Below are positions 1-64,000 of a stretch of 64,000 bases of DNA, one piece after another. Position numbers and translations under genes: made by a program. The first letter of the stretch is position 1; every line of letters begins with the position of its first letter. The DNA comes from Liolophura sinensis. Its lineage: Eukaryota > Mollusca > Polyplacophora > Chitonida > Chitonidae. The DNA lies in the NCBI RefSeq assembly GCF_032854445.1, contig NC_088302.1, forward strand, positions 50,500,046 through 50,564,045, given 5' to 3'. Below the pieces are notes generated by a model. It did no database searches. It saw only the letters and a program-made list of their open reading frames with translations, and was not told the DNA's origin.

Positions 1-330
1 GAGACATTCCACTGATAAAACACCTCACAGTTGAGACGTATCACTGATAAACACCTTACATGTGAGGTCTATCACTGATGAACAACATACAGGTGAGACG
101 TGAGATGAACACCTGACGGTTGAGACATATCACTGACAAACACACATGTGAGAGTAACACTGATAACGCAGGTGAGACGTATCACTGATAAACAACGCAG
201 GTGAAACGTATCACTGATAAACAACGCAGATGAGACATACCACTGATAAATAACACATTGATAAACACCTCACAGTTGAGACGTATCACTGATAAACAAC
301 GCGCAGGTGAGATATACCATTCATAAACAA
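1..330. repeat. degenerate ~36-40 bp tandem repeat
   Basis: Repeated variants of the phrase 'gagacgtatcactgataaac' followed by 'aacgcaggt' or 'acctcacagtt' run from the first base to about position 330. Units are degenerate and vary in length. The array starts outside the window. It lies upstream of the first recognisable polycystin exon, so it is probably intronic. No coding signal is seen here or in the following 300 bases up to 634. Confidence 0.8.
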
Positions 331-634
331 GATCGGAGAGACATACCAGACATGCACGTTCATGGTCTGGAAGTGGATAATGTCGGAACCATGCTTAGAT
401 TCACTTACACCAATCAAACAAATATTTACTGCTGGAAGTCAAATAAACGTCTCTCAAGGGAAAGAGTAGCTGTAATAATGTACTGCTGTTAGGAAGTTAA
501 TGCTGTGAAAAAAAGTGAGATGGTACATTTTGCATTAACCATTTCTCTGACCAAGTTTTTGTGCAATCCGTGGGGTGGGGTGATGAACACCCATTGCAGT
601 ATAACCGGACAATATTCGTTTTCTATTTTACAAG

Positions 635-942
635 TTAACAAGGAAGATGAACTAGAAGAAAGCTTTGAGAAGCAGAGACGGGAAGGTTTTGAGACCGAGG
701 AGATTGCAGCGCCCCAAACCTTCACCCAGCGGGCCCTAGACGCAGTTCGGGAGCGGGTGCGGATGCAGTGGCGAATTCAGGAGCTGCTCAAAGAGTTGGC
801 GCTATACCTGTCGTTTGTGGTTGTGGTTGTGGTCGTTGCTCATGGGCATAAACATGTGGACACGTGTTTCCGTGCCACAAAATCAGTGGAGGACATGTTT
901 GTCCACGCCACGTACGTGAATAACACCCAGCCTTTTTCAGAG
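635..942 (+). CDS. polycystin-family channel, internal exon with first membrane segment (5' partial gene)
   Basis: Exon between an acceptor (ttttacaag, ending at 634) and a donor (gag|gtaagg at 942/943). It enters in phase 1 and leaves in phase 0. It encodes an acidic linker, then a basic amphipathic stretch (RALDAVRERVRMQWRIQELL), then a hydrophobic helix (LALYLSFVVVVVVVAHG) and a run containing TKSVEDMFVHA. In polycystins this is the first helix of the six-helix channel domain followed by the start of the large extracellular loop. The open frame continues upstream of the acceptor, but that part shows no family resemblance, so I place the exon start at the acceptor. Earlier exons lie outside the window or are unrecognised. 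Confidence 0.75.
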
Positions 943-1555
943 GTAAGGCAATCTTGAAGCAACCTGAGCACAGTGCATTTTGTTGTACCGACGTTCGTAA
1001 TTCAACTAAATCAAAGCATGTGAACTGTCAGTTGATTTTACCGTATTTCACGTATAGGATTTCACGTATAGGATTGGCATATTTCAAAGGACACATTTGG
1101 CTTGATTCTGATTGATTTATCGACCTTATATGGCGGCTTAAGAGTTTATTTTTTTTTAACTTCTGATCAGAAAATTTTAAGTTGTGGCATCATTTAAAGG
1201 TCTAAACATGCTTCTGAAAGGACATTTTTATGTACCAAACTTGAGGTGAAACACATTAATTTAAATGTACTTGTTATAATTCACTCACAGAGTAAATATC
1301 TATTTTCAAAAACATGCATACAGTGCTTCCAACCGAGATTCCGTTTAACAAGTGTGATTTTTTTAATTAAGTTATGTACACATTACGCATGCAACATAGT
1401 GAGATAAATTAATATATAAATTATCCAGAATCATTTCACCACTTTTTGGCACTTTTTACAATGCCTTTTCGAACTCTATTGATGTCTAGTGGTACATTGT
1501 CAAACTAGAAGGAACTAAATGTGAATGTATGACCTCTAGTTGACCTCCGTGACAG
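943..1555 (+). other. polycystin gene intron
   Basis: AT-rich intron between donor gtaagg at 943 and acceptor tccgtgacag ending at 1555. I see no RNA gene, repeat array or coding signal in it. Confidence 0.7.
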
Positions 1556-1724
1556 GTGTCCACTGTGGAGGACATGTGGGAGTACATCAGTGGATCGTTT
1601 CTGCCAAATCTCTACGCCATCCCTCAGGAGGCCCTCCCATCCCAGAGTTATCCACCCCTTTGTGCTAATGGTGTAACTTTTCCGATAGGACTGGCCAGGC
1701 TGCGTCAGATTCGTAAAAATCCAG
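1556..1724 (+). CDS. polycystin-family channel, extracellular-loop exon
   Basis: Phase-0 entry (gtg tcc act gtg) and phase-1 exit (aat cca g|gtaagg). It encodes about 56 residues with the polycystin-loop pattern: VEDMWEYISGSFLPNLY, then GLARLRQIRKNP. In the family this part of the TOP/polycystin domain lies just before a conserved cysteine, which here is supplied by the next exon (E-P-C). The splice phases on both sides agree with the neighbouring exons, so this is a genuine piece of the same gene. Confidence 0.8.
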
Positions 1725-2823
1725 GTAAGGAAGGAATACCTATGAGATTGCGTGTATGTCAATGCATCTCTGTTCTGTTAATAAAGCTATTCATTATTAC
1801 AAATCTGGTAAGACCTCTTGTTGCATTTGCAAATCAGATGGGTGGATGTCTAAGAACAGTCTAGACGTTCAGGTGCCGTGCAAGAAGAGTCAATGTACGA
1901 TCCCAACCCAACTGGCCAGTGGCACACGGCAAACTTATCACCACCACTCCTTTCAGAATGTATGTAGTATAGTATAGTACAGTATATTAGTCTTTCACCA
2001 TACATGTAATTTAGTGAGTCATTTGCGGAGGGTTATAGTTGGAGCAGAGGCTGGTAGGTACATGTATGTGGGTCACCTTTCCATGAGCCATTATAACTAT
2101 TTTCTGAAGGTGTAGAATTACGGCAGTGAGCGGCAGGTATTATGAGCTGACCCTTTTTCGTTTACGTCTATTGTGCCCCCCCCACCCGACAACAACATAC
2201 ACATGTATACAGTGTATGTGTTTACCCTTTATCAAGTACATAAAAGCTACACCAGCCTTCTACAAACAGTCGATGATCAATCTACAGGTACAAGTGCACT
2301 ATGAGAAAATCTCTTGCGGTTCTGGGATAATACATGCAGCCAAACCTCTGGCAGGGTGGCAAATTGGCAAACTGGTGCTGCACCACGGGGATACCGACAG
2401 AGAACCACAAGTAGACTCCTGGCAAACTGGTGCTGCACTACGTTGATACCGGCAGAGAACCACAAGTAAACTTCTGGCAGGCTCGTAGTGCACTACTGAG
2501 ATACCAGTAGAGATCCACAAGCAAACCTCTGACAGGCTCGTGGTGCACTACTGAGATATCAATAGAGATCCACAAACAAACGTCTGACAGGCTCGTGGTG
2601 TACTACTGAGATACCAGTAGAGATCCACAAGCAAACGTCTGACAGGCTCGTGGTGCACTACTGAGATATCCGTAGAGAACCACAGGCAGACCTCTCTAAA
2701 GTTGGTGGTGCACTATTGGGATACCAGCACAGAACTTCTAGCTTTACAGATTATCCTGTAACTGCTGTGTTCATGCTTTTCTACATGTATGTAGTACAAT
2801 AAACCAATGGTTATGTGTTTCAG
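1725..2823 (+). other. polycystin gene intron
   Basis: Intron between donor gtaagg at 1725 and acceptor tgtgtttcag ending at 2823. It contains the tandem repeat described at 2330-2740. Elsewhere it has only low-complexity stretches, such as an imperfect 'gtatagtatagtacagtata' near 1965. Confidence 0.7.
2330..2740. repeat. ~55 bp tandem repeat in polycystin intron
   Basis: About seven degenerate copies of a ~55-bp unit containing 'gagatccacaagcaaac', 'tctgacaggctcgtggtgc' and 'actactgagatacca'. The array lies wholly in the last intron of the polycystin gene. Open frames through it on either strand are repeat shadows. Confidence 0.85.
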
Positions 2824-4070
2824 AGCCATGCGTGGGCGTGGTGGTTTCTATCCCTGGTGTTTTAGGTCCGTGTAAGACCATGGACTTTTACAGAACTGAG
2901 GACACAGCCAGCTATTCTGAAGGCTGGAAGGGGGGATTGGTCAGTTCCACAGGTCCATGGGTGTACCAGTCAGCCTGGGATCTTCAGACTATCCCCTACA
3001 TGGGTCAGTACTCCAGCTACTCTGGAGGTGGTTATGTGGCCGAGATTCCAGACAGTAATCCAGGCAGGGACAATTTCATCCACTCGTTACAGGCACTGTC
3101 CTGGGTGGACGCTAACACGATGGTCATATTCATCGAGTTCACCGTGTGCAACCCGAGCCAGAACTTGTTCAGCGTGGTGATGCTGTCACTGGAGTTCATA
3201 GGAACAGGTGAAATCTTGCCCTTCCATCAGATTTTGACCACCAAGCTCTACCATTACGGGACTGACTTTGAAATGTTTGTTGCCGTCTGTGAAGTACTTT
3301 TCGTTTTCCAAACCACTTCCTTGTGTTATATAGAAATAAAGCGAAGAAGGAAACTTGGGAGCTCACAGTATTTCAAAGACCCTTGGAGTTACGCTGAATT
3401 GCTGACTATTTTCTTGTGTCTTGTAGCAATTGGCATGTACGTCCAGAGAATTGTTTTTGTGGGCCGTGCTGTGACGGACATGAGAGAGGGTCAAGGCCAA
3501 CGCTTCGTCAACTTCTACACAGCAGGCCTCTGGGATTTCATACTTGGCTATGTGTTTGCTGCCTTGGTGTTTCTGGTGATCATCAAAATCTTCAAACTGG
3601 TCAGATTTAACCGTAAGCTGACCCTGTTCAGTTTAACCTTACGACTAAGTGCCAAACCTTTAGCCAGTTTTGTGCTCATGAATTTCCTGTATTTCATGCC
3701 ATTTGTTCACTTGGGATGGCTTGTGTTTGGGCCTTCTTTAGAGTCTTACAAGAACACGATATCGACAGGTCTGACCCTCTTTAACTTTGCCCTGGGCGAG
3801 TGTGACTATCTCAGCCTTAGTTCAGTGTCATCTTACGTGGCCCCAGTGTATTTTCTCGTCTTTGTTTTTGCTGTTATGTTCTGTCTGATGAATATGCTCA
3901 TCACGATGCTCATGAGAGCATTCAAACAGGGAAGGCTTCAGATTGAGAATGAGAAAAATGATTATGAAGTCGTTGATTACATGCTGCAGCAATTTGCCTT
4001 GGCCATTGGACTCCACAAAAAGAAAAAAAAATCCAAAGCTAAGAAGAAAAAATCAGCAAATGCAAGATAA
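2824..4070 (+). CDS. polycystin-family (PKD1/PKD2-like) cation channel, terminal exon
   Basis: Large last exon entered in phase 1 (g|AG gives Glu, then P-C-V-G). It encodes the rest of the extracellular polycystin domain (YSEGWKGGLVSSTGPWVYQ, GGYVAEIP, FIEFTVCNPSQNLFSVV) and then membrane helices: FEMFVAVCEVLFVF (S2), ELLTIFLCLVAIGMYV (S3), DFILGYVFAALVFLVIIKIFKLVRF (S4), FVLMNFLYFMPFVHLGWLVFG (S5), a pore helix with FNFALGECDYL, and VYFLVFVFAVMFCLMNMLITMLM (S6). The segment NDYEVVDYML resembles the post-S6 region of PKD1-like proteins. The tail is short and lysine-rich (KKKKKSKAKKKK); I see no EF hand or coiled coil. It looks closer to polycystin-1-like than to PKD2 because the pore reads LGECDY rather than the PKD2 LGDINF. 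The first in-frame codon of the long frame is GTG and is internal to the exon. Likely a plasma-membrane or ciliary channel subunit (family knowledge). Confidence 0.9.
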
Positions 4071-4075
4071 ATAAA
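4070..4075 (+). terminator. candidate poly(A) signal AATAAA for the polycystin gene
   Basis: AATAAA begins on the last base of the stop codon. Another AATAAA lies at 4416-4421 and would give a more usual 3' UTR. Which one is used cannot be told from sequence. Confidence 0.35.
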
Positions 4076-5559
4076 ATACTGACTGTATTTGGCGGTTCAG
4101 ACTTTTGTTTCAGTGTCTGTTTTTGTTTAATTGCTTTCTGTTCATTGATTTTGATGAGATAGTTGACAATTAGATTCCAGTACTACAATCCTATGAACTA
4201 CCATTGTAGTTCTGGCAGTGTTTCAGTCAACTACATGTAGCTATTACTGAAACAAACTTGTGGATGGTTGTGGGTTGGTTGTAACACTCCAATCAAATAA
4301 ACAAAGTTACTGAAACCAGGGGAGCAGCCTTCATGCTTTTGTTTTAAAAACTGAAGGAGAACTACTTTCATCCTGAGCTCAGGAAACCACCTTACCACGG
4401 CAAGTTTTTGGAAACAATAAAATTTGCTGATTGTGGGAGAAAATCATCTGCATTGAGGTTCAGTTGCAAAATATCAACGTGGATAATGTCTGTGTAGTAT
4501 CGTCCTATCAGTGCTTGCCGCGAGCCCTTCGTTCGTTCTAAGTATCCACCAGCTTATCCACAGAAATTGTATTACCGGTACCACAAGTGTTCAAGTGACT
4601 AGGTAACTTGGCCGATTCCATTTAAAATAGGGACTGCTTCAGTCACTTGAATTCCATATCGGATCTCTATCAGAAAAGTCTAATAGGTCTAATAAGCTGC
4701 TGCTAGTGTAAGAAAGCCACTCCCATCACACCTCCCTCGTCTCCCCCTTCGTCAATTGCTGCATTGAGTTTCGGTGTTCCAGCTAGATGGTCACTCAGTC
4801 TCTGCAGCCTTTTGTTGTCTCTCTTGCTTCGTGAGAATCGTGACTTGTGTAACAAAGGACGGCCTCGACTGGGTGACACTATGTACACGGTAATAATGTC
4901 ATTGTATAGTTTTACCATTGTGATAACGATTAGAAAAACAGACGGACATTGATGTTGACACGAGCAGTACAGTTAAAAGCGATTCATGTAAATGTATACC
5001 AGTATAACGCGAAAAGATTTCAAACTATAAAGCTGGAAAATATTAAAGATTCTTCATTAAAGATATAACTTCACTAATTCAGTATGTACGTTCTATCCTC
5101 TTTAGAATATCGACATTCGGAATTCGGAATTTTTGCCAAAAATAATTACATACATTTAGAGTTCACCGAAGAATTCCAGCATTTTAAAACGTCATTAAAT
5201 TCTGACTAACATTAAATTCAACTGTGTATAATACAGGTGAAGTCAGACACTGTGGTTAGACTAACTAAACTAACTCATGGCCTCCATGAACCACACAGAC
5301 GTACAGGCTGTAGACTGGGTGCAGATACACGGACATGGCCTTGTAATACATCATCACATGCGATTTCTAATGTATATACCCTGGTGTAGGTTTTTAACGG
5401 AATCTGACAATAAAGTATACAAACACAGATGATCACAGTAACAAAAGTTTACTTTTCTTAATTGTTACACTTTACGCCTCATGAACCTCTAATGCATGTT
5501 TCACCCCACTATTTAGTCTAAATATGGGAATACTTAAATCTGTTAAAGTATCAGTAAGT
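4076..5559. other. intergenic region, no gene recognised
   Basis: Polycystin 3' UTR followed by AT-rich intergenic DNA. Short open frames near 4700-4950 on both strands have no recognisable family signature and I do not call them. Confidence 0.6.
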
Positions 5560-5915
5560 TATGACACAGTGTATATACGAATTCAGCCAAACTTGCCGTC
5601 ACTCACGCACAACAAAAAGATGACAGAGTATATATGCGAATTCTGCCAAACATACTGTCACTCACGCGCAACAAAAAGATGACAAAGTGTATATACGAAT
5701 TCAACTAAACCCGCCATCAATCACACACAACAAAAAGATGGCAAAGTGTATATACGAATTCAGCTGAACCTGCCATCAATCACGCACAACAAAAAGGTGA
5801 CAAAGTTTATATACTAATTCAGCTAAACTTGCCGTCACCCACGCACAACATAAAGATGACTAAGTGTATATACGAATTCAGCTAAACAAGCCGTCACTCA
5901 CGTACAACAAAAAAA
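5560..5915. repeat. ~59 bp tandem repeat, about 6 copies
   Basis: Unit of about 59 bp containing 'gtgtatatacgaattcagc', 'taaacttgccgtcactcacg' and 'cacaacaaaaagatgac'. Copies begin near 5574, 5632, 5692, 5750, 5810 and 5868. The array ends in a poly-A run near 5910. It lies downstream of the 3' end of gene A and has no counterpart next to gene B. Confidence 0.9.
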
Positions 5916-6566
5916 AAAAACATGGAGATTGTAATGAATAATGGTATTTCAGTCAACAATCACAGTGATCACATTGTGCCCTTTCATTGTGCCCTTTCAA
6001 GGTTATACACAGACCCCGCACGACCTCAAAAAGCATATTCAAGAAAATATAATACACAGTGGTAGCAGTCCCGGTAGATACTGGACCCGTAAGCACTGAA
6101 AAGGCCACACGTAAAATGCATTCTTCAGTTAATTTCTCACGTCAAATTTACATGAAAACAAGTCAACAAGTCAACCAAACTCCATCAAGGGGACATTCCT
6201 GTTTCAGAAAACTCGTGAGCAATTACTGATTTCCATACCTTGGCATATACAAACGATAACAAACTGCGCTATGTTATATGTTTTAGTGCAAGCGTCGAAC
6301 GAGGTCATGGTCATATGTATGAATGTAGGTTTGTATATACAGCCTCAATTGATTGGCAAGAACACAAATGTCCGATTGTAGTTGAACCATCATTTTTTTT
6401 CACTGAAGCTTGATGATTATAACATTGCCCCACCTCACTTTATGGCTCTTACGGCATTGTTTCCAGTGCCTAAACAGTGTTCAAAGTTGCTCATCGAAGA
6501 TGACCGATGCAAGCCAACTTGTATATGATTAAAAGTGAGCTAGTGCTGGAAAAGGTTTTCAAATGA
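5916..6566. other. 3' flank of SAMD9-like gene A
   Basis: Intergenic sequence on the 3' side of the minus-strand gene ending at 6567. It does not resemble the 3' flank of gene B or of the pseudogenes, so gene A sits in a different, older sequence context on this side. No clear minus-strand AATAAA is visible close to the stop. Confidence 0.5.
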
Positions 6567-9500
6567 CTACGAAGGATAGCTGTACGGATCCGAATCCTCG
6601 CGGAGCACTGCTTGTTGGCATTCTGAACAAGTGACTTGATGTTCGTCACTTTTTATCTCCACTTGTGTTTCGCACTCAGGACACGGAATATTTTTCAAGA
6701 GCCGAACATCGAAGGCCTCATAACCTTTATCCATGGTAAAGGCTAAGCGAAACTCAACCCTCTGGCCTACATTACGCTCGCCTTCCAAGGAGCAAACTTT
6801 AGGCACAAAGAACACCTTGACAGGTACCGTAACTGCGGTGTTTTCCAAATCCATAACTATGAACCCAGATAGACCTTTGTTGGGAAAGGAGATCGTCCCC
6901 TTACAGACGGCCAGCATTGGTTCAATATCACCTTTGATGTTTCGTTTGTGGGAATACCTATCGAGATGAACATGAAGGGAACGACTGTGATGGACCAATC
7001 GTCGAAATCCAATGTCTCTTCCCAACCATTCCCGCGGAAAGCGGGCATCTCGGGTATAACTGCTCTTTTTGATCAACTCTTCCTTCACGTCATATGCTCT
7101 GCTGAGGTAAAATTCCTTTGTGCTTTCACAATCGGCTTCGAATCCCATGACACTTCTGAGTACGAAAACGTAAAATAAGGACAACGGAGTTCGCAGGTTG
7201 TCGTACCAGGTTTGCACTTCGGAGTAGACATCTTCTAGTTCATACGTACGTTGTAATTTGCTATGTCTTATGGCCACTATCCATTCTCTGTAGTCCGTTT
7301 CAAGGGATTTTCGGTTGCCAGTGTCTCCTGATTCTTTCACTTCTCTGAAGTTTGCCTCGTACAGTCCAACAATTTTCGTTATATCCTTCTTAGATAACTG
7401 ATCCAAAACCGCTAACTTCCTGGGATTATCGATGGATTTCATCTTAGTGACTGCAATTTTCAGCCGTCTAGTATGAGAGCTCTGTGTATTACAGAGCTTC
7501 TCGAATTCATTCACATTTTTTTTGAACGTGATGTTGAACAAATAGACCATTTCGAAGAAGAATTTGCCAAGTTCGTCTTGATCAACAGTGTTCCAACACT
7601 GCATAACAAGATTGTCCACTTCCGACAAGCTGGATGTCAGAAACTGGACCAGACTGGGATCGCTGTTTGGATGTTGCATGAATGCAGAGATATTCCCGAA
7701 TGTTTTTTCGATAGCGCCGCACATATGTAGTCTGACCTCAATTTCGTTAATATAGCCATGGCAGTGTTCTTGGCCAGAAGGCATATATTCACGACACTTT
7801 TGGAATTGGTCACACGCTCTCTCGGTCTGGTACAATGTTTCCATGATCCGATGCTGCTTTTCGGAGGAATTTCTTGATTCACTTTTATCTCGTGTTACAG
7901 CTTTGACTCTCTTCAGAAAAACCATACCGTACATATGGTAAACATGAGTTAACGTCTGCCTAACCCTCATGTCGTCCTTGTCTAGACCATCGCAAATTTC
8001 CAAAGCCCTTTCAAAACATTCCTCTGCCTTGGCAATATCTACTGCAGGACAATATGTATAAAATCGCCCTAGGTGAGCGTGAAAATTTGGATCCATAGGG
8101 AAAGACTGACTCAAAGTTTGAAGTATTTTCAGTTGATCTCCAAATGGTGGGTGTGATTCCAAGTCCGAAAGTAGCTTGGACACCTTTGGCTTTGATGCTG
8201 ACCCTTCGCCAGGGATATCGGCAGCATCTCTATATTCACGCAGGATAAACGTTTTCGTCAGAATATAAATTATTTTTTCTGAAACAGTGCTACCCTTTGT
8301 TTTCTTGTGGCTTGAGTAATTGATAAAGTCTTCTGCAAAATCCTTCAAATTTTGTTTGGCCAGCTTGCTAAGACTTGTACGATCTGGATTGTCTCTTTCG
8401 TTTCCGTTTGGGCTGTGCCTAGTCAGAATCTGCTCAAGGATTTCTCCAGCGATCACGTAATGTGATATTCTGATGGACTTTGGGTATGTTTGGCTTTCTT
8501 TTATGAATTCTGTTGCACTCAGAGGAAAATCGTCCAAAGAAACATCGTAATTTGGCGGCTTACCAATCAGGGTAGCGAAAAACTGACATGGAACACATGC
8601 CTGTCCGTAGTAGTACACCAATGCCAGGTATCCAAGTAGTTTTTGCCAGGGAAGCAAATCTCTGCTTGGGTTGTCTTCAAGATTCAGATATCCTCTCACA
8701 TAGGATGTTATACCCCGAAATTCATGAAGATACGCTGCTAGGCCGAATTCATACAAGCAATGGTTTGTCCCTTTGCAAACGTGTTCTGTTAGGTTGTGAA
8801 CAGCCTCTTTTCTCTTTACGTCTTTTATTTTATCTTTTAGCCTTATGGCAAGTCGTTTGGCTTCATCAGAGCTAACGTCTCCTTTCAAGTAAAACTTTGT
8901 TGTAGCCCCTTTGCTCGCGGTATCGCTCTGTTTGTAGTAGGTACAACGTTTCACATAGAGGATTATGGTTGGAATTTTGGAAAGCTGGCTTGCCATTAAC
9001 TTCACTCTTGTTTCTTCCTCTCCATCTACGAGTATAACCACGATTGAACCTGTTATTTTGTACAAATGCTCAATTTTGTTTGTTACCTGGTCCAGCGTTA
9101 CTTCTGTCCCTGTTCTCACCTGCACGCATGGTGTTTTTGTGTGCAGCTCCCACAGGAGTCTTTGTGCTAAAGTTGTTCCCCCGGATCCAGGAGCATGCAG
9201 GAGGGTTATCAAAGAGGGTTTCGATGGGATGCGGCATCGTCGTTCAAGTTCTGGGAGAATTTTAGCCATCAGATCTCTCTGTATATCGATAAATCCAGAA
9301 CTACACTCATACCAGGTATACCAGTGTATTGTCCCTCCTTTGAAGAACTCGTCTATGTCGTCGGAGATCGCATCAGTGTCTCTCGATCTGGAATATGGAC
9401 TGTCCAGATACAGCACATCCAAGTCCTCCCTGAACCAGAGTTTGTCTCGATCGGAAATTTCTGTCTGGCTTATTTCCCCGTTAAATATGGGCAACTTCAT

Positions 9501-11203
9501 TTGGAAAACGTTCCCGTTTTGATAATCTTCAAAGCACACGTTTATGTCTTGGCATAGTTTCTCAACAGACATTTGCTTCGGTTGAATGTCCAAGTGAGTT
9601 TTAATTGACTGAATAACGCTCTTTCCTTCGTCAGAAGTCGGCATCAGACTTAAACTCATTTCTACTCTTGGCTCCAAGGTGTCATCCAAGTCTTGTAAAA
9701 ACGAATAAAGATGATGTGGACAAAAGTCAAGGCTAGGCCACACAACCAAAACCCGCAGAGTCGTGTATTCTGCTGCAAACTTACCCAACTGACGACAGTG
9801 CTTTTTTATCGCTTCTCGGGTTTTCTGTCGCCATGTTTTACTGTTCCCATCAGCGCGAGACTCAGGTTCATAGCCTGTACCTCTCGTAAAACACCAAGTT
9901 GTTGCACTCTCTGAAACCCCTACTGGAGGCATCCCCCAGTATCTTATGTACACGGATCTTTTACTCTCAAGAACCTTTTGACACGCAACTAAAGTCCCCG
10001 TGGATCGACTTTCAATGTCGAAATCAAACACATACAGCCAAGGAATCTTCATCAGTGCTGACAGATTGCGAGTGTTACTTGGGATTTGGCCAACTACAAG
10101 GATACAATGTCCTTTTGTGAAAACATCCAAGAAATTCTCTCCCTCCTGAACTGTTTGAGATCCGGCTGAATCATTTATCTTGGTATCAAGTGGTTCATCT
10201 CGTTCCCTAGTCACTTTATTTTCATTGTGTTTACTTCCCATAAACCAATTGCATATATCCATCGCCACACTGTGCTCTGTCACTCTGCACATGACGTTCT
10301 CCTCTCCTTTTCGATACCACAGCTGCTCAGCGTTAAAACAAGACTCGGCTCTTGTAGTTGTGCATGGTCTGCCCTGTCCTGCGCTCGAGTTGACTGTTAT
10401 AAGTCCAACACGTTTTTCCACGAGATCTACCTCTTCATAGTTAAACACTGGTTGTGGTGTACTGAATGAGTCCGTGAGAAATAATTCTTGCATTTCCTGG
10501 TCTGTTCGACTTTGTGACAGGCCGGTTACTTCATGGGGTGGCGTTGTGGATACTTGAGCCCCCAGCAGGATATGGCCTGATATTTTGGGAGTATTCCACA
10601 TACTAACAATGTCAAGAGAGAACAATGCTTTGTTCTCAAGGTACACGACTTCAGACGGCTGCAGAATCAGGCCTGGGCCAGGTGATGTTTGCAAAAGCCT
10701 ATCAACCGTAGCTCTGTTGATTTCAACAGAGGGTGATTGCATTGTTCTTTTGTTTCGAGTGACTTTTCCCCATGACTTTGATGGCAGGTCATCCACTACT
10801 GAAGCTTCTGGATGTGTGTTTTCTCTTGAAATTTGCTGATCTACAACAGAGTTGGTCGGGACGCCATCTGTCGAGGTAACTAGTGCACAGTCCCTTTCCA
10901 CAGGTACGTCGATGTAAGTAGATTGTACAGCGGTTGAAGTTTTATCAACACGTCGACATTGCTTAACGTTCCAGTTTCCCTGTCGATTTTCTAACTCAAA
11001 ATGATCTGGGTGTTGCTGGATAAACTTTTTCATTGGCTGCTCTGTAATCATTCTAAACGTTTGTTTCTTTCCCTCTATAATGGAGCCATACAGACGATCA
11101 AACGCCGACTCCAGCTTTTGTAGATTCATCTCGCCGGGCTGTTCCGTACAGCTAGGGTTAAGTATGCTGTTGAGCATTGCGATGATTACGTCAGCTTTGT
11201 TGT
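6567..11203 (-). CDS. SAMD9-like STAND NTPase, gene A, large terminal exon (exon 3)
   Basis: Exon of 4637 nt entered in phase 1 after a ttctcag acceptor; the open frame continues to an upstream ATG at 11264, but that stretch is the intron's pyrimidine tract. Spliced, the product is 1625 aa, close to human SAMD9 (about 1590). Approximate residues in order: a small helical/winged-helix-like domain (80-160); an AlbA_2/Schlafen-type domain (250-400) with E265-x4-E270, MWNTPKISGHILLG and Asp340; a SIR2-like region (430-700); FFKGGTIHWYTWYE just before the P-loop; Walker A APGSGGTTLA (751-760); Walker B VVILVDGEE (802-810); TPR-like helices around PNFHAHLGRFYTYC and ALEICDGL; an OB-like beta region; and a C-terminal zinc ribbon (CPEC then CSEC). 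The SAM domain of vertebrate SAMD9 is absent and a RHIM exon stands in its place. The frame is intact. Codons up to the boundary at 10476 are nearly identical to gene B; beyond it they are clearly diverged. Confidence 0.88.
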
Positions 11204-11449
11204 CTGAGAATAGAAGTTTATAAAAAAAAAATACAAATACTCTAGTTACTTCTGGGTGCTGCATATATAGTCAGTTTGTTTCTTTCATTTATGATTAGGT
11301 GGATAGTATCCACTGCACCTTGTCAGGTAACTAATAACCCACCTGGCACGATTGCAGGGACTCAGCCAAGCCATAGATAGTTAGATCTGAACATGCTGCC
11401 TCACTTATCTAGGGGTAAGACACCACAATATCCCTTATACAGGAATACC

Positions 11450-11674
11450 GAGGCCTCATTGGCCTGGTGGTTAGCGGAGTGACCACGGAGCCTATCACCA
11501 AGGCTGTCCCTTTTCTAGGCCATGCTGGCCTCCTCTCTGGTCGTACGGACGATCGTGGGATTCACTCGGGCTGTGCCCGGTTTCTTCCAACTATTTTGTT
11601 TGCCGCCGTCGTATTAGTGAAATATTTTTGAGTATGTCTACGGCGTAAAACTTCCATCAAATAAATAAATAAAC
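11450..11674 (+). mobile_element. tRNA-derived SINE, degraded, in intron 2 of gene A
   Basis: Begins 'aggcctcattggcctggtgg' (degraded tRNA-like head), continues with 'tcctctctggtcgtacg' and 'cccggtttcttcc', and ends 'ggcgtaaaacttccatcaaat' plus an AAAT-repeat tail. The mirror copy in the right arm (54877-54977) has lost about 130 bases internally. Confidence 0.85.
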
Positions 11675-11959
11675 ACGTATAGGCATATTATAGGTATATT
11701 GCCAGGACTTCTAAATAATCAATAATATAATTACATGTGTATACGTTATTATCGGTTAAAAGCCAGATATCGTGAACATTCCATAATATAGCGACTACAC
11801 ATTTGTGCATTTAGACAGAGGCCCTATAAATTATGCATGCAAAGTCCTACACAGTAATTAATGACGATGTGCACAGTACATAGCCAGAACCCATGCAGAA
11901 ATTAAGTACATGCAAATTTCTGGATATATATGTTGCCAGATCCACTCAATCCTACCCAG

Positions 11960-13740
11960 CCAATGACCATATGTATCTTTCAGTCGTCAGAGAATACAAT
12001 CTGGCCAGATCCCCTTAACAGTCAAAAATATGACAGCTCTGTTCACTTTAGTGTAGAGCCAGATCCACCACACAGTCAATAATATCCTTACCACTTACAG
12101 TTTAGTATACATGTACAGCCAGGTCCCCTACACAATAATATGAGTACTATGTACACTTCAGTATTAAGCCAGATCTCCCACACAGTCGATAATATCCTTA
12201 CCGCTTACACTTTAGTATACAGCCAGATCCCACACACAATATGACAACTATGTACACTTCAGTATGGAACTAGATCCCTAACAGAGTCAATATTATGACA
12301 ACAATGAGCACTTCGGTATACAGCCAGATCCTGTAATAGTCAATAACATGACAACTACCTACATCTCAGTATAGAGCCAGATGCCTACACAGTTAATATT
12401 ATGACAACGAAGTACACTTCAGCAGGGAGCCAGATCCTTTACACAGTCGATACTATAACAGCTATGTACACTCCAGCAGAGAGCCAGACCCTTTACACAG
12501 TCAATACGATGACAACTATGTACACTTCAGCAGAGAGCCAGATCCCTTACACAGTCAATATTATGACAACTATGTACCCTCCAGCATACAGCTAGATCCC
12601 CTACACAGTCAATACTATGGTTACCATGGACACTTTAATAGAGGGCCAGATCCCCTTACGCGGTCAATAATATAATTACTATGTACACTTCAGTATAAAG
12701 TCAGGTCCCTTACACAGTCAATACTATGACAACTATGTACACTTCAGCAGAGAGCCAGATTCCTTGCACAGTCAATACTATGACAGCTATGTACACTTCA
12801 GTAGAGAGCCAGATCCCTTACAAAGTCAATATGATGACAACTATGTACACTTCAGCAGAGAGCCAGATCCCTTGCACAGTCAATACTATGACAACTATGT
12901 ACACTTCAGTAGAGAGCCAGATCCCTTACACAGTCAATACTATGACAACTATGTACATTTCAGTAGAGAGCCAGATGTCTTACACAGTCAATACTATGAC
13001 AACTATGTACACTTCAGTAGAGAGCCAGATCCCTTACACAGTCAATAATATGACAGGTATGTACACTTCAGCAGAGAGCCAGATCCCTTACACAGTCAAT
13101 AATATGACAACTATGTACACTTCGGCAGAGAGCCAGATCCCTTACACTGTCAAAATGATGACAACTATGTACACTTCAGTTTACAGCCAGATCCCTTACA
13201 CAGTCAATAGTATGACAACTATGTACATTTCAGCAGAGGGCCAGATCCCTTACACGGTCAATGCTATGACAACTATGTACACTTCAGTAGAGAGCCAGAT
13301 CCCTTACACAGTCAATATGATGATAACTATGTACACTTCAGTTTACAGCCAGATCCCTTACACAGTCAATAATATGACAACTATGTACACTTCAGCATGA
13401 GAGCCAGATTCCTTACACAGTCAATTCTGTGACAACTATGTACACTTCAGTTTACAGCCAGATCCCTTACACAGTCAATAATATGACAACTATGTAGCCT
13501 ACACTTCAGCAGAGAGCCAGATCCTTACACAGTCAATACTATGATAACTATGTACACCTCAGTTTACAGCCAGAGTTAACATCCAGATCCCTTACACACT
13601 CAATAATGTGACAACTATGTACACAGTTTACAGCCAGGTGCCTTACACAGTCAATAATATGACTACTTACACTTTAGTAGATTGCCAGATTACTCTCGCA
13701 GTCAATATTATGACTGCTAGTCACCGCATTTCAGTACAGA
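11960..13740. repeat. 54-bp minisatellite in intron 2 of gene A
   Basis: Unit of 54 bp: 'atgacaactatgtacacttc' + 'agtagagagccagatccctt' + 'acacagtcaatact'. It is degenerate at the left end and most regular at about 12700-13500. Because 54 is divisible by three, open frames of up to 224 codons run through it, but these are repeat shadows inside an intron. About 30 copies are present here, against roughly half of that sequence in the right arm. Confidence 0.95.
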
Positions 13741-13907
13741 GACAGAATCGATTAGACTTCAATGCAGCTTAAACAGTCCATATGACATAAAGCATGTCAT
13801 CCAGATCGCATACGCCATTTACTTGTCGTGTAATCTTTATTTTTAAGCGTATTAATGCTACTTGACCCTTTAATAATTATCAAGATAATTTACAAAGACA
13901 AGATTAC

Positions 13908-14051
13908 CTGATGGTGACTTCAACAGTTGCCTGGCTTCAGCAAAGAGAGTTGTCCGATCGCCAATTTGGAAGTTTTCACAGTTAGAAATGTTGTAAGTGA
14001 TGTATGGATACAAGGGGGAAGCCTGTGGAATATCTTGTCTATCATTTTGTC
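13908..14051 (-). CDS. SAMD9-like gene A, exon 2, RHIM-like motif
   Basis: Exon of 144 nt (48 codons), phase 1 at both ends, bounded on the minus strand by cttttgcag and gtaatct. It encodes YITYNISNCENFQIGDRTTL. The core FQIG, with a YNIS/N stretch before it and a GD-x-T-L tail, matches the RIP homotypic interaction motif of RIPK1 (IQIG), RIPK3 (VQVG) and ZBP1, where it forms signalling amyloids. Joining in phase to exon 1 gives LT-G-QND; joining to exon 3 gives SPS-D-NKAD. The same 144-nt exon occurs in all four SAMD9-like copies in the window. RHIM assignment rests on motif likeness only. Confidence 0.8.
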
Positions 14052-14644
14052 CTGCAAAAGGAAAAGTATTGCTAACACTTACCATCTGTCGATAATAAGA
14101 ACAGCTGAGTTAGGGTATTAGGTGTTTTAAAGTGGATGAAAGGCTGTGGGCGCTAGATGTGAAGGTCACTTAAAATGAAAGTGGGCCAGTCTTTTAAAAC
14201 ATTCTGTCATGGGTCTAACCCGACCATATCAGACAACAAAAATTAGGGCTGATCGGTTGTTCACTGGAGAATTCTGTTTTCCCTCTCTTCATTCTGGTTA
14301 ATAAATCAAGTAGGGATTTGAAAGGAAATAATACTGAGCAAAATAATAATAATAAAAAAACAACAAATCTGTCTAAATCCCATTAAAACTTGGATTAGGT
14401 CCCTTGTCTGTAGGGTCCTTCCGGTTTTGCCCAATGAATATATTGTATTGATGTCCTAAAACGTTAGGGAAGAAGAAAATGTAGCTGAATTTTTAGTAGT
14501 CCACGAAACACACGAGGAGTGAGTTCAATCCCAAAAATGGACAACGATTTCCTTGATTCCCGCCGGTGGTTTTACAGGAATATGGCATTTCAATGAGGCA
14601 GCACTTTGAATGTATCGATATACATGTAGGCCTACATATTTTAC
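14052..14644 (-). other. intron 1 of SAMD9-like gene A
   Basis: Intron between exon 1 and exon 2, AT-rich with an 'aataataataataaaa' microsatellite near 14340. No other signal is seen. Confidence 0.7.
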
Positions 14645-14741
14645 CTGTCAGGTTTAGATTGGAGGAAGCGTTTTCTGTGACTTTTTGGGAGTTTTTCTTC
14701 TTTTTCTTCTTCTTCCTCTTGTCATTTGTTACAGACGCCAT
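14645..14741 (-). CDS. SAMD9-like gene A, exon 1, basic N-terminus
   Basis: First coding exon of 97 nt, ATG at 14741-14739, donor cctgacag|gtaaaa. It encodes 32 residues with a lysine run (NDKRKKKKKKKNSQK), which could act as a nuclear localisation or nucleic-acid-binding tail. The splice phase fits exon 2. The start is supported by the matching exon of gene B, where the same ATG and donor are kept although the lysine run differs in length. An in-frame upstream Met exists on the minus strand in gene A only, so I prefer the shared ATG. Confidence 0.75.
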
Positions 14742-15614
14742 CTTTTCTCTTGAACGTTCGAGAGTGATGCAAACAGATGTTGAGTTAACACAATCTGTAA
14801 AAAACAAATCAGATGTTTTTATTTTCTCACAGACAAAAGTGTCATCGAAGAGTTATTACATGTTTACTGTCATCTGCATCTTATGCCATTGAAGGGTTCA
14901 AGGGAACTTCAACTTTGGTTTATATCTTCATCTGATGATGAATTGGATTACTATATATACTAAAGACATTTCCATTAATTCTCTGGTTTCTGTAGCAACC
15001 AACTCGACAATTTTAATTTGGACGACGTGTATGCATTTGATATATATGTTCAGGTGAAGTAGAATCAAAATTAAGCTAAGGTCAATTGATTTCATGGCAA
15101 CTAATCGGAATATAAACTATAATGCATGATGTATAGGAAGTTCAAATTGGTTTAAAATTCTGGTCACTGGCAGCTAACTGTAAAATGACACATCGCAAGA
15201 TACAATTGCAGCTGAATCAATGACGTACGAAATAAAGGTTTCGTGTACATGTTTTGCTCCTTTTCTCTTTTTATAATGTATATCCATTTCTTCGGTAACC
15301 AGGATGTTCACTAGTTAAAGTCTGTTGCGTTGTACATGCAAGTATTGTGTAGTCCCCCTTTCTGCTAGTAAGCTCTATAATCTAAATAGGTCACTTCGCA
15401 CAACACTGTTATTTGATTTGCAACAAGCAATACCAATGACACATTCAAAATGCCAGAACATGCTAGTACGTACCTGATCAGTGATGTGTCTCCAGGTCTA
15501 CTACGTGTATCAGAGCCGGCGATCCCACTGAAAGGGAGTCATCCAAATTTCTTTTCAGGAAATGCTTGCATATGTGTATTACTTCACATGCCACTGTCTG
15601 GATAATGTACATGC
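14742..15614. other. upstream region of gene A (candidate promoter area)
   Basis: DNA 5' of exon 1 on the minus strand, mirrored at 51381-52247. Just upstream of the ATG is a short palindrome (gaacgttcga) kept in both copies. It fits a GAAnnTTC heat-shock-element half pair, though one such site is weak evidence. No TATA box is clear. Confidence 0.4.
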
Positions 15615-15960
15615 TACTATAGAATACAGGGCTATGCAAATATGTCTACTGTTACTACAGAGTACAGGACTACACAGCTATGCCTTCTGTTACTATAGAC
15701 TACAGGACTACACAGATATGCCTTCTGTATTACATTGAAAGGCTCTTACAGTTTTCAGACATTGCCTACTGTATTACATTGAAAGGCTCTTACAGTTTTC
15801 AGACATTGCCTATTGTATTACATTGAAAGGCTCTTACAGTTTTCAGACATTGCCTACTGTATTACATTGATAGGCTCTTACAGTTTTCAGACATTGCCTT
15901 CTGTATTACACTGCAGGGCTCTTACAGTTTTCAGACATACATGTATTATATAGGCTTAGA
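15615..15960. repeat. two short tandem repeats (~38 bp and ~57 bp periods)
   Basis: First about three loose copies of a unit with 'tatgccttctgttactatag' and 'actacaggactacacaga'. Then five copies of a ~57-bp unit with 'cattgcctactgtattacat' and 'tgaaaggctcttacagtttt'. The mirror region is 51060-51385, where the 38-bp unit is the more expanded one. Confidence 0.88.
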
Positions 15961-16835
15961 GCATAGCACATGCATCCGGTACTGGTTGGATGATATGGTG
16001 TGTTTAGGTGTACATTAGTGCGTGAGTCCACTACTGAGCAGTACTGTGTAGCTACCACCCTTCTGGGGGTTCCAGATAAAGTGAAAGTAAGCTAAAAATG
16101 AACTAAGGCTCATCAGGTAGACAGATAAAATCTGCATTAAAATACTTTAATAATATATTTAATTCTTTTTATTTATACTTTTTTAAGATGAAGATTTTAA
16201 GATTTTTTTAAAGATCTTAAGGTTTTTAAGTTAAACTCATTCAATTATACGTGTCAATTATATGATGGGTTGTATGGACCACTGGCCTATAGCTGCTGGT
16301 ATTATGGTACTCTGACGTCTTAAGAACAGGTTTTTACGTTCTTTAACGTTTAAGGTTCTTTAAGGTTTTTTAACGTATAGTTATCTATACGAGTTAAAAA
16401 TTACTGAAATAAAATCTCAAAAAAGAAAAAAACAAATATGCCTGTGGGTAAATATAAAGACAAGATGAAAAGCACCTTGCTACTAGCAGTTTGTTAAAAA
16501 ACCCAGCAATTCGAACATATGTCAAAGAGCAAAAAGAAAAATCTGAAAAACAAGTAAGCAATTTTTTACAGATAGTTCTCAAAGACTACTTCTATTTTAT
16601 GTGGTCTTTTCCTTTATAGCAACTTTAGGTTTAGGGTTATCGTATTGCGGAACAGGCCTTGCGATGATCGGATAGTCCTCACTTCCATTTTATGTGGGTC
16701 TTTCCTTTTAAAGCAACTGTAGATTTAGGGTTATCGTATTGGTGGAAATGGGCCTTGTGAGTACACGAATACCGGACTTTGCTGCGAAATAAAATTTTAA
16801 AAAATGCTAAATGCACGATGACACGACTGGAATGT
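15961..16835. other. AT-rich intergenic segment
   Basis: Contains low-complexity 'ttaagattttttt' stretches near 16140-16380 and no recognisable gene. It is mirrored in the right arm at 50245-51060. Confidence 0.6.
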
Positions 16836-17075
16836 ATTTATTTATTTATTTGATTGGTGTTTTACGCCGTACTCAAGAATATTTCACTTATATGACCACG
16901 GCCAGCATTATGGTGGGCGGAAACCCATGACCATCCGCAGATAGCTGACAGACCTTCCCACGTACGGCCGGAGAGGAAGCCAGCTTGAACTGGACTTGAA
17001 CTCACAGCGACCGCATTGGTGAGAGACTCCTGGGTCATTACGCTGCGCTAGCGCTCTAACCAACTGAATCACGGA
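16836..17075 (-). mobile_element. tRNA-derived SINE, near full length
   Basis: On the minus strand it has a tRNA-like head ending near 17075, the body phrases 'gagttcaagtcc' (B-box-like) and 'gccagcttcctctccggcc', and the tail 'gcgtaaaacaccaatcaaat' plus AAAT repeats starting at 16836. Its mirror is 49994-50244, so the insertion predates the inverted duplication. Confidence 0.9.
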
Positions 17076-18150
17076 CAGCAATGTACATCGTGGCTTTTAT
17101 TTCTGCCACAGATGTGAAACTGTCAAAGAGCTATGAGAAGCTGGCGTGTGGTTCTATCCAGTTTTGAAACTTTTCTAAACAGTACCAATGGTACCACAAA
17201 CAGTATTGATACATAGGATTCTAAATGTCATAAATATTTTTGAGAAAGTTGGGGTTCTATTTTGATAATTTATCTGTCATTCTGTCGTGTGTTAAAAGGC
17301 AACGTTATTGTTAGAGTTCATAAGAATGGTATACATATGCCTACAGTCAAGACGATGATAATGAAACTAGGGCATATGTTGATTTGGCGAAATAGTTTCT
17401 GTGTAGGCTACCGATTCTGTAATCCGGAAATGCCATTAAGCCGTTATGTTTTTCTGTCATTTAGAATTAATGAAGTAATTAACGAATGATTGTGGTCAAC
17501 ATCACGCCACAGTGTGAATATTTCTGCCGTATAAACCATGTTGTAAAATTACTAGAGTTTACGGTAAATTCACACCCCCGAAAACATACGGGCTAACTCA
17601 TCGCAAAATGCCGCCAAAATCTTACTTAATTCACCGACAGCACATGTTCATGGTTTTGAACACGATTGTCAACGACTAAAACTGAACATTCCAAGTACTT
17701 TCACTTTCAACATTTACTATATCATACACCGGTACATTTAGGTCAGTATAGATTTTGCGACATTTTCACGTGAAGCTACTTACATGTGGAAACGTCTGAT
17801 TCACTCCTACATCATTGTTTTCCTCACTCTCAGTAAGATGGATATCATGCAGTTACAAACAGGATGATATTATATCCCTCCTTTAGTCTCCAGAGCATAC
17901 TAAAAACGATGCTCCTTATATCCTAACCCAAAACAAGGGGATCCTTTTTCTATCACCAGAGGGCGCACCTGGACATTCAAGAAGAGGACGTAGCGCATGA
18001 CCAAACATATGGCGCGAAATGCAAAGTAGTGGGATAAAGTTACACACTCGTGTTCACATAGAGACATACGGTTTATATCACTGTATATCTCATACCATTA
18101 ACTTAAATTTTATTTACAGCAGCGCTTCTCCGAATTATCGAACTATCGGC
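17076..18150. other. left-arm-only block of about 1.1 kb
   Basis: Between the SINE head and the sequence 'caaggtattctatataatat' this stretch has no mirror in the right arm, where the SINE follows directly on 'aataccttgt'. It is either an insertion in the left or a deletion in the right. It holds one copy of a ~72-bp element repeated at 18363-18433 and no recognisable gene. Confidence 0.65.
17953..17966 (+). promoter_or_regulatory. CTCF-like motif (one mismatch)
   Basis: Sequence tcaccagagggcgc matches the bilaterian CTCF core CCASYAGRKGGCRS except at the first base. It is part of a ~72-bp element repeated 462 bases further on. Binding is unproven. Confidence 0.35.
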
Positions 18151-18229
18151 GATATATGATAAATAAGACAAGGTATTCTATATAATATAGGCCTATACAT
18201 TACACATGTGCTTGGTATGGTGGACGGTG

Positions 18230-19985
18230 GTTTTACCCCGGTATCTATACAAAATGTGCCTAACTTACCTTCCTATAAGTATAAGGTACAACATCCACGA
18301 GGAGGACGGTGGCTAATTTACCTTACTACTGGTATAAAGTACAACATGCACGAGGAGGACGCTAAAAACGGTGCTCCTTATATCCTAACCCAGACAAGGG
18401 GATCCTTATTTCTACCACCAGAGGGCGCACCTGGTCTTTAATATTCATACCACGTACATAGGCACATGACGAAACAGAAGGAGACCGCCCATTTTTTTTT
18501 TTTTTTTTTTTAATTTCTGAAGAAGAAAAAAATTGAATGTATAATATTACTTCAACACTGAAACAACACGAAAGAATAAAAACGAAAAGAAATGGGATAA
18601 TTTTCTTATCAACACTTAAAAATATAAATCACTTCTATTTTTGAATATTTTTTAGAGATTATTAAAGAAGAAAGAAAATTAATAAATATTTATAGGCCTG
18701 GGTATATTTCAACGCTTTGTACGTTGAATAAATACCGCAGGTGTACAGGTATAAATTACAACATCTATGAGGAGGACGCAGGCTAATTTACCTTCCTGAA
18801 TGTATGAAGTACAACATCCATGAGGAGGACGGTGGCTAATTTACCTGCCTACTGTTAAAAAGTACAACATCCATGAGGAGGACGGTGGCTAATTTACCTT
18901 CCTGCAGGCATAAAGAACAACATCCACGAAAAGGACGGTGGCTAATTTACCTGCCTACTGTTAAAAAACACAACATCCACGAGGAGGACGATGGCTAGTT
19001 TACTTGCCTACAGGTATAAAGCACATCGTCTACGAGGAAGACATTGGCTAATTTACCTTCCTGCATGTATGAAGTACAACATCCACGAGGAGGACGATGG
19101 CTAATTTACCTTCCTGCATGTATAAAGTACAACATCCACGAGAAGGACGGTGGCTAATTTACCTTCCTGCATGTATGAAGTACAACATCCACGAGGAGGA
19201 CGGTGGCTAATTTACCTTCCTGCATGTATGAAGTACATCCACGAGGAGGATGGTGGCTAATTTACCTGCCTACTGTTAAAAAGTACAACATCCACGTGGA
19301 GGACGATGGCTAGTTTACCTGCCTAAAGGTATAAAGTCCAACATCCATGAGGAGGACGCAGGCTAATTTACCTACCTTCATGTATGGAGTACAACATCCA
19401 CGAGGAGGACAATGGCTAGTTTACCTGCCTACTGTTAAAAAGTACAACATCCACGAGGAGGACGATGGCTAGTTTACCTGCCTACAGGTATAAAGTTCAA
19501 CATCTATGAGGAGGATGGTAGTTACTTTACCTTCCTGCATTTATGAAGTACAACATCCACGAGGAGGACGATGGCTAATTTACCTGCCTACTGTTAAACA
19601 GTACAACATCCACGAGGAGGACGGTGGTTAGTTTACCTACCTGCAGGTATAAAGTACAACATCCACGAGGAGGACGGCGGATTATTTACCTTCCTGCAGG
19701 TATAAAGTACAACATCCACGAGGAGGACGGTGGTTAATTTACCTTCCTGCATGTATGAAGTACAGCATCCACGAGGAGGACGGTGGCTAATTTACCTGCC
19801 TACAGGTATAAAGTACAACATCCACGAGAAGGAGGATGGCTAGTTTACCTGCCTACTTTTAAAAAGTACAACATCCACGAGGAGAACGGTGGCTAATTTA
19901 CCTTTCTGCATGTATGAAGTACAACATCCACGAGAAGGACGGTGGCTAATTTACCTGCCTGCTGTTAAAAAGTACGACATTCACG
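18230..19985. repeat. 53-bp minisatellite (left copy, about 25 units)
   Basis: Unit of about 53 bp: 'tacaacatccacgaggagga' + 'cggtggctaatttacctgcc' + 'tactgttaaaaag', with a second frequent variant 'ttcctgcatgtatgaag'. Two units lie at 18250-18360, then an interruption with a poly-T run (18493-18512), then a continuous array from about 18750. The right-arm array (45586-49850) is about three times longer. Confidence 0.95.
18415..18428 (+). promoter_or_regulatory. CTCF-like motif (full match)
   Basis: Sequence ccaccagagggcgc matches CCASYAGRKGGCRS at all 14 positions. It lies in the second copy of the ~72-bp element, in a segment (18363-18740) that interrupts the edge of the 53-bp minisatellite in the left arm only. 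Confidence 0.4.
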
Positions 19986-20113
19986 AGAACCGAGTAGAGC
20001 CGACGGCCATCCGCAGGTTGCTGTCAGAACTTGAACTCACAGCGACCGAATTGGTGAGAGGCTCCTGGGCCATTACGCTGACTAGAGCGCTAACGAACTG
20101 AAGCACGGAGGCC
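19985..20113 (-). mobile_element. SINE fragment at minisatellite edge
   Basis: Minus-strand fragment of the common SINE with tRNA-like head (cacggaggcc at its 5' end, near 20113) and 'gacggccatccgcaggttgc'. The 3' part is lost. The mirror at 45405-45585 is longer and keeps 'gccgccgtcgtat'. Confidence 0.85.
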
Positions 20114-22795
20114 GCCGATCCCGAATTAACTATCATACTGACATACTGACATATCATACTATATCGCCTCCTTAATAATCATTATTAAATAATCATAAAC
20201 ATTAGCTAAGTATAGAGTCGTGCTTTAGACACATTTTCAGAAAGTGTGTTAACAGAAATTTGTACAACAAAACTGCATACCCATGCATTTTTATGCCATT
20301 CCCTCTGTCCTTGCACATCACCATCATTTACCGACTGGTCATCATTTTACGGCTTTGTCTTTGGTAGCGGTAGCAAATCGTGACTGCGGGCTGACTGTAA
20401 GGCTGTCAAGTTACAGACTTTAGTCACCTGCAGTCGACTGGATGACGTGTCATTTATGAGAAGTGACACTGGGAAATAACATGCTTCTATTTATAGATCT
20501 ACTAGCATAGACTTGTTTGCATTTGCAGGTTTGCCCTTCATTTACACATGGTGTTGAATCTTGCATGACTATCCTTTATCGGATAGCCAGAGACAAGCCC
20601 TATCTCAGTCCACCTGCTTTGGATTTGATCCTACCTTTTCGCTGCAGTTTTTGTTATCTTTTTCTGCACCAAAGTAGTCATTTTGTCTAGCCAAACAAAT
20701 GTGCCGTGGAGCGAAGGATACAAATGTTGTTTTGAGCTTTAAAGCTGAGAATCGAGAGAACTGAAAACGTCTCCTTGCAGTAAGTGAGTTACATGCATGT
20801 GGACTTCAGTCGCTCTCTGTCACATGGTGTGTAATAACAGAGAGATATGTACACTTGAGCTTTGTGCCATTTAGAATATCGTTAACAGAAAACAACAAGG
20901 GAGGCCACTCTCAATCGTCTTTACTCTCACAGCCTTCAATCACTATCGTCACCAAATATATACCGGTGCATAGACAGTCAGATTTTCTTTCTTTATTTTT
21001 ATATTCCTTTATTCATTTTTCATCTCGTCTATAACGGTTATACCGGGGTGTGAACTAATGGTGCTACCATTACTGGGGCCAAATTTTCTCCCGAAAGCCG
21101 ACCGGTAATTTTCCCCAATACGTTCGCTATATTCGAAGCTTTAAGTAGCTGATTGGACTCTAAATGACTACTGTGTACTTTGTCTTAGAAACTTTTTTGT
21201 GTGGCTTGACATAAGGCTTTATGTGTAAGAAAAAAGGATAGAAACTACACAGAAAAGGTTAAGCCAAAATCTATGTTGGTCGGGGAAACAGGGCTTGTTT
21301 TTGAAATCCTCAAACGAAGTAGAGAGCATAGCAAGCTAGGTTATCGAAGCCAGAAAATTCACAACGTTCAAAAATGGTTGCCTAATACGAACAACTATTA
21401 CTGATAACCAGAAGTAGCTCAATTTAAACAACTCATCGGTGCACTTCTTTCCCTTCCTGCTAGCCCTTCAACAAGACTCTCCCAAACCCAGCTCCATTCG
21501 GTTCAGAAATGGTTTGAAACCCAGGTTCCATTTGTTCGAAAATGTATTAGCTAATACATGGTATAAAACAATATTTTGTAGTTAAAATGTTGTCTAAACT
21601 CCGCAGCCAGCGCAGTTAAGTCAAAGTATAGCAGCAGCAACTTTAGTTTACATTTAAAGTAATGTTTCATGACTTGTTTTAGGCTAAGTACAAAATTGAA
21701 GACTTGGCTAAAAGTTAAAACTGGTATTAAGTCAGTTTTCCTCCAACAATCAAATTAATCGACGTCATATTCCTGATTCCTGTAAGTGAAATATTTCCTA
21801 CTTCTTACAGCGCATGCGCCGCTCACTACACTTACATCACTGCTACCACTTGATAAGCTTAACCTTTGGGGCGTAGCCTCCGCACTGGTGCCGTCGCCTG
21901 GAACTGCTTAGTCAGCACTCATGAATTAAATTGTTTCAGATAATGCATGGAATCATGTTGTGGATAATTGAGATAAAAAGAACGCATGTATATATTATCA
22001 TGTATACGTTAGTATTATTAAAAACAAAGGTAGACGGGGCTTTTTGTGATTTATGACATCACTTCTTGTCTCATCCCCGTGACCCCCGTGACCCCAGTGA
22101 CCTCGGCGATGTTCAAGGTTTCTGTACAAAATTTGCCAATGGTGGCAGTGCTGTAGAACAAATGATAGAACGGCGCATGCTCTGTAAGGAGTACGTAAAT
22201 ATTTTAGTATCTGTACGGCGTAAAACACAAATGACTGAAAATAATGAAAAAATATACTAGAAACAACTCAGCGAGTAGAATTTACCATTGCATTTAAATT
22301 TTAGTATAGCTGTCCTGCATGTCTTTATTACAAACATATCAGAAAGTGAAAGTCACATTAATATCCATTCACTAATAGTGATTATGGTCAGTAACGTCAC
22401 TGTGACGTACATAATACACTGGTGTATGATTGTGGCCTAATGCCACGTGGGTAGTATTTTAGGCATGTGAATGTTTAAACCAGGAGACAGTAATGAAGCA
22501 GTGGCGGCTCGGATCCAAGCCAAAATGGCCATTCTTCTCTTGCAATCCATGAGTATTATACCGGCTACCATGTACGCTATACCTTGTTGTTAGACGCCGT
22601 TCCTTTTTATTTTCATTCAATTTGACAGGGTGCAAATGTGAAAATTCGAATGTCGGCCGGACAAAGTCCCAAATTTTTATATGATTTTATATAGAGATCT
22701 ACATATTAAACGCTTACTAGGTATACTTCCTAGTGTCCAGTGCCTTTACCTTTACCTCAGAGAAGATTTTTGCAATAAAGATTACTCCTGCTTCC
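20114..22795. other. unique arm DNA, no gene recognised
   Basis: Single-copy-like sequence mirrored at 42921-45404 with scattered differences. Overlapping open frames near 22000-22260 on both strands contain a SINE-like 'acggcgtaaaac' remnant and no domain. I see no RNA gene. Confidence 0.6.
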
Positions 22796-23915
22796 ACCTG
22801 ACACCAATCGATGTCGCGTCACCAAGAAAACAAAACATATCCGACACCAAGCGATGTCGCGTCATCAAGAACACAAAACACTTCCGACACCAAGCGATGT
22901 CGCGTCACCAAGAAAACAAAATACATCCGACACCAAGCGCTGACAAGTCATCAAGAACACAAAACACACCCAACACCAAGAGCTGTCACGTCACCAAGAA
23001 AACAAAATACATCCAACACCAAACGCTGTCAAGTCATCAAGAACACAAAACACATCCGACACCAAGCGCTCTCACGTCACCAAGAATACAAAACGCACCC
23101 GACACCAAGCGCTGACAAGTCATCAAGAACACAGAACACATCCGACACCAAGCACTGACAAGTCACTAAGAACACAAAACACACCCAACACCAAGAGCTG
23201 TCACGTCACCAAGAAAACAAAATACATCCAACACCAAACGCTGTCAAGTCATCAAGAACACAAAACACATCCGACACCAACCGCTCTCACGTCACCAAGA
23301 ACACAAAACACACCCGACACCAAGCGCTGACAAGTCATCAAGAACACAAAACACATCCGACACCAAGCGCTGACAAGTCACCAAGAACACAAAACACACC
23401 CAACCCCAAGAGCTGTCATGTCACCAAGAAAACAAAATACATCCGACACCAAACGCTGTCAAGTCATCAAGAACACAAAACACATCCGACACCAAACGCT
23501 GACAAGTCACAAAGAACACAAAACACACCCAACACCAAGAGCTGTCACGTCACCACGAAAACAAAATACATCCAACACCAAACGCTTTAAAGTCATTAAG
23601 AATACAAAACACATCCGACACCAAGCGCTCTCACGTCACCAAGAACACAAAACACACCCGACACCAAGCGCTGACAAGTCACCAAGAAAACAAAACACTT
23701 CCGACACGAAGTGCTGTCATGTCACCAAGAAAACAAAACACATCCGACACCAAGCGCTGACAAGTCACCAAGAACACAAAACACACCCAACACCAAGAGC
23801 TGTCATGTCACCAAGAAAACAAAATACATCCAACACCAAGCGCTGACAAGTCATCAAGAACACAAAACACATCCGACACCAAGTGCTGTCACGTCAGCAA
23901 GAAAACAAAACACAT
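22796..23915. repeat. 43-bp minisatellite (left copy, about 26 units)
   Basis: Unit of 43 bp: 'caccaagcgctgacaagtca' + 'tcaagaacacaaaacacatc' + 'cga', with alternating variants (gctgtcacgtcaccaagaaa). Open frames with RHQENK/HPTPSA-type peptides are repeat shadows; the three frames cycle because 43 is not divisible by three. Mirrored at 42010-42920, and present in a diverged form at 63600-64000. Confidence 0.95.
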
Positions 23916-24053
23916 TCATACATAATTCACACATTATGTATGAACAGAATATTTCGGTTTGCCTCCAAGACGGATTCATAACTCAAATTAATGTGTCACT
24001 GATCAGGTGCATTTATTTCCTATAAACTTCAGTAAACATGACCACAGTGATTG

Positions 24054-24300
24054 ATTGATCTATCGATCGATCGATTCATTCATTCATTCATTCATCGTTT
24101 TATTTATTGGCATTTAGCGACGCGCTTAAGACTTTTTCAGTTATATAACGGTTGTCAGGTCTATGATTGGATGAAAACCAGGAATAAAACACTGATTTTT
24201 GACTTCAGCCTCTGCCGAAACGGCGACATCTGGATTCAAACGCTCGCCCTCGTTGTTAAGGGCCTGTCATTCCCAACGCTCCAGCGAATTCCGTAAAAGC
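24054..24300 (-). mobile_element. second SINE-like family, minus strand
   Basis: Minus-strand element with a tRNA-like head ('gcgtttgaatccagat' resembles a B box) and a tail of ATGA/ATCG repeats (ttcattcattcattcattca on the plus strand). Mirrored at 41620-41885; a remnant lies near 61545-61620. The family name is not known to me. Confidence 0.6.
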
Positions 24301-24979
24301 CAGGGGAAAATGACAGTATATAGGACCATCTGCTGCCATTAGTGCAGGCCAGCCTCATGACACCAAAATATTGTTAAAGGCGATACAAACAAAACGAAGA
24401 AAACAAATGCACGCATCACTGATACTCTATAAGTATGTAGAAATATCGCTACTAGGTAAGTCTGATAATTTTTTACTTCTGTATTTATAAAAGACACCTA
24501 TATTCATGATTCATAATGAAAAATTAAGCTGACATCGATTTTGGTATAAGAGCAAGCGCGGAATACCCAAGTTTGTTCACCCGTAAGATATGCAATGTTC
24601 CACAAGCAAAGGAAGTACAGAAAACAAAACAGAAGTAAAACGATGCCGCAGCTAAGTATCTCAGTATTATTTTATCAGATTTGTTCTCCCTGGTTAGGAT
24701 TAACTATTTTTATAGCTTTCAAACTCCTTCAATGCTTGGCGGTCAAAATATTCAAACCAGAATTTATCATAAACGATATTCTGCGGAACGATCACATAAA
24801 TCATGGCGAAAGTGCATTTAGGGCTGTAAATTTCACAGTACATTACTCTTTGACATGATATTATTCAGTTAAGACAACTCTTTGATATAGTCTACGGCAC
24901 GATATAAAGTAAACTGAGCCAGTGTATAATACAATTTACGGCACCGTATAAGGTAAACTGAATCACTATATGATACATT
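24301..24979. other. unique arm DNA with a weak conserved open frame
   Basis: Mirrored at 40956-41619. It contains an open frame (24595-24858, 87 codons) with one hydrophobic stretch (YQICSPWLGLTIFIAFKLL). The mirror frame is also open despite two length changes (12 and 3 bases). A diverged third copy of this DNA near 61080-61400 does not appear open. I do not call it a gene. Confidence 0.4.
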
Positions 24980-25094
24980 CATTTATTTTATTTATTTAAT
25001 TGGTGTTTTACGCTGTACTCATGAATATTTTACTTATACGACGGCGGCCAGCATTGTGGTGGGAGGAAACTGGACGGAACCCGGGGAAACCCAC
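24980..25094 (-). mobile_element. SINE 3' fragment
   Basis: Minus-strand tail and 3' body of the common SINE: 'tttaattggtgttttacgct', 'gtgggaggaaac' and 'cccggggaaacccac'. Mirrored at 40840-40955. Confidence 0.85.
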
Positions 25095-26435
25095 ACTATG
25101 ACACAGTGTGAGGCACCGTGTCAAGTAAACTGAGTCTCTCTATGATAGCATCTAATCCACGGTATAAAGTACATGTAAGCTGAGGACTATGACACAGTCT
25201 AAGGCACTGCATACAGTCGACTGAGTCACTGTATGATACAGTCTAAGACACTGCATACAGTCAAATGGGTCACTCTATGATACAGTCTAAAGCCCTGCGT
25301 ACAGTCAACTATGATACAGTCTAAGTGTTACGACCCAAACTGTCTGTATTATAAAGAGATGGCTTGTTCGAAATACACGACAGTTTAGCCGCACAAAAAA
25401 GTAACCAAAACCAGCAGATTTTATTTTACAACAATTTATTAGCTTAACAAGAACAGATAATAAGACTTATACAAATACTAAAGTACTTAAGTTTAACAAG
25501 AAAGGATAGCAGTATCTATACAAATACTAAAGTACTTACGGTGTCAAGTCCAAACGGACGCATATATTCCACAATATATATACCACACAGGCAAAAATGC
25601 TCAGAGGCAAATTCACAAGAGGGAAAATCCACAGTATAACTGAGCGTATGACGAAATATACACAAAATTCCACAGACAGGGTCCGTGTAGGCCTACTAAT
25701 AAGCACTGTGTATACAAGAGCACAAATTAAACATACAAGTTCAGACTGAACAAGTGCTCGGTGGAGATATGATATAACAAAGCCAGAGGCTATATAGACA
25801 CCAAAATTCAGCACAAATGGCCTACTAAAGTAATACACAGCAAAAGCATCCAAGCTCTCAATAATTCTCCTTTCTCCGTTCTCTGTTCTCTCCGTCTCCT
25901 GCTTTCATAGGTCTTATATAGCCTGGTGGAATTTTCTAGAATAAGAAAATTCCTGAACACTTGATGTAAACAAACAGGCACCGAACTGAGCGTATTCTGG
26001 AACATTCTAAGGTAGAGGCAGACAGCACTCCCTGAACTTAGCATATGTAAACAGTGACAAGCTATATTTAGAAACTGACGGCAGTCGTGCACTAAGGCAC
26101 CGCATACAGTCAACTGAGTCACTCTATGATACAGTCTAAGGCACCGCATACAATCAACTGAGTCACTATGATACAGCCTAAGGCACTGCATACAGTTAAC
26201 TGAGTCACTCTGTGAGACAGTCTATGGCACTTCTTACAGTCAACTGAGTCACTCTGTAATACAGTTTAAGGTACTTCATACAGTCAACTGAGTCACTCTA
26301 TGATACAGTCTAAGGCACCGCATAAAGCAAATTGTGTCAGTCTTATGACACAGTCTAAACTGAAGTAAACTGAGGACTATGATACAGTCTAAGGCACGGT
26401 ACAGTGCGCTATAATACAGTCTATGCCTCTGTCTT
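25095..26435. repeat. ~44-bp irregular tandem repeat, split by an LTR
   Basis: Unit of about 44 bp: 'actgagtcactctatgatac' + 'agtctaaggcaccgcataca' + 'gtca', with many shorter variants. It is interrupted at 25326-26091 by a solo LTR. The mirror array at 40307-40840 lacks the LTR. Confidence 0.9.
25326..26091 (-). mobile_element. solo LTR of an LTR retrotransposon
   Basis: A 766-bp element starts tgttacgac and ends gtcgtgca (TG...CA termini with short inverted repeats). It is flanked by a 5-bp direct repeat, ctaag, at 25321-25325 and 26092-26096. On the minus strand there is a TATA box (ggctatataaga, near 25912-25923) and, further on, AATAAA in 'gtaaaataaaatctg' near 25420-25430, giving U3-R-U5 order leftward. 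No internal coding region or second LTR is present, so this is a solo LTR. The mirrored repeat array lacks it, so it inserted after the inverted duplication (or is allelic). Superfamily not determined; a 5-bp target duplication is usual for Gypsy and Copia. Confidence 0.88.
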
Positions 26436-26439
26436 TCAG

Positions 26440-26510
26440 TCCGCCGTCGTATAAGTGAAATATCCTTGAGTACGGCGTAAAACACCAATCAAATAAATAA
26501 ATAAATAAAT
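26440..26510 (+). mobile_element. SINE 3' end fragment
   Basis: Starts 'ccgccgtcgtataagtgaaa', runs through 'gtacggcgtaaaacaccaat' and ends in an AAAT tail. Mirrored at 40237-40306. Confidence 0.85.
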
Positions 26511-27267
26511 CTGTCGTTCAGTCGATTACTGCGCAACTTACTGCAGACAATGTATGGTATATCACATAATACGACCGAAGGCACATTACTGTGTAATATA
26601 AATCATGGTACAATGCTGTTCAAGGCACAGTATATGAAGTTTACGAAAATGACACTGTCAATCGAATATGATACTGCCAAGCACATTATGTGATCATCAC
26701 ACGATCAAACAGTCATGCCAATATTTCCATAACATGCGAATGAATAAAGAATGTACATGTGTTTATGACATCAAAGAACAGCAAAAACACGCAGAAATTA
26801 TAAAATGTATCTGTGTTACACAGTTTACACTAATAAAACATAGATATACACTGTACAGCTGTTTAACAACAATAACACAAATAAACATGTCTAAGGAAAC
26901 ACCAAGACCTCTGATGTTATAAATGGTCAGTTGTCTTAATGTGCAGTTTGATATAGAATCGGTGATGCCAGACGGGACCGTTCCACAAAGTCTTATATGC
27001 CTGTTCTTGTCATATCACCGTTCACAGCACTGCTTATTCCTGTTTTCTAATGTTATGTCAAGGAATGTACGAAGCCTCTTACGCGGTATCAACCAAGCTG
27101 GCAGGGAGACGTAACTGACCTAAAATTGACTGTGTAGAATGAGTATGACTTGTTAGGTCTTTACTTTCTTTTGATCTACCCACTTCAGAAACGATACCAG
27201 GATGGGAATCTGTTTCAGTGTCAGTTTCATCTAAATAATCCAGTACAAAAAGAGGTCTTTAAAAAGA
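26511..27267. other. 3' flank of left pseudogene
   Basis: Unique DNA nearly identical to its mirror 39479-40236. Two adjacent open frames (26668-26922 and 26923-27114) survive in both arms, but the arms differ by only a few bases here, so conservation of the frames means little. No domain recognised. A diverged third copy lies at about 59840-60500. Confidence 0.6.
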
Positions 27268-30200
27268 CTACGAGGAGTAACTGAACGGATCAGACTCCCT
27301 CGGGAACACAGTTTGTTGGCACACTGAACAGTTCGCATGTCTTTCGTCTCTTTTTATTTCCACTGCTGTCCGGCACGAAAGACATTGCACTTTTTGTAGC
27401 AGTCGAACATCGAAAGCCTCGTATCCTTTGTCCGTTGTAAATGCAAGAGAAAGTCAACCCTTTGACCTTCGTTCCGTGCACCTTCCAAATTACAAACTTT
27501 TGGAACAAAGAAGACTTTTACCTACACAGGAGTATTTCCCAAATCCATGGCAATGAGTCCAGATAGGGGTCTGTTAGGGTGGCAGATGAAACCTTTACAT
27601 ACGGTGAGCATGGATTCCACAGAGCCTTTCACGCTGCGTTTGTACCTATCGACATGGCCTTGTTGGGAAGAACCATTGGATACTAAGCGTTGTATACCGC
27701 TGCCAATACCTAGCCATTCCGGGGATAGCGCGCATCTCGCATATGCCTGTTTTGTCTCATCAAATTTTCCTTTAGCTCAATTGCTTTCCTGAGGTGGAAT
27801 TCCTTGGCACTTTCCCGATCTGTTTCCAAACCTAATAGGCTGGTTACTACAAATACATAATAATGTGAAAGAGTAATACCATGTATTAACGTGAGTTTGG
27901 ACATCTCCCAAATTATATGTATGGTGTAATCTCCCATGTCGTATGGCCACTATAAACTCTCTATAATCAGTGTCTAGAGCCTTCCGGTTGCTGATATGTC
28001 CTGATTGTTTTGTTTCTCCGAAATCTGCTTCGTACAGCTTAACAATTTCTGTCACGTCCTCCTGAGGCAGTTGATCCAAAACCGTCCATTACTTTCAGTC
28101 TGTTGACATGCTTCATCTTCGTTGTTGCGATCTTTAAACGTCTAGTATGGGAATTCTGTGAGGTACAAAGTTCCTCAAAACATGTTACATTCTTTGGAAT
28201 GTGATGTTGAACAAACCCACCATTTCATAGAAAAATCTACCCAGCTCATCTTGGTCAGTGTTGTGGTAGCATTGCATAATAAGACTATCCACTTCAGAGA
28301 AACTCGATGTAAGAAAACTAACGAGGTGAGGATCGCTGTTAGGGTCCTGTAGCAATTTCGAATGATCACCAAAGGCTGTTTCGATTGTTCCGCACATGTT
28401 CAACCTAACATCTATTTCGTTTATGTATCCATAACAATTTCCTGACCAGGTGAGATGTACTCACGATATTTTTGGAATAAATCGCATGCTCTCTCTCTCT
28501 TTGGTCCAAAAGTTTCTTAACAAAGCGCTGCATTACTGCGGAACTGCGTATATATTGGGTAGCGGCTTTGACTCTCTTCAAATAAACCATACCTTGCATG
28601 TGATACACATGGGTTAACGTGTGTCTGACCTTCATATCCCTTTTGTCGAGACCGTCACAAATTCCAAGAGCCTTCTCAACAGATTGCTCTGCCTTGTCCA
28701 TGTCCACAGGTAGACAATATGTGTAAAATCGACCGAGGTGAGCGTGAAAATTTGGATTCATGGGGAAAGGGTCACTCTAGAGTCTGAAGTATTTTCAGCT
28801 GATCTCTGTATGGCGGATTTGATTCCAAGTCCGAAAGAAGCTTGGACACCTTTGTCTTCACTGCTGACCCTTCACCGGGTATATCGACTGCATCTCTATA
28901 TTCACGCATGATAAATGTTTTCATCAGAATGTGAGTGATATTTTCAGAAACAATGCTATCTTTTGTCTTTCTTTGGCGTGAGTATGTGATAAAGTCTTGA
29001 GCAAAGTCTTTCAAATTTTGCCTCGCCAGTCGGCTTAAGTGACCAGGATCGTCGCAATCTCTTTCGTTTCCGGTCGGACGGTGACTTATCAGGAGCTGCT
29101 CGAGGATTTCTTGAACTATGACGTAATGAGAAATTTGTATGTGCTTCGGGTAAGTTTTGCTCTCTTTGATGAACTTTCTGGCACACTCAGGAAAATCCTC
29201 CCCAAAGAAACATCGTAATTTGGAGGCTCACCAATCAGGGTGGCAAAGAACTGACATGGAACACACGCCTGTCCGTAGTAGTACACCAGTGCTAAGTAGC
29301 CGAGGAGTTTTTGCCACGGAAACAAATCTCTCGTTGGGTTGTCTTCAAGATTCAAATATCCTCTCACATAAGATGCCACACCTCCAAATTCATGGAGGTA
29401 GGCAGCTACGTCGAACTCGTACAAGCAATGTTTTTTCCGCGCTTGACGTTTTCTGGTTCTTAAGAGCTGCTGTTGGTATTCTCTACTTTACCTCCCAGTC
29501 TGAGGACAAGTCGTTGCCCTTCATCTAGGCTAACTCCTTTCAAATAAAAAGTTGCAGCGCCGGCTTTGTTTTGTATATGAGTAATGCGGTATGTACAGCG
29601 CTTTACATACAAGATTATGGTTGGGATTCTGGACAACTGGCTTGCCATTAAATTGACCCTTGTTTCCTCTTCTCCGTCCATAAGTATAACCACAGGTGAA
29701 CCAGTTATTTTGTTCAATACATTAATTTTGCTTATTACTTAATCTAGCGTGAAATCCGCCCCTGTTCTTACCTGTACGCATGGTGTTTTTGCGTGCAGCT
29801 CCCACAGGAGTCTTTGTGCTAGGGTTGTTCCCCCGGATCCAGGAGCATGCAGGAGGGTTATCAAGGCGGGTTTGGATGTAGTTCGGCATCGACGTTCAAA
29901 TTCTGGAAGAATTTTATCCATCAGATCTCTCTGTTTATCGATAAATCCGAAAGACTCATATCAAGTATACCAGTGTATTGTCCCTCCTTTGAAGAACTCA
30001 TCCGTGTCATCAGAAATCGCTTCGGTGTCTCTCGATCTGGAATGTGGACTGTCGAGATACAGTACATCCAAGTCCTCCCTGCACCAGAGTTTGTCTCGAT
30101 CGCAAATTTCTGTTTGGCTTATTTCCCCGTTAAATATGGGTAACTTCATTTTAAGGACTTGGATGTTTTCATCATTGTCAAAACGCAGAGTTCAATCTTT

Positions 30201-32182
30201 GGAATCAGTATGTCATCTAAATCTTGAACAAAGGCCAGAAGATGATATGGGCAAAAGTCAAGGCTAGGCCACACCACCAAAACTCGTATTACTTGGGTAA
30301 TCTGCTGTAAATCTGCAAAGTTTCCTAACTGATGACAGTGCTTTTGCATTGCTAGTCGCGTTTTTGTCGCCAGGTTTTACTGTTCATATCAGCGCGAAAC
30401 TTGTTATCATCTGCTGTTCCTCTCACAAAACACCAAGTTGTTGAATGCTCCGAGACTCCAACTGGTGGCATTCCGCGCTGCCTGATATACAGAGATCTTT
30501 TGCTCTGCAAATAATTTTCGCAGGCCGCGAAAGTACCCGTGTGTCGACATCAAACACGTACAGCAAAGGAATCTTCATTAGTGCTGTCAGATTTCGAGTG
30601 TTACTTGGGATTTGGCCAACTACGAGGATACAATGCCCTTTTGTGAAAGCATGCAAAAAGTTTTGTCCCTCGTGTTCTGGTTTCTGACCCGCGGTTGAAT
30701 CGTCTAACTTTAGGTTAAACACCTCTTCGTGTTGACTATCAACCAGATTTTCATGGTTTTTACTTATACTAAACCAGTTGCATATGTCCATCGCCACACT
30801 GTGCTGTATCACTCTGCCCATGACGTTCTCGTCTTCCTTTCGATACCACAACTGTTCAACGTTAAAACAACACTCGGCTCTTACAGTTGTGCATGGGCTG
30901 CGCCGTCCTTCACTGGAACTGACTGTTAAAAGGCCAATACGCTTTTGCATGAAATCTACCTCTTCATAGTCAAACACTGGTCGAGTGTTAAAAAAATTGG
31001 CGAGAAATAATTCTTGCATTTCCTGGTCTGTTCGACTTTGTGACAGGCCGGTTACTTCATTGGGTGGCGTTGTGGATGCTTGAGCCCCCAGCAGGATATG
31101 ACCTGATATTTTGGGAGTATTCCACATACGGACAACGTCAAAAGAGAACAATGCTTTGTTCTCAAGGTACACGACTTCAGACGGCTGTAGAATCAGGCCT
31201 GGACCAGTTGGTGTTTGCAGAAGCCTTTCGGCCGTGGCTCTGTTGATTTCAACAGAGGGTGATGCGGTTCTGCTTTTGTTTGGAGAGGCCATTGCGTTCG
31301 GTGACAACTCACTCACTACTGCTAACTCTGTGAGTGCTTTCTCTGGTGAGATCTGCTGATCAACGTCAGGTATTTCAAAAGACGCTGACTGTCTTTGGCT
31401 CTTTTTTTCGGGAGACATGTCCATTTCTCTGATGACTTTTCACCCGCTGTTAAATTTTAGAGAACATTTGGTCTGAAGCGTTAAGCTTGTCTACACAAGA
31501 TGTTGCGGGAGAGGGAGATATACTGGAACGTGCAGTAGATAGACTACCGTAGTTATTTTTTCAATTGCACACTGTGAGGAAGACGCAGTTTTATTAACAC
31601 ATCGACGTTGTTTAACGACCCAGTTTTCACGCCGCTTTTCTAACTCAAAATGATCTCGGTGTTGCTGTATAAACGTTTTCATTGGCTGTCCCGTAATCAT
31701 TTTAAACGTTTGTTTATTTCCCTCTATAACGGTACTGTACAGACGAGCAAAGGCCGCTTTTGTAGATTCATATTCGCCTGGCTGTTCTGTGCAGCAAGGG
31801 TTAAGTATGCTGTTGAGCATTCCGATGATGACGTCATTCCGATCAAATGTTTTCATATCTGAGGAAACAATGGTATACGTATAAGTTATTAGCCAGAAGT
31901 CAGATGGGAATTTAATGTACATTTTTAATATATTAACATTGTGTCCATATCTAATGTTATTTGCATGAGTCAACACAGTAATTCAGACTAAGAAATCATA
32001 CTTTGTGAGGATACCTTGTAGATGTGCAGTGTATCTACCTGGTGATGGTGTCAACAGTTGTTTGGCCTCCTGGCAAAGAGTGTTCTGATCGCCGATGTGG
32101 ACGCCTTCACAGTTAGAAATATTGTACGTGATGTATCTCTCTATGTTGTAGCTCTGGCGATGATCTTGTCCCTTATTAGGCT
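27268..32182 (-). pseudogene. SAMD9-like pseudogene, left arm
   Basis: Minus-strand copy with the RHIM exon (32039-32182, 144 nt, core VHIG after YITYNISNCEG) and a decayed exon 3. Recognisable pieces include the AlbA_2-type domain in a 333-codon frame (31424-30423), the P-loop (HAPGSGGTTLA, in 29921-29739), TPR-like segments and the C-terminal zinc-ribbon region. It shares with the right pseudogene a TAA replacing Gln after the P-loop, a stop after LKILQTLE, a frame break at NTWYYSFTLL and a stop after NTPV. Private lesions include a damaged stretch where GEMNLQKLES reads GEYESTK and a deletion of about 120 bp before MKLPIFNGEISQ. No exon 1 is found towards the spacer. Closer to gene B than to gene A over the body. 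Confidence 0.9.
32039..32182 (-). other. RHIM exon of the left pseudogene
   Basis: 144-nt exon with intact splice signals (cccgccaagcag-type acceptor at 32183 side, gtagata donor at 32038) and the motif YNISNCEGVHIGDQNTL. It is open although the following exon is broken. It could still be transcribed, but I see no start codon exon to supply it. Confidence 0.65.
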
Positions 32183-32631
32183 CTGCTTGGCGGTAAAGTA
32201 TTGAAATATTAAACACCACATGCAGATGCCAATTCAGCAATAATGTCATAGTAATTCATGAAGTGACTACACTTCATTTGTGGAAATGGAAGCATTTATG
32301 TATTTGATTTACATTTTTCGCCGATCTCAGGACTTCTTCAACCTAATCGCACCTAAACGCCTAATGGCGCTCAATCATAGTAAAATGCTACCCCTGTTGT
32401 TGCAATGGTGCCCAAAAGTGACAAAACGGTGCACTTAATCCTTCCATGTTTCACAGAGGAAGTAACTCTATTTTTTCTTGTACAGAACCAATCATAGACA
32501 TTGTTTCCATTGAACCTTATTCACTGCAGGTTTTAATTAGATGTTTCATTAAAATTGTAGCATTGTCCTAAACTGATAGCAACGTAAATTCTGCGTGTAA
32601 AAGAAATAAGCACTGTCCAGAGAATGACGTG
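32183..32631. other. inner arm DNA next to the spacer
   Basis: Mirrored at 33716-34184. A SINE-like fragment ('tgatttacatttttcgccga') is visible. No counterpart of the basic first coding exon of genes A and B is found here. Confidence 0.55.
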
Positions 32632-32764
32632 GGAAGGCTTGCCAGCAACCTGCGGATGGTCGTGGGTTTCCACCTGGTTTTGCCGGGTTTCCTCCCACCA
32701 CAGTGCTAGCCACCGTCGTATAAGTGAAATATTCTTAAGTACACCAATCAAATAAATAAATAAA
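32632..32764 (+). mobile_element. SINE fragment near palindrome centre
   Basis: Lacks the tRNA-like head; carries 'gaaggcttgccagcaacctg', 'gggtttcctcccaccacagt' and an AAAT tail. The mirror fragment is 33585-33715 on the minus strand, so it was present before the duplication. Confidence 0.88.
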
Positions 32765-32832
32765 TGTAGGTTTCGCCACCAAATCCTGGAAACAAAGGTT
32801 TAACAGTGTTTCTTGGTTTCCCTGATGGGCAC

Positions 32833-33513
32833 TGAACACATTTGACTTGGGCTTGCTGCTCAAAAGTTTCAGGCATTTTGGGGATGGGTCAATAAAGGTC
32901 AAATAGGGGTCAAAGTTAAAATTTGTTCTAACTGTGTCAACATGTAGATCAAATTACTAGTCTTGTCATGAGGAATCCAAAAACCATGACTCAGGGCGCT
33001 ATGGTCAAAAACCTCAACGGTCAAGGCACTTTTTATTTCGAGTTAAATGCACTAAAATGGTTAACAATGTCCGATGTTCACAACATTAGTGTCTAATCAT
33101 ATGTTTTTTTTTTCTAGGTGATCAGTTCAACTAACCAACTTATAAATGGTAAAAGAGAAGTTATGACCTTCAAATTTCAAAATGGCTGCGAGAAACTAAA
33201 TCTAGAACAAGTAATAAAAAATTAGCACGGTAAATATTGCTATACAACAGCGAACAAGATGCTCAATGAGGAGATTAAATATTTCACGAGATATTATAAA
33301 TAGAATATTTAATTTAGTTAGACTGATTATATCACAGTGCAAAGACATATTTCTCAGGAGGTCATAATATTTGCTATGTTAAAGAATGTAGGACAGAAGG
33401 AAACAAGCAGTCAATTAGATCTCCCCACACATCACAGCTTATGATCACAAGGTGACAATTTAGGGGGAAGTAGGAAGAATTACATTAAAGAAATACAAAA
33501 TATGAACACTTAC
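32833..33513. other. spacer of the palindrome
   Basis: About 680 bases between the arms with no mirror partner. AT-rich, with a poly-T run near 33105 and the phrases 'ggtcaataaaggtcaaatag' and 'ggtcaaagttaaaatttg'. No coding frame, SINE or RNA gene recognised. Confidence 0.75.
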
Positions 33514-33584
33514 GTGTCCATCAGGGAGCCCCAAAAACACTGTTAAACCTTTGTTTCCAGGATTTGGTCACAAAACCTACATTC

Positions 33585-33715
33585 ATTTATTTATTTGATT
33601 GGTGTAGTCAAGAATATTTCACTTATACGACGGTGGCTAGCATTATGGTGGGAGGAAACCCGGCAAAGCCAGGTGGAAACCCACGACCATCCGCAGGTTG
33701 CTGGCAAGCCTTCCC
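33585..33715 (-). mobile_element. SINE fragment near palindrome centre, right
   Basis: Starts with the tail 'tttatttatttgattggtgt', then 'ggaggaaacccggcaaagcc' and 'gaccatccgcaggttgctgg'. Mirror of 32632-32764. Confidence 0.88.
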
Positions 33716-34184
33716 ACGTCATTCTCTGGACAGTTCCTATTTGTTTCACACGCAGAATTTACGTTGCTATCAGTTTAGGACAATGCTACAATTTTAATGA
33801 AACATCTAATTAAAACCTGCAGTGAATAAGGTTCAATGGAAACAATGTCTATGATTGGTACTGTACAAGAAAATATAATAATATATATAATAATGCAAGA
33901 GTTACTTCCCCTGTTAAACATGGAAGGATTAAGTTCACAGTTTTGTCACTTTTGGGCACCATTGCAACAACAGGGGTAGCATTTTACTATGATTAGGCAC
34001 CATTAGACGTTTAGGTGCCATTGGGTTGAAGAAGTCCTGAGATCGGCGAGAAATGTAAATCAAATAAATAAATGCTTCCATTTCCACAAATGAAGTGTAG
34101 TCACTTCATGAATTACTATGACATTATTGCTATATTGGCATCTGCATGCGGTGTTTAATATTTCAATATTTTACCCCCAAGCAG

Positions 34185-34328
34185 AGCCTAATAAGGGGCA
34201 AGGTAGTCGCCAGAGCTACAACATAGAGAGATACATCACGTGCAATATTTCTAACTGTGAAGGCGTTCACATCGGCGATCAGAACACTCTTTGCCAGGAG
34301 GCCAAACAACTGTTGACACCATCACCAG
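34185..34328 (+). other. RHIM exon of the right pseudogene
   Basis: 144 nt, phase 1-1, acceptor cccccaagcag and donor gtagata intact. Same length as the other three RHIM exons. One Tyr of the motif's leading stretch is Cys compared with the left copy. Confidence 0.65.
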
Positions 34329-37184
34329 GTAGATACACTGCACATCCACAAGGTATCCTCATAAAGTATGATTTCTTACTCTGAAATACTGTGTTGACTC
34401 ATGCAAACAACATTAGATATGGACACAATGTTAATATATTAAAAATTTACATTAAATTCCCATCTGACTTCTGGCTAGTAACTTATACATATACCATTGT
34501 TTCCTCAGATATGAAAACAGTTGGTCGGAATGACGTCATCATCGGAATGTTCAACAGCATACTTAACCCTTGCTGCACAGAACAGCCCGGCGAGATGAAT
34601 CTACAAAAGCTGGAGTCGGCGTTTGCTCGCCTGTACAGTACCGTTATAGAGGGAAATAAACAAACGTTTAAAATGATTACGGGACAGCCAATGAAAACGT
34701 TTATACAGCAACATCGAGATCATTTTGAGTTAGAAAAGCGGCGTGAGAACTGGGTCGTTAAACAACGTCGATGTGTTAATAAAACTGCGTCTTCCTCACA
34801 GTGTACAATTCAAAAAATAACTACGGGTAGTTTACCTACAGCACGCTCCTGTATATCCCCCTCTCCCGCAACATCTTGTGTAGACAAGCTTAACGCTTCA
34901 GACCAAATGTTCTCTAAAATTTTAACAGCCGGTGAAAAGTCATCAGAGAAATGGACACAAGCCTCCCGAAAAAAAGAGCCAAAGACAGTCAGCGTCTTTT
35001 GAAATACCTGACGTTGATCAGCAGATCTCACCAGAGAAAGCACTCACAGAGTTAGCAGTAGGGAGTGAGTTGTCACCGAACGCAATGGCCTCTCCAAACA
35101 AAAGCAGAACCGCATCACTCTCTGCTGAAGGAAATAGAACCACGGCCGAAAGGCTTCTGCAAACATCACCTGGTCCAGGCCTGATTCTGCAGCCGTCTGA
35201 AGTCGTGTACCTTGAGAACAATGTATTGTTCTCTTTTGACGTTGTCCGTATGTGGAATACTCCCAAAATATCAGGCCATATCCTGCTGGGGGCTCAAGCA
35301 TCCACAACACCACCCCATAAAGTAACCGGCCTGTCGAACAGACCAGGAAATGCAAAAATTATTTCTCACCAATTTTTTTGACACTCGACCAGTGTTTGAC
35401 TATGTCGAGGTAGGTTGCATGCAAAAGCGTATTGGCCTTTTGACAGTCAGTTCCAGTGAAGGACGGGGCAGCCCATGCACAACTGCAAGAGCCGAGTCTT
35501 GTTTTAACGTTGAACAGTTATGGGATCGAAAGGAAGACGAGAACGTCATGGACAGAGTGATACAGCACAGTGTGGCGATGGACATATGCAACTGGTTTAG
35601 TATAAGTAAAAACCATGAAAATCTGGGTGATAGTCAACACGAAGAGGTGTTTAACCTAAAGTTAGACGATTCAACCGCGGGTCAGAAACCAGAACACGAG
35701 GGACAAAACATTTTGCATGCTTTCACAAAAGGACATTGTATCCTTGTAGTTGGCCAGATCCCAAGTAACACTCGAAATCTTATAGCACTGATGAAGATTC
35801 CTTTGCTATACGTGTTTGATTTCGACACCGAGAGTCGACACAGGGGTACTTTCGCGGCCTGCGAAAATTATTTGCAGAGCAAAAGATCTCTGTATATCAG
35901 ACAGTGGGGAATGCCACCAGATGGAGTCTCGGAGCATTCAACAACTTGGTGTTTTGTAAGAGGAACAGTAGATGATAACTTGGCGGCAAAAACGCGACTA
36001 GCAATGCAAAAGCACTGTCATCAGTTAGGAAACTTTGCAGATTTACAGCAGATTACCCAAGTAATGCGAGTTTTGGTGGTGTGGCCTAGCCTTGACTTTT
36101 GCCCATATCATCTTCTGGCCTTTGTTCAAGACTTAGATGACATACTGAGTCCAAAGATTGAACTTATTTTAGTCTCCATGCCAAAAAATAATGATGGAAG
36201 TTGTGTGATCCAAACGTTACACAATCACCTGAACATTGTCCTGATGATTTTACCAGTTGAGAAGCTGTGCCAGGAAATAAATCTGTGTTTTGACAATGAT
36301 GAAGACATCCAAGTCCTTAAAATGAAGTTACCCATATTTAACGGGGAAATAAGCCAGACAGAAATTTGCGATCGAGACAAACTCTGGTTCAGGGAGGACT
36401 TGGATGTACTGTATCTAGACAGTCCACATTCCAGATCGAGAGACACCGAACCGATTTCTGATGACACGGATGAGTTCTTCAAAGGAGGGTATAATACACT
36501 GGTATAGTTGGTATGAATGTAGTTCCGGATTTATCGATAAACAGAGAGATCTGATGGATAAAATTCTTCCAGAACTTGAACGTCGATGCCGAACTCCATC
36601 AAAACCCCCCTTGATAACCCTCCTGCATGCTCCTGGATCCGGGGGAACAACCCTAGCACAAAGACTCCTGTGGGAGCTGCACACAAAAACACCATGCGTA
36701 CAGGTAAGAACAGGGGCGGATTTAACGCTAGATTAAGTAATAAGCAAAATTAATGTATTGAACAAAATAACTGGTTCACCTGTAGTTATACTTATGGACG
36801 GAGAAGAGGGTGAATTTAATGGCAAACCAGTTGTCCAGAATCCCAACCATGATCTTGTATGTAAAGCGCTGTACATACCGCATTACTCATATAGAAAACA
36901 AAGCCGGCGCTGCAACTTTTTATTTGAAAGGAGAAGTTAGCCTAGATGAAGGGCAACGACTTGTCCTCAGACTGGGAGGTACAGTAGAGGATACCAACAG
37001 AAAAGCAGCTCTTAACCTGACAGAAAACGTCAAGCACGGAAAAAAACATTGCTTGTACGAGTTCGGCCTAGCTGCCTACCTTCATGAATTTGGATGTGTG
37101 GCATCTTATGTGAGAGGATATTTGAATCTTGAAGACAACCCAACCAGAGATTTGTTTCCGTGGCAAAAACTCCTCGGCTACTTA

Positions 37185-37464
37185 TCGATATACAGAGAGA
37201 TTTCAGAAACAATGAATTTGAACTTTGATATGGAATTCATGCCTGGAATATTCATTGTCTGCCCGGCATCATTGAAAACTGATGACCGCTTCTCTCTTGT
37301 GTGTTACCGGATTTATTTCTTATTTGTATAATTTCTTACATACCTTTGTCTTCGGGAGATGGTGTTAAACGTTGTTGTGGAAATGGATCTTGCGATTATC
37401 GACTTGGAACGCCCTTTATGGACTACGAATGGTATAGGAATGTCGGACTTGACGCTTATACTTA
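37185..37464 (+). other. 280-bp insertion in the right pseudogene
   Basis: Interrupts codons for GYL-ALVYYYG, which are contiguous in genes A and B and in the left pseudogene. It is flanked by a 6-base direct repeat (tactta at 37179-37184 and 37459-37464). The junction and first 17 inserted bases together form a 20-base match to another part of the SAMD9-like gene (57123-57142 in gene B). The remaining bases are not recognised. No terminal inverted repeats. Confidence 0.75.
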
Positions 37465-39478
37465 GCATTGGTGTACTACTACGGACAGGCGTGTGTTCCA
37501 TGCCAGTTCTTTGCCACTCTGATTGGTAAGCCTCCAAATTACAATGTTTCTTTCGAGGATTTTCCTGAGAGTGCCAGAGAGTTCATCAAAGAGGGCAAAA
37601 CTTACCCAAAGCACATACGAATTTCTCACTACGTCATAGCTCAAGAAATCCTCGATCAGCTCCTGATAAGACACCGTCCGACCGGAAACGAAAGAGACTG
37701 CGACGATCCCGGTCGCTTAAGCCGACTGGCGAGGCAAAATATGAAAGACTTTGCTCAAGACTTTATCACATACTCACGCCAAAGAAAAACAAAAGATAGC
37801 ATTGTTTCTGAAAATATCACTCACATTCTGATGATTTCACTCGCATTTATCATGCGTGAATATAGAGATGCAGTCGATATACCCGGTGAAGGGTCAGCAG
37901 TGAAGCCAAAGGTGTCCAAGCTTCTTTCGGGTTTGGAATCAAATCCGCCATACAGAGATCAGCTGAAAATACTTCAGACTCTAGAGTGACCCTTTCCCCA
38001 TGATTCCAAATTTTCACGCTTACCTCGGTCGATTTTACTCATATTGTCCACCTGTGGACATGGACAAGGCAGAGCAATCCGTTGAGAAGGCTCTTGGAAA
38101 TTGTGACGGTCTCGAGAAAAGGGATATAAAGGTCAAACAGACGTTAACCCATGTGTATCACATGTACAGTATGGTTTATTTGAAGAGAGTCAAAGCCGCT
38201 GCACAATATATACACAGTTCTGCAGTAATGCAGCGCTGTGTTAAGAAACTTTTGGACCAAAGAGAGAGAGAGCATGCGATTTATTCCAAAAATGTCGTGA
38301 GTACATCTCACCTGGTCAGGAAAATTGTTATGCATACATAAACGAAATAGATGTTAGGTTGAACATGTGCGGAACAATCGAAACAGCCTTTGGTGATCAT
38401 TCGAAATTGTTACAGGACCCTCGTTAGTTTTCTTACATCGAGTTTCTCTGAAGTGGATAATCTTATTATGCAATGCTACCACAACACTGACCAAGATGAG
38501 CTGGGTAGATTTTTCTATGAAATGGTGGGTTTGTTCAAAATCACATTCCAAAAGAATGTAACATGTTTTGAGAAACTTTGTACCTCACAGAATTCCCATA
38601 CTAGACGTTTAAAGATCGCAACAACGGAGATGAAGCATGTCAACAATCGGAAAGTAATGACGGTTTTGGATCAACTGCCTCAGGAGGGAATAACAGAAAT
38701 TGTTAAGATGTACGAAGCAGATTTCGGAGAAACAAAACAATCAGGACATATCAGCAACCGGAAGGCTCTAGACACTGATTATAGAGAGTTTATAGTGGCC
38801 ATACGACATGGGAGATTACACCATACATATAATTTGGAAGATGTCCAAACTCACGTTAATACATGGTATTACTCTTTCACATTATTATGTATTTGTAGTA
38901 ACCAGCCTATTAGGTTTGGAAACAGATCGGGAAAGTGCCAAGGAATTCCACCTCAGGAAAGCAATTGAGCTAAAGGAAAATTTGATGAGACAAAACAGGC
39001 ATATGCGAGATGCGCGCTATCCCCGGGAATGGCTAGGTATTGGCAGCGGTATACAACGCTTAGTATCCAATGGTTCTTCCCAACAAGGCCATGTCGATAG
39101 GTACAAATGCAGCGTGAAAGGCTCTGTGGAATCCATGCTCACCGTATGTAAAGGTTTCATCTGCCACCCTAACAGGCCCCTATCTGGACTCATTGCCATG
39201 GATTTGGGAAACACTCCTGTGTAGGTAAAAGTCTTCTTTGTTCCAAAAGTTTGTAATTTGGAAGGTGCACGGAACGAAGGTCAAAGGGTTGACTTTCTCT
39301 TGCATTTACAACGGACAAAGGATACGAGGCTTTCGATGTTCAACTGCTACAAAAAGTGCAATGTCTTTCGTGCCGGACAGCAGTGGAAATAAAAAGAGAC
39401 GAAAGACATGCGAACTGTTCAGTGTGCCAACAAACTGTGTTCCCGAGGGAGTCTGATCCGTTCAGTTACTCCTCGTAG

Positions 39479-40236
39479 TCTTTTTAAAGACCTCTTTTTG
39501 TACTGGATTATTTAGATGAAACTGACACTGAAACAGATTCCCATCCTGGTATCGTTTCTGAAGTGGGTGGATCAAAAGAAAGTAAAGACCTAACAAGTCA
39601 TACTCATTCTACACAGTCAATTTTAGGTCAGTTACGTCTCCCTGTCAGCTTGGTTGATACCGCGTAAGAGGCTTCGTACATTCCTTGACATAACATTAGA
39701 AAACAAGAATAAGCAGTGCTGTGAACGGTGATATGACAAGAACAGGCATATAAGACTTTGTGTAACGGTCCCATCTGGCATCACCGATTCTATATCAAAC
39801 TGCACATTAAGACAACTGACCATTTATAACATCAGAGGTCTTGGTGTTTCCTTAGACATGTTTATTTGTGTTATTGTTGTTAAACAGCTGTACAGTGTAT
39901 ATCTATGTTTTATTAGTGTAAACTGTGTAACACAGATACATTTTATAATTTCTGCGTGTTTTTGCTGTTCTTTGATGTCATAAACACATGTACATTCTTT
40001 ATTCATTCGCATGTTATGGAAATATTGGCATGACTGTTTGATCGTGTGATGATCACATAATGTGCTTGACAGTATCATATTCGATTGACAGTGTCATTTT
40101 CGTAAACTTCGTATATCGTGCCTTGAACAGCATTGTACCATGATTTATATTACACAGTAATGTGCCTTCGGTCGTATTATGTGATATACCATACACTGTC
40201 TGCAGTAAATTGCGCAGTAATCGACTGAAAAACAGA
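39479..40236. other. 3' flank of right pseudogene
   Basis: Mirror of 26511-27267 and a diverged direct repeat of the gene B 3' flank. Shared phrases with 59.9-60.2 kb include 'cctggtatcgtttctgaagt' and 'gcagtgctgtgaacggtg'. No gene recognised. Confidence 0.6.
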
Positions 40237-40306
40237 TTTATTTATTTATTTATTTGATTGGTGTTTTACGCCGTACTCAAGGATATTTCACTTATACGAC
40301 GGCGGA
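40237..40306 (-). mobile_element. SINE 3' end fragment, right arm
   Basis: Tail plus 'gattggtgttttacgccgta' and 'cacttatacgacggcgg'; mirror of 26440-26510. Confidence 0.85.
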
Positions 40307-40840
40307 CTGAAAGACAGAGGCATAGACTGTATTATAGCGCACTGTACCGTGCCTTAGACTGTATCATAGTCCTCAGTTTACTTCAGTTTAGACTGTGTCA
40401 TAAGACTGACACAATTTGCTTTATGCGGTGCCTTAGGCTGTATCATAGAGTGACTCAGTTGACTGTATGAAGTACCTTAAACTGTATCACAGAGTGACTC
40501 AGTTGACTGTATGCAGTGCCTTAGGCTGTATCATAGTGACTCAGTTGATTGTATGCGGTGCCTTAGACTGTATCATAGAGTGACTCAGTTGACTGTATGC
40601 GGTGCCTTAGGCTGTATCATAGTTGACTGTATGCAGGGCCTTAGACTGTATCATAGAGTGACCCATTTGACTGTATGCAGTGTCTTAGACTGTATCATAC
40701 AGTGACTCAGTCGACTGTATGCAGTGCCTTAGACTGTGTCATAGTCCTCAGCTTACATGTACTTTATACCGTGGATTAGATGGTATCATAGAGAGACTCA
40801 GTTTACTTGACACGGTGCCTCACACTGTGTCATAGAGTGT
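40307..40840. repeat. ~44-bp irregular tandem repeat, right copy
   Basis: Reverse complement of the unit described at 25095-26435 ('gtatgcagtgccttagactg' + 'tatcatagagtgactcagtt' + 'gact'). Uninterrupted here and about as long as the left array minus its LTR. Confidence 0.9.
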
Positions 40841-40955
40841 GTTTCCCCAGGTTCCGTCCAGTTTCCTCCCACCACAATGCTGGCCGCCGTCGTATAAGTA
40901 AAATATTCATGAGTACAGCGTAAAACACCAATTAAATAAATAAAATAAATGAATG
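40840..40955 (+). mobile_element. SINE 3' fragment, right arm
   Basis: 'gtttcctcccaccacaatgc', 'gtacagcgtaaaacaccaat' and an AAAT tail; mirror of 24980-25094. Confidence 0.85.
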
Positions 40956-41619
40956 TATCATATAGTGATTCAGTTTACCTTATACGGTGCAGTAAATTGT
41001 ATTATACACTGACTCAGTTTACTTTATATCGTGCCGTAGACTATATCAAAGAGTTGTCTTAACTGTATAATATCATGTCAAAGAGTAATGTATTGTGAAA
41101 TTTACAGCCCTAAATGCACTTTCGCCATGATTTATGTGATCGTTCCGCAGAATATCGTTTATGATAAATTCTGGTTTGAATATTTTGATCAAGCATTGAA
41201 AGAGTTTGAAAGCTATAAAAATAGTTAATCCTAACCAGGGAGAACAAATCTGATAAAATAATACTGAGATACTTAGCTGCTGCATCGTTTTACTTCTGTT
41301 TTGTTTGTGCTTGTGGAACATTGCATATCTGACGGGTGAACAAACTTGGGCATTTCGCGCTTGCTCTTATACCAAAATCGATGTCAGCTTAATTTTTCAT
41401 TATGAATCATGAATATAGGTGTCTTTTATAAATACAGAAGTAAAAAATTATCAGACTTACCTAGTAGCGATATTTCTACATACTAATAGAGTATCAATGA
41501 TGCGTGCATTTGTTTTCTTCGTTTTGTTTGTATCGCCTTTAACAATATTTTGGTGTCATGCGGCTGGCCTGTACTAATGGCAGCAGATGGTTCTATATAC
41601 TGTCATTTTCCCTGGCTTT
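40956..41619. other. unique arm DNA, right
   Basis: Mirror of 24301-24979, including the reverse-strand open frame at 41073-41321. No recognisable gene. Confidence 0.45.
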
Positions 41620-41885
41620 TACGGAATTCGCTGGAGCGTTGGGAATGACAGGCCCTTAACAACGAGGGCGAGCGTTTGAATCCAGATGTCGCCGTTTCGG
41701 CAGAGGCTGAAGTCAAAAATCAGTGTTTTATTCCTGGCTCTCCGGTTTTCATCCAATCATAGACCTGACAACCGTTATATAACTGAAAAATTCTTAAGCG
41801 CGTCGCTAAATGCCAATAAATAAAACGATGAATGAATGAATGAATGAATGAATCAATCGATCGATCGATAGATCAATCAATCACT
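41620..41885 (+). mobile_element. second SINE-like family, plus strand
   Basis: Mirror of 24054-24300; head 'gcgtttgaatccagatgtcg', tail of ATGA then ATCG repeats. Confidence 0.6.
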
Positions 41886-42009
41886 GTGGTCATGTTTACT
41901 GAAGTTTATAGGAAATAAATGCACCTGATCAGTGACATATTAATTTGAGCGATGAATCCGTCTTGGAGGCAAACCGAAATAATTTGTTCATACATAATGT
42001 GTGAATTAT

Positions 42010-42920
42010 GTATGAATGTGTTTTGTGTTCTTGGTGACGTGAGAGCGCTTGGTGTCGGATGTGTTTTGTGTTCTTGATGACTTGACAGCGTTTGGTGTTG
42101 GATGTATTTTGTTTTCTTGGTGACGTGACAGCTCTTGGTGTTGGGTGTGTTTTGTGTTCTTGGTGACTTGTCAGCGCTTGATGTCGGATGTGTTTTGTTT
42201 TCTTGGTGACATGACAGCACTTCGTGTCGGAAGTGTTTTGTTTTCTTGGTGACTTGTCAGCGCTTGGTGTCGGATGTGTTTTGTGTTCTGGGTGACGTGA
42301 GAGCGTTTGGTGTCGGATGTGTTTTGTATTCTTAATGACTTTACAGCGTTTTGTGCTGGATGTATTTTGTTTTCTTGGTGACGTGACAGCTCTTGGTGTT
42401 GGGTGTGTTTTGTGTTCTTTGTGACTTGTCAGCGTTTGGTGTCGGATGTGTTTTGTGTTCTTGATGACTTGACAGCGTTTGGTGTCGGATGTATTTTGTT
42501 TTCTTGGTGACGTGAGAGCTCTTGGGGTTGGGTGTGTTTTGTGTTCTTGGTGACTTGTCAGTGCTTGGTGTCGGATGTGTTTTGTGTTCTTGATGACTTG
42601 TCAGCGCTTGGTGTCGGGTGTGTTTTGTGTTCTTGGTGACGTGAGAGCGCTTGGTGTCGGATGTGTTTTGTGTTCTTGATGACTTGACAGCGTTTGGTGT
42701 TGGATGTATTTTGTTTTCTTGGTGACGTGAGAGCGCTTGGTGTCGGATGTGTTTTGTGTTCTTGATGACTTGTCAGCGCTTGGTGTCGGATGTATTTTGT
42801 TTTCTTGGTGACGCGACATCGCTTGGTGTCGAAGTGTTTTGTGTTCTTGATGACGCGACATCGCTTGGTGTCGGATGTGTTTTGTTTTCTTGGTGACGCG
42901 ACATCGATTGGTGTCAGGTG
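42010..42920. repeat. 43-bp minisatellite, right copy (about 21 units)
   Basis: Reverse complement of the unit at 22796-23915 ('tgtgttttgtgttcttggtg' + 'acgtgagagcgcttggtgtc' + 'gga'). It has about five fewer units than the left copy. Confidence 0.95.
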
Positions 42921-45404
42921 GTAGCAGGAGTAATCTTATTGCAAAAATCTTCTCTGAGGTAAAGGTAAAGGCATTGGACACTAGGAAGTATACCTAGTAA
43001 GCGTTTAATATGTAGATCTCTATATAAAATCATATAAAAATGTGGGACTTTGTCCTGCCGACATTCGAATTTTCACATTTGCACCCTGTCAAATTAAATG
43101 AAAATAAAAAGGAACGGCGCCTGTGTAACAACAGGGTATAGCGTATATGGTAGCCGGTATAATACTCATGGATTGCAAGAGAAGAATGGCCATTTTGGCT
43201 TGGATCCCAGCCGCCACTGCTTCATTACTGTCTCCTGGTTTAAACATTCACATGCCTAAAATACTACCCACGTGGCATTAAGCCACATACACCAGTGTAT
43301 TATGTACGTCACTGTGACGTTACTGACCATAATCACTATTAGTGAATGGATATTAATGTGACTTTCACTTTCCGATATGTTTGTAATAAAGACATGCAGG
43401 ACAGCTATACTAAAATTTAAATGCAGTGGTAAATTCTACTCGCTGAGTTGTTTCTAGTATATTTTTTCATCATTTTCAGTCGTTTGTGTTTTACGCCGTA
43501 CAGGCACTAAAATATTTACGTACTCCTTACAGAGCATGCGCCGTTCTATCATTTGTTCTACAGCACTGCCACCATTGGCAAATTTTGTACAGAAACCTTG
43601 AACATCGCCGAGGTCACTGGGGTCACGGGGGCCACGGGGATGAGACAAGAAGTGATGTCATAAATCACAAAAAGCCCCGTCTACCTTTGTTTTCTAATAA
43701 TACTAACGTATACATGATAATATATACATGCGTTCTTTTTATCTCAATTACCCACAACATGATTCCATGCATTATCTGAAACAATTTAATTCATGAGTGC
43801 TGACTAAGCAGTTTCCAGGCGACGGCACCAGTGTGGAGGCTACGCCCCAAAGGTTAAGCTTATCAAGTGGTAGCAATGATGTAAGTGTAGTGAGCCGGTG
43901 CATGCGCTGTAAGAAGTAGGAAATATTTCACTTACAGGAATCAGGAATATGACGTCGATTAATTTGATTTTTGGAGGAAAACTGACTTAATACCAGTTTT
44001 AACTTTTAGCCAAGTCTTCAATTTTGTACTTAGCCTAAAACAAGTCATGAAACATTACTTTAAATGTAAACCAAAGTTGCTGCTGCTATACTTTGACTTA
44101 ACTGCGCTGGCTGCGGAGTTTAGACAACATTTTAACTACAAATATTGTTTTATACCATGTATTAGCTAATACATTTTCGAACAACTGTAACCTGGGTTTC
44201 AAACCATTTCTGAACCGACTGGAGCTGGGTTTGAGAGATTCTTGTTGAAGGGCTAGCAGGAAGGGAAAGAAGTGCACCGATGAGTTGTTTGTTGTTTAAA
44301 TTGAGCTACTTCTGGTTATCAGTAATAGTTGTTCGTATTGGGCAACCATTTTTGAACGTTGTGAATTTTCTGGCTTCGATAACCTAGCTTGCTATGCTCT
44401 CTACTTCGTTTGAGGATTTCAAAAACAAGCCCTGTTTCCCCGACCAGCATGGATTTTGGCTTAACCTTTCTGTTTTCTGTGTAGTTTCTATCCTTTTTTC
44501 TTACACATAAAGCCTTATGTCAAGCCACACAAAAAAGGTCCTAAGACAAAGTACACAGTAGTCATTTAGAGTCCAATCAGCTACTTAAAGCTTCGAATAT
44601 AGCGAACGTATTGGGAAAAATTACCGGTCGGCTTTCGGGAGAAAATTTGGCCCCAGTAATGGTAGCACCATTAGTTCACACCCCGGTAATACCGTTATAG
44701 ACGAGATGAAAAATGAATAAAGGAATATAAAAATAAAGAAAGAAAATCTGACTGTCTATGCACCGGTATATATTTGGTGACGATAGTGATTGAAGGCTGT
44801 GAGAGTAAAGACGATTGAGAGTGGCCTCCCTTGTTGTTTTCTGTTAACGATATTCTAAATGGCACAAGGCTCAAGTGTACATATCTCTCTGTTATTACAC
44901 ACCATGTGACAGAGAGCGACTGAAGATAGGGCTTGTCTCTGGCTATCCGATAAAGGATAGTCATGCAAGATTCAACACCATATGTAAATGAAGGGCAAAG
45001 CTGCAAATGCAAACAAGTCTATGCTAGTAGATCTATAAATAGAAGCAGGTTATTTCCCAGTGTCACTTCTCATAAATGATACGTCATCCAGTCAACTGTA
45101 GGTGACTAACGTCTGTAGCTTGACAGCCTTACAGTCAGCCCGCATTCACGATTTGCTACCGCTACCAAAGACAAAGCCGTAAAATGATGACCAGTCGGTA
45201 AATGATGGTGATGTGCAAGGACAGAGGGAATGGCATAAAAATGCATGGGTATGTAGTTTTGTTGTACAAATTTCTGTTAACACACTTTCTGAAAATGTGT
45301 CTAAAGCACGACCCTATACTTAGCTAATGTTTATGATTATTTAATAATGATTATTAAGGAGGCGATATAATGTTATGTCAGTATGATAGTTAATTCGGGA
45401 TCGG
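42921..45404. other. unique arm DNA, right
   Basis: Mirror of 20114-22795. No gene or RNA recognised. It includes a SINE remnant 'tgtgttttacgccgtacagg' near 43487. Confidence 0.6.
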
Positions 45405-45585
45405 CGGCTTCCGTGCTTCAGTTCGTTAGCGCTCTAGTCAGCGTAATGACCCAGGAGCCTCTCACCAATTCGGTCGCTGTGAGTTCAAGTTCTGACAGCA
45501 ACCTGCGGATGGCCGTAGGCTCTACCCGGTTTCCTCCCACAATAATGCTGGCCGCCGTCGTATCAATGAAATATTCCTTAGTACG
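45405..45585 (+). mobile_element. SINE, 3' truncated, at minisatellite edge
   Basis: tRNA-like head (cttccgtgcttcagttcgtt), B-box-like gagttcaagttc, then 'gccgccgtcgtatcaatgaa', where it passes into the minisatellite. Mirror of 19985-20113 but with more of the 3' body kept. Confidence 0.87.
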
Positions 45586-48500
45586 TCTGAGTATACCTGT
45601 AGACAGGAAAACTATCCACCGTCCTACTCTTGGATGTTGTGCTTTATACCTACAAGAAGGTAAATTAACCACCGCCTTCTTCATGGATGTTGTACTCCAT
45701 ACCTATAGAAAGCTAAATTAGCCATCGTCCTCCTCATGGATGTTGTAATCCATATATATAGGAAGGTAAATTAGCCACCGTCCTCCTCATGGATGTTGCA
45801 ATTTATACCTGTAGGCAGGTAAACTAACCATCGTCCTCTTCGTGGATGTTGTAATCCATATTTATACGAAGGTAAAATAGCCACAGTCCTCCTCGTGGAT
45901 GTTGTACTTTATACCTGCAGGAAGGTAAATCAGCCACAGTCCTCCTCATGGATGTTGTACTTTATACCTGCAGGAAGGTAAATCAGCCACTTTCCTCCTC
46001 GTGAATGTTGTACTTTATACCTGCAGGAAGGTAAATCAGCCACTTTCCTCCTCGTGGATGTTGTACTTTATACCTGCAGGAAGGTAAATCAGCCACTTTC
46101 CTCCTCGTGGATGTTGTACTTTATACCTGCAGGAAGGTAAATCAGCCACTTTCTTCCTCGTGGATGTTGTACTTTATACCTGCAGGAAGGTAAATTAGCC
46201 ACCGTCCTCCTCATGGATGTTGTACTTTATACCTGCAGGAAGGTAAATCAGCCACTTTCCTCCTCGTGGATGTTGTACTTTATACATGCAGGAAGGTACA
46301 TTAGCCACCGTCCTCCTCATGAATGTCGTACTTTTTAAAAGTAGGCAGATAAATTAGCCATCGTCCTTCTCGTGGATGTTGTACTTTATACCTGTAGGCA
46401 GGTAAACTAGCCATCCTCCTCCTCGTGGATGTTGTACTTTATACCTGTAGGCAGGTAAACTAACCTCCGTCCTCCTCGAAAATGTTGTACTTTTTAACAG
46501 AAGGCAAGTAAATTAGCCACCGTCCTTCTCGTGGATGTTGTACTTCATACATGCAGGAAGGTAAATTAGCCACCGTCCTTCTCGTGGATGTTGTACTTCA
46601 TACATGCAGGAATGTAAATTAGCCACCGTCCTCCTCGTGGATGTTGTACTTCATACATGCAGGCAGGTAAATTAGCCACCATCCTCCTCAAGAATGTTGT
46701 ACCTCATACATGCAGGAAAGTAAATTAGCCACCGTTCTCCTCATGGATGTTGTACTTTATACCTGTAGGCAGGTAAACTAGCCACCGTCCCTCATCGAAG
46801 ATGTTGTACTTTTTAACAGTAGGCAGGTAAATTAACCACCATCCTTCCGTGGATGTTTTACTTCATACATGCAGGAAGGTATATTAGCCATCGTCCTTCT
46901 CGTGGATGTTGTACTTCATACATGCAGGGAGGTAAATTAGCCATCGTCCTTCTCATGGATGTTGTACTTCATACATGCAGGAAGGTAAATTAGCCATGTC
47001 TTTCTCGTGGACGTTGTGCTTTATACCTGTAGGCAGGTAAACTAGCCATCGTCCTCCTCGTGGATGTTGTGTTTTTTAACAGTAGGCAGGGTAAATTAGC
47101 CACCGTCCTTTTAGTGGATGTTGTACTTTATGCCTGCAGGAAGGTAAATTAGCCACCGTTCTCCTCATGGATGTTGTACTTTTTAACAGTAGGTAGGTAA
47201 ATTAGCCACCGTCCTCCTCGTGGATGTTGTACTTCATTAATGCAGGAAGGTAAATTAGCCTCATAGATGTTGTAATTTATACCTGTAGGCAGGTAAATTA
47301 ACCACCGTCCTCCTCGTGGATGTTGTACTTCATACATGCAGGAAGTTAAATTAGCCACTGTCTTCGTCGTGTATGTTGTGCTTTATACCTTTAGGCAGGT
47401 AAACTAGCCATCGTCTTCTTCATGGATGTTGTACTTTTTAACAGTAGGAAGGTAAATAGCCCCCGGTCTTCTCGTGGATATTGTATTTCATACATGCAGG
47501 AAGGTAAATAATCCGCCGTCCTCCTCGTGGATGTATCTCATACATGCAGGAAGGTAAATTAGCCACCGTTCTCCTCATGGATGTTGTAACTTTATACCTG
47601 TAGGCAGGTAAACTAGCCATTGTCTTCCTCATGGATTTCGTACTTTTTAACAGTAGGAAGTTAAATTAGCCACCGTCCTACTCGATGATGTTGTACTTCA
47701 TACATGCAGGAAGGTAAATTAGCCATCGTCCTCCTCGTGGATGTTGTACTTCATACATTCAGGAATTGAAATTAGCCACCATCCTCCTCGTGGATGTTGT
47801 ACTTCATACATGCAGGAAGGTAAATTAGCCACCGTTCTCGTCATGGATGTTGTACTTTATACCTGTAGGCAGGTAAACTAGCCATCGTCTTCCTCATTTA
47901 TGTCGTACTTTTTAACGGTAGGATGTAAAATTAGCCACCGTCCTTTTCGTGGATGTTGTACCTCATACATGCAGGAAGGTAAATTAGCCATCGTCCTCCT
48001 CGTGGATGTTTGTACTTCATACATGTAGGAAGGTAAATTAACACCATCCTCCTCATGGATGTTGTACCTCATACATGCAGGAAGATAATTAGCCTGCGTC
48101 CTCCTCATAGATGTTGTAATTTATACCTGTAGGCAGGTAATTTAGCCATCGTCCTCCTCGTGGATGTTGTACTTCATACATGCAGGAAGGGAAATTATCC
48201 ACCATCCTCCTCAAGGACGTTGTACCTCGTACATGCAGGAAAGTAAATTAGCCACCGTTCTCCTCATGGATGTTGTACTTTATACCTGTAGGCAGGTAAA
48301 CTAGCCACCGTCCTCATCGAAGATGTTGTACTTTTTAACAGTTGACAGGTAAATTAACCACCGTCCTTCTCGTGGATGTTGTACTTCATACATGCAGGGA
48401 GGTAAATTAGCCACCGTTTTCCTCATGGATGTTGTACTTTATACCTGTTGGCAGGTAAACTAGCCATCGTCCTCCCATGGATGTCGTACATTTTAACAGT

Positions 48501-49850
48501 AGGAAGTTAAATTAGCCACCGTCCTTCTCGTGGATGTTGTACTTCATACATGCAGGAAGGTAAATTAGCCACCGTCCTTCTCGTGGATGCTGTACTTCAT
48601 ACATGCAGGAAGGTAAATTAGCCACCGTCTTTTCGTGGATGTTGTACTTCATACATGCAGGAAGGTAAATTAGCCATCGTCCTCCTCGTGGATGTTGTAC
48701 TTCATACATGCAAGGAAGGTAAATTAGCCCATCCTCCTCCTCGTGGATGTTTTACTTCATACATGCAGAAGGTAAATAGCCAATGTCTTCCTCGTGGATG
48801 TTGTACTTCATACATGCAGGCAGGTAAATTAGCCACCATCCTCCTCAAGAATGTTGTACCTCATACATGCAGGAAAGTAAAATTAGCCACCGTTCTCCTC
48901 ATGGATGTTGTACTTTATACCTGTAGGCAGGTAAATTAGCCATCGTCCTCCCCGTGGATGTTGTACTTCATACATGCAGGAAGGTAAATTAGCCACCGTC
49001 CTTCTCGTGGATGTTGTACCTCATACATGCAGGAAGGTAAATTAGCCACCATCCTTCTCGGTGGATGTTGTACTTTATACCTATATGAAGGTAAATTAGC
49101 CACCGTCCTCCTCGTGGATGTTGTACTTCATACATGCAGGAAGGTAAATTAACCACCGTCCCTCCTCGTGGATGTTGTACTTCATACATGCAGGAAGGTA
49201 AATTAGCCAATGTCTTCCTCGTGGATGTTGTACTTCATACATGCAGGAAGGTAAATTAGCCACCGTCCTCCTCGTGGATGTTTGTACTTCATACATGCAG
49301 GAAGGTAACACCGTCCTCCTCGTGGATGTTGTACTTCATACATGCAGGAAGGTAAATTATGCACCGCCCTCCTCATGGATGTTGTACTTTATACCTGTTG
49401 GCAGGTAAACTAGCCATCGTCCTCCTCATGGAAGTCCGTACTTTTTAAACAGTAGGAAGTTAAATTAACCACCGCCCCTCCTCATTAAATGTTGTACTTT
49501 AAAAATGTTAGGAAAGGTAAATCAGCCATCGTCCTCCTCATGGATGCTGTATTTTATACCTATAAGAAGGTAAATTAGCCACCGACCTCCTCGTCGATGT
49601 TGTACTTTATACTTGCAGGAAGGTAAATTAGCCACCGCCCTCCTCATGGATGCTGTATTTTATACCTATAAGAAGGTAAATTATCCACCATCCTCCTCGT
49701 GGATGTTGTACATTTAAGTCGTAGCAAGGTAATTAGCCACCGTCCTCTTTGTGGATGTTGTACCTTATACCTGCAGGAACGTAAATTAGCCACCATCCTT
49801 CTCGTGGATGTCGTACCTCATACCTGTAAGAGGGTAAATAAGGCACATTT
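45586..49850. repeat. 53-bp minisatellite, expanded right copy (about 80 units)
   Basis: Unit of about 53 bp: 'aggtaaattagccaccgtcc' + 'tcctcgtggatgttgtactt' + 'catacatgcagga'. Several variants of the last third (cctgcaggaag, cctgtaggcagg, aacagtaggaag) occur in mixed order. Five near-identical units at 45970-46180 with the private change 'cagccactttcctcctcg' point to a recent local expansion. Frames through the array are repeat shadows. Confidence 0.96.
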
Positions 49851-49993
49851 TGTATAGAAACCGGGGTAAAACCACTGTCCTGCACCCGATACCAAGTACA
49901 TGTATAAAGTATAGGCCTATAGGCCTCTGCAGCTCGTTTCGGGAAAACGGGCCTGTAGAGGCTGTTGGTTGTTGTATCCTTATTAATACCTTG

Positions 49994-50244
49994 TGGGCCC
50001 TCCGTGGCTCAAATGGTTAGGGCGCTAGCACAGCGTAATGACCCAGGAGTCTCTGTCGCTGTGAGTTCAACTCCAGTTGCTTCCTCTCCGGCCGTAAGTG
50101 GGAAGGTCTGACAGCAACCTGCAGATGGTTGTGGGTTTCCCCCGCGGTCTGCCCGGTTTCCTCCCACTATAATGCTGACCGCCGTCGTATAAGTGAAATA
50201 TTCTTGAGTGCGGCGTAAAACACCAATCAAATAAATAAATAAAT
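49994..50244 (+). mobile_element. full-length tRNA-derived SINE
   Basis: Best copy in the window, about 250 bp: head 'gggccctccgtggctcaaat', A-box-like tggctcaaatgg (50005-50016), B-box-like gagttcaactcc (50063-50074), body 'ttcctctccggccgtaagtg', 3' part 'gcggcgtaaaacaccaatca' and tail of AAAT repeats. Pol III boxes imply a tRNA-derived promoter. Shared with the left arm at 16836-17075. Confidence 0.93.
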
Positions 50245-51059
50245 ACATTGCAGTCGTGTTATCATGCTTTTCGCATTTTGATTCACAGCAAAGTCCGTTA
50301 TTCGTGTACTTACAAGGCCTATACCCACCTATACGATAACCTTAAATCTAAAGTTGCTTTAAAAGGAAAGGCCCACATAAAATGGAAGTGAGGACTATCC
50401 AATTATCGCAAGGCCTGTTCCGCAATACGATAACCCTAAACCTAAAGTTGCTATAAAGGAAAAGACCACATAAAATAGGAGTAGTCTTTGAGAACTGTCT
50501 GTAAAAAATTGCTTTCTTGTTTTTCAGATTTTTCTTTTTTGCTCTTTGACATATGTTCGAATTGCTGGGTTTTTTAACCAAACTGCCAGTAGCAAAGTGC
50601 TTTTCATCTTGTCTTTATATTCACCCACAGGCGTATTTTTTTTTGTCGAGAATTTTATTTCAGTAATCTTTAACTCGTATAGGTAACTGGAGCGTTAAAA
50701 CCTATTCTTAAGACGTCAGAGTACCATAATACCAGCAGCTATAGGCCAATGATCCATACAGCCCATCATATAATTGACACGTATAATTGAATGAATTTAA
50801 CTTAAAATCTTAAATCTTTAAACAAATCTACAAAATCTTAATCTTAAAAAAAGTATAAATAAAAAGAATTTAAATGTATAATTAAAGTATTTTAATGCAG
50901 ATTTTATCTGTCTACCTGATGAGCCTTAGTTCATTTTTAGCTTACTTTCACTTTATCTGGAACCCCCAGAAGGGTGGTAGCTACACAGTACTGCCCAGCG
51001 GTGGCTCACGCACTAATGTACACCTAAACACACCATACACACTAAGCCTATATAATACA
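50245..51059. other. AT-rich intergenic segment, right
   Basis: Mirror of 15961-16835. No gene recognised. Confidence 0.6.
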
Positions 51060-51385
51060 TGTATGTCTGAAAACTGTAAGAGCCCTTCAGTGTAATACAG
51101 AAGGCAATGTCTGAAAACTGTAAGAGCCTTTCAATGTAATACAGTAGACAATGTCTGAAAACTGTAAGACCCTTTCAATGTAATACAATAGGCATATCTG
51201 TGTAGTCCTGTAGTCTATAGTAACAGACGGCATATCTGTGTAGTCCTGTAGTCTATAGTAACAGAGGGCATATCTGTGTAGTCCTGTAGTCTATAGTAAC
51301 AGAGGGCATATCTGTGTAGTCCTGTAGTCTATAGTAACAGACGGCATATCTGTGTAGTCCTGTAGTCTATAGTAACACGTACATT
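51060..51385. repeat. two short tandem repeats, right copy
   Basis: Three units of the ~57-bp repeat ('tctgaaaactgtaagagccc'), then five near-identical units of a ~38-bp repeat ('catatctgtgtagtcctgta' + 'gtctatagtaacagacgg'). The 38-bp block is expanded and the ~57-bp block contracted relative to the left arm. Confidence 0.9.
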
Positions 51386-52247
51386 ATCAAGACAGTGGTT
51401 TGTGAAGTAATACACAAATGCAAGCATGTCCAGAAAAGAAATTTGGATGACTCCCTTTCAGTGACGTCGCCAGCCCTGATACCAGACCTGGAGACACATC
51501 GTTGATCATGTACGCACCAGTACATATTGTGCGAAGTGACCTATTTAGTTTATAGAGCTTACTAGCAGAAAGGGGGACTACACAATACTTGCATGTACAA
51601 CGCAACAGACTTTAACTAGTGAACATCCTGGTTACCGAAGAAAATGGATATACATTATAAAAAGAGAAAAGGAGCAAAACATGTACACGAAACCTTTATT
51701 TCGTACGTCATTGATTCAGCTGCGATTGTATCTTGCGATGTGTCATTTTACAGTTAGCTGCCAGTGACCAGAATTTTAAACCAAATGACCGTTGTTTGAA
51801 AAGGAATCATGTACTACTAATTCATCACAGATTGATACCAAATTTGAACTTCCTATACATCATGCTTTACAGTTTCTATTTCGATTAGTTGCCATAAAAT
51901 CAATTGACCTCAGTTTAATTTTGATTCTACTTCACCTGAACATATATATCAAATGCATACACGTCGTCCAAATTAAAATTGTAGAGTTGGTTGCTATAGA
52001 AACCAGAGAATTAATGGAAATGTCTTTAGTATATATAGCAATCCAATTCATCATCAGATGAAGATATAAACCAAAGCTGAAATTCCCTTGAACCCTTCAA
52101 TGACATAAGATGCAGATGACAGTAAACATGTAATAACTTTTCGATGACACTTTTATCTGTGAGAAAATAAAAACATCTGATTTGTTTTTTACAGATAGTG
52201 TTAACTCAACATCTGTTTGCATCACTCTCGAACGTTCAAGATAAAAG
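51386..52247. other. upstream region of gene B (candidate promoter area)
   Basis: Mirror of 14742-15614. Ends 'ctctcgaacgttcaagataaaag' just before the start codon. No TATA box is clear and no upstream non-coding exon can be shown. Confidence 0.4.
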
Positions 52248-52338
52248 ATGGCGTCTGTACCAAATGACAAGAGGAAGAAAAAGAAGAAAAAGTCCCAAAA
52301 AGTCACAGAAATCCCATCTCCCAACCTAAACCTGACAG
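52248..52338 (+). CDS. SAMD9-like gene B, exon 1, basic N-terminus
   Basis: First coding exon of 91 nt, 30 codons plus one base: MASVPNDKRKKKKKKSQK, then a Ser/Pro stretch ending NLNLT. Donor ctgacag|gtaaaa. The lysine run has six Lys after KR against seven in gene A, and the following segment differs at several residues, so the A-rich codon run behaves like a microsatellite. Phase fits exon 2. Confidence 0.75.
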
Positions 52339-52901
52339 GTAAAATATGTAGGCCTACATGTATATCGATACATTCAAAGTGCTGCCTTTTTGAAATGCCA
52401 TATTCCTGTAGGAACACCGGCGGAAATCAAGGAAATCGTTGCCCAGTGTTAGGATTGAACTTACTTCTCGTGTGCTTCGTGGACTACTAAACATTCAGCT
52501 ACATTTTCATCTTCCCTAAATGTATTAGGCAAAACCGGAAGGACCCTGCAGACAGGGGGCCTAAGTTTTTAATGGGATTTCGACGGATTTGTTTTTTATT
52601 ATTATTATTTTACTCAGTATTATTTCCTTTCAAATCCCTACTTGTTTTATTAACCAGATTGAAGAGAGGGAAAACAGAATTCTCCGTTTAACAACCGATC
52701 ATGCCTAATTTTTGTTTTCTGATATGGTCGGGTTAGACCCAAGACAGAATATTTTAAAAGACTGACCCACTTTCATTTTCAGTAACCTTCACATCCTAGC
52801 GCCCACATCCTTACATCCACTTTAAAACACCTAATACCCTAACTCAGGTGTTCTTATTATCGACAGATGGTAAGTGTTTGCAATACTTTTTCCTTTTGCA
52901 G
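52339..52901 (+). other. intron 1 of SAMD9-like gene B
   Basis: Between donor gtaaaa at 52339 and acceptor ccttttgcag ending at 52901. Contains 'attattattatttta' near 52597, mirror of the left microsatellite. No other signal. Confidence 0.7.
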
Positions 52902-53045
52902 GACAAAATGATAGACAAGACATTCCACGGGCTTCTCCCTTGTATCCATACATCACTTACAACATTTTTAACTGTGAAAACTTTCAAATTGGCGATCGGA
53001 CAACTCTCATTTCTGAAGCGAGGCAACTGTTGAAGTCACCATCAG
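52902..53045 (+). CDS. SAMD9-like gene B, exon 2, RHIM-like motif
   Basis: 144 nt, phase 1-1, between ttttgcag and gtaatc. Motif YNIFNCENFQIGDRTTL; in the spliced protein FQIG is residues 58-61. The exon joins as LT-G-QND upstream and SPS-D-NKAD downstream, giving one open frame of 1617 codons over three exons (91 + 144 + 4616 nt). Because the exon is symmetric, skipping it would leave the frame intact and yield a RHIM-less protein; this is an inference. Confidence 0.8.
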
Positions 53046-53562
53046 GTAATCTTGTCTTTGTAAATTATCTTGATAATTATTAAAGGATCAAGTTAAAGGA
53101 TTTAATACGCTTAAAAATAAAGATTACACGGCAAGTAAATGGTGTATGCGATCTGGATGACATGTTTTACGTCATATTATGTACTGTTTAAGCTGCATTG
53201 AAAGCTGTACTGAAATGCGGTGGATAGCAGTCATAATATTGACTGCGACAGTAATCTGGCTATCTACTAAAGTGTAGATAGTAGTCATATTATTGACTGT
53301 GTAAGGGATCTGACTTTATACTGAAGTGTACATAGTAATTATATTATTGACCGTGTAAAGGGATCTGGCCCTCTATTAAAGTGTCCATGGTAACCATAGT
53401 ATTGACTGTGTAAGGGATCTAGTTGTATGCTGGAGGGTACATAGTTGTCATATTATTGACTGTGTAAGGGATCTGGCTCTCTACTGAAGTGTACATAGTT
53501 GTCATATTATTGACTGTGTAAGGGATCTGGGTCTCTGCTGAAGTGTACATAGTTGTCATGGT

Positions 53563-53781
53563 TTATTTATTTATTTATTTATTTATTTATTTGATTGGTG
53601 TTTCACGCCGTACTCAAGAATATTTCACTTATACGACGGCGGCCAGCATTATGGTGGGGAAGCCCACGACCATCCGCAGGTTACTGTCAGACCTTCCCAC
53701 TTACGGCCGGAGAGAAATCCGGCATGAGCTGGACTTGAACTCACAGCGACAGCATTGGTGAGAGACTCCTGGGTCATTATG
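53563..53781 (-). mobile_element. SINE with target-site duplication, right arm only
   Basis: Minus-strand SINE with a long tail (seven AAAT units), lacking the tRNA-like head. It is flanked by an exact 12-bp direct repeat agttgtcatggt at 53551-53562 and 53782-53793. No copy at the mirrored place in the left arm, so it inserted after the duplication (or is allelic). Confidence 0.92.
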
Positions 53782-54244
53782 AGTTGTCATGGTCTCGACT
53801 GTGTAAAGGCTCTGGCTCTCTGCTGAAATGTACATAGTTGTCATAGTATTGACTGTGTAAGGGATCTGGCTCTACACTGAGGTGTAGGTGGTAGTCATAT
53901 TATTGACTATTACATAATCTGGCTGTATACCGAAGTGCTCATAGTAGTCTTAGTATTGACTCTGTAGGGATCTGGTTCTGTACATAGTGGTCATATTGTG
54001 TGTGGCATCTGGCTGTATACTAAAGTGTAAGCGGTAAGGATATTATCGACTGTGTGGGAGATCTGGCTTAATACTGAAGTGTACATAGTACTCATATTAT
54101 TGTGTTGGGGACCTGGCTGTAGATATATACTAAACTGTAAGCGGTAGGCATATTACTGACTGTGTAAAGGGGTCTAGTTCAATACTGAAGTGCACGTAGA
54201 ACTCATATTATTGTACAGGGGACCTGGCTGTACATGCATACTGA

Positions 54245-54497
54245 TTTATCTGATTGGTATTTTACGCCGTACTAAAGAATATTTCACTTATACGACGACG
54301 GCCAGCATTATGGTGGGTGGAAACCGGGCAGAGCTTCCGCAGGTTGCTGAAAGACCTTTCCACGTACAGCCGGAGAGGAAGCCAGCATGAGCTGGACTTG
54401 AACTCACAGCGACCGCATTTAGGAGAGTCATTACGACCCATTTAATGCGTCATTACGCTGCGCTAGCGCGCTAAACAACTGAGCCACGGAGGCCCCT
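54245..54497 (-). mobile_element. near full-length SINE with target-site duplication, right arm only
   Basis: Minus-strand SINE with head (gagccacggaggcc) and short tail. Flanked by 12-bp direct repeats catgcatactga (54233-54244) and catgtatactga (54498-54509), one mismatch. Absent from the mirrored place in the left arm. Confidence 0.88.
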
Positions 54498-54876
54498 CAT
54501 GTATACTGAAGTGTAGCAGTAGGGATATTATTGATTGTGTGGGGAATCTGGCCACAATGACGACTGAAAGATACAGGTCATTGATTGGGTAGGACTGAGT
54601 GGATCTGGGTACATATACATCCACAAAATTTGCATGTACTTAATTTCTGCATGGGTTCTGGCTATGTACTTTGCATATCGTCATTAATTACTGTGTAGAA
54701 CTTTGGCTGCATGCATAATTTATAGGGGCTCTGGCTAAATGCACAAATGTGTAGCCGTTATATTATGGAAATGTTCATGAGATCTGGCTTTTAACCGATA
54801 ATAACGTATACACATGTAATTATATTATTGATTATTTAAAAGTCCTGGCAATATACCTATAATATGCCTATACGTG

Positions 54877-54977
54877 TTTATTTATTTATTTGATGGAAGT
54901 TTTGGTGACAGGCTCCGTGGTCACTACGCTAACTACGCCCGTGGTCACTACGCTAACCACTAGGCCAATGAGGCCCC
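54877..54977 (-). mobile_element. SINE remnant with internal deletion
   Basis: Tail 'tttatttatttatttgatgg' followed directly by a tRNA-like head region with a small internal duplication (gtggtcactacgctaac twice). Mirror of the longer element at 11450-11674. Confidence 0.8.
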
Positions 54978-55223
54978 GGTATTCCTGTATAAGGGATATT
55001 GTGGTGTCTTACCCCTAGATAAGTGAGGCAGCATGTTCAGATCTAACTATCTATGGCTTGGCTGAGTCCCTGCAATCGTGCCAGGTGGGTTATTAGTTAC
55101 CTGACAAGGTGCAGTGGATACTATCCACCTAATCATAAATGAAAGAAACAAACTGACTATTTATGCAGCACCCAGAAGTAACTAGAGTATTTGTATTTTT
55201 TTTTTATAAACTTCTATTCTCAG

Positions 55224-58200
55224 ACAATAAAGCTGACGTAATCATCGGAATGCTCAACAGCATACTTAACCCTAGCTGTACGGAACAGCCCGGCGAGATG
55301 AATCTGCAAAAGCTGGAGTCGGCGTTTGATCGCCTGTATGGCTCCATTATAGAGGGAAAGAAACAAACGTTTAAAATGATTACAGAGCAGCCAATGAAAA
55401 AGTTTATCCAGCAACACCCAGATCATTTTGAGTTAGAAAATCGACAGGGAAACTGGAACGTTAAGCAATGTCGACATGTTGATAAAACTTCAACCGCTGT
55501 ACAATCTACTTACATCGACGTATCTGTGGAAAGGGACTGCGCACTAGTTACCTCGACAGATGGCGTCCCGACCAACTCTGTTGTAGATCAGCAAATTTCA
55601 AGAGAAAACACACATCCAGAGGTTTCAGTAGTGGATGACCTGCCATCAAAGTCATGGGCAAAAGTCACTCGAAACAAAAGAACAATGCAATCACCCTCTG
55701 TTGAAATCAACAGAGCCACGGTTGATAGGCTTTTGCAAACATCACCTGGTCCAGGCCTGATTCTGCAGCCGTCTGAAGTCGTGTACCTTGAGAACAAAGC
55801 ATTGTTCTCTCTTGACATTGTTAGTATGTGGAATACTCCCAAAATATCAGGCCATATCCTGCTGGGGGCTCAAGCATCCACAACGCTACCCCATAAAGTA
55901 ACCGGCCTGTCACAAAGTCGAACAGACCAGGAAATGCAAGAATTATTTCTCGCCGAGTCCTTTGACACTCGACCAATGTTTCGCTATGTCGAGGTAGATT
56001 TCTTGGAAAAGCGTGTCGGACTTTTAACAGTCAATTCTAGTGCAGGGCAAGGCAAACCATGCACAACTGTAAGATCCCAGTCTTGTTTTAACGTCGATCA
56101 GCTATGGTATCGAAAAGGAGACGAGAGCGTCATGTGCAAACTATCAGAGAACATGGTCGTAATGGACATATACAAATGGTTTATCGGGAGTAAAGACGAA
56201 GACAAACTATTGGACACACAATACAACGATCTGTTTAAAACAAAGATAGACGATTCATCCCTAAAGGCACCTCAAACTGAAAATATTTTGGACATATTCA
56301 CAAAAGGGCATGGTATCCTTGTAGTTGGCCAAATCCCAAGTAACACTCGAAATCTGTCAGCACTGATGAAGATTCCTTGGCTGTACGTGTTTGATTTCGA
56401 CATAGAAAGTCGATCCACGGGGACTTTAGGTGCGTGTCAAAGTGCTCTGGAGAGTAAAAGATCCCTGTACATAAGACATTGGGGAATGCCTCCAGTTGGA
56501 GTCTCGGAGCATTCGACAACTTGGTGTTTTGTAAGAGGTACAAGAGACATTCCTGAGTTTCGCGTTGAAGGGAACAGTAAGGCATGGCGACAGAAAACCC
56601 GAGTACAAATACGGAAACATTATCAACAGCTGGGTAAGTTTGCAGCAGACTACACCACTCTGCGGGTTTTGGTTGTGTGGTCTAACCTTGACTTTTGTCC
56701 ACATCATCTTCATTCATTTTTACAAGACTTAGATGACAATTTGACGCCGAGAATAGAAATAAGTTTAAGTTTGATGCCGACTTCTGCTGAAGGAAACAGT
56801 GTTTTTCAGATTTTTAAAACTCATTTGGACATTGAACCGAAGATTATGCCCGTTGAGAGATTATGCCAAGATATAAACGTTCGCTTTGAAGACAAAAACA
56901 GAGACGTTTTGCAACTGAAGTTACCCATATTTAACGGGGAAATAAGCCAAACAGAAATTTGCGATCGTGACAAACTCTGGTTCAGTGAGGACTTGGATGT
57001 ACTGTATCTAGACAGTCCATATTCCAGATCGAGAGACACCGAAGCTATCTCCCATGATATAGATGAGTTCTTCAAAGGAGGGACAATACACTGGTATACA
57101 TGGTATGAGTGTAGTTCTGGATTTATCGATATACAGAGAGATCTGATGGATAAAATTCTTCCAGAACTTGAACGTCGATGCCGAACTCCATCCAAACCCG
57201 CCTTGATAACCCTCCTGCATGCTCCTGGATCCGGGGGAACAACCCTAGCACAAAGACTCCTGTGGGAGCTGCACACAAAAACACCATGCGTGCAAGTAAG
57301 AACAGGGGCTGATTTCACGCTAGATCAAGTAATAAGCAAAATTAATGTGTTGAACAAAATAACAGGTTCACCTGTGGTTATACTTATGGACGGAGAAGAG
57401 GAAACAAGGGTCAATTTAATGGCAAACCAGTTGTCCAGAATCCCAACCATAATCTTGTATGTAAAGCGCTGTACATATCGCATGACTCACATAGAAAACA
57501 AGGCCGGGGCAGCAACTTTCTATTTGAAAGGAGAAGTTAGCTCTGATGAAGCGAAACGACTTGCTCTCAAACTGAGAGATAAAGTAGAGGATGCAAACAG
57601 AAAAGCAGCTCTTAACAAGCTAACAGAAAACGTTTCGAATGGGAAAAGCCAGTGTTTGTACGAGTTCGGCCTAGCTGCCTACCTCCATGAATTTAGAGGT
57701 GTGGCATCTTATGTGAGAGGATATTTGCATCTTGAAGACAACCCAACCAGAGATTTGCATCCGTGGCAAAAACTACTTGGATACCTGGCATTGGTGTACT
57801 ACTACGGACAGGCATGTGTTCCATGTCAGTTCTTTGCCACCCTGATTGGTAAGCCGCCAAATTACGATGTTTCTTTGGAGGATTTTCCTGAGTGTGCCAG
57901 AGAGTTCATCAAAGAGAGCAAAACTTACCCGAAGCACATACGCATTTCTCATTACGTCATAGCTCAAGAAATCCTCGAGCAGCTTCTGACAAGACACCGC
58001 CCAAGCGGAAACGAAATAGACAACCCCGATCCCACCAGTCTTAGCACGCTGGCGAAGCAAAATTTGAAAGATTTTGCAGTAGACTTTATTAAATATGCAA
58101 GTCAGAGGAAAACAAAGGATAACGTTGTTTCGGAAACGATAATCTACATTCTGACGAAAACGTTTATCATGCGTGAATACAGAGATGCTGCCGATATCCC

Positions 58201-59839
58201 TGGAGAAGCATCAGAAGTCAAGCCAAAGGTGTCCAAGCTACTTTCGGACTTGGAATCCCACCCACCATTTATAGACCAGCTGAAGATACTTAACACTCTT
58301 AGTGAATCCTTCCCTATGGATCCAAATTTTCACGCTCACCTAGGGCGATTTTACACATACTGTCCACCAGTAGACATGGACAAAGCAGAACAATGTTTTG
58401 AGAAGGCTTTGGGAATTTGCGACGGTCTCGACAAAAAGGGTACGAAAGTCAAACAGACGTTAACCCATGTGTATCACATGTACGGTATGGTTTATCTGAA
58501 GAGAGTCAAAGCCGCTACACAATATAAACGTGGAAAGAGGTGTTGCTTCGAAATGCAGCGTCGAGTCGAGGAATCTTTGCTGCAAGCGGAGAGAGCATGC
58601 GACCTATTCCAGAAGTGTCGTGAGCACATCCCACCTGGTCAGGAAGACTGTTATGGGTACTTGAACGAAATAGAAGTTAGGCTGAGCATGTGCGGAGCAA
58701 TCGAAACAGCCTTCGGTGATCTTTCCCAATTTATCCAGAACCCTAACAGCGATCCACATCTCGTTAGGTTTCTTACATCGAGTTTCTCTGAAGTGGATAG
58801 TCTTATTATGCAATGCTACCACAACATTGACCAAGATGAGCTGGGTAGATTTTTCTATGACATGGTGGGTTTATTCAACACTACATTTCAAAAGAATGTA
58901 ACATGTTTTGAGAAACTTTGTACCTCACAGAATTCCCATACTAGACGATTAAAGATTGCGACAACCAAGATGAAATATGTCAGCAATCCGAGAGAAATGA
59001 CGGTTTTAGATCAACTGCCTCAGGAGGACGTGACAGAAATTGTTAAAATGTACGAGGCTAACTTTACGGAAATTAAAGAATCAGGACATATCAGCAACCG
59101 AAATGCTCTGGACACTGACTATAGGGAATGGATAGTGGCCATACGATGTGATAAATTGCAGCATGCATATGATTTGGGAGATGTCCAAACTCAAGTCTAT
59201 GCGTGGCGCAAGAGCCTAAAAACTCCTCTGTCTCTTTATTACGTATTTGTAGTCACAAGCCTATTAGGTTTGGAAACAGATCGGGGAAGTGCCAAGGAAT
59301 TCCACCTCAGGAAAGCAGATGAGCTAAAGGAAAATCTGAAGAGAGAAAGCAGATATACACGAGATTCGCGCTATCCCCGGGAATGGCTAGGAGTCGGCAG
59401 AGGTATAAAACGCTTGGTGCCCAGTGGCTGTTCCCAACAAGGCCATGTCGATCGGTACTGTCACAAACGAAGTGTGAAAGGCTCTGTGGAATCCATACTA
59501 GCCGTCTGTAAGGGAACGATCTGCCACCCCAATAAACCCCTTTCTGGACATATTGCCATGGATTTGGGAAACACTCCTGTGCAGGTAAAAGTCTTCTTTG
59601 TTCCAAAAGTTTGTAATTTGGAAGGTGCACGAAACGAAAACCAAAGAGTTGAGTTTCACTTGGCATTTACAATGGACAAAGGATACGAGGCTTTCAATGT
59701 CCAACTACTAGAGAAAGTTCAATGCCCTTCGTGCCGGACAGCAGTGGAGATAAAAAGTGACGAAAGACATGCGAGTTGTTCAGTGTGCCAACAAACTGTG
59801 TTCCCGAAGGAATCTGATCCGTTCAGTTACTCTTCGTAG
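55224..59839 (+). CDS. SAMD9-like STAND NTPase, gene B, large terminal exon (exon 3)
   Basis: Exon of 4616 nt after acceptor ttctattctcag, stop TAG at 59837-59839; spliced product 1616 aa. Domain order as in gene A. In spliced numbering: helical domain with EQPGEMNLQKLESAF (about 80-155), AlbA_2-type E263-x4-E268 with MWNTPKISGHILLG and Asp337, SIR2-like region, FFKGGTIHWYTWYE, Walker A APGSGGTTLA, Walker B VVILMDGEE, TPR-like PNFHAHLGRFYTYC and ALGICDGL, OB-like region (HPNKPLSGHIAMDLG), zinc ribbon CPSC then CSVC. The ATG at 55163 is intronic and is rejected as the start. The first 263 codons of that frame are nearly identical to gene A; the rest is closer to the pseudogenes (for example VNLMANQLSRIPT and THIENKAGAATFYLKG). 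No lesions seen. Confidence 0.9.
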
Positions 59840-61620
59840 TTTATATTAAAAGACCCGTTTCTTGGATTGGGCCATTTAAATAAACCATATGCAGGGGCAC
59901 ACCCCTATCCTGGTATCGTTTCTGAAGTGGGTTGATCAATTTTAGGTCTGTCACATTTTCCTGCCAACAAGGTTGATACTGCGCTAAAGGCTGCGTAACA
60001 TACATTGCCTGACTGCACGCATGAAATGTTCTGGTCCCGCACGTAGAAGTGTGTATTTCCCTGTTTTAAAAGAAATGTCTCCTTGTTCGGACCCACTGCA
60101 TTCCTTCACACAACATAAACAGTGCTGTGAACGGTGTTGATGTGATATTATAGGAAAGAACAGACAGATAAGACGGTTCTATCTGGCATCACCAATTCTA
60201 TGTCAAGCTGCACATCACTATAACATAAATGGCCGTTTGTAATATGGGGGGTATTCGTTTTTTTCTTACGCATGTTTATTTATGCGACTATTGTTTAACG
60301 CCTGTATATGCATGTTTTATTTGTGCCCAACGTGCTCAGCACGCATATATACTCTTTTTTGTTGTTGTCGTTTTGTGTGTCACTGTACATTTCATTATGC
60401 ATTAGCTTTGTTATTCAGATATTCATAGAGTGCATGCGTGACAGTTTGACAGTATCTCCGATGATCATGTTGAAATCCGCTTGACAATATCATATTCGTT
60501 GAGGCCTGAGTGCATACCGTGTCTTAGGCTGCATTATACAATGATTTGTACTACAATATAAACCTACTGTGTCTTAGATAGTACTATGTGCCTTACATTG
60601 TATTATTGTACCTTGCGTCAGATTGTGTTAAGGGTGCATAGTGCTCTGTCTGGTTCCACTCTTAAAAAGCAAGTGTGTCCCGCTTCGTATCCATGTGTTT
60701 GTGTAGCTCGCGATATAAACTATTTGCGTGTCACATAATTTGGTACACATTAAAAGTGTGCGTACTTAAGAATGATGTATGCAAGGTACACATTAATGTT
60801 CCTGTGCAAATCTGATACAATTTATGTGTTCCAAGGGTACATATCTTGCGTATTTTTTGTAAATATTTAGTATATGTATGAATGAATTATATATTTTCTG
60901 TAACTTTGGCTGGCAGTGACAGGCTAATATATCGTACTCCACTATTGTGGTGGCTTTATATGGTGTATAAATTGTATCACACAGTGACACAGTTTACATT
61001 ATACTGGGTCTTACCCTGTGTCATGAAGTGCCTCAGCTTGCTGTGGCTTAAAATCACTTTAATTGTAAAGAGTATTGTGTCGTGAACTTACAACCTTAAA
61101 TGCACCGCTGAAAGCCTTTGCCTTGATTTATGTGATCGTCCCGGAGAGTATCATTTATGTGCAATTCTATTTTGAATTTTTTTGACCACAAGGTTGAATG
61201 GCGTAAAAATTCCTTTGTTGCCTGATAAAAGGTTGAATTTGATCAGAGATAGCAAATGATATAATAAAAATATTATTCAGATACTTAGCTCTCTCTTCTC
61301 TCTTTTGCCCTTGACTTGCTTTCTATCCCGCCCTGCTTGTGAAAACTTTTCACATTAGACAGGTGGACAGACTTATTTAGAAAGCGGCACTTCTACATAC
61401 TTTTAGTGTGTCAGTGATGCATGCCTTTGTTTATTCGTTTTGTATGTGTCGCCTTTAACAATATTTTGGTGTCATTAAGCTGACATGTGCCAATGGGAGC
61501 AGATGGTACTATATACCGTCATCTTTACCTGGGGTTGACGAGTCTCGCTAGTGCGCTGCGACTGTCAGGCCTTTGACAATTAAGTCGCGCATTCTGAATC
61601 CAGCGGTTAATACTGTTAAT
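59840..61620. other. gene B 3' flank, diverged copy of the pseudogene 3' flank
   Basis: Runs parallel to 39479-41650 in the same order and orientation. Shared phrases include 'cctggtatcgtttctgaagt', 'gtgctgtgaacggtg', 'tctggcatcacc', 'tttatgtgatcgt' and 'acaatattttggtgtcat'. The similarity shows an older tandem duplication. Short open frames here (60793-61085) have no support. Confidence 0.7.
59879..59884 (+). terminator. poly(A) signal AATAAA of gene B
   Basis: AATAAA 40 bases after the stop codon of gene B, within 'gccatttaaataaacc'. The position is plausible for a short 3' UTR. Confidence 0.55.
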
Positions 61621-62583
61621 ACTACTATATCTGTCTGTCTGTCTGTCTGAAAATATCGACGTAAAACAGAGGCGCTTCACCATGACGGAGGAAAATGGTA
61701 ACTGGGAACGATGCCTTAGCTATTTGGCTTTACCTCAGTTACAAATTTCTGATGCTTTGGGCGATATCCTAAGCGATAGGACTCAAGACAGAACTATAAA
61801 ACACTCTCGTATTGTACAGGATTAGTGTAGCTGTAACATTGTCCACCCTTGTAGAACTTATACAATAATTGTTTGTTTCAAGGGGGACTACTCTTCCAGC
61901 AAAACTACTCGAATGTGTTTACATTGATATTAGTCTCCAAGGTCAAGACAATCGAAAGAGGTAAACAAAAATATTTTGTGAAGTATATTTCAGTGGAGAC
62001 AGATTCCCGTGATCATATACAGCATGTTGATACATTTATACACTAAATGAAAAGTTTCTTAAGTTAAAATATATATGTATGCCGGAGTTTTAAAGTATAC
62101 ACGGTTTGGATTTTATTTCTCAGTGCGTAGAATATGGTGGGTCGTATTGTTTAAATCTACAATACAGCTTATCAGCTTTCTTCTGATGTAAAAATTGTTG
62201 TAAACAGTTTTTCGTAAGGCCCAGCGGTTAGTCCGGAAATTAAGTAGCTTGTTCTGGTGATGTCAGTGTTGAAAGCTGTCAAAACAACTTTGTTATGGGG
62301 AGAGTCTAATTAATAATTAGGACACTAAGCTCGCTCCAAGGTCCCAGTGTATATATCGATGACGTCATTTCCATGTATATCCGGCCATTGACGGAAAATG
62401 TGCATAAAACACAGGGGTTATCAAGAAATGTAAAATATACGTAAATACAAATGATTAAATTTTCTCTTTTTTTTTGGCACACCTTTTTTTATATTCCTTA
62501 AAACTACACTGTTCGTTTTATCTTTTCATATATCCTTTAACAATTTTGCATTCATATGACGACGTGTCATAGGTGTGTGTACA
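61621..62583. other. intergenic, no gene recognised
   Basis: Contains a (tctg)n microsatellite at about 61629-61649 and AT-rich DNA. Confidence 0.6.
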
Positions 62584-62683
62584 TACACTGTTGAAAGAGC
62601 CTTGTCAAGTCTACCAAACAAATTTTGGGGCGTCTGTACCAAAATTTATTTGGTAGACTTGACCAGATACTTCAAAAAGTGTA
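62584..62683. repeat. 100-bp hairpin with a near-perfect 23-bp inner stem
   Basis: caagtctaccaaacaaattttgg pairs with ccaaaatttatttggtagacttg around a ~10-base loop, with one mismatch in 23. Stems extend outward with bulges (tacactgttgaa against ttcaaaaagtgta). It could be a miRNA-like precursor or a tiny palindromic transposon remnant. No target-site duplication could be established. Confidence 0.8.
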
Positions 62684-62879
62684 TACTATGTCATTTTGTG
62701 GCAGGGCGATTCCAAGGCTGACAAACTGCTTCCCCCACTGAATTATCATGCCGAAGACACCAGCCGTGACACCCCGTCCAGTTACATTATACTGACACCA
62801 GCTCAACCAGTCTTGATTTCTTGCGCTAACCTCTCAGTGCTGAGCGCCAATCGAAGCAGCAACAAGTCATTGGTATAAC

Positions 62880-62945
62880 CCGACGCGGGTTTCATTCCTT
62901 GTCTCCCGTCATGGAGACGAACGCTCTAAGCATTGGGCCATTGAA
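62880..62945 (-). mobile_element. tRNA-like SINE head remnant
   Basis: On the minus strand 'caatggcccaatgcttagag' resembles a tRNA A-box region and 'ggaatgaaacccgc' a B box. No cloverleaf closes, so this is not called as a tRNA gene. Confidence 0.4.
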
Positions 62946-63595
62946 GTGGTCTCTTAAGTTTAAAGATGAGAGTTATGTTCATCAGGGTTGTGGCGTCAGC
63001 TTTTTTTTTTTTTAACGTGCCTACGTAAGAATTAACACCGACCTTCAGCCCACGTACGCCCCAGGGTCATTTGCCCATGCCAGAGAGACTTAGTGTCATC
63101 TCGCCGAGTCTAGTTTGTCTATACTTTTATTGCTTCAGCTTTTTGTTTTCGGATATATTATTTTATCAGATTTCCTTTTTTTTAATAGCGAATGTAAATA
63201 TTGTTTGTTGTGACGGGGAAATGTGATAAAAGCTGTCAGATAGCCGTGCCGAACAAGAGGCTCTGTGTTTCAGACTCACCCCTCGGGGATGCCCTGACAG
63301 ATTAGCATCGGGTGAACCGCACAAACAACGCTATGTACTGGGCTCTCCACATCGTCCATTGTCACCAAAGTATATACGTCTATGTTTATGTCAACAAAGT
63401 ACGTTTTCTCTAGCCAGCGATAAAAACCCATGCACCGGCTTATTTATAACAAATTCCAGTGGTCTGTGAAAGCGATTCACCCGGCTTATAGTTGAGCTAA
63501 CTATCGGCTAAATGGAATTATTACGTGAAGCGAAATGTAAAAGTTATCATTTCCTTTTAGTACATGTTTTGATTTGTCATAATGAGACCAATGAC
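62946..63595. other. intergenic, no gene recognised
   Basis: Includes a poly-T run at 63001-63013. Nothing else is supported. Confidence 0.6.
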
Positions 63596-63599
63596 AGCA

Positions 63600-64000
63600 A
63601 TGTTTTGTGATAATTGTGACGTGACAGACTTTTGTGTCGGGTGTGGTTTACGTTCATCGTGACGTCACAGGCTTGGTATCAGGTGTTTTTGTGTGGTAAT
63701 TGTGACGTGGTGTGCAGCGTGGTTTGTGTTCATCGCCCGTGACAGGGCTTGTATCGGGTGTCGCGTGTGTTTTGTGTTCATCGTGACATGAAAGGGTTTG
63801 TGTCGGGTGTGGTTTACGTTCGTCATGAAGTCACAGTGCTTGACGTCGGGTGTGTCTTGTGTCCAGAATGTCGTGAAATGGCTTATTGTATGGTGTGGTT
63901 TGTGTTGATGGTGATGTGACAGGGATTGGCGTTGGGGTGTTTTTTTTTTAGTTAATCGTGACAGTACAGGGTTTGGTGTTTGGTGTGTTTATTGTTCATT
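63600..64000. repeat. diverged copy of the 43-bp minisatellite
   Basis: Units such as 'tcatcgtgacatgaaagggt' + 'ttgtgtcgggtgtggtttac' match the 43-bp repeat at 42010-42920 in order and sense but are far more degenerate. The array runs off the window. Its place, about 3.8 kb downstream of gene B, parallels the place of the 43-bp array 2.5 kb downstream of the right pseudogene. Confidence 0.8.

Follow-up and report, generated by a model that had tools for sequence, protein, structure and literature searches.

A RHIM-like exon joined to a SAMD9-type STAND gene in the chiton Liolophura sinensis, with counterparts in other molluscs

Results

The window that we analysed, a 64,000-nt stretch of the Liolophura sinensis genome, contains a gene in which a short exon bearing a RHIM-like motif, recognised by profile similarity to known RHIMs, is joined in phase to a large exon encoding a SAMD9-type STAND body. 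The motif recurs at the same position in SAMD9-like proteins across mollusc classes. The gene, copy A, has these parts:

52248..52338, + strand: exon 1 (91 nt), encoding a lysine-rich start, MASVPNDKRKKKKKKSQ..., that is shared by protein P0002 of our survey
52902..53045, + strand: exon 2 (144 nt, phase 1-1), with the RHIM-like motif inside
52958..53008, + strand: the RHIM-like motif, YNIFNCENFQIGDRTTL, protein residues 50-66, with FQIG at 52982-52993
55224..59839, + strand: exon 3 (4616 nt), the SAMD9-like body

Both introns have GT donors and AG acceptors in phase 1/1, and the spliced product is 1616 amino acids long with a single stop at its end. The public NCBI protein LOC135472503 of the same species is identical to this translation from end to end, so a gene model built independently agrees on both junctions. 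The in-phase junction between the 144-nt exon and the SAMD9-like exon, first proposed in a sequence-only reading of the window, is thus confirmed by splice sites, phases and the NCBI model.

The RHIM-like exon is present three more times in the window, in the following copies:

6567..14741, - strand: A', an intact inverted paralogue with exons 14741-14645, 14051-13908 (the same RHIM-like exon) and 11203-6567
27286..32177, - strand: B', a disrupted inner copy, RHIM-like exon 32177-32034, core VHIG
34196..39460, + strand: B, a disrupted inner copy, RHIM-like exon 34196-34333, core VHIG

Splice sites and open frame are conserved in both A and A'. The two are 94.4% identical in exon 2, 92.3% in intron 1, 93.1% in the 5' flank and 81.5% in exon 3, and their second exons differ by four replacement and four silent changes among 47 codons. 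This comparison revealed no excess conservation of exon 2 and no sign of selection on it; the support for the motif lies in its conservation across species, not in the likeness of A and A'.

We assigned the body to the SAMD9 family by predicted fold, and human SAMD9 was matched both by sequence and by predicted fold. The domains in copy A are as follows:

55226..55477, + strand: predicted LOTUS (OST-HTH) fold, exon-3 residues 1-84
55697..56185, + strand: AlbA_2 / tRNase-SA fold, with the tRNase-site residues replaced
56273..56998, + strand: SIR2-like fold
57065..57391, + strand: STAND P-loop domain, HAPGSGGTT at 57218-57244, without the Walker lysine
58466..59710, + strand: helical repeats and, where SAMD9 has its OB fold, a beta domain; together they match human SAMD9 1118-1589
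59711..59836, + strand: zinc-ribbon-like CxxC..CxxC extension at the C-terminus, past the stretch that aligns with human SAMD9

The order AlbA_2, SIR2-like, P-loop NTPase, TPR, OB is that of the SAMD9-family core in its wide sense (PMC5445408). Copy A has GGT/S in place of GKT/S in the P-loop, as do 73 of the 77 SAMD9-like proteins in our survey, the other four not matching this pattern. The missing Walker lysine is a family-wide trait of SAMD9-type proteins. Folds and P-loop together bear out the earlier description of a SAMD9-like STAND protein. The Schlafen-type domain included in that description is present as AlbA_2, although the residues aligned with the tRNase site are replaced.

RHIMs are known from RIPK1, RIPK3, ZBP1 and TRIF. 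Their core tetrad is given as (V/I)-Q-(V/I/L/C)-G in the available text of PMC9444067. The chiton cores, FQIG in A and A' and VHIG in B and B', fall outside the strict tetrad, and for this reason we call these copies RHIM-like; amyloid formation by them is putative. The original claim of a RHIM with an FQIG core holds in that a RHIM-like motif is present, with profile matches to RIPK3 and RIPK1; its core is not of the vertebrate type. A profile search of the exon, suggested at the same time, gave a divided answer. The Pfam RHIM model matched none of the chiton sequences submitted to it, and the seven relatives for which it gave a score all stayed under its 20-bit cut-off, whereas custom profiles did retrieve RIPK3 and RIPK1 chains. 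When exon 2 was compared with the PDB as a single sequence, the three matches were weak (E 1.5-2.2), but all were RIPK3 RHIMs. With a profile of only the four copies in the window (A8), the top three matches were RIPK3 RHIM chains at E 0.0026-0.0039. A profile of 13 molluscan rows (A1) gave ten matches, nine of them RIPK3 or RIPK1 chains and one a partner chain of the RIPK3 entry 12kl, with a best E of 1.1e-5 and six of the ten at E <= 0.0013.

For scoring we relied on an ungapped 17-mer profile built from ten non-chiton proteins, whose members were picked by eye. The copy A exon scores 18.4 bits on it, above the best (11.7 bits) of 96,354 background 17-mers taken from beyond residue 220 of P0001-P0077, and one of 5000 shuffles of the first 120 residues of the copy A protein reaches 18.4 bits. 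On a gapped profile, copy A scores 2.7 bits and A' 8.7 bits, values that shuffled proteins also attain (best 9.1).

A survey of SAMD9-like proteins, also called for by the sequence-only reading with regard to molluscs, found the motif elsewhere: in 14 of 77 proteins an N-terminal 17-mer outscored every 17-mer of the body. The named sources of the motif-bearing proteins are chiton, abalone and bivalves, and the motif stands at the head of whole predicted proteins from other molluscs. In the remaining 63 no such motif was found; many of these look like predictions that begin within the large exon. Among 18 proteins with longer starts by a crude "N-terminus present" rule, ten were motif-positive and eight negative, the rule itself having missed four positives (P0002, P0041, P0045 and P0046). 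A separate search by alignment (A3) added two proteins to the set, P0076 and P0077, among the five that it found.

At E <= 1, a Pfam scan over the full copy A protein showed no SAM domain. The idea that an amyloid module had replaced SAM in this gene must be rejected, because SAM is limited to vertebrates within the SAMD9 family, according to the available text of PMC5445408. That text reports DEATH-superfamily domains in many family members of other animals, and the front modules it names are SAM, CARD, Death, Pyrin and FIIND, with RHIM not among them. Since the RHIM-like motif adjoins a Death-like domain in P0045 and P0077, we regard it as one of several front modules of the family.

We looked for RHIM partner genes in the window, among proteins and by pattern in the genome, and found none. 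Within the window, a motif scan and tblastn placed RHIM-like sequence in the four SAMD9-like copies and in no other gene. A search for shorter RHIM proteins with a Solemya motif gave two candidates, neither of which scored at E <= 10. Pfam RHIM matched none of 24 candidates in the genome search, but none of 14 control genomes gave a signal either, so this result carries no weight for or against a partner. The pattern N-C-x-x-(V/I/L/M)-Q-(V/I/M)-G had 57 genomic matches against 59 for its reversed control, and it excludes the window exons themselves as well as any partner with other letters. The best of the 57 scored 15.8, compared with 18.4-35.0 for the window exons. Ten sites that read NC(S/T)YIQ(I/V)G, or a variant of it with a stop, lay in short frames; we discounted them because they probably belong to a dispersed repeat.

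Interpretation

For the chiton gene, we put at about even the chance that it encodes a RHIM-bearing immune sensor of the SAMD9 type. In this model a trigger would cluster the STAND core, the clustered RHIMs would fold into an amyloid seed, and the seed would recruit other RHIM proteins, for example a RIPK1-like kinase, leading to NF-kB signalling or cell death. The LOTUS, degenerate AlbA_2, OB and zinc-ribbon-like parts may sense or bind RNA. The motif would then be the output of the protein and not its input, a direction that we favour because the positions aligning with the tRNase site of SAMD9 carry other residues. A partner class does exist in molluscs: RIPK1 of the zebra mussel contains a RHIM, and it activated NF-kB (PMC12119088, partial text).

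The converse arrangement is possible but on balance unlikely: an upstream RHIM adaptor would form filaments that draw SAMD9-like proteins together, and the AlbA_2 nuclease or SIR2-like effector of these proteins would then act. Both folds are predicted in the chiton protein, and the AlbA_2 domain of human SAMD9 is a tRNase (PMC12331169, partial text). Against this stand the aligned active-site columns, the DFK acid, DFK lysine and IKD lysine, which probably correspond to human E196, K198 and K214. Six bacterial-type rows keep these residues in 6, 6 and 6 cases, while 43 animal-type rows keep them in 0, 6 and 1 (gaps in 4, 7 and 1), so that most have replaced the acid and both lysines. The chiton residues are I, Q and L, and at these columns the SAMD9 tRNase-SA catalytic site is not preserved. 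In addition, the RHIM-bearing P0035, P0045 and P0046 have no aligned AlbA_2 in alignment A2.

It is improbable that the motif serves as a decoy or brake, soaking up or capping RHIM fibrils and so damping RIPK1-type signalling. Viral RHIM decoys exist (PMC7375649, partial text), and the departure of the chiton core from the strict tetrad would suit such a role, but relatives in other molluscs (P0003, P0005, P0020, P0035 and P0041) have strict IQVG, IQIG or VQIG cores, and the rest of the protein is a large STAND body. Slightly less probable still is a short, non-amyloid linker that resembles a RHIM by chance or convergence. The Pfam misses, the weak single-sequence matches and the equal numbers of replacement and silent differences between A and A' would fit a linker; the identity of those matches as RIPK3 RHIMs, the A1 and A8 results and the recurrence of the motif at one place across mollusc classes argue against it. 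That exon 2 is seldom or never included in the transcript is very improbable: the evidence consists of DNA and a computed gene model, and an exon whose length is a multiple of three could be skipped without loss of frame, but its splice sites and open frame are conserved in A and A', and in other molluscs complete predicted proteins carry the motif at their head.

A sensor with an amyloid output would tie the SAMD9 family, whose members act against viruses and, if mutated, cause disease in humans (PMC5445408, partial text), to RHIM amyloid signalling. It would also place upstream of molluscan RIPK1 a sensor that can be put to the test, and it suggests a reason for a CARD+RHIM protein in a bivalve virus, as reported for a cockle iridovirus whose protein resembles bivalve sequences (PMC12452177, partial text). 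Our search of the available literature found no paper on a RHIM-SAMD9 fusion. More tentatively, and with rather less than even confidence, we propose that molluscs possess, among animals, the equivalent of the fungal NLR-amyloid system. In it, a STAND sensor of the SAMD9 type, fronted by an RNA-binding LOTUS domain and a pseudo-tRNase, would template RHIM amyloid onto RIPK1-type partners. This route would need neither ZBP1 nor TRIF nor TNF receptors and would be older than the divergence of chitons, snails and clams.

Comparison with known systems

The chiton gene resembles RIPK3 and RIPK1 in that its profile matches their RHIM chains. It differs from RIPK1, RIPK3, ZBP1 and TRIF in its FQIG or VHIG core and in the N-terminal position of the motif, which precedes a STAND body; Pfam families for a kinase, Z-alpha or TIR were absent from the scan over the full copy A protein. 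With SAMD9 and SAMD9L it shares AlbA_2, the SIR2-like fold, the GGT-for-GKT P-loop, the helical repeats and the beta domain at the OB position, but it departs from them in the RHIM-like exon, the predicted LOTUS front, the zinc-ribbon-like tail and the replaced tRNase residues. Zebra mussel RIPK1 shares the trait of a RHIM in a molluscan immune protein (PMC12119088, partial text); with its kinase and Death domain, it is a candidate partner of the chiton protein and not a relative.

Amyloid signalling by fungal NLRs is exemplified by NWD2/HET-S and PNT1/HELLP. In such NLRs, an N-terminal amyloid motif templates the effector (PMC5485727, partial text). The chiton gene likewise has an amyloid-type motif N-terminal to a STAND receptor, a likeness of position only, which we count in favour of the sensor model. 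Unlike the fungal pairs, its core is of the SAMD9 type and not NACHT or NB-ARC, and no effector gene sharing the motif was seen beside it in the chiton window. A gene of the chiton type would nevertheless provide an animal parallel to the amyloid-based cell death of fungal NLRs.

Gene structure and copies in the window

The gene under study, copy A, has three exons that join at GT..AG sites in phase 1/1 and encode a product of 1616 aa. The sequence-only reading had spliced the motif exon (exon 2) in phase to a SAMD9-like exon (exon 3), and its model was confirmed: the NCBI protein LOC135472503 of the chiton Liolophura sinensis is identical to the copy A product over its whole length. A search of the 609-Mb assembly with exon 3 (E <= 1e-10) gave at least 21 matches, drawn from 14 scored candidates, and those listed all fall within the window, where they represent four copies arranged as a large imperfect inverted duplication. 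The outer pair, A and A', is intact; stops and changes of frame interrupt the inner pair, B and B'. All four retain the RHIM-like exon.

Features of the window (tandem arrays counted only at a score of 300 or more)
52248-52338, 52902-53045, 55224-59839, +: exons of copy A
14741-14645, 14051-13908, 11203-6567, -: exons of A', intact outer copy, 1625 aa, one terminal stop
12004-13574 vs 53224-53559 (intron 2): 54-bp tandem arrays, mirror-placed, 29 vs 6 copies
18749-19987 vs 45592-49846: 53-bp tandem arrays, mirror-placed, 23 vs 80 copies
22800-23915 vs 42016-42915: 43-bp tandem arrays, mirror-placed, 26 vs 21 copies
6550-59940: span of the inverted duplication, centre near 33.2 kb, facing segments approximately 82-96% identical
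59711-59836: zinc-ribbon-like CxxC..CxxC tail, outside the region alignable to human SAMD9
2742-4070, +: open frame bearing polycystin cation channel domains

Between A and A', identity is 81.5% in the large coding exon, 92.3% in intron 1 and 93.1% in the 5' flank. The lower value for the large exon could reflect either a rapidly evolving body or gene conversion acting on the 5' end. Exon 2 shows no excess conservation over the adjacent intron in this comparison.

Similarity of the motif to RHIM

Searched against PDB as a single sequence of 29 residues, the motif gave three matches, all of them RIPK3 RHIM and all weak (E 1.5-2.2). A profile built only from the four window copies placed RIPK3 RHIM chains at ranks 1 to 3 (E 0.0026-0.0039), with three weaker, unrelated matches below them. 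A molluscan profile of 13 segments, picked by eye and including the four from the window, returned ten matches at E values from 1.1e-5 to 0.74, six of them at 0.0013 or less: nine RIPK3 or RIPK1 chains and one ribonucleotide reductase-like chain. The last is the partner chain within RIPK3 entry 12kl, which we take to be a viral RHIM. In a full-length alignment of 15 proteins, built blind to the motif, the consensus at the motif's place is NCxGxQIGxxN, and the motif is absent from those columns in two rows (P0054 and P0056).

Other results weigh against a RHIM. Pfam RHIM matched none of the chiton sequences tried. The Pfam model matched seven of the 15 members of A3, a protein alignment of the SAMD9-like family, at E <= 1; seven relatives scored singly reached 12.8-18.3 bits, all below the 20-bit cut-off. 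There was no match in P0045, P0046 or P0077, and Pfam scans of 31 and 30 further proteins did not have RHIM among the 25 families listed (4 and 34 more besides). With a gapped profile lacking chiton rows, copy A scored 2.7 bits and A' 8.7, against 9.1 for the best shuffled proteins. The RHIM tetrad is described as (V/I)-Q-(V/I/L/C)-G (PMC9444067); the cores FQIG (A, A') and VHIG (B, B') fall outside it, and those of P0003, P0005, P0020, P0035 and P0041 inside. Because of the Pfam misses, the low gapped scores, the off-tetrad core and the lack of extra conservation in exon 2, we term the chiton motif 'RHIM-like', and we hold the molluscan group as a whole to be RHIM-related. The likeness to RHIM is well supported; the function is a prediction.

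Recurrence among molluscan proteins

We scored 77 SAMD9-like proteins (P0001-P0077) with an ungapped 17-mer profile of ten members, none of them chiton. Copy A scored 18.4 bits, A' 22.9 and B' 35.0, compared to 11.7 for the best of 96,354 17-mers past residue 220. When the N-terminal 120 residues of A were shuffled 5000 times, 1, 0 and 0 of the shuffles, respectively, reached these three scores; leave-one-out scores of the profile members were 20.1-43.5. In 14 of the 77 proteins, the first 220 residues held a 17-mer that outscored this body maximum; in the other 63 they did not. The positives are the ten profile members, P0002, P0030 (14.8 bits), P0032 (13.2) and P0012 (13.0). Twelve are named to species and comprise the chiton, one gastropod (Haliotis) and bivalves. 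P0012 (oyster, Saccostrea) and P0032 carry an N-terminal variant, NIYHTEQHG(S/D)xNT, that lies above all body 17-mers and lacks the RHIM tetrad. The architecture, a RHIM-like motif on a SAMD9-type protein, is real and recurs across molluscs.

Relation to the SAMD9 family

The earlier suggestion that RHIM simply replaces SAM does not survive. SAM is described as restricted to vertebrates, with CARD, Death, Pyrin or FIIND elsewhere in the family, and the parts of that source consulted do not mention RHIM (PMC5445408). In P0045 a Death domain (27.9 bits) is followed by the RHIM-like motif and then by the SAMD9 body; P0077 has the same order with a weaker Death match (16.8 bits, below cut-off). 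Since both pair a Death-like domain with the motif, RHIM adds to other modules. Among the listed results of a literature search, judged by titles and abstract openings, no paper concerned a SAMD9-RHIM fusion, though Kajava 2014 may mention one.

Nuclease site and proposed mechanism

The AlbA_2 domain of human SAMD9 is reported to cleave tRNA-Phe, requiring acids E184, E196, E218 and D241 and basics K198, K214 and R221 (PMC12331169). In A2, the family alignment holding the AlbA_2 columns, the D and K of DFK and the K of IKD are each retained in 6/6 bacterial-type rows; among the 43 animal-type rows, to which the window contributes two, they are retained in 0, 6 and 1 (gaps in 4, 7 and 1). Two other residues, the IKD aspartate and the ANTP asparagine, are each retained in 39 of the 43. 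From their spacing, we infer that the first three columns (D and K of DFK, K of IKD) correspond to human E196, K198 and K214.

Since the nuclease site is apparently lost, we take the RHIM-like motif as the likely output of the chiton protein. The predicted LOTUS, AlbA_2, OB and zinc-ribbon-like parts would sense RNA. The RHIM partner and the outcome are likewise presumptive. Molluscs have a suitable class of partner: the RIPK1 of the zebra mussel is described as RHIM-bearing and as an activator of NF-kB in a reporter assay (PMC12119088). A cockle iridovirus reportedly encodes a bivalve-like CARD+RHIM protein (PMC12452177). In fungal NLRs, clustering is described as folding an N-terminal motif into amyloid that templates an effector (PMC5485727); the chiton protein shares their layout, in which an amyloid-type motif precedes the STAND body.
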